Origin: a virus
DNA length: 38,166 nucleotides
Reading direction: 5' to 3' (one strand)
IMG/VR virus record: IMGVR_UViG_3300035698_004396
Span: 1 to 38,166 of that record
Numbering within the stretch: position 1 is the stretch's first letter; the number at the start of each line of letters is the position of its first letter. The translations under genes were made by a program, and so were the position numbers. This document shows, piece after piece, positions 1 through 38,166 of this stretch. The notes below the pieces were generated by a model. The model saw only the letters and a list, made by a program, of their open reading frames with translations, did not search any database and was not told the origin of the DNA.

Positions 1-2
1 CC

Positions 3-371
3 CCAGGCCCTAATAATCAGTTGTTAATAAAAACTGCTGCACAAGTAGAACAAACACTTGAAGCAGTTAAATCGTTGCAGAGTAGATGGTTTATTGACCA
101 TGATACTATTATACGAATAACCCAAGTATGCAAAGATAGAGATAAACTTCTTGAAGATATTGCAAAGGTTTCTGCTGGTAAAGCTGACGGTGTTACAGTT
201 CAAACATTAGCTAACACTGTTAGTGATTTAGCAGAGGCCGTACAGAAAAATACTACGTCTATAGCAGATAATTCAAAGACAATTCTAAAATACGTTGTTG
301 TTGTAACAGGCATTGTAGTTGCTGTTGTTCAGGGGGCCATACAAGTAGCTAAGTCATTAGGGGTATTCTAG
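3..371 (+). CDS. Partial small membrane-anchored phage protein (5' end outside window)
   Basis: The frame is open to the window edge. A TTG at 21 is possible but has no Shine-Dalgarno sequence, so the gene most likely starts upstream and is cut here. The visible part is a helical, polar stretch rich in Lys, Glu, Asp and Asn that looks like a coiled coil, followed by one C-terminal hydrophobic segment (YVVVVTGIVVAVVQ) and a short tail. This coiled coil plus membrane anchor layout is common in phage lysis or tail-associated accessory proteins. It ends 9 bp before the holin-like gene, with which it is probably cotranscribed. Function is not established. Confidence 0.6.
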   Translation, partial: PGPNNQLLIKTAAQVEQTLEAVKSLQSRWFIDHDTIIRITQVCKDRDKLLEDIAKVSAGKADGVTVQTLANTVSDLAEAVQKNTTSIADNSKTILKYVVVVTGIVVAVVQGAIQVAKSLGVF

Positions 372-380
372 GAGAGTAAC

Positions 381-644
381 ATGGAAGATTTTATGGTTTT
401 TGGTATTGCAGGAGCTCTGGTTGTTAAGCGTCTAGTAGATTTGCTAAAGTATCTTGGTATGGATTCTAAATACGGTTTGCTTTCTGCATTTATTGTAGCA
501 GTGTGTCCGCTTATTGCTAATGAGACTGCTATAATGTATCCTGCATTTCAGGTATGGTACGAACGTATATGGACTATTCTATTCTCAGCACTGCTGGCCG
601 CTGAGACATACGATGCACAAAGGCATCTACGCGCTAGAAGCTAG
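381..644 (+). CDS. Small multi-pass membrane protein, holin-like
   Basis: A protein of 87 residues with an ATG start preceded by GGAGAGTAAC. It has about three hydrophobic stretches: residues 4-25, roughly 32-47 around FIVAVCPLIA, and about 62-73 around WTILFSALLAA. The tail is charged and Arg-rich (DAQRHLRARS). Small size, several membrane segments and a charged C-terminus match phage holins, which open the inner membrane for the lysin. It is the last rightward gene before a strong terminator, as expected at the end of a lysis block. No lysin lies inside the window, so the holin call rests on shape and position only. Confidence 0.5.
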   Translation: MEDFMVFGIAGALVVKRLVDLLKYLGMDSKYGLLSAFIVAVCPLIANETAIMYPAFQVWYERIWTILFSALLAAETYDAQRHLRARS

Positions 645-680
645 TTTATGGTACGTTTTCTGACGTGCTGTTTACTATAT

Positions 681-708
681 GGTAGGGTTGAGTCCCCCTA
701 GCCCTACC
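681..708. terminator. Hairpin after the holin-like gene
   Basis: GGTAGGG (681-687) pairs with CCCTACC (702-708) around a 14-nt loop. It is followed by AAAAG and then by a second, stronger hairpin. Confidence 0.5.
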
Positions 709-714
709 AAAAGC

Positions 715-754
715 ATAGGAGGGAGTACAATGATGTACTCTCTCCTATTCTTTT
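715..754 (+). terminator. Rho-independent terminator between convergent operons
   Basis: A 15-bp stem with one G-T pair: ATAGGAGGGAGTACA (715-729) and TGTACTCTCTCCTAT (734-748), with a 4-nt loop, followed by TCTTTT. On the minus strand the same stem is followed by GCTTTT, so it can also end the leftward helicase transcript. It lies exactly between the rightward lysis-type genes and the leftward replication genes. Confidence 0.8.
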
Positions 755-2411
755 ACAACATCAACTTCAAAACATTTAATGCATGTGTATAAAGCATGTC
801 TGATAGTATTTCATTAGTCATTAGTTTTTTGGATGTAACAATTTCATCTACAATATCATCTACAGTACCTGGACAATGCAAGATAGTTACAAGGCATTGC
901 TCAGTTTGGCCGTATCTGTCTACTCTACCTATAGCTTGCTGTTGCACAGAGTAACTATAGTGTTGTTCTATAAATATAACTTGATGTGCAGCAGTAAGTG
1001 TTACAGATTCGCCACCTGCCTGGATAGTTGCTATAACTATTTGAATATTGCCTTCTTGAAACTCGCGTACTGTAAAATAGCGTTCTTCTGCTGATTGCTG
1101 CCCTATAATAATTTGATGTGTAATGTTTAGTTTTGCTAATCGTTTCTGTAGCGCAAATACAGTTGCTCTAAACAAAGCAAACACAACAAATTGTTCACCC
1201 TGTGCATCCGTAATAATATCTACTACTGCATCTAGTTTGGATGAAATATCTATCTCATCTAATGTTGCAGTAGTACTGACAATTTGTCTTAGTTTCATAA
1301 GCTGTGATCCGGCAGTTATTGCAAAATCAAATGTACCATCAGTCCGCTGCAACATCATGTACTTTAGCATATCTTTATACATAGCCTGTTGCTTGCTTGT
1401 TAATGGCACAGGGTAGCGTTTTATTCTTGGTGGTAGTACTTGTCTATACTTTTCATTAGAGCGCATAAGCATATATCTAGAAAGCTCTCTTTGTAAAAGC
1501 ACTGTATTTTTTACAGAGTCTCCTATAACAATATGATTAAACCCATTCCAATCTACTGTGTAGTTTACGTATAGTTCGTAGAATCTCCAATAAGATGGAA
1601 AAGAGTTAGGTGCTAACAAATGTAGCAGAGCCCACAAATCTGCTGGTGATTTACTTATTGGTGATGCAGTCATAAAGACTACATGCCTACCAATAATATG
1701 CTCCATAGCTTTCCATGTTTTTGTAGTTCTATTCTTAAGTCTGTGTGCTTCATCTGCAATAACCCAATTCCATGGGATTATTTGCAATTCAGGCATTAGT
1801 CTTAACAATGCCCAATTGATAATTAAAAATCCCTTAGTCTGTTTGAATTGCGCATACGTTTCTTTTCTAGTGGCTGCTTCTACTACTGTACGAGTTTGTC
1901 CTGGGAACCATTTTTCTATCTCGTCTCGCCACCACCACTTAGCGGAGTTAGTGCAAATTACTAGTACATATGCAGACTCATTAGATAGCTGAACAGCCTC
2001 TACAACCTGTGCAGTTTTTCCAAGTCCTACAGAGTCTGCAAGAATGCAGCGTTTATATTGTTGTAGAAATTTAATACCAACACGTTGATATCCAGTAAGT
2101 CTTTTGTCAGAATTGGCAATTTCAATATCTTCTAGTTTAGCTAAGTCTGTAGCTTGTTTCTCAAGTGCTACTGCCTTTGTATACCAAGTAGACACAGCAT
2201 CAGAAACATTTTTAAGTTTTACACACTCAAGAACAAGCTCTAATAGTCTTACTTCTTTAGGCATATAAAGTATATGATTTCTATAAGAGCTACCAGGGAT
2301 GTCTACAAGTTTTGAATAATTTTGTTTGGACAATCCTGTAATAGCTAAATTTTCATGAGCCCTCTTTGATACCTTACCAAATGTTATTACACAGGTTCTT
2401 GTTTCTTGCAT
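753..2411 (-). CDS. SNF2-family superfamily 2 DNA helicase/translocase
   Basis: A protein of 552 residues. It has Walker A DSVGLGKT (126-133), the DEAH box in IADEAHRLKN (220-223), motif III TAS (248-250) and, near residue 495, motif VI QQAIGRVDRYGQT. The two RecA-like lobes and the GLGKT/DEAH/GRxxRxGQ set are typical of SNF2-type translocases, which use ATP to move on double-stranded DNA. In phages these are usually linked to replication, recombination or fork remodelling. It is the last gene of the leftward replication cluster. Its ATG start at 2411 overlaps the end of the RuvC-like gene by 25 bp. Confidence 0.92.
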   Translation of the reverse strand: MQETRTCVITFGKVSKRAHENLAITGLSKQNYSKLVDIPGSSYRNHILYMPKEVRLLELVLECVKLKNVSDAVSTWYTKAVALEKQATDLAKLEDIEIANSDKRLTGYQRVGIKFLQQYKRCILADSVGLGKTAQVVEAVQLSNESAYVLVICTNSAKWWWRDEIEKWFPGQTRTVVEAATRKETYAQFKQTKGFLIINWALLRLMPELQIIPWNWVIADEAHRLKNRTTKTWKAMEHIIGRHVVFMTASPISKSPADLWALLHLLAPNSFPSYWRFYELYVNYTVDWNGFNHIVIGDSVKNTVLLQRELSRYMLMRSNEKYRQVLPPRIKRYPVPLTSKQQAMYKDMLKYMMLQRTDGTFDFAITAGSQLMKLRQIVSTTATLDEIDISSKLDAVVDIITDAQGEQFVVFALFRATVFALQKRLAKLNITHQIIIGQQSAEERYFTVREFQEGNIQIVIATIQAGGESVTLTAAHQVIFIEQHYSYSVQQQAIGRVDRYGQTEQCLVTILHCPGTVDDIVDEIVTSKKLMTNEILSDMLYTHALNVLKLML

Positions 2412-2824
2412 TTAGGGTACCTCAAATATTGCATATACTTATTTATCTGTTTTGCATCAGTACGCTGCAAGTACCTAATACCGTGTTTAATTGCATCTCT
2501 AGAATGCCTATCAATTCCTTTAATTCTATCTAGTGGAACACCTGTACGAATGGATGGTACTTGCATAACACAAAGTATATCATAGAAGTCAGCTAGGTAT
2601 TTTATTACCCCAATTACTTGTGAAGCTGGAAAATCATTTCCAATAAGATGCTTTGCTGCACCAGCACGCAGATGAAAAGATTCACATACGATGGTACTTG
2701 GATTGTGCAGTTCAATTAGTGTATTTATATCGTTCCACATAAAAAATGAACCACCAAGAATTTTACCATCTGATAGGACACCCCAACCAGTAGTTTTACC
2801 TGGATCAAAACAGAGAACTGTCAC
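2387..2824 (-). CDS. RuvC-like Holliday junction resolvase
   Basis: RuvC/RNase H-fold nuclease of about 145 residues. The N-terminal VLCFDPGKTTGWGV holds the first catalytic Asp, IVCESFH the Glu, and HSRDAIKHGIRY near the C-terminus the last acidic and basic residues, in the order expected for RuvC-like resolvases that cleave branched DNA before packaging. A longer frame reaches 2893, but I prefer GTG at 2824: it overlaps the upstream stop as GTGA, is preceded by GGGGG, and places the start directly before the first beta strand. Its 3' end overlaps the SNF2 gene. Confidence 0.85.
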   Translation of the reverse strand: MTVLCFDPGKTTGWGVLSDGKILGGSFFMWNDINTLIELHNPSTIVCESFHLRAGAAKHLIGNDFPASQVIGVIKYLADFYDILCVMQVPSIRTGVPLDRIKGIDRHSRDAIKHGIRYLQRTDAKQINKYMQYLRYPKCKKQEPV

Positions 2825-3033
2825 TCTACCCCCAAATGAACTTTTGTATGTTGTTCTGTTAGTGACTCTACTTCTATGATATATTTTGAACAACTTTCTT
2901 GATTAAGTTCTATAGGATCAACAAGCTTTACTTTACCAGTGTTACACCACCGATAGACTGTAGAGATATGAATTGCGAACATCTCACTCGCTTCTAATGG
3001 TGTTACATATTGCTTCTTTCCAATAACTATCAT
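2821..3033 (-). CDS. Small MerR/excisionase-like helix-turn-helix protein
   Basis: A protein of about 70 residues. YVTPLEASEMFAIHISTVYRWCNTG followed by a KVKLVD wing matches the helix-turn-helix of excisionase/MerR-like DNA binders (HTH_17 type). ATG at 3033, preceded by GAGAGGCACC, is preferred over the TTG at 3045, which has no ribosome site. It sits between the polymerase and the resolvase and overlaps the resolvase start by GTGA, so it is translated with the replication genes. Its target is unknown. A regulator or replication accessory role is an inference. (The motif is 25 residues at about 8-32.). Confidence 0.8.
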   Translation of the reverse strand: MIVIGKKQYVTPLEASEMFAIHISTVYRWCNTGKVKLVDPIELNQESCSKYIIEVESLTEQHTKVHLGVE

Positions 3034-3041
3034 GGTGCCTC

Positions 3042-5420
3042 TCAATCTGCAAGTACATAAGTGGACATTTGCTTCTTGTCGTAAGCGTACCCAGTATCAA
3101 TATCTACACCAGCAGTAAATGTTTCTCCAAGTAGCGTAGTACCTGCTGCTAAAAGCTCTGAACTAATTCGGCGTGCCACTGTTGCGAGATGTTCTTTTTT
3201 GAATTCCACTAGTAGAGAATCATGGGTTGGGAACAAAATCCATCCACCATATTCACCTATCCATTTATTAACATTAATCAAACTTAGCAAACACAAATCA
3301 GAACTCATACCCTGAATAGGTGCATTGACTGCTTGTCGTCTAATAGATGACCAATTATCATCTAGAATTAGAGGAAAGCGTCTACGTCTACCTGTGGGTG
3401 TTTTTACGTAGCCTAACTGTGCGGCCATACGATATTGTTCTTTTATCCAGTCAGCAACACCAAGAAACTTAATTACCAGATTTCTAATACGTGTTGCTTC
3501 TTGCATATGGACACCCAGTGACTTAGCAAGGTTAGCTGCGCCACCACCATAGGCTATACCAAAATTAATACGCTTAACAGTTACCCTATGTTTATCAGGA
3601 TCATATGCATCCTCATAGACTTTCTCACCAATATAGTTATGTGGATCACCGTTCTGTGCATACAGTTCTAGCATTGGTTTAGAATCAGCTAGTGCAGCCA
3701 ACACACGTAGCTCGGATGCTTTATAGTCAATTGTAAGAAGTATGTTTCCTTCCTCTGGTGTAATTAGACTTCGCATAGGCCCTGTGCGTGGCAAATTCAT
3801 AATATTGGGACTACTACCAGCTAGTCTACCTGTAACTGTACCAAACAACTGAAGTCCTGGATGAATCCTACCGTCTGATTCTGGTATAAAGTTTTTAAGA
3901 TACGTATTAACAAGCTGCTGTGCATGTCTATATTCTAATAGTAACTTTGTAAATGCAGTACATTTATAGTCTCCGTAAGCCAATCTCTGTAGTTGATCCT
4001 TAGCAGATGTATAGTCACTTCTACCATATGGTACTGCTGGAGCTTCTTCAAGTAACTCTTTAGGCAACGGTGTTGTTTTTGAAAATGGTGGAGCTTTATA
4101 GTAATCGTACAGCCAGTGTTTAACTTGCTTTGGTGATCTAGGATTAAACTCTGTGTCTCCGATCATTTTCTGCATATCTTCTAGTCGATCTAAAAGTTTT
4201 TCCTCATACTCATCTTGAACATCCCACAAATTCTCTATATCAATATGCACACCAGAGATAGCCATATCTGATAAAGCATTTGTTCCTGGAATAAGCAATG
4301 TAGTATACAGCTTGTCTAAGTCTGGCTCTGCTGTTATCTGTGGACGAAACAGTTCATGCAATCTAAAACCATAAGCTGTGTCTCTAGAGTTATAACTCCA
4401 CAGTATTTCTGGTGGTACTTTATCATATGAATCGACTTTAGGATTCTTAACCCACTTTTTTATTCCCACTTCCCAGTCAGGAACTCTAAGTAGTTTTAAT
4501 GCTAATTTTTTTAACCCATGTGTACCAATTCTTTCATCTAGTGTATAGTGCTCTAACAATGTATCTTCTGAAATGTGTATTTTAACTCCAAGCTGTGCAA
4601 AAACACGTGCTGTATCGAATTGAGTATTATGCCCACCCCAATGTACACGTTGTAAAGCGCTTACATTTTTCCAAGCAGTAATAACTTCAGGTTCGTATAG
4701 TAACTCTTTAGGAATTACAACACTATGGTTAGGACCACACGAAAAAGAAGCGCATAAAATCGTAGTGTCGATAACTTTTAAACTAGAGGTTTCAATATCA
4801 AAGTAAACAAAATTTTCGTTACTCAAACCAATAAAAAATTGTACCGCTTCTTCAACTGTCGTCAATACTTTGTAATCTGTAAATGCTGGTTCTAGTTGTT
4901 CTCTAGGCCCACCATCACGCAATGCTTCTTCTATTTCTTCAGAGAAGTCAGACCAAGCAGATACATTTCTTAGTACATATGCAGGATGATAAGTTGCAAT
5001 TACTTTAATTCCATGCCAGTTTGTAACTGTGCCATGCAATTTGCTTATCTTTGGTTTCTGTACACCCAGACCTAACAATGCTGAATTGCCTAATGCAATA
5101 ATAACTTTAATACCGTGCTCTTCAAATTCTTGTTGTAGTATACCACTACAGCAGGAAATACATTCAGCTTTATCTACTGAGTTTGGAATAAAACACTTAC
5201 AGGCATTAGTATAATAATAGCTATCTGGATTTTTACCACACGCAGTAATAGTTTTTCTTAATAGCTGTCCTGAAGGGCCAACGTATAATCTACCCTGTTG
5301 AACTTCTTGTCTTCCTGGTGCCTCACCAAGAAAAGCTATTGTTGCAGTATCTGGGCCATTTGGTTTTACATATTTATCTAAGTCATGCAGCGGACAGGCA
5401 GCACAGTTATGCTTCACCAT
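3042..5420 (-). CDS. Uracil-DNA glycosylase (family 4) fused to family A DNA polymerase with 3'-5' exonuclease
   Basis: A protein of 792 residues with three domains. The first 160 residues resemble iron-sulfur family 4 UDGs: CAAC (6-9), GEAPG (32-36), TNACKC (71-76), a Cys group at 87-91 and the HPA motif (145-147). A DEDD exonuclease follows: D208/E210 in YFDIETSS, D269 and Y343-D347. The polymerase domain has motif A with D565 (TIDYKASE), motif B R612-K616-F620-Y624, and motif C H733-D734-S735. All catalytic residues look intact. F620 matches the Phe of E. coli Pol I that disfavours dideoxynucleotides. The fusion recalls SPO1 DNA polymerase, for which UDG family 4 was once named. Start ATG is preceded by AGGA. 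Confidence 0.95.
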   Translation of the reverse strand: MVKHNCAACPLHDLDKYVKPNGPDTATIAFLGEAPGRQEVQQGRLYVGPSGQLLRKTITACGKNPDSYYYTNACKCFIPNSVDKAECISCCSGILQQEFEEHGIKVIIALGNSALLGLGVQKPKISKLHGTVTNWHGIKVIATYHPAYVLRNVSAWSDFSEEIEEALRDGGPREQLEPAFTDYKVLTTVEEAVQFFIGLSNENFVYFDIETSSLKVIDTTILCASFSCGPNHSVVIPKELLYEPEVITAWKNVSALQRVHWGGHNTQFDTARVFAQLGVKIHISEDTLLEHYTLDERIGTHGLKKLALKLLRVPDWEVGIKKWVKNPKVDSYDKVPPEILWSYNSRDTAYGFRLHELFRPQITAEPDLDKLYTTLLIPGTNALSDMAISGVHIDIENLWDVQDEYEEKLLDRLEDMQKMIGDTEFNPRSPKQVKHWLYDYYKAPPFSKTTPLPKELLEEAPAVPYGRSDYTSAKDQLQRLAYGDYKCTAFTKLLLEYRHAQQLVNTYLKNFIPESDGRIHPGLQLFGTVTGRLAGSSPNIMNLPRTGPMRSLITPEEGNILLTIDYKASELRVLAALADSKPMLELYAQNGDPHNYIGEKVYEDAYDPDKHRVTVKRINFGIAYGGGAANLAKSLGVHMQEATRIRNLVIKFLGVADWIKEQYRMAAQLGYVKTPTGRRRRFPLILDDNWSSIRRQAVNAPIQGMSSDLCLLSLINVNKWIGEYGGWILFPTHDSLLVEFKKEHLATVARRISSELLAAGTTLLGETFTAGVDIDTGYAYDKKQMSTYVLAD

Positions 5421-5817
5421 ATCGTCCTAAACTAGCTACTAATTTGTTTACTGCCTTAGCAAGGTTTGAAAAGTATTCATCTTCCAAATCGCTATCAGAA
5501 TTTTCAGCAAGCGTCAGTAGTTCAGCAACATCAAATTTTGTAGGTGGATAACGTCCATCACATACACAACGAGTAATTTCAATAAGCTCGTGTAAACCAT
5601 CTTCTGTATAGGCATGTTCAGTTATTGCTACAGGCTGTGGAATACCGTCAGGTCCAATAACTGCAACACTAAGTATATACAGTGATCTATTATTGAATAA
5701 CTCAGCATAAGCTAACTGTTTGTTATTTGTATTCCAAACAAAGCCTTCGTCTGTTTCAAGCCAGCGTAACCTACCAGACTCAGTATAACATAAACCGTAT
5801 AATACTTCGCTATTCAT
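5407..5817 (-). CDS. Hypothetical phage protein between primase and polymerase
   Basis: A protein of about 136 residues that I do not recognise. It looks like a beta-rich N-terminal half (YGLCYTESGRLRWLETDEG, SLYILSVAVIGPDG) and an acidic helical C-terminus (AENSDSDLEDEYFSNLAKA). ATG at 5817 has GAAGG upstream and overlaps the stop of the preceding gene. The alternative TTG at 5841 lies inside that gene and has no clear ribosome site. The 3' end overlaps the polymerase start by 14 bp, so coupled translation and a replication-accessory role are plausible, but unproven. Confidence 0.8.
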   Translation of the reverse strand: MNSEVLYGLCYTESGRLRWLETDEGFVWNTNNKQLAYAELFNNRSLYILSVAVIGPDGIPQPVAITEHAYTEDGLHELIEITRCVCDGRYPPTKFDVAELLTLAENSDSDLEDEYFSNLAKAVNKLVASLGRYGEA

Positions 5818-6136
5818 TGGTAGCCTTCTCTTCCTGTGCAAATTTGCCTCTAAGACGCAAACACTCTAATATACCTGCATCTGTGGATGCTTCATACTTA
5901 TGTTCAGCTAAAATAGCGTCAAGACTTGCCCATGCAATAAGATGACTTTCATCAGACCATTGCGCATGTGCATAGTAAATTGCAGCATATTGCAATTCAA
6001 TTTCTTGAATAAGAGCGTCAGCTTCCATTAAAATTACAGTACAAGCTATATTCTGTTCTTTAGTTATACGTCTATCTGCTAGTAAATTTACTGCAAAGGC
6101 TATTTTCTGCTTAGCACGTGTTGCATCCATTAGCAA
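5810..6136 (-). CDS. Hypothetical small helical protein
   Basis: A protein of about 108 residues, mainly helical by sequence (MDATRAKQKIAFAVNLLAD, LMEADALIQEIELQY), with no motif I recognise. The start is ambiguous. TTG at 6136 directly follows the primase stop with GAGGAG 5 nt upstream. ATG at 6130 is 11 nt from the same site and would give 106 residues. It lies in the replication operon between primase-helicase and polymerase and overlaps the next gene by 8 bp. Confidence 0.75.
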   Translation of the reverse strand: MLMDATRAKQKIAFAVNLLADRRITKEQNIACTVILMEADALIQEIELQYAAIYYAHAQWSDESHLIAWASLDAILAEHKYEASTDAGILECLRLRGKFAQEEKATNE

Positions 6137-8677
6137 TTATTCTCCTCTATTGACAAATGTAATTGTTCTTTGTAGCAAGTCTAGTGCTTCAGGAACATCC
6201 ATTCCAATATCAAAACACTGTTTAACATTCACACCATACATTCTATGTGATCCACCACGATCATGTACTGCTTTTGTTTTTGGTCCAAGTACATAGTGTC
6301 CGTCTCCTGGAATATTAATAGACAGTTCCCGTAACTGTCTTTTAACTGCTGGACTATCCAATACTGCTTCTTTACGTACTAATCTTTCTCTACGCCACCA
6401 AGTTAGTGCCGTAGTCAAATGAAACCATAGCACACCTTCTTTATCATAGGTATACACAAATCTAGAACTAGCTTTAGCTGCTTCGTTAATAACATCCTCT
6501 ACAAAGCTATCAATAAGTATATACCCTCGGTCAGCATTTATATTTTGAGTAGCGTTTAAATTAATCATTAGCATATCTGCAATTATAGGGTTAATACTTA
6601 CATTATGCTCTATCATAAATGCTTCATACATACGAACACCAAACAGAATAGTAGCAAAGTTTCTGTGCGTTCTTTCGTCTATCTTACGTTTAGCTTTTAG
6701 TGCGTCTACTTCAGCATAGGCTCTATTCCATAACGCTAAGATTTGTTCTGTGCTATGTTTAAGTGTGTACCTGATATACGGCAATGCAAAGGTATTTAAA
6801 TCCTCAGATGTCAAGCTCATAAATGCTTCATACTGGGCTGTGCCTTGCATAATTGTTCTTGGTGTCATACCTATAATAATTGATCTACGCTGCACAGCAG
6901 GGTCAGCAACAATATCCTCACCACTAAGTACCACAGGTGCATGTAGTGGATAGTCAACTGTAGTTTGAGATGCTCTACCACGTGAATCATGCCCAACATC
7001 ATAGGATAACAACAGGATACGCAACAAAGCTTTCCAAGATGTTTCACCTAGTGATGTGCGTCTAAATTCAGCAAGACTTATAGGAATAGCATTTGTAGAC
7101 GCCAACAAAGACATTAACACAAAAGGTGTCGTACTACAATCTTCAGAGTGTGCTGGGTCTTCATACCCCAACAACGGCATAAACACAGCTTCTAGTGTAG
7201 CAGTTTTACCTGCTCCCGTTGTACCGTACAATGCAAGATGTGGAAATGAAATTCTATTAGCATTAAAAATAGGCTTACAAGGACAAGCCATAAACCATCC
7301 AAGAATCGGCCAAATAACATCTTCAGTATTTATCTTTGGCAGATTTTTATAGACTGTTTCAAATAGCCCTTGTGTTGCACCTTCTGGATACAGCACATTA
7401 GGAGAAGACCTACGTGTTGGTGTATACACAATAGGTGCATTATACGTGTCTAGAATTTCAGTTTCATTAAATGTAAAGTTTGGAGCAACCCATACATTAT
7501 CATGTCTACCAAGCACAGGGGTAGCTTTAGCTTTTGGTGATCCCAACTCCTTCCATTTTTTAACTAGGTATGGCAATAAAAACCGTACTTCTGTATCAGT
7601 ACCTAGCCATTGCCAAGCAGCCCTACCAAGTGTGCTCATAAGTGTTTCCACACGTAAAAAAGAACTTTTAGCTAGTTGCAATCCTTCCCATACATGCCCA
7701 TCTGCATGTATATCACCAAGAAAAACATCCTCTTCGTCTCCTTCTAACAATCGTCGTGGTTCAAATGTAAATGTAGATACTACATGCTGTCCCTTCCTTC
7801 CTACACCTATAACTGAATATGTGTCAGCTTCTTGAGAAAAACATGCTGCGGGGTCTGTTTCTATTTGATGTGCTACTTCACGATTCTTTAACTTTTCTAT
7901 TGTATTTGCTAAATAATCTTCTCCACGCTCTCTAGACTTACCGCCAATAACATTATATTCCCAAATTAATCGCATAGTCTGGTCAGTCATACCAAGTGAC
8001 TTTAGTTCTGTACCAACTGCCCAGTCTATACCAGAACGTGTTTTATCTTTTGAACTTGCCGATGCAGCACCTGTTAAAATACTTACACGTGTAGGAGTTG
8101 AAATTTTTGTAGCTCGTGTAATATCTGCTAGTTGATATTTAATTTCAGGGTGTTCTTCTACTACGGTACATTGAATAGGCTTAGCATCTTTATGATTGTA
8201 CGTTCCTGGTAGTCTCATAATACGACTTGCATCGTATACATGGTCTCCACCAATAGCTTCTGCTACTAGTTTTGCTGTATCACAAACACTCTTTGCAGGA
8301 TACAGTTTATCCAACAACCAATATGCATGATACCCATGACCAGAATCTACCACATATGTCGGTGGTAGTGTTAGTAAACTTATAGCTGTGCGTGATGAAA
8401 GCTTATCGTTATTAAAATCTTTTGCGTCTAGGTCAGCCCATATAACTCCTATATGTGATACATCTTCTGCTTTACCCGCACGATTTTTTCTAGATGCAAT
8501 ACCAAAATAACAATGTTCTGTATCTACAAATTCTTCTGCTTTTTCTAGTACTTGCAATGGATCATGATAGAAGAATTGTTGTGCTTCGCCTTCTCTAGAA
8601 ATTGTTCTTAATTCAATCCACGATTTTTGTGGTGCGTCTTTAAATATTGATAGTAATAATCCATGGTCATTTAGCAT
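6137..8677 (-). CDS. Primase-helicase: RepB/AEP-type primase domain plus P-loop ATPase
   Basis: A protein of 846 residues. The N-terminal 170 residues match archaeo-eukaryotic primases of the RepB/prim-pol kind: IWADLDAKD (D82, D84), VVDSGHGYHAYW (SGHG 112-115, H117), and D149 in YDASRIMRLPGTYNHK. A P-loop ATPase follows with Walker A LYGTTGAGKTA (GTTGAGKT 484-491) and a long C-terminal region of D5/VirE-like type. Such proteins make primers and unwind DNA at phage origins. The gene is preceded by a hairpin-bearing gap and followed without space by a small gene. The weak ribosome site (AAGG, 11 nt away) suggests modest translation. Confidence 0.88.
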   Translation of the reverse strand: MLNDHGLLLSIFKDAPQKSWIELRTISREGEAQQFFYHDPLQVLEKAEEFVDTEHCYFGIASRKNRAGKAEDVSHIGVIWADLDAKDFNNDKLSSRTAISLLTLPPTYVVDSGHGYHAYWLLDKLYPAKSVCDTAKLVAEAIGGDHVYDASRIMRLPGTYNHKDAKPIQCTVVEEHPEIKYQLADITRATKISTPTRVSILTGAASASSKDKTRSGIDWAVGTELKSLGMTDQTMRLIWEYNVIGGKSRERGEDYLANTIEKLKNREVAHQIETDPAACFSQEADTYSVIGVGRKGQHVVSTFTFEPRRLLEGDEEDVFLGDIHADGHVWEGLQLAKSSFLRVETLMSTLGRAAWQWLGTDTEVRFLLPYLVKKWKELGSPKAKATPVLGRHDNVWVAPNFTFNETEILDTYNAPIVYTPTRRSSPNVLYPEGATQGLFETVYKNLPKINTEDVIWPILGWFMACPCKPIFNANRISFPHLALYGTTGAGKTATLEAVFMPLLGYEDPAHSEDCSTTPFVLMSLLASTNAIPISLAEFRRTSLGETSWKALLRILLLSYDVGHDSRGRASQTTVDYPLHAPVVLSGEDIVADPAVQRRSIIIGMTPRTIMQGTAQYEAFMSLTSEDLNTFALPYIRYTLKHSTEQILALWNRAYAEVDALKAKRKIDERTHRNFATILFGVRMYEAFMIEHNVSINPIIADMLMINLNATQNINADRGYILIDSFVEDVINEAAKASSRFVYTYDKEGVLWFHLTTALTWWRRERLVRKEAVLDSPAVKRQLRELSINIPGDGHYVLGPKTKAVHDRGGSHRMYGVNVKQCFDIGMDVPEALDLLQRTITFVNRGE

Positions 8678-8707
8678 ATTCTAGAGACCTTATCTATATA
8701 GTAGACA

Positions 8708-8735
8708 GACTGGGCTAGTATTTCATAGCCCAGTC
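8708..8735. terminator. Perfect 10-bp stem-loop between DUF669-like and primase genes
   Basis: GACTGGGCTA (8708-8717) pairs exactly with TAGCCCAGTC (8726-8735) around an 8-nt loop. No clear T run follows on either strand, so it could be an attenuator, an mRNA processing or stability element, or a weak terminator that separates primase expression from the upstream recombination genes. Confidence 0.5.
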
Positions 8736-8754
8736 GTCCATTACGTGTTAATCT

Positions 8755-9141
8755 CTAGTCAGCAATACCTGCTTGCAATACCTTATCTACCTTTCCAGTT
8801 GTTTCACCTTGCCATTCATCCTCTACAATAACAAGAGTACACTGCATACCTACAAGGTCAACAGGTTCAAAGTCAACTTCTCCACTTAGCGCATCTTTAT
8901 CATAGCCTAGTGCAACGAGCAAATTTTTGAGCGTCCACAAAGACTGTGGTTGCAAAGAAGTATTGTAGTAAACTTTACGCCCTACAAACTCTTCAGGTTC
9001 AACAATACTAAATTCCCAAGAAATTGTATCGTTTCCTGCTTTAGATTTCTTAAAATTTGGTTTGGCTACAACAGCTTGGTAATACCCAGGGGGCAGCGCT
9101 TCAAACGACTTCACACTAGACATATCTACATGAATTGGCAT
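8755..9141 (-). CDS. DUF669-like protein, probable ssDNA-binding partner of Sak4
   Basis: A protein of about 128 residues resembling DUF669 proteins of phage replication modules: LPPGYYQAVVAKPNFKKS near the N-terminus, then WEFSIVEPEEFVGRKVYYN and SLWTLKNLLVALGYD, with a beta-rich end VGMQCTLVIVEDEW. Members usually sit beside RecA-like or annealing proteins and are thought to bind single-stranded DNA. Here the gene directly follows the Sak4-like ATPase. ATG at 9141 is preceded by AAAGGAACCGTA; a TTG at 9156 lacks a ribosome site. The leader contains an ATG-TAA start-stop element. Confidence 0.75.
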   Translation of the reverse strand: MPIHVDMSSVKSFEALPPGYYQAVVAKPNFKKSKAGNDTISWEFSIVEPEEFVGRKVYYNTSLQPQSLWTLKNLLVALGYDKDALSGEVDFEPVDLVGMQCTLVIVEDEWQGETTGKVDKVLQAGIAD

Positions 9142-9200
9142 TACGGTTCCTTTCAACTATGTGTATACTTGGTTACAACAACTACAACAAACAAAGTAAA

Positions 9201-9217
9201 TTACATGTTACACTCCT
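9201..9217 (-). promoter_or_regulatory. Strong ribosome site followed by an ATG-TAA start-stop
   Basis: On the minus strand AAAGGAGTGTAAC is followed immediately by ATG TAA. It has the strongest Shine-Dalgarno of this stretch yet encodes only one residue, just downstream of the Sak4-like stop and about 60 nt before the DUF669-like ATG. It may be a ribosome-parking element, or the relic of a lost gene. Confidence 0.4.
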
Positions 9218-9218
9218 T

Positions 9219-9974
9219 TTATTTTCCTTCAAATGGTTCACCAAGAATACACCGACGATATAGAGTACCCATGTCAGGGTCTTCTATTACAGCAGGGAGA
9301 CTATAAATACTTCTATTCTTAGCTGCACGTCCACCAAAGGGTTCTAGCTGCATAGTATAAATAGTTTCGTTCACTTGTCGTTTTGAAGATGCATATCCAA
9401 CAATATCGAATTCTGCGCCTACTTCCTGTGCAAGTTTATTAGACAATCCTGGTCTAGTAATAACAGCATTTGTAAATTCGTCTTGTCTAACATCCGTCAT
9501 TGCAGTAGCAATAAAGTTTACAGGCAACGATTTAAACATACTTAGTAGCATGCGCAATTTAAACGTAGCATGCATCCAATCTTGTTGTGTTGGTACATAC
9601 TTATCACCAGCTTTTCTATCTGGTGAAGACAGCCTATCTCTAACTATTTGATTGTATGTTGCAGTCAGCCCATCAATAACTACAGTTTTATATTCGTCTG
9701 GATTTTCTCTAACATACCTACTTGCATCCTCTAGATCGTCAATTGTGGCTCTTGGTATAACGTCTACTTTCTTATCAGAAATTGTCATTGTCCCAACATC
9801 CGAATCACAAATCAAGATAGGACAAATTTCTTCAACACTCAATGCTGTGCCAATAAAATGTGTTTTACCAGAACCAGACTTACCATATACAAGCATTCGT
9901 AGGTATCCCATATTATAGTCTGGTCCAACAATATTTAGTTTTGTAACTCTCTTAGGGGATACAAGCTTAGGCAT
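9219..9974 (-). CDS. Sak4-like RecA-fold ATPase (AAA_24)
   Basis: A protein of 251 residues with Walker A VYGKSGSGKTHF (31-38), a Walker B-like TVVIDGLT (D101) and a C-terminal RecA-type core (VNFIATAMTDV). Length and motifs match phage Sak4/AAA_24 proteins, short RecA/Rad51 relatives that support single-strand annealing together with an SSB. The neighbouring DUF669-like protein and Cas4-like nuclease complete a plausible resection-annealing set. The ATG at 9974 is preceded by AAGGACGCTAG and overlaps the end of the small upstream gene by 8 bp. Confidence 0.88.
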   Translation of the reverse strand: MPKLVSPKRVTKLNIVGPDYNMGYLRMLVYGKSGSGKTHFIGTALSVEEICPILICDSDVGTMTISDKKVDVIPRATIDDLEDASRYVRENPDEYKTVVIDGLTATYNQIVRDRLSSPDRKAGDKYVPTQQDWMHATFKLRMLLSMFKSLPVNFIATAMTDVRQDEFTNAVITRPGLSNKLAQEVGAEFDIVGYASSKRQVNETIYTMQLEPFGGRAAKNRSIYSLPAVIEDPDMGTLYRRCILGEPFEGK

Positions 9975-10164
9975 CTAGCGTCCTTCCTATTTCTAATTCT
10001 TTAATTTTATATGCAAGGAACACTGCTTGTTCAATTGTAGCATCTAGTGTAGCTACTAAATCTTTAGTGGTTGCGTCTGTACCAAGTCTACCATATTTCC
10101 ATAATCTAAGGAGTCTTTTTCTTGACGCTTGTAAAGACTCAATAATTGTAACTACACCTTTCAT
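9967..10164 (-). CDS. Hypothetical small helical protein
   Basis: A protein of 65 residues with two amphipathic helices and a basic N-terminal half (ASRKRLLRLWKYGR). No family recognised. The ATG lies 4 bp after the stop of the Cas4-like gene, with AAGGAA 12-13 nt upstream, a loose ribosome site. It overlaps the Sak4-like start. It is likely an accessory factor of the recombination genes, but nothing in the sequence proves a function. Confidence 0.7.
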   Translation of the reverse strand: MKGVVTIIESLQASRKRLLRLWKYGRLGTDATTKDLVATLDATIEQAVFLAYKIKELEIGRTLDA

Positions 10165-10168
10165 AATA

Positions 10169-11173
10169 CTATGCGTTCCTTGATGTATACTCTGAGTCTA
10201 GAATAGGCTTAGGGTTTAGTCCATTAGCAACAAAAGAGCAAGGTGTTCTAAACTTACATGTTTTACAAGACCACCAATTAGGAGAAGGTACAATTGGAAC
10301 AAGAGGATCAAGCATTTCTGTAACAATTTGTACAAGACGCTGACCAAATACCTGTATTGCTTTATCTGTACGTTTGATTTTAACACGTCTAAAAAACTCT
10401 GGTGGAAACCGTTGCAATCTTGAAAGTGTATCTGCATACTTAACTACATTAAGTCCAAGTCTTAGTAGCTCACTATGGTACACTGCAAAGGTTGTTTTAA
10501 TATTCTTTGCTTGAGACAGTTCACCATTTTTAAGCTGTCTAGGTGTAGTAGGCAATGTCTTTAGCAAAAAGTTATATAGCGTACCTACAGGGCGCATATG
10601 CTTAAAATTCTCATCAATTCTACTTGCCCATTGATATGCTACACACTGTTCATCAAGAAACAGTCCAGATGAATCAGGAAAAGATGCGGCTGTTTTATGT
10701 TCCAGCATCCAATACTCGCCACTAGGTAGTTGAACAATACCGTCTGCTTTACCTGTGTAATAAACTTCACGTCCTGGGAACATAGGCAAAGGAAACTTAA
10801 ATGGAATTTCTGTACCTAGACAAGTAAAATTATCATGCCCTTCTGCCCATTGCAAATAGTTATCCAGCATACCACGTAGCAAATCAACTGTGCCTATAAT
10901 TTCTTCCCAATTTTCTGCTGTCATAGGCGACTGTTTCAATACAATAATAGAATCAGTTAGCCACCGCTCCATTGCTTGATATGCTGCTACGTCATCAAAT
11001 GGTGTACCTGGATTATAGTATGCGCCTAGTGCAAGGTGCATACCAGAACCACCCCAAAGATTCTTATTCGGCGATTTAGGTTTTAGATTTTGTCTAAGCG
11101 GAGAAGTAAAGTCCCATAGTTGCCTACAAGTCTTAAAACATCGTACATCAGAGATATGTATATTTGTTGTCAT
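10169..11173 (-). CDS. PD-(D/E)XK nuclease, Cas4/RecB-like, with iron-sulfur cysteines
   Basis: A protein of 334 residues. The nuclease core is H46 (GSGMHLALG), D144 (YTGKADGIV), E158-x-K160 (WMLEHKTA) and motif QxxxY (Q176, Y180). C16 near the N-terminus and C303, C306, C312 (SCKTCKFRTPC) match the split Cys set that binds a 4Fe-4S cluster in Cas4 and AddB-type nucleases. No CRISPR array or other cas genes are present, so this is a phage recombination exonuclease and not part of a CRISPR system. The ATG has no ribosome site of its own. It lies 2 nt after a 15-codon leader ORF with a strong one. Confidence 0.88.
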   Translation of the reverse strand: MTTNIHISDVRCFKTCRQLWDFTSPLRQNLKPKSPNKNLWGGSGMHLALGAYYNPGTPFDDVAAYQAMERWLTDSIIVLKQSPMTAENWEEIIGTVDLLRGMLDNYLQWAEGHDNFTCLGTEIPFKFPLPMFPGREVYYTGKADGIVQLPSGEYWMLEHKTAASFPDSSGLFLDEQCVAYQWASRIDENFKHMRPVGTLYNFLLKTLPTTPRQLKNGELSQAKNIKTTFAVYHSELLRLGLNVVKYADTLSRLQRFPPEFFRRVKIKRTDKAIQVFGQRLVQIVTEMLDPLVPIVPSPNWWSCKTCKFRTPCSFVANGLNPKPILDSEYTSRNA

Positions 11174-11175
11174 AT

Positions 11176-11223
11176 CTAACTAAACCCACAAAAATAAATT
11201 CTTAGCACTACATGCCATTTCAT
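11176..11223 (-). CDS. 15-residue leader ORF upstream of the Cas4-like nuclease
   Basis: ATG at 11223 is preceded by AAAGGAGTTGACATA, among the best ribosome sites of the region. It encodes MKWHVVLRIYFCGFS and ends with TAG 2 nt before the nuclease ATG. Since the nuclease lacks its own Shine-Dalgarno, translation is probably coupled through this ORF. It could also be a remnant of a longer gene. The peptide resembles nothing I know. Confidence 0.6.
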   Translation of the reverse strand: MKWHVVLRIYFCGFS

Positions 11224-11239
11224 TATGTCAACTCCTTTA

Positions 11240-11259
11240 GGACTTGGTGAATTTCGAGC
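11240..11259 (+). repeat. Intergenic element, copy 3 (inverted relative to the others)
   Basis: GGACTTGGTGAATTTCGAGC here matches 18 of 20 bases of GGACTTGGTGAAATTCGCGC on the minus strand at 16088-16069. This copy points the other way relative to transcription and lies in the leader of the nuclease operon. Confidence 0.6.
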
Positions 11260-11270
11260 AATGAACCACC

Positions 11271-11299
11271 ATTCTACACTACCAGTCTAGAAAATGCAA
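11271..11299 (-). promoter_or_regulatory. Possible promoter for the recombination/replication operon
   Basis: Minus-strand TTGCAT, 17 nt, TAGAAT. The -10 box is good (5/6) and the -35 is poor (3/6). It would start transcription near 11264, giving a leader that holds repeat copy 3 and the 15-codon ORF. Confidence 0.3.
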
Positions 11300-11316
11300 A
11301 AGGCACAGCAGAGAGC

Positions 11317-11607
11317 CTATACGATCCCAGTAGTTGACATAATCTTTTCTATGTCTCTAATAAAGTTTGAACAACGCTCATGATTTATACTGTAATACTT
11401 CACTCTACCAACAGTTAAGACAGTACAAATACCGGCATCAAGCAAAGCTCTAAGCTGTCTACGTACAATCATAAGCTCATCAGTGTCACTAAAAAATCGT
11501 TTAGCAACATCCCGTACAGTACATGATTCTCTAGAGCTTATATATGCTACAATATCTAGTCGCAAATCTGTTTTCAATGCTGCGCAAAAGTCTGTTATTT
11601 CTGACAT
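11317..11607 (-). CDS. ArsR-like winged-helix DNA-binding protein
   Basis: A protein of 96 residues. Helices around LRLDIVAYISSRESCTVRDV and VRRQLRALLDAGICTVL, followed by a VGRVKYYSI beta-wing, give a typical winged-helix fold like ArsR-type regulators. No metal-binding Cys pattern (CxC) is present, so metal sensing is not suggested. ATG at 11607 with AAGGATG about 12 nt upstream. It overlaps the preceding small membrane gene by 13 bp and lies just before the leader of the nuclease operon, so control of that operon is a reasonable inference. Confidence 0.8.
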   Translation of the reverse strand: MSEITDFCAALKTDLRLDIVAYISSRESCTVRDVAKRFFSDTDELMIVRRQLRALLDAGICTVLTVGRVKYYSINHERCSNFIRDIEKIMSTTGIV

Positions 11608-11750
11608 TTGTCTATGTCATCCTTTTTCCCTAAAAATGCTTCATCTATTGTTTTACTTTCATTCGTTGGCATTGCTCCTGACAACCAAATAATAATAATA
11701 ATTGGTATAGCTATAATAATTGCTCCGTAGCACATAGTTTCACATGTCAT
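11595..11750 (-). CDS. Small single-pass membrane protein (51 aa)
   Basis: ATG at 11750 overlaps the stop of the upstream gene as ATGA, and the frame ends with TAA at 11595. The protein starts MTCETMCYGA, continues with a very hydrophobic IIIAIPIIIIIWL segment (residues 11-23) and ends with a polar tail (PTNESKTIDEAFLGKKDDID). The N-terminus has two Cys. The single strong membrane helix and ATGA coupling argue for a real gene despite its size. No homolog recognised. Confidence 0.75.
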   Translation of the reverse strand: MTCETMCYGAIIIAIPIIIIIWLSGAMPTNESKTIDEAFLGKKDDIDKCQK

Positions 11751-11956
11751 GCTTCAATATTTTCTTGTATCACAGTATCTGGCATTTTATCTTCTGGTGT
11801 TTTACCTTGCCATGATACAAAACTAAATGCAATTTCTTCTGAAGTACAGGCTATAACATCTGCTGTAATACAGCCAGAACCTACGAGTAGTTCAAACATA
11901 TTGTTAGGTAGTATATTAATACTAGAAACTTGCGGTGTAGGAATTATATGCACCAT
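11747..11956 (-). CDS. Hypothetical small acidic protein
   Basis: A protein of 69 residues, probably a small beta fold (SSINILPNNMFELLVGSG, EEIAFSFVSWQGK). The ATG overlaps the previous stop in TAATG, and the gene ends in an ATGA junction with the small membrane gene. No family recognised. Confidence 0.75.
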   Translation of the reverse strand: MVHIIPTPQVSSINILPNNMFELLVGSGCITADVIACTSEEIAFSFVSWQGKTPEDKMPDTVIQENIEA

Positions 11957-12435
11957 TATGGTCTCTCTACAGATAGGATACGCTCGATACCATCAACTGT
12001 AAATGAGAAAGATTCTACACGTATTTTACCTTGTGTGCGTAGCATAGTACACAGTTTAGAATATACAGTAGTTAGAATACCAATGATTTCACTCTGCCTA
12101 CGTTTTATTGGTGTATTGCAATATGCCAAGTCTGTTACATTTTTAAGAATAAACTCTGTAATATCGTTTTTGACTACAATATATCCTGGATGCGCATCTA
12201 GGAATGAATAATTGTCTCTTAGCATAACTGAAATAAATACTGTTCTGTTAATTCCTGGTATGATACCTGAGTCTAGCATAACTGAAAAACAAATAGATGT
12301 GTTTGTTACAGGTTCTTCTAGTTCCTGTGCATCTTTATATTCGCGTACAAAAGTTTCAAGTGCAACCAGTCTAATACGCAAACCTTTTGCAGTACTACGA
12401 AGTAGTTGAAGTAGTTGTTTTGTCGTCGTCTTCAT
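11956..12435 (-). CDS. Hypothetical protein
   Basis: A protein of 159 residues with a basic helical N-terminus (KQLLQLLRSTAKGLRIRL), a central beta-rich part (FSVMLDSGIIPGINRTVFIS) and a C-terminal sheet (IRVESFSFTVDGIERILS). ATG at 12435 is preceded by AAAGGATATGTGTC. The start lies inside the end of the Lar-like gene (41-bp overlap), so the two are coupled. I do not recognise a family. Confidence 0.78.
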   Translation of the reverse strand: MKTTTKQLLQLLRSTAKGLRIRLVALETFVREYKDAQELEEPVTNTSICFSVMLDSGIIPGINRTVFISVMLRDNYSFLDAHPGYIVVKNDITEFILKNVTDLAYCNTPIKRRQSEIIGILTTVYSKLCTMLRTQGKIRVESFSFTVDGIERILSVERP

Positions 12436-12850
12436 GACACATATCCTTTATAAATTGCGGTATTGCTTCTAGTGCATCAACAGATGTCTTGAACCACTGT
12501 GCATCATCATATAGTGTACCAATATACCATGGACTAGGAGCAGCGTGTGCAAAGTTATAGTGACCAAAAGAAATTGCATGGCTAACTTTTGCAAATTGTT
12601 CAAGATTTTCTAGTAGCTGGTATGCATTGCTTCGCAGTTTTAGACATGTAGAGTTCCATATATAAATTGCAGCTTTTTCAGTAGCCATTGCAGGCCCTCT
12701 AAACCCGCAATCATCACGTGTACATGCAACAGCAAATTTAATAAACGGTGTTTGTTTCTCTCCAGTATCATCTACAATTGGTGGAGATAGATCATCTGTT
12801 AGAACAACTTGTACAGAACTGTAACAAAACGGACACACACTCTGTAGCAT
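12395..12850 (-). CDS. Lar-like zinc-binding protein
   Basis: A protein of about 151 residues from ATG 12850 (MLQSVCPFCYSS). The pattern CPFC, then ACTRDDCGFRGPAMATEKAA and IYIWN matches Lar/restriction-alleviation type small zinc proteins, where two Cys pairs bind zinc before the conserved EAI-x-WN end. The C-terminal 75 residues are an unrelated extension with a Thr/Ser-rich tail (DDDKTTTSTTS). In lambdoid phages Lar modulates type I restriction. For this distant relative only the zinc fold can be claimed. An extended frame to 12976 lies inside the upstream gene and is not used. Confidence 0.72.
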   Translation of the reverse strand: MLQSVCPFCYSSVQVVLTDDLSPPIVDDTGEKQTPFIKFAVACTRDDCGFRGPAMATEKAAIYIWNSTCLKLRSNAYQLLENLEQFAKVSHAISFGHYNFAHAAPSPWYIGTLYDDAQWFKTSVDALEAIPQFIKDMCHEDDDKTTTSTTS

Positions 12851-12854
12851 TATT

Positions 12855-13178
12855 TCACTTATCCCTTCTAAAAGGCTTGTCTTTACGCCATATTTTAAAT
12901 GCTTGTCTACGTTCTTTTGTAGGTGTAGTTGCACAGGGGCAGTTGTTTGACAATTCACATTGTTTAGGATTAACAAACAGCTTACAATCGGCTGCTATTT
13001 GCAAACACTTACCTGTGCAAGCTTTTGGTATGCTTCCCATATCTGGACAATACCCTGAAGCACAAAATGTTGCGTAACCTGTCATGTATGGGCAAGCATG
13101 TACAACGCGGTCAGTTTTTTTGGCCTGTTTCTCCTTATGAAGTCTAGAATCAGGCTCTGAAAAAATGTTACTATTCAC
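12855..13178 (-). CDS. Cysteine-rich hypothetical protein
   Basis: A protein of 107 residues with nine Cys between residues 29 and 82 (ACPYMTGYATFCASGYCPDM, CTGKCLQIAADC, CELSNNCPC) and basic ends. The density suggests two or more metal sites. GTG at 13178 has no good ribosome site, so the exact start is unsure. It ends 4 bp before the Lar-like start and its 3' end supplies that gene's ribosome site (AAGGGA). Confidence 0.65.
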   Translation of the reverse strand: MNSNIFSEPDSRLHKEKQAKKTDRVVHACPYMTGYATFCASGYCPDMGSIPKACTGKCLQIAADCKLFVNPKQCELSNNCPCATTPTKERRQAFKIWRKDKPFRRDK

Positions 13179-13211
13179 TTTGCTACTTTCAAAAAGGTGT
13201 TGCTAAAAAGA

Positions 13212-13260
13212 GGATAGAATTAAGAGAGTAGGCAATTTCTACCTACTCTCTATTATTCTA
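13212..13260 (-). terminator. Terminator downstream of the HTH regulator
   Basis: AGAGAGTAGG (13223-13232) and CCTACTCTCT (13242-13251) form a perfect 10-bp stem that AT-rich flanks extend. In the leftward direction the hairpin is followed, about 15 nt on, by CTCTTTTT, so the regulator gene at 13272 may be its own transcription unit. Confidence 0.65.
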
Positions 13261-13271
13261 ATTATGCGGAA

Positions 13272-13670
13272 TTACTCTGCGTCGTCAGCGTGGGATTCAG
13301 CAATAGCAGCGTCCAGAAGAATTGCAATAACATCAACAGCAGCAGACTTAGCTTCGTCATTAACCAAATCAGTAGCGTTAATCATCTTACGCACTGACTT
13401 AAGACGCTGTACCTTATAACTCTGAGGCCCAGTAGAAGCTTTCTTAAGTGCGCGTGTTTCTACAAGAGCATCCAGGTCAGAAACATGCACCCACAACTTA
13501 TTACGTCCACCAGGATTATCCAGTGCTGGTCGTTTCACAGCGTCCAAACGCTCTTCTCGCACCATCTTACGCAAAGTCATAGCATCGACACCAGCATACA
13601 TTGCCGCTTGACGAACATCGAGCATGCTCTCTGCATCTGGCACAATTTGAATAGTAAACCTGTCAGACAT
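13272..13670 (-). CDS. Excisionase/MerR-like HTH DNA-binding protein with own promoter
   Basis: A protein of about 132 residues from ATG 13670, preceded by AGGGGGATTCTA. MLDVRQAAMYAGVDAMTLRKM is a helix-turn-helix of the excisionase/MerR type, followed by a wing (RNKLWVHVSDLDALVE). The C-terminal helix region is rich in Ala and Asp (DDAE end). It has a near-consensus promoter 57 nt upstream and a terminator after its stop, so it is probably strongly and separately expressed. Its middle is richer in GC (32 of 60 in 13501-13560) than neighbouring genes. The architecture resembles the HTH protein at 24689, suggesting two related regulators. Confidence 0.85.
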   Translation of the reverse strand: MSDRFTIQIVPDAESMLDVRQAAMYAGVDAMTLRKMVREERLDAVKRPALDNPGGRNKLWVHVSDLDALVETRALKKASTGPQSYKVQRLKSVRKMINATDLVNDEAKSAAVDVIAILLDAAIAESHADDAE

Positions 13671-13726
13671 TAGAATCCCCCTAATATGTTCTTGAAAAAA
13701 ATATAACTCTCTGCACGTGCTCATCT

Positions 13727-13754
13727 AGTATAGCAGAAACGGGTCAAATGTCAA
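13727..13754 (-). promoter_or_regulatory. Near-consensus sigma70 promoter
   Basis: Minus-strand TTGACA (13754-13749), 16-nt spacer, TATACT (13732-13727), with TGC before the -10 box (extended -10). It drives the HTH gene starting at 13670. It is the best promoter in the window. Confidence 0.8.
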
Positions 13755-13826
13755 GCAATTTTGAGTAACATTAACATTCTGTAATCTTGCTACGGTGGGT
13801 GAATCCAGCGCCGGACTTTGACATTT

Positions 13827-14060
13827 TCAGGCATTTTTGGTCTCAGACATAGCTTCTAGAAACTCGCCATAGTTTGCCCATGGCATATTGTCCCATATAA
13901 ACTTGTATAGCTTTGTAGCTTCATCACCTGTGCTACTTACAATGTGTGGTGGTTTTTTGTTTGCATCAAGAATATGATTGATAACTTTGATAAGCACACA
14001 AAGTGTATATACAATTTCAATTGTAGTATGCCATTGTTTATGTGTAATTATTTTTCTCAC
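13827..14060 (-). CDS. Hypothetical small protein
   Basis: A protein of 77 residues with a moderately hydrophobic helix (IEIVYTLCVLIKVINHIL) that is probably amphipathic and not a membrane span, and a Trp/Tyr-rich C-terminal part (KFIWDNMPWANYGEF). The GTG start overlaps the upstream stop as GTGA. It is the last gene before the promoter of the HTH gene. No family recognised. Confidence 0.7.
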   Translation of the reverse strand: MRKIITHKQWHTTIEIVYTLCVLIKVINHILDANKKPPHIVSSTGDEATKLYKFIWDNMPWANYGEFLEAMSETKNA

Positions 14061-14305
14061 TTTACTATATAATTAAATTCATTTGCAGCGTACTTTTTCA
14101 AAACTTCTATCCATGCAGTTCTATCTGCTCTTGTTATTGCAGCCTGACTAAATCCAGCAAAATTAGTGCGGCCACAGTTTGAGCACCAATATTCATCTGC
14201 GTGCCACAACTGATATGGATTACCATCGTTATCAAGTTCAAGAATTTCAACACCTGATATAACATTAGACATACATGTCATACACTCTTTACAAACTATT
14301 TTCAT
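14057..14305 (-). CDS. Small zinc-ribbon-like protein
   Basis: A protein of 82 residues with CKECMTCM at the N-terminus (C5, C8, C11) and WCSNCGRTNF near residues 41-48, giving two CxxC pairs for one zinc ribbon. It may bind nucleic acid or protein. ATG at 14305 is preceded by GGGGGATAAAACTA and overlaps the 3' end of the XRE-type gene. Function unknown. Confidence 0.75.
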   Translation of the reverse strand: MKIVCKECMTCMSNVISGVEILELDNDGNPYQLWHADEYWCSNCGRTNFAGFSQAAITRADRTAWIEVLKKYAANEFNYIVK

Positions 14306-14627
14306 TAGTTTTATCCCCCTGTGTCGCTTTTATTTGTTGCCTAATGTGATCTACGATTTTATTCTGTGCATCTGGGAACAATGCGGCAGTTTCGTCTGTG
14401 AAATCTGTAATGAGAAACAACCAGCTAGTAGGTATTTCTAGCACAGCAGCAATTTTTATAATTGTTTTAAGTGTAGGGCTGCGTCTGCCTCCTTCAATAG
14501 CACTCCAAGGTGACGGATTTACAGTAGATTCTACTCCACAGGCTGTTTGTGTCATACCATGCATTGTTCTAATAATGTACATGGCATCACCCAGAGTTTT
14601 AATTGTATCGTATTGTGGTTTAATCAC
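14289..14627 (-). CDS. XRE-family (Cro/CI-like) transcriptional regulator
   Basis: A protein of 112 residues. The helix-turn-helix is GMTQTACGVESTVNPSPWSA, then IEGGRRSPTLKTIIKIAAVL with the conserved R-x-SPTLxTIxKIAxxL signature of XRE regulators. GTG at 14627 overlaps the stop of the 55-codon gene as GTGA. In phages such proteins repress early promoters. No integrase or other lysogeny gene is visible, so this may be an early-to-late switch factor and not a lysogeny repressor. Confidence 0.85.
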   Translation of the reverse strand: MIKPQYDTIKTLGDAMYIIRTMHGMTQTACGVESTVNPSPWSAIEGGRRSPTLKTIIKIAAVLEIPTSWLFLITDFTDETAALFPDAQNKIVDHIRQQIKATQGDKTNENSL

Positions 14628-14791
14628 ACTTGCCTTCCAAACTTTAGAAAGTATACTTTATTATGGTCAATTATTCTTGCATACAATACAAATTCATCGT
14701 AGCCTAGCGCCATCAATCTTTTAATATTATCGTATCTTTCTTCTACAGAATAGTATACCAGCCTGCCAGCAACAAATTTAATTTGTACCAT
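14624..14791 (-). CDS. Small hypothetical protein (55 aa)
   Basis: ATG at 14791, with AAGG 9-10 nt upstream, overlaps the end of the preceding gene by 14 bp. TGA at 14624 overlaps the XRE GTG start. The sequence begins MVQIKFVAGRLVYYS and ends KVYFLKFGRQV, a beta-alpha-beta-like layout with many aromatic residues. Coupling on both sides supports a real gene. Confidence 0.72.
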   Translation of the reverse strand: MVQIKFVAGRLVYYSVEERYDNIKRLMALGYDEFVLYARIIDHNKVYFLKFGRQV

Positions 14792-15275
14792 AACACCATA
14801 CCTTACAGTAGTTTATAAGTTCTTGCCAATGTATTTTTGATATGTCTATACTTTGTTCACATGGTGTCTCCGTTTCTTCTTCTGCCATAAAGATTACATT
14901 CATTACAAGACGCTGAAAGGTTAATACTTTTTGTGTCCTAATTAGCATTGCTACAGCATTTCTGTAATGGCTTGTATCTAGCATATTATAGATTGTTTGG
15001 GTTTCAATATTTACAAATAGCCGATTTTCTGGATCATAAGTATATACCTTACTCAATGCTGCTACATATCCTGTAATATACCCAATAAGTTCTTCCAGTG
15101 TAATTTTTTCCTGTACAGGTTTAAATGGATATGCTATCTTAAATCCACCAGAGGCATATTTTACCAAACGCCAAGATTTTTTCTTATCTGTATTTGCACC
15201 ATAACAGCCATGTGTGAGTGTTCGTAGAGTAGTCAATTGTTTTCTCAAAAGTTCTAAGTTTTTAGCTTCTTGCAT
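14778..15275 (-). CDS. Small-protein array member A (unknown)
   Basis: A protein of 165 residues. A helical N-terminus (NLELLRKQLTTLRTL) leads to a beta hairpin (SWRLVKYASGGFKIAYPFK) and a helical domain. The last 20 residues hold KIHWQELINY, a variant of the hDW-x2-hY motif seen in many genes of this array. ATG with GGGGG 12 nt upstream. The 77-nt gap before it is AT-rich with long A/T runs. Function unknown. Confidence 0.8.
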   Translation of the reverse strand: MQEAKNLELLRKQLTTLRTLTHGCYGANTDKKKSWRLVKYASGGFKIAYPFKPVQEKITLEELIGYITGYVAALSKVYTYDPENRLFVNIETQTIYNMLDTSHYRNAVAMLIRTQKVLTFQRLVMNVIFMAEEETETPCEQSIDISKIHWQELINYCKVWCYGTN

Positions 15276-15352
15276 AGTCTAAGAGGCCCCCATTGGAAGT
15301 TTTTATAAAAAAGTTCAGTCTTCTAAAAAAAAGAGTACCCTTTGTATCATTG

Positions 15353-15583
15353 CTAGTTTTTACCAAATACAACTCCTAGCAGTGCTCCATCTATGAATGC
15401 TTCAAACTCTTGTATAGAAACAGTTGTACCATTAACAGGCCACAGTTGCGTAGTTTTACCAGCAGAGTTAGTAACAATGTTAAGGTAAAATGCATTGCTA
15501 CGACACACAACAGAAAATGTACCCGTAACATCTGTTTGTAGTTGCTTATTTAGTTGTTCTACTTTATTTAGAATGTCTTGCAT
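15353..15583 (-). CDS. Small-protein array member B (unknown)
   Basis: A protein of 76 residues with a coiled-coil-like start (DILNKVEQLNKQLQ), three beta strands (GTFSVVCRSNAFYLNIVT) and a short C-terminal helix (SIQEFEAFIDGALLGVVF). ATG with GAGGG 9 nt upstream, overlapping the end of member C by 16 bp. Function unknown. Confidence 0.8.
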   Translation of the reverse strand: MQDILNKVEQLNKQLQTDVTGTFSVVCRSNAFYLNIVTNSAGKTTQLWPVNGTTVSIQEFEAFIDGALLGVVFGKN

Positions 15584-15993
15584 ACTGTATAACCCTCGTA
15601 CATATTCTCTTTTGGTCGCAGTGCTACAATACCATGCCAGAATGGCCTATACTTTTTAATGTTGTATATATAACACCAGAAACACAAACTACTTGTATGT
15701 CTAACTTTTATTAGTTCATCTTGATGTATAGATATTTGTTTTGCTATAACAGTAACGTCTTTACTAGACCAGTCCATGTTAATTTCTTGTAATGCTACCA
15801 TATAACGTAGCGCATCACTTAGCCTTTCTGTACTACCAGTACGATAACCTGTAGGTGTATGTGTAATAGTCCAGTAGGGATATATTCTATTACCAATATT
15901 ACGAGTAGCAAAAAATCCATTACGGCGACCCTTTACTGCCCTAAATTGTGGCGTACCTGAATTAGGGTAGCATTCATGATAATAGCTATTCAT
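15568..15993 (-). CDS. Small-protein array member C (unknown)
   Basis: A protein of 141 residues with a basic, aromatic N-terminus (RAVKGRRNGFFATRN, YPYWTITHTPTGYR) and a centre containing INMDWSSKDV. HTSSLCFWCYIYNIKKY holds a CxxC that could bind metal. ATG with GAGG upstream. It is separated from member D by the intergenic repeat copy at 16.08 kb. Function unknown. Confidence 0.8.
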   Translation of the reverse strand: MNSYYHECYPNSGTPQFRAVKGRRNGFFATRNIGNRIYPYWTITHTPTGYRTGSTERLSDALRYMVALQEINMDWSSKDVTVIAKQISIHQDELIKVRHTSSLCFWCYIYNIKKYRPFWHGIVALRPKENMYEGYTVCKTF

Positions 15994-16059
15994 TTGTAAT
16001 TTCCTCTATAAACTATTTACAGTATACTTTGTTTCCTTTTGTGCCGTATCTCGTTTTTT

Positions 16060-16107
16060 CACAAAAACGCGCGAATTTCACCAAGTCCCTTAAGACCTTA
16101 GTTTGTT
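16060..16107 (-). repeat. Intergenic element, copy 1
   Basis: About 48 bp, roughly 77% identical and without gaps to the copy at 17320-17367. The core on the minus strand is GGACTTGGTGAAATTCGCGC, followed by GTTTTTGTGAAAAAAC, which can form a small hairpin. It begins inside the stop region of member D and ends about 67 nt before member C. Confidence 0.75.
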
Positions 16108-16481
16108 ACAGTGTGCCAATTATGTTCATTTACTTTTCGTTCTAGGTGTACCATACCGAAACATACTGAAGATATCAACTCACCACATACACGATGATTT
16201 AAAAACCACTCAAAATCTACTTGCTCTACATACCATCCTGGTGGTAGCCATTGATTCATGCGTCTTTTTGTAGTCATAGTTTGCCAATTACCAGAATCTA
16301 GGTAACAAAACTCAACGCCGTCCTTAATACTAAATGTTACAACATCTGTATTATGATATGTAACTGCAACAGAATTATACTCAGTTCTACTTACATAGGT
16401 TGCCTTTTTCTTTGTGGCTCTATGGCTACTTCCACGCAAAAACTCTACTACATCATAGTAACCGTCGTAATTTTTAGCCAT
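16098..16481 (-). CDS. Conserved phage/plasmid hypothetical protein (array member D)
   Basis: A protein of 127 residues. EYNSVAVTYHNTDVVTFSIK, then SGNWQTMTTKRRMNQWLPPG and WYVEQ recall a family of small hypothetical proteins common in phages and environmental plasmids, where a 'xxVxLHxTDVVTF ... SGGWxTxTTKxRxNxxLP' core is conserved. The function of that family is unknown to me. The C-terminal VDFEWFLN may be a variant of the array motif. ATG with GGGAG upstream, two bp after member E. Confidence 0.85.
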   Translation of the reverse strand: MAKNYDGYYDVVEFLRGSSHRATKKKATYVSRTEYNSVAVTYHNTDVVTFSIKDGVEFCYLDSGNWQTMTTKRRMNQWLPPGWYVEQVDFEWFLNHRVCGELISSVCFGMVHLERKVNEHNWHTVTN

Positions 16482-16483
16482 TG

Positions 16484-16765
16484 TTATTTACTCCCTAGTA
16501 GTTGATTATACACACCATCACGATGACCCCAAATACTACGACCCATAACTGTTGCAATCCACAATTCGTCAGGTGCATTTTCATATGACACATTTACAAC
16601 CAATTGTGGATCATTATACACCGAAACACGAGCACCGACAATTTTACCATAGGCAAGTCCTTTCACTTTCACAGCATTAGTATTATCATTTACATTACTA
16701 ATAAATTTCTGCAAGGCTTCTTCTAGCGTCATAGGAAAGTAAATATTGTTCAATTTATTAGTCAT
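16484..16765 (-). CDS. Small-protein array member E (unknown)
   Basis: A protein of 93 residues: an N-terminal helix (LEEALQKFISNVNDN), beta strands (ARVSVYNDPQLVVNVSYEN) and a Trp-rich end (ELWIATVMGRSIWG). The ATG overlaps the stop of member F by one base (TAATG). No family recognised. Confidence 0.8.
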   Translation of the reverse strand: MTNKLNNIYFPMTLEEALQKFISNVNDNTNAVKVKGLAYGKIVGARVSVYNDPQLVVNVSYENAPDELWIATVMGRSIWGHRDGVYNQLLGSK

Positions 16766-17277
16766 TAGAATTGCCTCGTTGTATTTACGCCAGCGTCACC
16801 AACAATCCTATACATATTGATATATACATCTTTTGCAGGTTGCTTGGACAATGTTTGTATAAATGCGTTTACAGCATCTACAGCAACTATATATGCATCT
16901 ACCCAATCTATACTATCCAGTTCCCAACACTTGTTATATGCACGGTTGCACAGTGTATAAGTAACATCGTCTAGTTTATCATGCAACTTATTCAAAATAT
17001 CTTGTGTTGGAGTAGCCATATAAAATAGCCAATCAGGATCAAATGAATCGTAGATTTTAGTTGCCGTTGCATTTATATTATACTCATTATCAACCGACCA
17101 AATTTCTATAATCTCGCCATCAGTTGCTACAATAGCTAGTTTTTGGCCCTCAAAATCTCTATACATGATAGCTACACCAGCAGGAACCTGTGTTAGCATA
17201 CATAGAATATCTTGACTATTTGTAACCCACTCTGCTATTTCAGACAATTCAGTAACTGCTAACTGTTTCGGCATCAT
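16765..17277 (-). CDS. Small-protein array member F (unknown)
   Basis: A protein of 170 residues. A beta domain (GVAIMYRDFEGQKLAIVATD) is followed by a helical half containing DSIDWVDAYIVAVDAVNAF, a full hDW-x2-hY motif. ATG with GGAG 8 nt upstream. It is preceded by intergenic repeat copy 2, so it may begin a regulated segment. Function unknown. Confidence 0.8.
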   Translation of the reverse strand: MMPKQLAVTELSEIAEWVTNSQDILCMLTQVPAGVAIMYRDFEGQKLAIVATDGEIIEIWSVDNEYNINATATKIYDSFDPDWLFYMATPTQDILNKLHDKLDDVTYTLCNRAYNKCWELDSIDWVDAYIVAVDAVNAFIQTLSKQPAKDVYINMYRIVGDAGVNTTRQF

Positions 17278-17319
17278 TTGTTACACTCCAATAACTGTTG
17301 TATAGCTTGCCGGCATTTT

Positions 17320-17367
17320 ACAAAAAACGCGCGAAAACGACCAAGTCCTGTGAGACATCAGTTTGTT
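17320..17367 (-). repeat. Intergenic element, copy 2
   Basis: The core on the minus strand is GGACTTGGTCGTTTTCGCGC, then GTTTTTTGTAAAA. The homology to copy 1 extends upstream through AACAAACT. It lies after the stop of member G and about 42 nt before the ATG of member F. Confidence 0.75.
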
Positions 17368-17369
17368 TG

Positions 17370-17639
17370 CTACTCTGTACTTTCACGTGTGTTTTCAAAA
17401 ACATCATCCCAATCAACTTCCTTAAAGTCTATATAGTCGTCTGAAAAGCCATATTGCTTTAGTTTCATTAGAAACAACGGCATAATATTATTTATCAATT
17501 CTATTAGAGTATCAGCATGTCTTGCAATGAACTCACAAGCACTATCGTTAGAAATAACCAGGAATACTTCGTCTGTACTCCATTTATCGAATGGACTATC
17601 TGCGGCATATGCATCGTTCAATGCTTGTTTTAGCAACAT
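17370..17639 (-). CDS. Small-protein array member G (unknown)
   Basis: A protein of 89 residues, helical and acidic. DTLIELINNIMPLFLMKLKQ is a strong amphipathic helix, and DFKEVDWDDVFENTR at the C-terminus carries the DW motif with Phe in place of Tyr. ATG with GAGGA upstream in the TAATG junction with member H. Function unknown. Confidence 0.78.
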   Translation of the reverse strand: MLLKQALNDAYAADSPFDKWSTDEVFLVISNDSACEFIARHADTLIELINNIMPLFLMKLKQYGFSDDYIDFKEVDWDDVFENTRESTE

Positions 17640-17986
17640 TAGTTTTCCTCTTGTGCAGTATAGCAGTCTGCTTCTGGTAGCGCAGCTAGTTTTATATCGA
17701 ATACATCGTCATACAAATTAAAATTAATACTTGCAAGAGCTTCTGGTGTAAGTACAGACATACCATAAGTTCCGAGCATTGCATAATACATTTTTTGAAG
17801 AGCAGCATTGAACATTTCTCGTGTTTGATTTTTAGAATATTCACCAAACGGGAATCTAAAAGAGATACACAAATTAGTTGCTATAAAACATGCTTCGCTG
17901 TCAGAATAAGTAGTAGTAAAAGTGAATGACGGTGTACAATACGGAGTAAATCGTGTATGGATACTAAAATAGCTATTCTTAAGCAT
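17639..17986 (-). CDS. Small-protein array member H (unknown)
   Basis: A protein of 115 residues with a Ser/Thr/Phe-rich beta-type N-terminus (YFSIHTRFTPYCTPSFTF) and a helical middle (FNAALQKMYYAMLGTYGM). It lacks an obvious DW motif. ATG with GAGGAG 6 nt upstream, overlapping member I by 8 bp. Confidence 0.78.
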   Translation of the reverse strand: MLKNSYFSIHTRFTPYCTPSFTFTTTYSDSEACFIATNLCISFRFPFGEYSKNQTREMFNAALQKMYYAMLGTYGMSVLTPEALASINFNLYDDVFDIKLAALPEADCYTAQEEN

Positions 17987-18422
17987 TGTCTTGCTCCTCT
18001 TGAAGTTGCTGTTGTACTAGTTGCCAATCTACCAATTCTATGGTATTAGGAAACTCTGAAACATCTCCTCTTGCAACGTAAGAAAAAGTAATTGTATCTT
18101 CTTTCAAAGCCCATTGTAGTTGCTTTGAATATTTTAATACAGCCAAAAGGTATTCTGTTATAACATCCGTAATATAGCCTACCATAGCAACAAAAATAAT
18201 AATCTCATCCCAAGCTACTCGCATACTGTTTAATGGTACTGGTAGCCCTTGTTTAACAAATACAATAAAGTCTTGTATGCTCATATCAGCTACTGCATTT
18301 ATTGTTTGTCTACGACGAACTAACCTCATACATCCATTTTTACTAGAGTATCCCATAATATACCTGTATACTTCTAGTGTATCATCATCCCAGTTATGAA
18401 ATCCCAGCAACTTATGCAACAT
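17979..18422 (-). CDS. Small-protein array member I (unknown)
   Basis: A protein of about 147 residues, mostly helical (SIQDFIVFVKQGLP, EIIIFVAMVGYITDVITEYL), ending in TIELVDWQLVQQQLQEE with the array motif 20 residues from the end. ATG at 18422 lies 2 nt after the stop of member J with GGGA upstream; a GTG at 18434 is inside member J. Function unknown. Confidence 0.78.
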   Translation of the reverse strand: MLHKLLGFHNWDDDTLEVYRYIMGYSSKNGCMRLVRRRQTINAVADMSIQDFIVFVKQGLPVPLNSMRVAWDEIIIFVAMVGYITDVITEYLLAVLKYSKQLQWALKEDTITFSYVARGDVSEFPNTIELVDWQLVQQQLQEEQDNA

Positions 18423-18424
18423 TG

Positions 18425-18889
18425 TTAGTCCCACTTAATTGTGTACGCTCTTAGTACATTCCTAAACACTTGAGGCCAAAAAATATCGTCTGAGTTAATA
18501 ATCATACCTGTTGTTTTTTGTACATATTCTTGCACATCCGCTGCAAAAAATGTTGGTTGTTGTATATCTCTATGAAGTTGTGTCAATTCCAAATCAGCAA
18601 GTAGCAACTGTTGAACCTGTTTAGTTAGTGCAAACTGTACTTTTAGCATATACGTTACTTCTAGCGCATCATTATATACAACATTAATTTTACCATTGAA
18701 GAGTTTGTATTGTACAAGTAACGCATACGTTGCACTGACTACGTTAGTATCTATACACGCAAAAGCTGCTTGCACAGCAGGGATATACCTATCTGTAGAT
18801 TCGTATGTCTGCGTTACAATATTGTAAACGAATACAGCCTTAGTTGGCATACTCCTATAACAATGCATACGTGGCATTTCATATTCCAT
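18425..18889 (-). CDS. Small-protein array member J (unknown)
   Basis: A protein of 154 residues, helical (VQAAFACIDTNVVSATYALL, QVQQLLLADLELTQLHRDIQ), with a C-terminal DDIFWPQVFRNVLRAYTIKW that is a weak match to the array motif. ATG with AGGAG 8 nt upstream. A 46-nt gap precedes it. Function unknown. Confidence 0.8.
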   Translation of the reverse strand: MEYEMPRMHCYRSMPTKAVFVYNIVTQTYESTDRYIPAVQAAFACIDTNVVSATYALLVQYKLFNGKINVVYNDALEVTYMLKVQFALTKQVQQLLLADLELTQLHRDIQQPTFFAADVQEYVQKTTGMIINSDDIFWPQVFRNVLRAYTIKWD

Positions 18890-18935
18890 TAGATATACTC
18901 CTGTAGTACAAAAGAAATACTATACATCGGATGCT

Positions 18936-19346
18936 TCATTTTACAACCTTTCCAGTATATATACGTGCATTTTGCATCCAAGTATCTATAATCCCATACA
19001 CTTCATGTGTCATAGCACTTGACAATGAAAACACTCCCATATCTGTTGATATGTCAGTTACGTAATCTATCAAAAGTAGTTCTAGTGTCTTCTTTACAAG
19101 TACTTCTGATTCTGTCATTGCAGATACTTGCAGATAATCAGCCAGTGCTACCAAATCATATTCTTGCAAAGGAATACCAGTGTCTACAAGTTTTAGAATA
19201 GCAAGTGGCCTTATTGCAATACTCTGCGAGATAAAGTTAGTTGCACACTTTCGTACACATTCAACAAACCACTCATAGAAAAACCATTCGTATTCAAATT
19301 GCACAGTACTGCTTTTCTTTTCGTATCGAATAGTTACTTGAAACAT
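18936..19346 (-). CDS. Small-protein array member K (unknown)
   Basis: A protein of 136 residues. A beta-strand start (FQVTIRYEKKSSTVQFEYEW) is followed by helices (VLVKKTLELLLIDYVTDIS, VYGIIDTWMQNARIY). ATG with GGAGT upstream, 12 bp after member L. Function unknown. Confidence 0.8.
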   Translation of the reverse strand: MFQVTIRYEKKSSTVQFEYEWFFYEWFVECVRKCATNFISQSIAIRPLAILKLVDTGIPLQEYDLVALADYLQVSAMTESEVLVKKTLELLLIDYVTDISTDMGVFSLSSAMTHEVYGIIDTWMQNARIYTGKVVK

Positions 19347-19358
19347 GTTATACTCCTA

Positions 19359-19790
19359 CTAGCACACAGCACAATGATAAATATATGGCCACAAACAAAG
19401 ATTTTCAGAAACTACGATACCGTATCCTAGCTTCAGATACGTTCTACTAGATTTACTAAATATACACAAATTATCTTGTGATACTGCAGAAATAGTGTCT
19501 AGCAGTTTTGCTACTTCACTAGAATATGTATACACTGCATTGATGTACATATACACTTCAAACCAATTAACATCTGCATAGTGTTGCATAATTGTTTGTG
19601 GTGCAGAAGTACACAATTCAATAAGTTCTGGCATATTTACTAACCACTTACTAAAATACTGCATAGTGGCTGAATAAAATGCTATAGAATATCTAGTAGA
19701 GCCATCAGATGTACACTTGTCAGATAATAGCTGTTCAACAATTGCTCTCTGTGTAAACTTCCAAGTAGCAGGATCAAATGCGTTATACAT
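19359..19790 (-). CDS. Small-protein array member L (unknown)
   Basis: A protein of about 143 residues from ATG 19790 with GAGG 8-9 nt upstream; a TTG-led extension to 19820 lies inside member M and is not used. Helical, with QHYADVNWFEVYMYINAVYT, then SSEVAKLLDTI. This shares with members M, N, O and U the arrangement motif - aromatic helix - short hydrophobic helix. The C-terminus is Cys/Trp-rich (NLCLWPYIYHCAVC). Function unknown. Confidence 0.8.
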   Translation of the reverse strand: MYNAFDPATWKFTQRAIVEQLLSDKCTSDGSTRYSIAFYSATMQYFSKWLVNMPELIELCTSAPQTIMQHYADVNWFEVYMYINAVYTYSSEVAKLLDTISAVSQDNLCIFSKSSRTYLKLGYGIVVSENLCLWPYIYHCAVC

Positions 19791-20280
19791 CTTTAGTTTC
19801 CTCTTTTTCCATACATGCAATTTTGTTTAGCAGCCTATGTTGTAGTATATTTGAACTTCGCATTTCAAAATTTACATATTCTAGTAACCTTTCGTGTATA
19901 TCTACCATCCTTGTTACATGCGTATACGTCATTGTGTATGCTGCTTTATATAGTTCAAAAACTATATCTGTGTATTGTACCATACATACACCTGTGCAAT
20001 ACAAAGTTACCCAATCAACAAGTCCATACTGTTCCTCCATTTTGGCCCATTCAATATGGTCAGTCAATAATCTTGCAAAGCGTTCTTTTAGGGCTAATGC
20101 ACTAGCACTAACGGTTTTTGTATCGTCTGATACAAGTGACACAAAAATCTCTTCTGCTGATACTTTTCTTTTCACAGAAACTGGCTGAAGCCCATTCATT
20201 TCTTGTAGCAATACTCTTATAGCAATACCTGTTGTGTAGCTAGTATTGTCATACATTACTTTGTCCTTTGATGCATACAT
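19783..20280 (-). CDS. Small-protein array member M (unknown)
   Basis: A protein of 165 residues with a central YGLVDWVTLYCTGVCMVQYT, then DIVFELYKAAYTMTY, matching the DW-x2-hY motif and following helix of member L. ATG with GGAG 8 nt upstream in the junction with member N. The C-terminus is basic. Function unknown. Confidence 0.8.
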   Translation of the reverse strand: MYASKDKVMYDNTSYTTGIAIRVLLQEMNGLQPVSVKRKVSAEEIFVSLVSDDTKTVSASALALKERFARLLTDHIEWAKMEEQYGLVDWVTLYCTGVCMVQYTDIVFELYKAAYTMTYTHVTRMVDIHERLLEYVNFEMRSSNILQHRLLNKIACMEKEETKDV

Positions 20281-20753
20281 TAGTACTGCTCCTTCTTCTT
20301 TATTATGAGAGTGTACAAATAGTTCCAGTCAATATGCTCTCTATCGAAAATCAAACGCTCACTTCTTGTAGCTACAGCTTCTAGTGATTGCTTGAATTGC
20401 ATAACAGGACAAGGTTTGTATATATTATAACTAGCAAGAGCTTTTGCTAGTTGCATAGTTCTAGAACGCACATATAGCAGATATGCATAAATTGCATCCC
20501 ACTGTATACGTGCATAAAGTTTTTCTGTTAGACAATATGGCACATATCCATTATTCTGTGCTTTTATTCGTTCTATAACTTCTGTAGGCCACAATAGTTC
20601 GTTTACAACAATAAGCGAATCATATACTGCTTGTATACGCTTAGATACGTACTCAGATTGTACTTGTACCTCATAGCCATTTGTACCTACAAGAGCGCAT
20701 AGGATAGTTTTTTCTACGTCACTAAAATGTTCTGGTAGTTGTGTAATAAGCAT
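20280..20753 (-). CDS. Small-protein array member N, paralog of O and U
   Basis: A protein of 157 residues. It starts MLITQLPEHFSDVEKTIL, has an internal RIQWDAIYAYLLYVRSRT and a C-terminal EHIDWNYLYTLIIKKK, so the motif occurs twice. It aligns along its length with member O (both 157 residues; start QxPEHF, motif, then xLAxxxxxY, then ERLI or EKLI, then DWxYLYT). ATG with GGGAG upstream. Function unknown. Confidence 0.85.
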   Translation of the reverse strand: MLITQLPEHFSDVEKTILCALVGTNGYEVQVQSEYVSKRIQAVYDSLIVVNELLWPTEVIERIKAQNNGYVPYCLTEKLYARIQWDAIYAYLLYVRSRTMQLAKALASYNIYKPCPVMQFKQSLEAVATRSERLIFDREHIDWNYLYTLIIKKKEQY

Positions 20754-20756
20754 TGT

Positions 20757-21230
20757 TTATACTCCCTTATTTACTACGCACATAGTGTATAGGTAGTGCC
20801 AGTCTACACAGTTACAAGCAACGATCAGTTTTTCTCCTGCTGTAATAATCCTTTTCAGTTCATGTTCAAATAGCTCAGTAGGCATAGCATAGAAAGTGTA
20901 TCCTGCCATACCACTTGCAAGTCTGCGTGTTACAGTACCACAATAGGAGATATAGTGATAAATTGCGTCCATATCTACTACAGTATCACCAACGTCTATT
21001 TGACTGAAAGAATAGGGTGTAGTATATTGAGGTAGCAAGCTGTATATGTCATGCAAATTCTTATACCATGCAATTTCGTTATAAGCTATATTCGTTTGTA
21101 TATACACTTCCTGGATGCACTTAGCTTGTGTAGCAGAAAGTTCCGCCCTATAAGTAGACGGTACAAGAAGTTCTCGAATAAATGTTATTTCTGAAAAAGT
21201 AAAATGCTCAGGAACTTGTGTGTGATACAT
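20757..21230 (-). CDS. Small-protein array member O, paralog of N and U
   Basis: A protein of 157 residues starting MYHTQVPEHFTFSEITFI. The internal motif is VVDMDAIYHYISYCGTVT (Met replaces Trp), followed by RRLASGMAGYTFYA. The C-terminal motif is CVDWHYLYTMCVV. It lies directly upstream of member N in the operon, a tandem duplication that has diverged strongly. Its ATG is in a TAATG junction with member P. Function unknown. Confidence 0.85.
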   Translation of the reverse strand: MYHTQVPEHFTFSEITFIRELLVPSTYRAELSATQAKCIQEVYIQTNIAYNEIAWYKNLHDIYSLLPQYTTPYSFSQIDVGDTVVDMDAIYHYISYCGTVTRRLASGMAGYTFYAMPTELFEHELKRIITAGEKLIVACNCVDWHYLYTMCVVNKGV

Positions 21231-21598
21231 TATTTCATACCTGCCTTTAGTTTATCGTTTTTAGTTGCTGGGCGTTCAAATCCTAACATAAACATATCAT
21301 CATCACGAATAGATACTAGTGTAGAACTCCATGCACTATCATTAAAGTAACCATCCCAACCATACATATTGTCTAGTTTATCACAATGCTCATTTATGCG
21401 CATAATCTCGCACAGGGGGAGATATGTTTCACTCCTATAGTCATATAGGTACATTGTTTCATCGCCTATATTATCCCAATATGTTTTATCGGACGTTGGT
21501 AACTCTTGATATGATATAGTTTCCTCTAGTTCCATACTAAAGTCAACTGCCATATAACCATTATCCGTAATATACACATATGTACCTTCGTTAGTCAT
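21230..21598 (-). CDS. Small-protein array member P (unknown)
   Basis: A protein of 122 residues, acidic and Tyr-rich (DNIGDETMYLYDYRSETYLP, YGWDGYFNDSAWSSTLVS). It may be a small beta domain. ATG with GGAGT upstream. It shows no DW motif and breaks up the paralog series. Function unknown. Confidence 0.8.
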   Translation of the reverse strand: MTNEGTYVYITDNGYMAVDFSMELEETISYQELPTSDKTYWDNIGDETMYLYDYRSETYLPLCEIMRINEHCDKLDNMYGWDGYFNDSAWSSTLVSIRDDDMFMLGFERPATKNDKLKAGMK

Positions 21599-21930
21599 TA
21601 GTGTCTACTCCTGCAAAGAACGGCACCTATTTGATTGCGCACTACAACAGACATATCATTAACATTTTGCCACGCTTCTAGTTTGTTCCAATCAATCTTT
21701 AGTGCCAAAAGTTCTTCTACCGCTGCTTCTGCCCAACGCAACAAGTCAAATGTCCAACAAGTACAACCTGACTTTCTTAGGAATACTTCATAGTACACAT
21801 TATCATGTTGCATTCTATCTTTTCGTTTCACAATAGAAAATGCACCATGCGCATACCCTAGTGTCTTTACTTTGGCACCATCTTGTTTCCAATCCCTTAT
21901 TACCACACAACTAAGTTTCCGATTAGGCAT
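21598..21930 (-). CDS. Small-protein array member Q (unknown)
   Basis: A basic protein of 110 residues with a beta N-terminus (VKTLGYAHGAFSIVKRKD), a CxCW pair (SGCTCWTF) and ALKIDWNKLEAWQNV, an hDW motif with Glu replacing Tyr. It overlaps member R by 8 bp. Function unknown. Confidence 0.8.
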   Translation of the reverse strand: MPNRKLSCVVIRDWKQDGAKVKTLGYAHGAFSIVKRKDRMQHDNVYYEVFLRKSGCTCWTFDLLRWAEAAVEELLALKIDWNKLEAWQNVNDMSVVVRNQIGAVLCRSRH

Positions 21931-22168
21931 TATTTAGCGCCTCTTTTTCTGTTAGACAAACTAGTCCAAGATCATTTTGTGTCAAGTAGTCATATCCGTA
22001 CATCCCATATTTTATTGGTACTTGTACTCTATTAATTGATCTTTTCCATGTCTTTACTTTTCCATTGACACGCCATCTTTGCGGTGTACCATCACCATTG
22101 CGATGCATTATATGATACAAGATTGTACCATGCGTAAGGTTCTTTGCCTGTTCTAGTGTGATAGCCAT
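21923..22168 (-). CDS. Conserved hypothetical protein (RWRVNGK-type, array member R)
   Basis: A protein of 81 residues: TLEQAKNLTHGTILYHIMHR, then DGTPQRWRVNGKVKTWKRS, then RVQVPIKYGMYGYDYLTQND. This matches a small family often found in phages and environmental contigs with a 'DGTxxRWRVNGKVKTWKR..R..VPxKxGxYxY' core. Its function is not known to me. Basic, so nucleic-acid binding is possible. ATG with GGAG upstream. Confidence 0.85.
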   Translation of the reverse strand: MAITLEQAKNLTHGTILYHIMHRNGDGTPQRWRVNGKVKTWKRSINRVQVPIKYGMYGYDYLTQNDLGLVCLTEKEALNNA

Positions 22169-22169
22169 A

Positions 22170-22502
22170 CTATTCTCCTACATCCCTAGTAACGTCCAAC
22201 ATAATACGGAACATAATTTTTCGTACCGAGTGAGAGTCTACTAGCATGACAGCATCAACCATGTATTCTAGAAACCTATGTGGTTTCGCATTATAGTTGA
22301 TTGCGTTTAACGCTACTAGCATTAGAAACCAAGGAGTAGAACTCGTGCTTTCCCTAGCAAGTTTTATATGCTCAGTAATTTCACCTCTTGTACTATTCTC
22401 AAATAGTTTTAGTATATCAAAGAATGTATCGTAACTGCTATGATACTCATTGATACCTTTTGCCAGTATTGTAATATAGTGTAGTGCTTCTTGTGTTTGC
22501 AT
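22170..22502 (-). CDS. Small-protein array member S (unknown)
   Basis: A protein of 110 residues, almost entirely helical (LHYITILAKGINEYHSSYDT, FLMLVALNAINYN, VRKIMFRIMLDVTRDV). The ATG overlaps the stop of member T by one base (TAATG). It has no DW motif. Function unknown. Confidence 0.78.
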   Translation of the reverse strand: MQTQEALHYITILAKGINEYHSSYDTFFDILKLFENSTRGEITEHIKLARESTSSTPWFLMLVALNAINYNAKPHRFLEYMVDAVMLVDSHSVRKIMFRIMLDVTRDVGE

Positions 22503-22873
22503 TATAGTGCTACCATGCTTTCTTGAGGATCAACAGTGACTGTTTCACCATTTGTTAGGTCATAATACATATACCCTATCGTTCTTACTGGCATCGCCGA
22601 GTGTACTGTTACCCACGTTTCTTGCAGGTACGTTTCGTCGCAGTCATCGTATTCTTTACGTGCAACAAAAACCCAGCCAACTTCTTTTACATCACCATCA
22701 TTGGCTAGGTCTATATATACTTTACTTATACACCTTCCATACTCTCTTTGCATTGCATGATACAACTCGCCACGTGTAGTACAATCGGTCTCATAAACAT
22801 CGCTCTTATATATTAGGCTACTATAGGAGGCATTGTAGATACTTTCTTGAACAAACAAATTTTTCTCTGGCAT
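22502..22873 (-). CDS. Conserved hypothetical protein (array member T)
   Basis: A protein of 123 residues. VGWVFVARKEYDDCDETYLQ, then ETWVTVH, resembles a small conserved phage/environmental family with a WVFxxRxxYxDxxExYxxExWVxV core. Function unknown. It starts in a TAATG junction with the Lar-like frame upstream, which suggests that frame is translated or recently was. Confidence 0.8.
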   Translation of the reverse strand: MPEKNLFVQESIYNASYSSLIYKSDVYETDCTTRGELYHAMQREYGRCISKVYIDLANDGDVKEVGWVFVARKEYDDCDETYLQETWVTVHSAMPVRTIGYMYYDLTNGETVTVDPQESMVAL

Positions 22874-23022
22874 TAGATTCTACCTCTATTCCAAATATCA
22901 ACTGCTATTTTTTCTGTATCAGCAGTAGGCCCACGAGAATCGCACAGGGTGCATTGTACATAATAGTAAGGTCTTTTAGTAGGCGACTTTTCACATACTA
23001 CTACTTGTTTGCTACCACACCA
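22873..23022 (-). pseudogene. Lar-like zinc-protein frame without a start codon
   Basis: This open frame reads WCGSKQVVV, then PYYYVQCTLCDSRGPTADTE, then KIAVDIWNRGRI, a good match to the Lar pattern (CxWCGSK ... VxCxxCxxRGP ... A-x-x-WN). The expected first Cys region is replaced by TAC-TGA, and no ATG, GTG or TTG lies in frame. It overlaps the end of member U and ends in TAATG with member T. It is most likely a decayed gene, or it is reached by frameshifting from member U. Confidence 0.55.
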
Positions 23023-23429
23023 TCAGTAAGTTCTTGCAATACTCCTCCTATGTATTGCTGTGCCACATGCTGAAAAATAGTTGCACTATCACACTTTAGA
23101 CTATCGAGACCATCGGTAGTATCAAAGATTTCGTGCGTTCTAATCTTGATACGACCAATGTAGTAGTATATAAAAAACCAATCTATAACATCTGCTGCGA
23201 CATCGAAAAACGAATCTGTAAACGTATCTGGTAATTCAATCTGCAACCTCTTAATAGTAACATACGTAAACAGTTTAAATGATTCATTGGCAGTGTTGTA
23301 GACAGCGATAATACGTTGTCTATAGGCTTTATAATATGTGGGCAAGACACCATCGCCAACATGAATAAGTTGTGTCAGGATCATTCGCTCTTGTTTAGTA
23401 ATGTTCTGTGGAAACTGTTTTGGGTTCAT
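23001..23429 (-). CDS. Small-protein array member U, paralog of N and O
   Basis: A protein of 142 residues starting MNPKQFPQNITKQERMIL (compare QLPEHFSDVEKTI in N) with RQRIIAVYNTANESFKLF and DVIDWFFIYYYIGRIKIRTH, matching the RIxAVY and internal DW-x2-IY regions of N and O. It lacks their second, C-terminal motif. ATG with GGAG 6-7 nt upstream. It is the first gene of the leftward array, about 90 nt after a candidate promoter, so transcription probably begins here. Function unknown. Confidence 0.82.
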   Translation of the reverse strand: MNPKQFPQNITKQERMILTQLIHVGDGVLPTYYKAYRQRIIAVYNTANESFKLFTYVTIKRLQIELPDTFTDSFFDVAADVIDWFFIYYYIGRIKIRTHEIFDTTDGLDSLKCDSATIFQHVAQQYIGGVLQELTDGVVANK

Positions 23430-23522
23430 GTTTTTCTCCTATAGCAAACAATATACACTGGCGCAGTTGGCCACACCCTAGGTTACCACACCAACATGAA
23501 CAAACTATGAAAAACCAAAAAT

Positions 23523-23550
23523 GTAATACCACAGATACGCATGTAGTCAA
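23523..23550 (-). promoter_or_regulatory. Candidate promoter for the small-protein array
   Basis: Minus-strand TTGACT (23550-23545), 16-nt spacer, TATTAC (23528-23523). The -35 box is good (5/6) and the -10 is moderate (4/6). It is the only -35/-10 pair I see directly upstream of member U. Confidence 0.45.
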
Positions 23551-23634
23551 AAAGTTTGCTCTGCTTTGCAGTTGACGCCGGATCATTTGCCGTGGTTTGG
23601 TGTATTATATTATTATATTATTACATTTTTAAAT

Positions 23635-23673
23635 GGAGAGAGAGAGGAAGAGAGAAAGAGAGGGAAAGAAAGA
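23635..23673 (+). repeat. 39-nt homopurine (A/G) run
   Basis: An uninterrupted run of A and G on the plus strand from GGAGAGAGAG onward, following an AT-only stretch. It can form triplex (H-DNA) or act as an easily melted, factor-binding tract. No gene crosses it. Confidence 0.85.
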
Positions 23674-23684
23674 CTAAAACGTCC

Positions 23685-23700
23685 TAACACATATGTGTTA
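23685..23700. repeat. Perfect 16-bp palindrome
   Basis: TAACACATATGTGTTA is fully self-complementary and lies 11 bp after the homopurine run. Length and symmetry suit a dimeric repressor or replication-protein site. Confidence 0.7.
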
Positions 23701-23946
23701 CATAGCGTGTATCCATCTAGCCCAGTCGTAGGACTACTATAATATAATAATCTAATTTTATAATATATATATATAATACTCCTCTTCACCATGGTTGACA
23801 GCTAGTTTTTTACTGTTTATTGGCTCGCAGATTCTAATAGAATTACATTTTGTTTTGAATACTCTAGTGAGTCCGTCAAGTATTAGGGGTCATTCTGAAT
23901 AAATAGAAAATGTAACAAAAAAACAGCACTAAATTATGTCAACCAT

Positions 23947-23976
23947 TATTATAAAATTCGGATAAATTTTATAATA
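23947..23976. repeat. 12-bp perfect inverted repeat, AT-rich
   Basis: TATTATAAAATT (23947-23958) and AATTTTATAATA (23965-23976) flank CGGATA. A third copy of AATTTTATAATA is at 23754-23765. TATAAT occurs on both strands, so overlapping promoters are possible. Confidence 0.65.
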
Positions 23977-24324
23977 CGACTGGGGTTTACTATGGTGCTG
24001 TGCAGTTCTATATGTTAGCGTGGCTAATAACATACACTGGTTATACACTGTTCTACCTGTGCCTACGCTGGGAGATATTATATATAAACACTAGTCTTAT
24101 GCGAAGTTTGTAGTTTGTAGGATAGTCTCGTTGTAAGTTTAACGTAAAGAGAGTAGTCTCTTATAAACTTTGCTGGTGTAATAAGTTTACATAATATAAG
24201 TTAACATAACAAAAAAAAACATAGGTAGGGGCAATGGCTGGCATAATATTCTTGTGCATACTATACGCTAGTGAGACTATTCTATTGTAGAATATGTTTG
24301 TCATAAAATATCTTTTACGATAAT

Positions 24325-24357
24325 AGTATGAGCCGGTTTGTGAGACCAACCCATACT
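24325..24357. terminator. Hairpin after the 83-aa gene
   Basis: AGTATG (24325-24330) pairs with CATACT (24352-24357), with inner GGTT/AACC pairing. It lies 9 bp after the stop of the gene at 24366. No T run follows, so it may be a weak terminator or an RNA-stabilising end. Confidence 0.4.
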
Positions 24358-24365
24358 ACACTGCA

Positions 24366-24617
24366 CTATTCGGATGATAGGCAGAACGTGCGATCAGGCA
24401 TATTGGCCAGTCTGCAAGAGGGATTATAGCAGTACACTACCAACGTATTGTTCTTGTCATGCAATGTACGCCAGTCTGCACTATAACCCATTGGTAACAG
24501 ACGCTTGATCTCGTTTTGCATATGTTGTAATGCTTCTTGCCTATTTGTGAAGCGCTGATATACTCCGGCACCGTGGCCAGCACCATAAAAGGCATAGTCT
24601 GTGAGTGTTGTTTTCAC
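24366..24617 (-). CDS. Hypothetical small protein
   Basis: A protein of 83 residues: YGAGHGAGVYQRFTNRQEAL, then a helix (QHMQNEIKRLL), then DKNNTLVVYCYNPSC. GTG at 24617 has GGAG 9 nt upstream. It follows the HTH gene by 71 bp and is followed by a hairpin. It is one of only two genes in the control region, which suggests an early role. No family recognised. Confidence 0.7.
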   Translation of the reverse strand: MKTTLTDYAFYGAGHGAGVYQRFTNRQEALQHMQNEIKRLLPMGYSADWRTLHDKNNTLVVYCYNPSCRLANMPDRTFCLSSE

Positions 24618-24688
24618 GGTACATACTCCAATGTTGAGAGTGTAGACTATGTTTGTGTCTAGCCTACACTCTGTACTGTGCTGTGATA

Positions 24689-25075
24689 CTACTCGTCCTT
24701 ACCGCGTTCCGCATAATCTACATTATAGGCTGTGCGGTAACGTTCAATCGCCGCTGTGAATAATGCCCGTTGTTCTGGTGTCAACTTTTTGTCTAGTGAC
24801 ACCCTTTTGGCTATCCTATCACAAGATGCTATAGACGGACGTGTACTTTCCGGATGGTCAATGGCGTTTTGTTTCTTTGCTTCCTTTGCTTTGCGAAACT
24901 CACAGTATACTGCAAGGCTGGCCTTGTCGATTCTTACGCGACCCTGATTGTTCTTGCTTGCTGCTATTTTGCCCTTGGCGATTAGTTGACGAATGTAAAC
25001 TTGTGTAACTCTTGCAGCTTGTGAAGCTTGAACAACTGTTACGCTATTTGATTCGGTCGCTTTTTGCGCTGTCAT
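24689..25075 (-). CDS. Excisionase/MerR-like HTH DNA-binding protein
   Basis: A protein of about 128 residues from ATG 25075 with AAAGGGG about 9 nt upstream. VVQASQAARVTQVYIRQLIA forms the helix-turn-helix, followed by a wing (NNQGRVRIDKASLAVYCEF) typical of HTH_17 proteins. The basic linker leads to a helical C-terminus (LTPEQRALFTAAIERYRTAY). It resembles the HTH protein at 13272 in layout. It lies downstream of a perfect TATAAT box and two sets of direct repeats, so it is probably autoregulated and may bind the control region. Confidence 0.82.
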   Translation of the reverse strand: MTAQKATESNSVTVVQASQAARVTQVYIRQLIAKGKIAASKNNQGRVRIDKASLAVYCEFRKAKEAKKQNAIDHPESTRPSIASCDRIAKRVSLDKKLTPEQRALFTAAIERYRTAYNVDYAERGKDE

Positions 25076-25111
25076 GATATAAACCCCTTTGGTTGTTTGG
25101 TAACGTACTCC

Positions 25112-25139
25112 ATTATACGCCAACATAGACGTATAGACG
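25112..25139 (-). promoter_or_regulatory. Promoter with tandem operator-like repeats
   Basis: Minus-strand TATAAT (25117-25112) has no recognisable -35 box. Its -35 position is occupied by two direct copies of CGTCTAT (25139-25133 and 25131-25125), 8 bp apart. This suits a regulator bound at -35. The HTH gene starts 37 nt downstream. Confidence 0.55.
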
Positions 25140-25165
25140 CGGTTGGTCGTACCCTACTAGGTTTG

Positions 25166-25206
25166 ACCGCCTAGAATCCTACCGCCATTTTATGATAGTT
25201 ACCGCC
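25166..25206. repeat. Three ACCGCC direct repeats
   Basis: ACCGCC occurs at 25166-25171, 25181-25186 and 25201-25206, the last two as TACCGCC. Centres are 15 and 20 bp apart in otherwise AT-rich DNA. These are candidate binding sites (iterons or operators) upstream of the HTH gene. Confidence 0.6.
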
Positions 25207-25251
25207 TATGTTGTGTGGCCGCTAGCTTGGGCCGCGATACAATGCAAGCAC

Positions 25252-25260
25252 AGTATAGCA
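25252..25260 (-). promoter_or_regulatory. Extended -10 promoter candidate
   Basis: Minus-strand TGCTATACT, the same nonamer as in the strong promoter at 13727. No clear -35 box. A similar TGCTATAAT lies on the minus strand at 25421-25413. Both could transcribe leftward into the HTH gene. Confidence 0.4.
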
Positions 25261-25686
25261 TACAATCCGGTTTGTGTCCATAGTCTATACGTTAACATTT
25301 GGTTAATATTTGCAACACAAATAGTTATGTTAACATAACAAACGTAAAGACTGCGTAAAACCAACTTACAAGACTATATATTGTTTTGTTACAGTTAAGC
25401 CTAGATTGTAGGATTATAGCATAGTTTGTGAGTGTTTTAGTTTGTTTTGCTCGGCTTGTGTGTTTGTTTACGTTCTTGCACTGTCAAGGCGAGATTATAT
25501 CTTTATGTTGCGGTTTGTTGTAGTCGTTTTCTTTTTGGTGTAGTATGCTGAAAACCACCTGCCCTCTCTACTAAAAACTGCCGCAACTTTTTAGGTACTA
25601 ACAGTTTCTTGTCATATTTTCGCCGAAACTATAACACTAATTTGTCACTTGACTTTGTAGGACTTTGCGAATATACTGGACATACT

Positions 25687-26331
25687 ATGCAAGCAGAGAT
25701 TCTAGACCAGGACAACACATTGCTTCTAGCACCTGGGGCCTTTTCAGAGTACCAGTACGCTATTCGAGCGATGCTTTGCTCTGGGTGGTCAGCAGCCCGC
25801 GTGGCAGAGCACTTGCAAGAAACCAAGGGTGTCCAAGTCCCCGTAGCTCAAATTGAAGCATACTTGAGTACTATCCCAGAAAAAGAAAAGCTAGAGAACT
25901 CGGTACTACAAGAGCGATATAAGGCACTGGATGTTAAGATTGATGCTCTTGGCGAAATGGCAAGACTACTTAGGTTGTCTTCAGATAGACTAGGTGCATC
26001 GCTAAGTATTGAAGTGATGACCAAAGAGCGTATTGGGTACACTGATGTAGCCATCGCAAACTACTGGCGTATGCTTGGCGAGTACATAGAAGTTAAACAA
26101 GGTATGGGATTGCTACCAACTGCCACAAAAGTCCCTAGCCTAAATCCTGGTGAAGCTAGTGGCTCATCAGATTTGCCAACATTAAGAGCTATGTTTAATG
26201 TGCAAGTCAATACAGGGGTACAACCTAGTGAATCTCACGTCAGGCGATCTGATTCTTATAAGGGAAGCAGTCCAGAGGAACTTCTCGATAGCGCAGCTAG
26301 AGGAAGCAGGGTATCTCGAACAGACTCCTAA
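25687..26331 (+). CDS. Terminase small subunit-like protein
   Basis: A protein of about 214 residues from ATG 25687; a TTG-led frame to 25609 exists but neither start has a convincing ribosome site. AIRAMLCSGWSAARVAEHLQ, then PVAQIEAYLSTI, is a helix-turn-helix followed by helices, as in terminase small subunits that bind the packaging site. The assignment rests mainly on its place directly before, and 104-bp overlap with, the large subunit gene. The C-terminus is Ser/Arg-rich and probably disordered. Base composition here is richer in GC than in the leftward genes. Confidence 0.65.
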   Translation: MQAEILDQDNTLLLAPGAFSEYQYAIRAMLCSGWSAARVAEHLQETKGVQVPVAQIEAYLSTIPEKEKLENSVLQERYKALDVKIDALGEMARLLRLSSDRLGASLSIEVMTKERIGYTDVAIANYWRMLGEYIEVKQGMGLLPTATKVPSLNPGEASGSSDLPTLRAMFNVQVNTGVQPSESHVRRSDSYKGSSPEELLDSAARGSRVSRTDS

Positions 26332-28048
26332 TAGAGAGTTCCGTAAACAGCTTGCAGAACTGGACTTGGAGTTTTTCGTTCAATTCTACCTTGGACACCA
26401 TTTCGACTGCAACCCAGCACCTATGCATCGTGTTATGTATAAGACTATTCAAGACGCTCTTGCTACACCAGGGAAGGTAAACAACGCACTAGTTTGGCCA
26501 CGTGGCTTTGGCAAGACAACTACAACAACCCTGGCTGTGCCTCTCTGGTGTGTATGCTTTCGTAAGCGTAGATTTATCCCTATCATCTCCGACTCTCACG
26601 CACAGGCAAAGCAGCAACTTTCAACAATCAAAGACGAGATAGAACACAATGAGCGAATCAAAGAGGACTTTGGTTCTTTAAAAGGCTCAAAGTGGCAAGA
26701 AGACGATATCACGACCAGGAACCGAGTTAAGATTATTGCACTCGGTGCTCGAATGAAAATTCGTGGTCGTAAGTTCCTACAGTTCCGGCCAGACTTGATT
26801 ATCGTAGACGATATTGAGAACCTGGAAGGTGTTCAATCAGGAGCGCGTCGTGAAGCTCTAAGACAGTGGTTCTGGCGATCTGTCATGAATTCTGGATGGA
26901 GTGATACTAAAGTCTTTGTTGTTGGAAACTTTCTGCACTTTGACTGCCTTCTTTACACCCTCGTGCAGAATCCCCTGTTTCAATCTAAGATTTACCAAGC
27001 TGTACCTAACTGGGCAACTAATGAAGACCTATGGGAAACTTGGACTGACAGACTAACAGACCTTTCTGACCCCGATAAAGAGAAAACAGCTAAAGCGTTC
27101 TTTAACAATAATAAAGAAGAGATGCTATCCGGTGCCGCGTCTGCATGGCCAGAAGCTTTTAGTTACTACGATCTTATGGTAACTAGAGTTTCAGGTGGTA
27201 CATCTGCATTTGCTACTGAGTTGCAGAATGAACCTGTTGATCCAAAAGATCGTATGTTCCATTCATGGGAAACTTTCCGTATGGAATATAGAGAAGGTAC
27301 TCTTGAAACAAAGGCTGGTATCTGGCTTGTTCCTAACAACGGCACCCCCTCTGTGCCTCTGGCCTCCTGTGCAATTTTTGGGTTCACTGATCCAAGCATG
27401 GGCGCTACTATACGATCAGACAGGTCAGCGATTGTGCTAATTGCAAAGTCACCTACTAGACAGATGTTTGCTATTGTCGCAGATGCTAAACGTAGACCAC
27501 CAGATGTTATTATCAATGCCCAGAACAAGTATGCTAGACAATACCCAATTGCAAGGTGGCGTATTGAGAAGAATGCTTTTCAGGCTATGTTTGCCACTGA
27601 GTCTGCTAAGCGCTCTAGAGAAGATGGTGTGTATCTTCCTGTAGAGCCGTACAACCAGTTGGCCAACAAAGCTATGAGGATCAACTCGCTACAGCCGGAC
27701 TTAGAGAATGGGTACTTGCTACTGAACGAATCCGGTCAAGAAATATTGAAACGAGAGCTTGCTGAATGGCCTGCTGGTGCTCATGATGATGCTCTAGACG
27801 CACTAGAGGGTTGTAGGACTCTAGCAAAAAGCTTTGAAGCACAAGGCTCTATGGAGCTTGTACAGGCAGAGGCCCATAGATTCACACCAGATGATTCTCC
27901 TACTGCTGCATTTAGACCTGCACTATCAACAGACCCGTATGCTAAATATGATGAACTTGCAGATAAACGAGCTAGGGAACTTGCAAAAGAACGTGGTGAA
28001 GAAATAGAAGAAGTTGAGCCTATATTTGTTCCGCTAATGTTTTTGTAA
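26228..28048 (+). CDS. Terminase large subunit
   Basis: DNA-packaging motor of about 606 residues. ATPase: Walker A WPRGFGKTT (about 91-98) and Walker B DLIIVDDIEN (D194-D195, E197). Nuclease: Asp in FGFTDPSMG, Glu in WRIEKNAFQ and the terminal HDDALDALEG, in the order of RNase H-like terminase nucleases. GTG at 26228 with AGGGG 9 nt upstream is preferred over the ATG at 26198, which has no ribosome site. The gene overlaps the small subunit gene. It is followed by membrane and sugar genes and not by a portal gene, which is unusual. Confidence 0.93.
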   Translation: MNLTSGDLILIREAVQRNFSIAQLEEAGYLEQTPNREFRKQLAELDLEFFVQFYLGHHFDCNPAPMHRVMYKTIQDALATPGKVNNALVWPRGFGKTTTTTLAVPLWCVCFRKRRFIPIISDSHAQAKQQLSTIKDEIEHNERIKEDFGSLKGSKWQEDDITTRNRVKIIALGARMKIRGRKFLQFRPDLIIVDDIENLEGVQSGARREALRQWFWRSVMNSGWSDTKVFVVGNFLHFDCLLYTLVQNPLFQSKIYQAVPNWATNEDLWETWTDRLTDLSDPDKEKTAKAFFNNNKEEMLSGAASAWPEAFSYYDLMVTRVSGGTSAFATELQNEPVDPKDRMFHSWETFRMEYREGTLETKAGIWLVPNNGTPSVPLASCAIFGFTDPSMGATIRSDRSAIVLIAKSPTRQMFAIVADAKRRPPDVIINAQNKYARQYPIARWRIEKNAFQAMFATESAKRSREDGVYLPVEPYNQLANKAMRINSLQPDLENGYLLLNESGQEILKRELAEWPAGAHDDALDALEGCRTLAKSFEAQGSMELVQAEAHRFTPDDSPTAAFRPALSTDPYAKYDELADKRARELAKERGEEIEEVEPIFVPLMFL

Positions 28049-28060
28049 AGGGGGATCACG

Positions 28061-28216
28061 GTGACAGAGTTTGTGTCTGGCGTGTGGCTATTGTGGCAAG
28101 AAGCTAAGAAGGTGCTATTGCTACTTGGAGTTATCTTGGTTTTTACTGTCTGTGGTAGTATTGTTATGTTAGTACTAACAGAATGTTTGTCTCTGCTTAT
28201 TGATGGGAGATTTTAA
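28061..28216 (+). CDS. Small single-pass membrane protein (51 aa)
   Basis: GTG at 28061 is preceded by AAAGGGGGATCACG. The protein starts MTEFVSGVWLLWQEAKKV, then has a hydrophobic helix LLLLGVILVFTVCGSIVMLV (19-38) and a short tail. The strong ribosome site and membrane helix make it a credible gene missed by length cut-offs. It overlaps the first residues of a longer reading of the next gene. It may anchor the glycosyltransferases at the membrane, but this is speculation. Confidence 0.72.
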   Translation: MTEFVSGVWLLWQEAKKVLLLLGVILVFTVCGSIVMLVLTECLSLLIDGRF

Positions 28217-28220
28217 GCCA

Positions 28221-29966
28221 ATGACAATTCCGATTGTTATTCCGACGTACAATGCAGTTCAGCATATTCACCGATGCATGAGGGCTTTGCCACAAACAAC
28301 CACTGTGCCATACGAAGTTTTTATTGCTGATGACTTTTCCTCTGAACATGCATTGCATACTTACCTAGATGAGGTTAACGAAGACGCTGATACGACTGTA
28401 TTCTTTAGTGACAAACGTCTAGGTTACGCAGAGATTAACAATTGGGCAGTGTCACAAATACCAGACTCTGAATACATTTGCTTTATGAATTCAGATATCG
28501 AACCTACGGCTGGCTGGCTATCTGCTATGCTTGGTGAAATGGAAGTTGATCCTACTGTCGGAGTTGTTGGTGCAAGACTGCTTTATCCCGATACAAGAGA
28601 GCGTGGTACAAGATTTAGAGTACAACACGCAGGTGTTGCTAGAACGTCTCTGTGCTATCCGTATCATCCGTTTCGTGGGTGCCAAGCAGTTGATCCTGAT
28701 GTAGCAATACGTAGAGAAATCAATGCTGTAACTTTTGCATGCGTTCTTGTACGTAAAGAAATATGGGATAAGCTAAACGGACTAGATGAAGGCTATATCG
28801 GTGGTAACTTTGAGGATGTAGACTTTTGTTGGCGTGCTAGGGCAGAGGGTTATAAAGTTGTGTACCAACCTAGTGCTACGCTGTACCATTATGAACATGG
28901 GTCTGGAACAGACTGGGTAGAGAAATACTCAGACCAGAATTGTATTAGGCTACGTAAAAAGTTTGCGCACCTTAAAAGTGATGAACTGTTGTTTGGAATA
29001 CAACCAGAAGAGATAGAAGAAGTAGTAGTAGTTGTAGAAGAACCTAAACGCAAGGAGACTAGAACCGTGGCTATCAGTGTTCCTAATGTTTCTGTAATCG
29101 TCACTACTTATGAACGTAAGAAACATCTTAAGCTTTGTCTTGAAGCACTTGCATGTCAGAAAATGCCTTTTTGGAATTATGAAGTTATTGTTGTTGACGA
29201 TGGTGGTACTGATAACAGTGATGAGGCTGTTACTGAAATTAAAGCAGCCTATCCTGACTTGAATGTGCAGTATTCTTGGCATGTGCATGATGGTTGGGGC
29301 CTTGCTAAGAGTAGAAACCTTGGTGCTGCAAAGGCTACTGGAGAGTGTCTAATCTTTATTGACAGCGATATTCTTCTTAATCCAACAGCTCTAGCTGCAT
29401 ATGTTGAATTGTATCAAGATGAACCTGATAGAGTTATTGGCGGGTACTATAAGTACCTTATTGCAATGAATATTACAACTACAGATGTTGAAAATTGGTA
29501 CGATATTTGGAATATGAAGCTAGAAGAAGTGCCTATGGTACAGCACGAATATCAGCTTCTAGGTACTGATGTTCGAGAAGCACACTTTAATCAAGGGCGC
29601 CTCGGTGTAGATTTGTTTGCAGATGATACAATGTTGCATAAGAATCCGTTTTCCTTGCTCGGTGGCAACTTGATGATACCTAGACATATTTGGCAGTTGA
29701 CAGACGGCTTTGATGAAAATATTACCCATTATGGTGGAGAGGATGCTGAGTTCTCTTTGCAAATAGCTGCGCTACATTATCCATTTAGCTTTTCTAAGGC
29801 TGTTGGAGGCTGCCATATGGCGCACACTAAACATCCTGGTGCTGAAGAGAAGACTAAATTGGCAATAGACTATATCCATAATAAATGGCCTGAATGGTTT
29901 ACAGAGCATGGTTATCCTATTTGGACTTTCTCTGGCTGGGAATATCCTAATATTGATGAGGATTAA
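28221..29966 (+). CDS. Two-domain GT2 glycosyltransferase
   Basis: A protein of about 581 residues with two GT-A domains in tandem. Domain 1 (3-245): IPIVIPTYNA, NSD at 90-92 as the DxD metal motif and NFEDVDFCWRA as the ED motif. An acidic/Val linker (EEIEEVVVVVEEPKRKE, about 263-279) follows. Domain 2 (289-575): VSVIVTTYER, VVDDGGTDNSD, DSD at 381-383 and GGEDAEFS. Both sites look intact, so it may add two sugars in sequence, as in chondroitin synthase-like enzymes. ATG at 28221 is chosen because the family begins directly with the first strand and GGGAG lies 11 nt upstream. Confidence 0.9.
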   Translation: MTIPIVIPTYNAVQHIHRCMRALPQTTTVPYEVFIADDFSSEHALHTYLDEVNEDADTTVFFSDKRLGYAEINNWAVSQIPDSEYICFMNSDIEPTAGWLSAMLGEMEVDPTVGVVGARLLYPDTRERGTRFRVQHAGVARTSLCYPYHPFRGCQAVDPDVAIRREINAVTFACVLVRKEIWDKLNGLDEGYIGGNFEDVDFCWRARAEGYKVVYQPSATLYHYEHGSGTDWVEKYSDQNCIRLRKKFAHLKSDELLFGIQPEEIEEVVVVVEEPKRKETRTVAISVPNVSVIVTTYERKKHLKLCLEALACQKMPFWNYEVIVVDDGGTDNSDEAVTEIKAAYPDLNVQYSWHVHDGWGLAKSRNLGAAKATGECLIFIDSDILLNPTALAAYVELYQDEPDRVIGGYYKYLIAMNITTTDVENWYDIWNMKLEEVPMVQHEYQLLGTDVREAHFNQGRLGVDLFADDTMLHKNPFSLLGGNLMIPRHIWQLTDGFDENITHYGGEDAEFSLQIAALHYPFSFSKAVGGCHMAHTKHPGAEEKTKLAIDYIHNKWPEWFTEHGYPIWTFSGWEYPNIDED

Positions 29967-29974
29967 CCAATAAA

Positions 29975-30835
29975 ATGTACCCAAGTATGACTGGTACTGC
30001 CCTATCTGTAATTATTCCTATAGGCGATAATCGTGAAGCTAATCTAGATTTAGTTCTATGTGCTCTAGAACAACAGACGTTTAAGCGTTTTGAGGTGCTT
30101 ATTTGTCATGATGGTACTAAGTCTCTAGATACACTAGTTTCACAGCATAGTGGATTAAAAATTATATACCTTCACGAGCCTCGAAAAGGCCACATCAATC
30201 TAGGAGCAGTAAACCGTAATCGTGGTGCTACTGCGGCTTCTACTGACTATCTGATCTTTATAGATTCAGATATTGTGTTGAACCAAGGAGCACTCTATGC
30301 CTATTATAACGACTTCTGTAATTTTTCTGTTCGGGCTATCTGTGGGCCTTATCACTGGCTTCCTCCTATGGAAGTAACTCAAGATACTTTGCTTAATCAT
30401 TGGGATGATTTTGTAGGCTGTAAATTGCCGTTGTTATCTCAGCCACCCTATGCACACAATGTACATGATGATCCTAGACTAGTTCCTTGGGACTCTGTTT
30501 CTTCTAATGCGTTGTATTGTGATTACAGACGAGCTATCATGATGTTGTCAGGTAACTTAGCTGTGCATCGTAATATATGGACTAATGTTGGTGGTTTTTG
30601 GGACCATATACAATACGGTATTGACGGTGCTTTTGGCTTATCTGTATACGAAGCAGGGCATTCTTGGAGTTTCAATAGTGAAGCAGTAGGATACCATTTG
30701 TATCATGAAAGAACTCCTGGTATTATTGCAGACAAGAGTATGGAGACTATTTGTAATCATTTTCATAAAGATGCCTCTTGGTTAGGCCAAATGGACACTA
30801 CAGTTGGTTGGCACTGGAATTCTAAAAATGGATAA
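29975..30835 (+). CDS. GT2-family glycosyltransferase
   Basis: A protein of 286 residues: LSVIIPIGDNREANLDLVLC, FEVLICHDGTKS, GHINLGAVNRNRGA and IFIDSDIVL (DSD 97-99) define a GT-A enzyme using a nucleotide sugar and a divalent metal. The C-terminal half (GGFWDHIQYGIDGAFGLSVY) holds the usual acceptor-side acidic residue. The ATG at 29975 is 8 bp after the two-domain enzyme, with GAGG 13 nt away; ATG 29987 is an alternative. Confidence 0.88.
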   Translation: MYPSMTGTALSVIIPIGDNREANLDLVLCALEQQTFKRFEVLICHDGTKSLDTLVSQHSGLKIIYLHEPRKGHINLGAVNRNRGATAASTDYLIFIDSDIVLNQGALYAYYNDFCNFSVRAICGPYHWLPPMEVTQDTLLNHWDDFVGCKLPLLSQPPYAHNVHDDPRLVPWDSVSSNALYCDYRRAIMMLSGNLAVHRNIWTNVGGFWDHIQYGIDGAFGLSVYEAGHSWSFNSEAVGYHLYHERTPGIIADKSMETICNHFHKDASWLGQMDTTVGWHWNSKNG

Positions 30836-31004
30836 ACTTGTTGCTGTACTTGCTAATTTAACTAAAGGTATTGCAAGGTTGACTATTGCTGTTGGTGATC
30901 TACAAGAAGAAGTAAAGTCATTGCATGATAGTATTCAAACTCCTAAAAGCGTAATAGTAGAAAATTTTAGGTCTCCTGTTTCAGGTCGTAACATTTATGA
31001 GTAA
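30828..31004 (+). CDS. Small coiled-coil protein
   Basis: A protein of about 58 residues from ATG 30828, which overlaps the glycosyltransferase stop. LVAVLANLTKGIARLTIAVG, then DLQEEVKSLHDSI, is a continuous heptad-like helix, ending with a short polar tail. It overlaps the methyltransferase start as ATGA. It may be an oligomerisation or scaffold factor for neighbouring enzymes. No family recognised. Confidence 0.7.
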   Translation: MDKLVAVLANLTKGIARLTIAVGDLQEEVKSLHDSIQTPKSVIVENFRSPVSGRNIYE

Positions 31005-31617
31005 CGCGTATAGGGAACTGTTTGAATCAGGTCAGTGTCTTATTCCTGGACATACAGACTGTGCGCCTAGAGATTTGGCTAGGCATTTTGCTAGGTACAC
31101 TTTTGCTGAACAGTATTGTACGGATCGTAGTGTACTGGACGCTGCTTGCGGTTGTGGATACGGCTCTAAAATGCTTTCTGCTGTATCAGCACATGTACAT
31201 GGTATAGACATTAACCCAGTAGCTATTCAATATGCTTGGAAAGTGTATCCTGCACCAAATTTGGGGTACAGTGTGCAATCTGTGTATAACTTACATGTTT
31301 TTGAGCCTAACTTTAATACTGTGGTTAGTTTTGAAACTATAGAACATTTACACGATCCTGAAAGATTTATTAGAGCAGCGTTTCAAAAATTGACTCCTGG
31401 TGGTGTGTTTATTGCTTCAGTACCCCAAAGTGAACAATACGCAAGTAAGTGGCATGAATGGGACTTTACTAAGGAAGCGTTTCTAGAACTACTGAGCTGT
31501 TCATTTAATGCGTCTGATATTACATATTATTGTCAGAAACTTTCTGCGGAAATTATTCTAGACGGTACTTGGTCAGAGATACATGAAGTGCATATGGTAG
31601 TATGTAGGAAAGGTTAA
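30997..31617 (+). CDS. Class I SAM-dependent methyltransferase
   Basis: A protein of 206 residues. Motif I VLDAACGCGYG (46-56), acidic VHGIDINPVAI after strand 2, FNTVVSFETIEHLHDPERFI (motif II) and LTPGGVFIASVP (motif III) define a Methyltransf_11/23-type enzyme. In a sugar cassette such enzymes usually O- or N-methylate a sugar or a glycan end. Its start overlaps the coiled-coil gene (ATGA), and the dehydratase follows after 1 bp. Confidence 0.9.
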   Translation: MSNAYRELFESGQCLIPGHTDCAPRDLARHFARYTFAEQYCTDRSVLDAACGCGYGSKMLSAVSAHVHGIDINPVAIQYAWKVYPAPNLGYSVQSVYNLHVFEPNFNTVVSFETIEHLHDPERFIRAAFQKLTPGGVFIASVPQSEQYASKWHEWDFTKEAFLELLSCSFNASDITYYCQKLSAEIILDGTWSEIHEVHMVVCRKG

Positions 31618-31618
31618 A

Positions 31619-32587
31619 ATGATGCCGAGTGTTCTTGTTACTGGTGGCACTGGTAGTGTTGGTAAACAAGTAGTTCTTGAATTGCTTAATCAATCACGCA
31701 ATGTACGAGTATTTTCAAGAAATGAAGCCGCACAACATAAAATGCGGCAGGAAATTAGCTCAGCTAAACTAGAGTTTCAAATTGGTGATATACGAGATTA
31801 TAACGCAGTTGAAACTGCTATGCATGGTGCTACACGAGTAGTACACTGTGCAGCACTTAAACATGTTCCTGTGTGTGAAGTTGCTCCCTCTGAAGCAATA
31901 CAGACTAATTTGCTAGGCGCACAGAATCTTATCAATGCTGCTAAGAATACTCCAGGAATTACTAGCGTTGTTGCTGTTTCAACTGACAAGGCTTGTTCTC
32001 CTGGTGGTGTTATGGGGGCTACTAAGCTAATTATGGAACGTATGCTAGTGCAAGCATGTAGTGATAGTATTATACGCTTTAGCGCTGTGCGTTTTGGGAA
32101 TGTTGTGCCTTCTCAAGGATCGGTTTTTCATATTTTTCTTAACAAGATTAAGCATGGACAACCTGTGCCTGTTACATCTGAGCGTATGACACGCTTTCTA
32201 TTGCCTATACAGAAAACAGCGTCTGTTATTTTAGACACGTTGAATGGCGCATACGCTGGTGAAGTCTGGGTGCCTATGATTAAGGCAGCTAGAATTATAG
32301 ACATTGCAAATATACTAAGCGAGGGACAAGTTTCTGGAGTTAGTATTATTGGTATGCGCCCAGGAGAGAAACTTCATGAAAGTCTTTTGACTATTGAAGA
32401 GGCAAGCACTGCTAGACGAGTAGGTAACTACATAGCTATTGAACCACCGTTTAGTGAGTCAGGTAATACGGTTGCTGGTGAGTATTCATCGAATAATGTA
32501 TTAATGGATACTGCTGAACTTACAAGGTTTCTTGCGTATGCTTTGAAAGGACTATGGTATCCATGCCAAAATTTGCCTCAATACTAA
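31619..32587 (+). CDS. Nucleotide-sugar 4,6-dehydratase/epimerase (CapD/PglF-like SDR)
   Basis: A protein of 322 residues. The Rossmann motif TGGTGSVG (8-15), GDIRD, HCAALKHVPVCEVAPSEA, TNLLGAQN and AVSTDKACSPGGVMGATK match polysaccharide-biosynthesis enzymes of the CapD/WbpM/PglF group acting on UDP-GlcNAc-type sugars. The usual SDR Tyr is Met (M132) with K136 retained and D123-K124 present, as in that group. RFGNVVPSQGSVF and MRPGEKLHESL complete the family pattern. It lacks the membrane part of PglF. The product is likely a deoxy-amino sugar precursor. Confidence 0.88.
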   Translation: MMPSVLVTGGTGSVGKQVVLELLNQSRNVRVFSRNEAAQHKMRQEISSAKLEFQIGDIRDYNAVETAMHGATRVVHCAALKHVPVCEVAPSEAIQTNLLGAQNLINAAKNTPGITSVVAVSTDKACSPGGVMGATKLIMERMLVQACSDSIIRFSAVRFGNVVPSQGSVFHIFLNKIKHGQPVPVTSERMTRFLLPIQKTASVILDTLNGAYAGEVWVPMIKAARIIDIANILSEGQVSGVSIIGMRPGEKLHESLLTIEEASTARRVGNYIAIEPPFSESGNTVAGEYSSNNVLMDTAELTRFLAYALKGLWYPCQNLPQY

Positions 32588-33492
32588 TTACAACTTTTAA
32601 TCGTAAAGAACTATTTCGTGCAAGTATGGATACTTTGTTTGCTAATACATACTATCCTTTTGAACTGATTGTTCATGATGATGGTAGTGATCCAGACATG
32701 GTTGCAGTACTTATGGAAATGCATAAAAAAGGACAGATTTCTACGCTTATTCTTAATCCTACAAAACATAACCATGGACATGCTTTTAGTGCAGACCGTT
32801 GTTACAAGCTTGCAGAGGGTGATTACCATGTTAAAATGGAAGGAGACGAACAATATTTGCCTGGTTGGCTTACTAAAGCTATACACGCTATGGAGGTATT
32901 TCCACAAATAGGTATGCTTAGTTTGCAACAATTTTATCATACTAAGGATAGATGTAGTATAACAGAGAAAATTTCGTATCCTGAATGGGATAAATTTTCT
33001 TTAGCAACTCTTGAAAATGATGGCATTAAAATATCTATAGTTTGGTGCTCTCCTGGTGGTCAATTTATAACTAGACGTGAAGCATATGAACGTCATGGGC
33101 CTTGTTATCATGGGTACGTAAATCAAGAAATTATCGGTTTTCGTGCAAGGATTTGTCCGATGTTTAGACTACTAGCGCATAGTAATTCTAAAAAGTATCC
33201 AGCAGTTACAGATAAAGTAGCTCATTGGGCGCAGTATAGAAGTAGCGCATGGTTAGCTGCACTTGATCCTCCAGTAGTTTCAAGTCATTGGGGGCAAGCA
33301 AAAAGTTCTTTACAAATAGCAAGACCTACAATATCAGCAGACCCATATTTGTTGAATAAACAGGGAGTTCCACCAGATATTCTAGATGGGACAAGAGGGG
33401 AGTTTTTCTGTTCTTTTCCTGGGTTTAATCGCGGAAAAGACTTGGACAGGTTTGGAGATATAAATGTATATCATCCTATGAGGGGTAAATGA
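32554..33492 (+). CDS. GT2-like glycosyltransferase
   Basis: A protein of 312 residues with a GT-A core: ASILITTFNRKELFRASMDT, ELIVHDDGSDPD and VKMEGDEQYLPGW, where EGD (96-98) stands at the DxD position. The C-terminal half has no motif I recognise. ATG 32554 has AAAGGA close by (3 nt); ATG 32563 is also possible. It overlaps the dehydratase gene by 34 bp, so the two are coupled. Confidence 0.85.
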   Translation: MVSMPKFASILITTFNRKELFRASMDTLFANTYYPFELIVHDDGSDPDMVAVLMEMHKKGQISTLILNPTKHNHGHAFSADRCYKLAEGDYHVKMEGDEQYLPGWLTKAIHAMEVFPQIGMLSLQQFYHTKDRCSITEKISYPEWDKFSLATLENDGIKISIVWCSPGGQFITRREAYERHGPCYHGYVNQEIIGFRARICPMFRLLAHSNSKKYPAVTDKVAHWAQYRSSAWLAALDPPVVSSHWGQAKSSLQIARPTISADPYLLNKQGVPPDILDGTRGEFFCSFPGFNRGKDLDRFGDINVYHPMRGK

Positions 33493-34523
33493 TAAAAGGT
33501 TATGTAGCGATGTTAGAATCGTTACATGTGCAAGTTTCTGAAGAATACGATTGGCCAATTGAATGGATTAATTTTAGAATACACCCGTGTCCTCATTGGC
33601 CTGGGGTAGACTTGTATAGGAGAAGAATTCAACAGAACAGAGAGATTCCTCCAGTTATTTTATGCAAAGATTGTTACACAATTTTAGACGGATGGCACAG
33701 AGTAGCAGCACACTGGTTAGAGCATAAACAATTTGTTAAAGTACGTTTTGCCAATAGACATATTGGTGGAGCAAAGGAGAACTGCATCATGGCTAATGTT
33801 GATTGGATTGGAACGCTTAAACCTTGGAGCGCGTTGGGATGTGTTTCTGGATCGTATCATGCTAAGGATTGGGATGTACCAGCATTTGCTAAAATTAGAG
33901 AAGACCTAGAAAAGTTTGGTTGCACAGGGCCAGATATGCGTATGTGGGAACGTGTACGGTCTATTTGTTTTCTAGGTAATGTGGCTGGTAAGAAAATTCT
34001 AGACGTTGGAACACGAGAGAGTCTAGTTCCTCATTGGCTTGATAAAAAGCGTGCTGTTGTAACTAGCATGGATGTTAACACAACTCTAACTAGAAAAAAT
34101 ACTAACGTCAATGTTATTACAGGCTCTGTGCTTAATATGCCTCCGCAGTTTAGAACTGCATCATTTGATGCTATTCTTTGTACTGCTGTTGTTAAAAGCC
34201 TGTCAGATAAAGATGATGCTAAAGCTATTCGTAGTATGCTAAAGTACTTGAAGCCAAATGGTTTGCTTGCAGTTACTGTAGACATGGCACAAAAATTTGA
34301 AGACATGCCTAGTTTGGCTACTGGTGTACGGCTATATGATCCAGATGCAATCACTTCTAGGCTAGTACTACCTGCTAAAGTAAGCAAGGCAAAACTTGTA
34401 GGGCCTACAAACTTTTATAGAACAGACTGGACAGCTTGGCCTATTAGGTCACAGTCTCCTAAAGCTTTTGAACTAGGGTATAATGTGCAAGTTGGATTTA
34501 TGCTGTTTAGGAAAACCCGTTAA
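33489..34523 (+). CDS. ParB/Srx-like domain fused to a methyltransferase-like domain
   Basis: A protein of 344 residues. Residues 25-90 resemble a ParB N-terminal fold (PPVILCKDCYTILDGWHRVA, with DGWHR 67-71). Residues 165-340 look like a class I methyltransferase with a degenerate motif I (KKILDVGTRESLV) and better late motifs (FDAILCTAVV, LKPNGLLAVTVDM). The motif I loop lacks the usual GxGxG, so activity is uncertain. Met101 (33789) is preceded by AAAGGAGAACTGCATC, so the second half may also be made alone. ATGA junction upstream. Confidence 0.75.
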   Translation: MIKGYVAMLESLHVQVSEEYDWPIEWINFRIHPCPHWPGVDLYRRRIQQNREIPPVILCKDCYTILDGWHRVAAHWLEHKQFVKVRFANRHIGGAKENCIMANVDWIGTLKPWSALGCVSGSYHAKDWDVPAFAKIREDLEKFGCTGPDMRMWERVRSICFLGNVAGKKILDVGTRESLVPHWLDKKRAVVTSMDVNTTLTRKNTNVNVITGSVLNMPPQFRTASFDAILCTAVVKSLSDKDDAKAIRSMLKYLKPNGLLAVTVDMAQKFEDMPSLATGVRLYDPDAITSRLVLPAKVSKAKLVGPTNFYRTDWTAWPIRSQSPKAFELGYNVQVGFMLFRKTR

Positions 34524-35599
34524 TGAAAATTGCAATTGTATGGGGGATGGGTGGTCCTAAAGTTTGGGATGGAAACAGTTTGCATACTGGCATAGGTGGC
34601 AGTGAAGCGATGCTGATATGCAGAGCAGAAGCATTTGCTGCTTTGGGGCATGATGTAACATGCTTTGCACCTGGAAACTTGGCCCCAAAACAGTTGAATG
34701 GTGTAACTTGGCAGTCTTTACCCTTTTGGCCTATGATGGATCATGACTTTAACTTTAGTAGCTTTGACGTGCTCATTTCGCTGCGGAGAGCTAAGTGGGG
34801 CAGTGCTGAAAATCCCAAAGTCCGAGCCTTCTGGGCCAGCGATCAAGCAGCGTATGACCTTGAGGATGCAGTAGCTTGTGGAGAATGCAATCTAATTTTT
34901 ACAATCAGTGAATACCAAAAACAGTTGTATATGAAACTGTATCCAAGTATTCCTGAAGAACTTTTTATTGCTTCTAGTGCAGGAGTTCTTGCGACAGATT
35001 ATAAAAGAGCTAGTATAAAAGACCCATATCTTTGTATGTATAGTTCTACATCAGAACGTGGTTTGCAACATTTAATTAAGCTCTGGCCAGCAATTTTAGA
35101 AAAGGTGCCTGAAGCTACACTAATAATTACTGGTGGTTTTGAACTTTATGGGATGTCTAAAAAACAAGCGTATAGACTGTCTGAAGGTCTCTATGGTATA
35201 TCCAGTTATCTGCCAAACACTAAGTACGTTGGGCCAATTGCTAGAGATAAGTTGGTGTCTTGGCAACAACAAGCGTCGGTATTGCTGTATCCAAGTACAT
35301 ATGATGAAATGTGTTGTATTGTAGCACTAGAAATGGCAGCCGCTGGCTGTGCTATTGTAACTACAAAACGAGCGGCACTTATAGAACGTGTGAGACATAA
35401 TCATACAGGATTTCTAGTTTCTGGAGAACCTGGAACACCAGAGTATGACGAAGCATTTGTAGCCTATGCAGTAAGGCTATTGAAACAGCCAGAAGAAGCT
35501 TTTGTATTTGGACAACGCGCTCATGATAACGCATTAGAGTTTAGTCACGCAACGATTGCTAGAGAGTGGACGCGTATTTTTACTCGGAGGTTGAAATGA
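34523..35599 (+). CDS. GT4-like (GT-B) glycosyltransferase
   Basis: A protein of 358 residues. MKIAIVWGMGGPKVW and GIGGSEAMLICRAEAFAALG form the N-terminal Rossmann domain. STSERGLQHLIKLWP, TLIITGG and PSTYDEMCCIVALEMAAAGC give the nucleotide-sugar domain with the E-x7-E pattern of GT4. Retaining transfer from a nucleotide sugar is expected. TAATG junction with the previous gene and ATGA with the next show tight coupling. Confidence 0.88.
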   Translation: MKIAIVWGMGGPKVWDGNSLHTGIGGSEAMLICRAEAFAALGHDVTCFAPGNLAPKQLNGVTWQSLPFWPMMDHDFNFSSFDVLISLRRAKWGSAENPKVRAFWASDQAAYDLEDAVACGECNLIFTISEYQKQLYMKLYPSIPEELFIASSAGVLATDYKRASIKDPYLCMYSSTSERGLQHLIKLWPAILEKVPEATLIITGGFELYGMSKKQAYRLSEGLYGISSYLPNTKYVGPIARDKLVSWQQQASVLLYPSTYDEMCCIVALEMAAAGCAIVTTKRAALIERVRHNHTGFLVSGEPGTPEYDEAFVAYAVRLLKQPEEAFVFGQRAHDNALEFSHATIAREWTRIFTRRLK

Positions 35600-36195
35600 C
35601 AGTTAAATCGGTAGGTTGCGGTGGGTCACTAGGTATTGTTGCTACTAAACGAATTTCTACTGCAAAAGCTACAATTGCATGGAAACTTCGCAATGCTGTG
35701 AACCTTGTTAGAGGTTGGCGTATTACGCTTGTTCGTTTGTTTAACATGTCAGGTGCTATTGGTGCTTTGTATATTAGAGTACATAAGCAAAATGGTGACA
35801 TTGTTAATTACGGTCTAGTTAGCCTTCGTGTTGTAACTACAGCATTTGTAAATTTTGTTGTTGACCAACTACAAGCTGAGACCTCTATATTTGGTGATTT
35901 TAAGTATCACGATTCTGGTATTGGTACAACTGCTGCGGTTGTTGGTGATACTGATATAGAAACTACTGATGGAGAATCTCGTGTTGCAGGTACTCAGACA
36001 GAGAGTGGTGATAATGTATATGAGACGGTAGCAACGATTGCGTACAGTACTACAAAAGAAATTACAGAGCACGGCGTGTTTAATGCTTCTACAGCAGGTA
36101 CACTAATTGACCGTCACGTGTTTTCTGCACTGTCAGTAGAGAACGGCGATTCAATTGAGTTTACTTATAGACTTACGCTAACGGCTGGTGGGTAG
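35596..36195 (+). CDS. Probable virion beta-rich protein (unknown)
   Basis: A protein of about 199 residues from ATG 35596 with GGAGG 5-6 nt upstream, overlapping the GT4 stop. Rich in Thr, Val, Gly and Ala with alternating strands (GALYIRVHKQNGDIVNYGLV, TSIFGDFKYHDSGIGTTAAV, GDSIEFTYRLTLTAGG). This composition is common in phage decoration, head-fibre or tail proteins. The C-terminal DSIEFTYRLTLT resembles ends of phage structural proteins that form a beta sandwich. It could be the glycan acceptor of the cassette, which is an inference. Confidence 0.65.
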   Translation: MTVKSVGCGGSLGIVATKRISTAKATIAWKLRNAVNLVRGWRITLVRLFNMSGAIGALYIRVHKQNGDIVNYGLVSLRVVTTAFVNFVVDQLQAETSIFGDFKYHDSGIGTTAAVVGDTDIETTDGESRVAGTQTESGDNVYETVATIAYSTTKEITEHGVFNASTAGTLIDRHVFSALSVENGDSIEFTYRLTLTAGG

Positions 36196-36201
36196 ACTAA
36201 T

Positions 36202-36378
36202 ATGGGATGGCAACCACCTAAATCGTTTGTGCGTATACAACGCCCTGTGTCTATGCAACGACCAATTACGATGTGTTCATATTGTGGAAGCTCTGTAAGT
36301 ATCAATAAAACTAAATGTCCGTATTGTGGTGCTTCTATAAAGGAGTATAATGCGAATTCTAAAAGTACACATTCATAG
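36202..36378 (+). CDS. Small zinc-ribbon protein (58 aa)
   Basis: ATG at 36202, 6 bp after the previous stop. The N-terminal half is basic and proline-rich (GWQPPKSFVRIQRPVSMQRP), followed by CSYCG (25-29) and CPYCG (39-43), a compact zinc ribbon. It overlaps the next gene by 29 bp, and its 3' part supplies that gene's AAGGAG site. No clear ribosome site of its own. Function unknown. Confidence 0.65.
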   Translation: MGWQPPKSFVRIQRPVSMQRPITMCSYCGSSVSINKTKCPYCGASIKEYNANSKSTHS

Positions 36379-36841
36379 AGGTGCTAAGGGCGAACCTATG
36401 ATGAAATACCCTTCTGTTTATGATGCAGAAGAGGTTGATCGTAGTGGCTTTGGACCTTGTAGTATTAATGGTACTGGATCATATTCTGGAGCGATTGGTC
36501 ACGGTGCAGACGCTGAAGATTGTCTTATTATTCTAGATGACGAACTAGCTGAAAAATATTTGCAAGACGTAGATATTACTGAAGTTAGTTCTTCTGAAGC
36601 AGATGCACTTATGGAACAATGGCGTATTGATAATGATGAGTCTGAGGAAGTTGTACAAGACTCTGTTCGTATTCAAGCTATTAGTGCCAAGCAGGCTGCT
36701 GGAATTCCATTGACAGCCGTAGATATGGATGCACTTGATCCTACAAAAATAACTAGTGGTATTAATAAGCGTTTGCGACCAATAAATACTGTTGTTGCAA
36801 AATCCGGTAAACCGCTATCTACAGTTAAAAGAAATAGGTAA
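36350..36841 (+). CDS. Hypothetical phage protein, possibly head-associated
   Basis: An acidic protein of 163 residues. The N-terminal RILKVHIHRGAKGEPMMKYP and the Ser/Gly-rich middle (NGTGSYSGAIGHGADAEDC) precede a helical acidic part (EADALMEQWRIDNDESEEVV) and a basic tail (SGKPLSTVKRNR). ATG with AAGGAG 5 nt upstream. I do not recognise a family. Confidence 0.75.
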   Translation: MRILKVHIHRGAKGEPMMKYPSVYDAEEVDRSGFGPCSINGTGSYSGAIGHGADAEDCLIILDDELAEKYLQDVDITEVSSSEADALMEQWRIDNDESEEVVQDSVRIQAISAKQAAGIPLTAVDMDALDPTKITSGINKRLRPINTVVAKSGKPLSTVKRNR

Positions 36842-36842
36842 T

Positions 36843-37424
36843 ATGAGTAAAAAAGTATGCATATCTGTTGCAACTAAGGCTAATATTCATGCAGCTACAG
36901 TACAATGGATATTGCATACTTTTACTCAACAAGCCTGTGCAATTGAAGTACAAATTATTGCAGAGCGTGGGCCACTAGATCATGCTAGGAATGTGCAGCG
37001 TTTGCGATTTTTAAAGTCTACATGCTCACATCTATTTTTGCTTGACTCAGATTGTGTTCCACAAGCGCATACAATAGAGAAGTTGCTTGCTTATAGCTTG
37101 CCTATTGTAACTGCTCCGCACCCATCAATAAAGAACCGTGAAGTTGGTGTTATGGTTCTTGATCGTGAAGAAGGTAACTATGTGCAGCATAGACCTTTTG
37201 ATACTGGGCTTCAAGGGCCTAATGTTGTTGTAGGCTGTGCAGGATTACTGATTGCACGAGAAGTTCTTGAAAAGCTTGGGCCTTTTAAAAGTACTTATAC
37301 AGATCAAGGCTTACTTGAACACTCAGAAGACTTTGATTTTTGTGATCGTGCTCATGCTGCTGGGTATGAAATCTGGGCCGATTGTGATTTAATTCAATCA
37401 CATTTAGTAGAAGTGGCTTTGTAA
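36843..37424 (+). CDS. GT-A fold glycosyltransferase
   Basis: A protein of about 193 residues from ATG 36843, just after the previous stop. VCISVATKANIHAATVQW, LDHARNVQRLRFL and LFLLDSDCVP (DSD 68-70), with GLLIAREVLEKLGPF and HSEDFDFCDRAHAAGY, give a compact glycosyltransferase like small phage GT2/GT25-type enzymes. The E/D pair in SEDFDFCDRA is the probable catalytic base region. It closes the visible sugar cassette and lies 1 bp before a tail-type gene. Confidence 0.85.
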   Translation: MSKKVCISVATKANIHAATVQWILHTFTQQACAIEVQIIAERGPLDHARNVQRLRFLKSTCSHLFLLDSDCVPQAHTIEKLLAYSLPIVTAPHPSIKNREVGVMVLDREEGNYVQHRPFDTGLQGPNVVVGCAGLLIAREVLEKLGPFKSTYTDQGLLEHSEDFDFCDRAHAAGYEIWADCDLIQSHLVEVAL

Positions 37425-37425
37425 T

Positions 37426-37695
37426 ATGGCATATAATCTACTTAGCTTAGCAAACGGTGCTTCGGCTAAAACTTTTAAGCACTCTGGTTTTACAACCAGC
37501 ATAAGTACAAGTTTTACTAATGTTGGTGGGAGCTCTGCTACAGGTATTACATGGGATGGTACAAATTTTTATACATCCGTCTCTGGAGCTATAGATAAAC
37601 TTGTTAGACATAGTGGCTTTACAGCTACAGTAAGTGTTAGCTACACTAGGCCTCGTGGCACAGTACGGCGCGGAGGCGGTCATGGCGGCCAATGA
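37426..37695 (+). CDS. Repeat-containing tail-type protein, interrupted after 73 residues
   Basis: The first 73 residues hold a 43-residue repeat: HSGFTTSISTSF at 19, GITWDGTNFYTSVSGAID, then HSGFTATVSVSY at 62. The GITWDGTNFY element recalls beta-propeller repeats of phage tail or receptor-binding proteins. The second repeat stops after VSVSYT, where DNA becomes GC-rich, and the frame then reads RPRGTVRRGGGHGG to a chance stop. The gene is therefore probably truncated by the block beginning near 37647, or the contig is chimeric there. Confidence 0.7.
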   Translation: MAYNLLSLANGASAKTFKHSGFTTSISTSFTNVGGSSATGITWDGTNFYTSVSGAIDKLVRHSGFTATVSVSYTRPRGTVRRGGGHGGQ

Positions 37696-37768
37696 CGGGG
37701 CAATACCTAGCACCGACGCTGAGCTGGCGGCGGTCGCCGAAAAGCTGGAGGGAGAGAGTGATGGATAA
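37646..37768 (+). pseudogene. 3' fragment of a high-GC gene
   Basis: From the left edge a frame reads LGLVAQYGAEAVMAANDGAI, then PSTDAELAAVAEKLEGESDG and stop, with GC-ending codons throughout. This is the look of a truncated foreign gene. An internal ATG at 37682 with GAGG upstream could instead start a 28-residue product. The stop overlaps the next gene. Confidence 0.5.
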
Positions 37769-38056
37769 GGAACGACGGGCGGAAGTAGAGGCCACGTTCG
37801 AGGTTCTGGAGAGTGATGGTGCGACAGCGCACGATACCCGCTGGCTTGTTGAGGAGCTTTTGGCCGCCCTCGACGCCCTGACGCCCGACGCCAAGTTGGG
37901 GAGTGCGGTGAGGAAGATGGAAATACGGTATGAACTATATTATTGCCAGCCAGATCTTTGGTATGTCGGAATGCTGGATTACGCTGAGGAGTGTGAGGTG
38001 TTGGGGACGGGCCCCACCCCCGAAGCGGCGCTCGCGGCCGCTGGCTTAATGTAACT
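37647..38056. other. GC-rich block of foreign composition
   Basis: G+C is 26 of 60 in 37441-37500, 42 of 60 in 37861-37920 and 45 of 60 in 37981-38040, then falls again after about 38056. Codon choice inside is GC-ending (GCC, CTG, GAG, GCG). The left edge falls inside a tail-type repeat and inside an open coding frame of the block. The block holds the 3' part of one gene and one complete small gene. I saw no terminal repeats. Confidence 0.75.
37761..38054 (+). CDS. Hypothetical protein in the GC-rich block
   Basis: A protein of 97 residues from ATG 37761 with GGAGGGA 7-8 nt upstream. The N-terminal half is helical (MDKERRAEVEATFEVLESDG, WLVEELLAALDAL). The second half (MEIRYELYYCQPDLWYVGML, then EVLGTGPTPEAALAAAGL) ends in the TPEAAL pattern seen in many small phage and plasmid proteins. 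Codons are GC-rich, unlike all neighbours. No function can be given. Confidence 0.7.
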   Translation: MDKERRAEVEATFEVLESDGATAHDTRWLVEELLAALDALTPDAKLGSAVRKMEIRYELYYCQPDLWYVGMLDYAEECEVLGTGPTPEAALAAAGLM

Positions 38057-38087
38057 TTTGATTTTACTCATTTGGTGAGCGTATAAT

Positions 38088-38166
38088 ATGGTAGAAACAT
38101 TAACCTGTTATCCTGCTACCGCTACAGATGGATGGGTATATAAAACTGGGGCGGCTGTATGGTCAA
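38088..38166 (+). CDS. Start of a tail-type protein, cut by window end
   Basis: ATG at 38088, with GGTGAG about 13 nt upstream, opens a frame running to the end: MVETLTCYPATATDGWVYKT, then GAAVWS. Composition returns to AT-rich phage type. The style (ATDGWVYKTGAAVW) recalls phage tail-fibre or receptor-binding proteins. Only 26 residues are visible. Confidence 0.6.
   Translation, partial: MVETLTCYPATATDGWVYKTGAAVWS

Follow-up and report, generated by a model that had tools for sequence, protein, structure and literature searches.

The window analysed here, that is, the whole stretch of 38,166 bases, corresponds to one IMG/VR virus record from a tailed phage that carries an array of small genes, probably an accessory module. 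A leftward block on the minus strand (753-25126) includes the genes for a helicase, a DNA polymerase, a primase, a RecA-like ATPase and an exonuclease, and the small and large terminase genes (25609 and 26198) form the start of the rightward block. The array lies in the leftward, replication-side block, at its promoter-proximal end, and a helix-turn-helix gene (24689-25126) is found in the roughly 2 kb that precede it upstream (23430-25608).

14778..23429, minus strand, array of 21 small genes, A to U (ORF list, codon score, start context)

All 21 ORFs lie on the minus strand, encode 76-170 aa and mostly overlap or abut. Their codon-usage score is above zero in their own frame and below zero in both other frames (21/21), and most of their starts are preceded at usable spacing by a partial Shine-Dalgarno sequence matching AGGAGG at 4-5 of 6 positions. 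The original prediction of a tightly packed array of about 20 tiny genes therefore holds, with coding-like codons and ribosome-site matches that are partial.

The same prediction drew attention to a short motif, hDW-x2-hY or close variants, h being a hydrophobic residue, and took it as the trace of a single ancestral protein. The motif is present at every site that had been named. The sites that matter for the present analysis are the following:

20313..20333, minus strand, N site 2, IDWNYLY, C-terminal (helix predicted from residue 143)
20487..20507, minus strand, N site 1, IQWDAIY, mid-protein (helix predicted from residue 85)
20787..20807, minus strand, O site 2, VDWHYLY
19551..19571, minus strand, L site 1, VNWFEVY
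23166..23186, minus strand, U site 1, IDWFFIY
21676..21696, minus strand, Q motif, IDWNKLE, at the position of LPW/LGW in the C family
19999..20019, minus strand, M motif, VDWVTLY, without further similarity
18012..18032, minus strand, I motif, VDWQLVQ, close to the C-terminus
17397..17417, minus strand, G motif, VDWDDVF, close to the C-terminus
16891..16911, minus strand, F motif, IDWVDAY
14814..14834, minus strand, A motif variant, IHWQELI, close to the C-terminus

The pattern hDW..h was observed 8 times in the array, where shuffles predict 0.50 occurrences and the frequency in 398 other phage ORFs predicts 0.66, and it is found only once in the rest of the window (6,948 aa). Since the motif had been picked by eye, a look-elsewhere test was run on all 400 residue pairs in the hydrophobic frame h-XX-x2-h with composition-preserving shuffles. 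DW was the sole outlier among the 400 pairs and none of 1000 shuffles was equally extreme; a motif no commoner than in shuffled sequences, the outcome that would have spoken against the prediction, was thus not what was found. No outlier pair appeared when the 400-pair test was applied to the equivalent arrays of two related phages. DW also remains the sole outlier when each family is reduced to a single gene (6 proteins versus 0.39 expected), so that paralogy does not account for the whole excess. The codons at the motif sites differ between genes, which makes the motif a feature of the proteins and not a DNA site; a DNA-level origin as a promoter or recombination site was ruled out on these grounds.

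Four genes of the array constitute the core of a paralogous family:

20280..20753, minus strand, gene N, core member, 157 aa (31% identity with O, E ~1e-18)
20757..21230, minus strand, gene O, core member, 157 aa (similarity to N, alignment)
19359..19790, minus strand, gene L, core member, ATG start at 19790 (match to U, left-out profile, alignment)
23001..23429, minus strand, gene U, core member, first gene of the array (left-out profile, alignment)

In an all-against-all search, N matched O with E ~1e-18 and L matched U with 1e-5, the N-U and N-L pairs falling at 0.002-0.006. A left-out test, in which the profile of three members is scored against the fourth and compared with 1000 shuffles of that protein with the motif held in place, gave 26.9 bits for L and 28.7 bits for U, with 0/1000 motif-preserving shuffles as good in both cases. 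For L, the ATG at 19790 was preferred to the TTG at 19820 because the trimmed N-terminus aligns with those of N, O and U. The sequences show clear paralogy of N, O, L and U, which form a new family whose similarity extends beyond the motif. The predicted low-confidence model of N is all-helical (pLDDT 54), and the helices starting at residues 85 and 143 coincide with its two Trp sites.

Alignment of the four proteins distinguishes a mid-protein site (IQWDAIY in N, VDMDAIY in O, VNWFEVY in L, IDWFFIY in U) from a C-terminal site (IDWNYLY in N, VDWHYLY in O, CLWPYIY in L), and U lacks the C-terminal motif segment found in N, O and L. The motif had been described as lying near the C-terminus in several of the genes. 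The strict match does so in N and O, whereas it is mid-protein in L, U and M, and the first list of sites consequently mixed non-equivalent positions. Taken more broadly as a Trp motif, it begins 12-19 residues before the C-terminus in seven proteins (A, G, I, J, L, N and O).

No relatives of N, O, L or U outside this genome were found in the collections searched, and the family is therefore known from four sequences. Neither the array DNA nor the O and U proteins have relatives among 50,697 phage records. Profile-guided scans, whose coarse pattern step may let relatives escape, found none in viral contigs (N/O/U and N/O/L/U profiles) or in genome contigs (N/O/U profile), and among the records of related phages the window alone matches the N protein or the N/O/L/U profile. 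The members have no convincing match in PHROGs or Pfam, the profile has none among PDB sequences, and a fold search with the weak N model returned no match.

The next question is how far this family extends within the array, and one further gene is a probable member:

18425..18889, minus strand, gene J, probable member via its C-terminal segment (profile score against N/O/L/U)

J scores 11.7 bits against the N/O/L/U profile, which is matched by 0/1000 motif-preserving shuffles and exceeds 502/502 phage ORF decoys; among 12,302 six-frame ORFs taken from other contigs the highest score is 10.5 bits, 1.2 bits under J, and the C-terminal profile alone gives a weaker result (P 0.01). We consider that J probably belongs to the family. 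Against motif-preserving shuffles, A and I give P 0.002 and P 0.011, values that are somewhat optimistic, as are the others of this kind, because shuffling destroys helical periodicity. A places its C-terminal site against site 1 of the profile, an inconsistent register, and the C-terminal profile alone yields P 0.53 for A and 0.14 for I; on these alignments the two are possible members at best. Once the motif is held fixed, no clear similarity is left in M, F, G, K, S or H (P 0.05-0.92, motif-preserving or plain shuffles), and Q gives P 0.86. When the motif is masked, pairwise alignment scores outside N/O/U/L are near the level of other pairs. M, which had been placed in the core set, scores at the level of its own shuffles with the motif preserved (P 0.66), and its place there is not supported. 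Of the four genes whose match to an N/O/U profile would have favoured a common origin, F and G give no clear signal, and A and I rise weakly above shuffles with an inconsistent alignment. Nothing in these comparisons accounts for the excess of the motif in F, G, I, M and A, and the excess is genuinely odd.

Related phages were reached through a polymerase profile, and two of them, G001 and G005, were compared with the window. Their terminase shares 70% identity with that of the window and their large replication genes 50-60%. Among the leftward genes outside the array, 10/15 have blastp relatives in the related phages; among the 21 genes of the array, C and T have such relatives and B and Q have marginal ones. 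At the equivalent place, between the helix-turn-helix gene and the terminase, G001 and G005 carry 21 and 26 small genes, respectively. With the window these have in common only C/Q, T and, weakly, B, and both phages have their own pairs of small local duplicates. The same place is thus filled with mostly different small genes, which identifies it as the fast-turnover, presumably early, module of this phage group. The genes of the array with counterparts elsewhere are:

22502..22873, minus strand, gene T, kept in related phages (43-47% identity; E 2e-10 in Salinibacter phage M8CRM-1)
15353..15583, minus strand, gene B, weakly related to a family of small genes in the related phages (13.1 bits, above all shuffles; blastp E 0.006)
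16098..16481, minus strand, gene D, member of phrog_554, a widespread phage family of unknown function (E 6.6e-9)
15568..15993, minus strand, gene C, family kept in related phages (blastp E 3e-6 to 4e-4 with four genes in G001 and G005)
21598..21930, minus strand, gene Q, C-family member carrying IDWNKLE (profile, blastp, alignment, model)

D alone in the array resembles phrog_554 and the Kyanoviridae Gp96 family (PF23790; E 4e-4, with a Pfam score under the cut-off), and it has a homolog in a more distant phage, L101. Nearly all genes had been called unknown; D and T, which have relatives in other phages, are no orphans. A domain link from A to B was considered and is not supported.

The C/Q family brings the motif into a second predicted fold. 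Q scores 10.9 bits against the C-family profile, built from the C homologs of the related phages, higher than all non-family decoys, and matches one of these homologs (L096) at blastp E 0.009. In the C/Q alignment F31, G55 and W81 are invariant, and Trp81, which follows a helix, is the Trp of the motif in Q, at a place where LPW or LGW stands in the relatives. In its more confident part, with block means of 75-87 for residues 31-80, Q is modelled as beta-beta-beta-alpha, the mean pLDDT of the whole model being 66.9; a fold search with this model retrieved uncharacterised phage proteins only (best E 3.6e-3), and no match stood out among solved structures. From alignment and model, Q is a member of the C family with a predicted beta-beta-beta-alpha fold, C and Q being the two copies here of a family that the related phages share. 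Q and N accordingly differ in family and in predicted fold, given the ties of Q to C and a beta-rich model set against an all-helical one. Unrelated predicted folds had been named as the result that would count against a common origin, and for Q versus N this is the result obtained.

According to the models, the motif occupies at least two predicted folds, as well as two positions within N/O/L/U, each near a predicted helix start. This suggests a helix-start element, and the motif may be a local structural unit in which an acidic or polar helix cap is followed by a Trp and a hydrophobic face.

Two Lar-like domains, of the restriction-alleviation (anti-restriction) type, are encoded in the same gene block, one of them at the edge of the array:

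22876..23022, minus strand, Lar-like (PF14354) fragment with no start codon, at the T/U junction (E 2.5e-6, 28.1 bits, cut-off 28.6)
12395..12976, minus strand, Lar-like gene downstream (E 3.5e-4, 21.2 bits, below the 28.6 cut-off)

The likeness to Lar thus consists of one fragment and one downstream gene, both scoring below the curated cut-off. Gene U ends within the fragment, and a 3'-truncated U beside a 5'-truncated lar-like gene is what illegitimate recombination would leave. The Lar profile has no match among the array proteins, and for ten array proteins searched with the PADLOC profiles of anti-phage defence proteins the best hit (E 0.0015, over a partial profile) was judged to be noise. 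The Lar-like domains lend modest support to counter-defence as a theme of the block.

We favour, with a probability of about 0.62, an interpretation of the array as a fast-turnover accessory module made of several unrelated small-protein families devoted to host takeover or counter-defence, with the motif present in more than one fold. A family predicted to be all-helical (N, O, L, U and probably J) would have arisen in it by local duplication followed by strong divergence. From its position, the array would be transcribed first in the leftward block and its proteins made first after infection; each would bind a host protein, either to take over host machinery or to block defence, and duplication and replacement would let the gene set follow changing hosts. 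Small and divergent genes, replaced between relatives and first by position, are indeed the marks of host-takeover and counter-defence modules, and the array looks like an ordinary fast-changing host-interaction region. What had been proposed as one host-takeover or anti-defence expansion can be kept as a local expansion in an early host-interaction region, which is its likely setting, and not as an expansion embracing all of the roughly 20 genes. Likewise, the uncharacterised, locally expanded family is real for N, O, L, U and probably J, and a single ancestor for the whole set is not sustained: M, F, G, K, S and H give it no clear support apart from the motif, and Q, T, B and D fall into other families.

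A narrower form of common descent, in which all or most motif carriers (about 11 genes) derive from one small helical protein that duplicated and diverged past sequence recognition, would account for a motif excess larger than the detectable families, for the standing of A (P 0.002) and I (P 0.011) above most of their motif-preserving shuffles, and for the start of a Trp motif 12-19 residues before the C-terminus in the seven proteins A, G, I, J, L, N and O. We nevertheless find it unlikely: once the motif is set aside, no clear signal is left for M, F, G, Q, K, S or H; the alignment of A is in an inconsistent register; A and I both fail with the C-terminal profile; and Q has its place in another family, with another predicted fold. 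The presence of the motif in at least two predicted folds, often C-terminally, its specificity to this phage among its relatives and an excess that shuffles never reach could also be expected if unrelated small proteins with one partner in common, for example a host complex, had each acquired a short docking peptide of their own. This is somewhat harder to accept, since the Trp of Q occupies an old family position, LPW or LGW in its relatives, and was not newly gained, since the sites of N coincide with predicted helix starts as they would for a structural element, and since the position of the motif within the protein varies. We give very little credence to an array of adaptors for one hub, in which unrelated early proteins would share hDW-x2-h[Y/F/V], often 12-19 residues from the C-terminus, for docking to one host or phage partner. 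Finally, the motif was chosen after the data had been seen and the hydrophobic frame of the test came from the finding itself, as would befit a product of chance and amino-acid composition noticed by a pattern-seeking reader; with 0/1000 composition-preserving shuffles after correction for 400 pairs, and two comparable arrays devoid of any outlier, such an origin is most improbable.

The preferred reading of a fast-turnover module has several implications. With this analysis an uncultured phage lineage gains a new family of paralogs, and turnover is documented in the presumed early module of the group, where other genes fill the same place, local duplications are small and one scar of recombination is visible. 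It also cautions that a striking shared motif may be truly enriched and yet not imply common ancestry; should its excess be functional, it would point to a common partner.

Searches of the literature on paralog expansions in phage early regions turned up few direct matches. In the SIRV rudiviruses, 26 of 35 AcrID1 homologs fall in four genomes (PMC11065993), and the resemblance lies in a small early gene family duplicated close together within single genomes; theirs is a known anti-CRISPR family of an archaeal virus with a conserved early promoter, whereas the present one belongs to a phage and has no known fold. Bacillus phage SPO1 carries a host-takeover module whose 26 genes are reported to switch off processes of the host (PMC6873191). 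The array shares with it the compact grouping, at an early position, of some two dozen small genes, and resembles modules of the SPO1 type in holding many small genes without a known function. They differ in that the SPO1 module sits within the terminal redundancy, as the title of Stewart 1998, cited in PMC6873191, indicates.

The family of genes C and Q is duplicated in related phages as well as in the window (loci L090:2729-3909, L095:18948-19310 and L096:2223-3020 in related-phage sequences), and two of the copies in those phages carry a long, conserved C-terminal extension. Further features of the window are as follows:

11241-11260, partial, inverted copy of the 52-nt repeat
within 12977-13271, inverted repeat GAGAGTAGGTA...TGCCTACTCTC, then a T-rich stretch
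13272-13724 (-), HTH_17-like gene
16056-16107 and 17316-17367 (-), 52-nt direct repeats
22876-23022 (-), Lar-like (PF14354) fragment without start codon, between T and U
24689-25126 (-), HTH_17-like gene
28200-37424 (+), glycosyltransferase-like, epimerase and methyltransferase-like genes, immediately after terminase

The C-terminus of U is truncated at its junction with T, where the Lar-like fragment lies, and the arrangement looks like a recombination scar. The two direct repeats, 77% alike and including GACTTGGT-N4-TTCGCGCG, both occupy intergenic gaps, which are few, and may represent a terminator or some other regulatory element of the phage.

The HTH_17-like genes bracket the array, one on each side. 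The leftmost has a counterpart that related phages retain at the distal end of their small-gene region; the inverted repeat and T-rich stretch downstream of it are likely a terminator.

The stretch following terminase comprises several glycosyltransferase-like genes, a nucleotide-sugar epimerase gene and methyltransferase-like genes, and its first gene is conserved and terminase-adjacent in related phages too.
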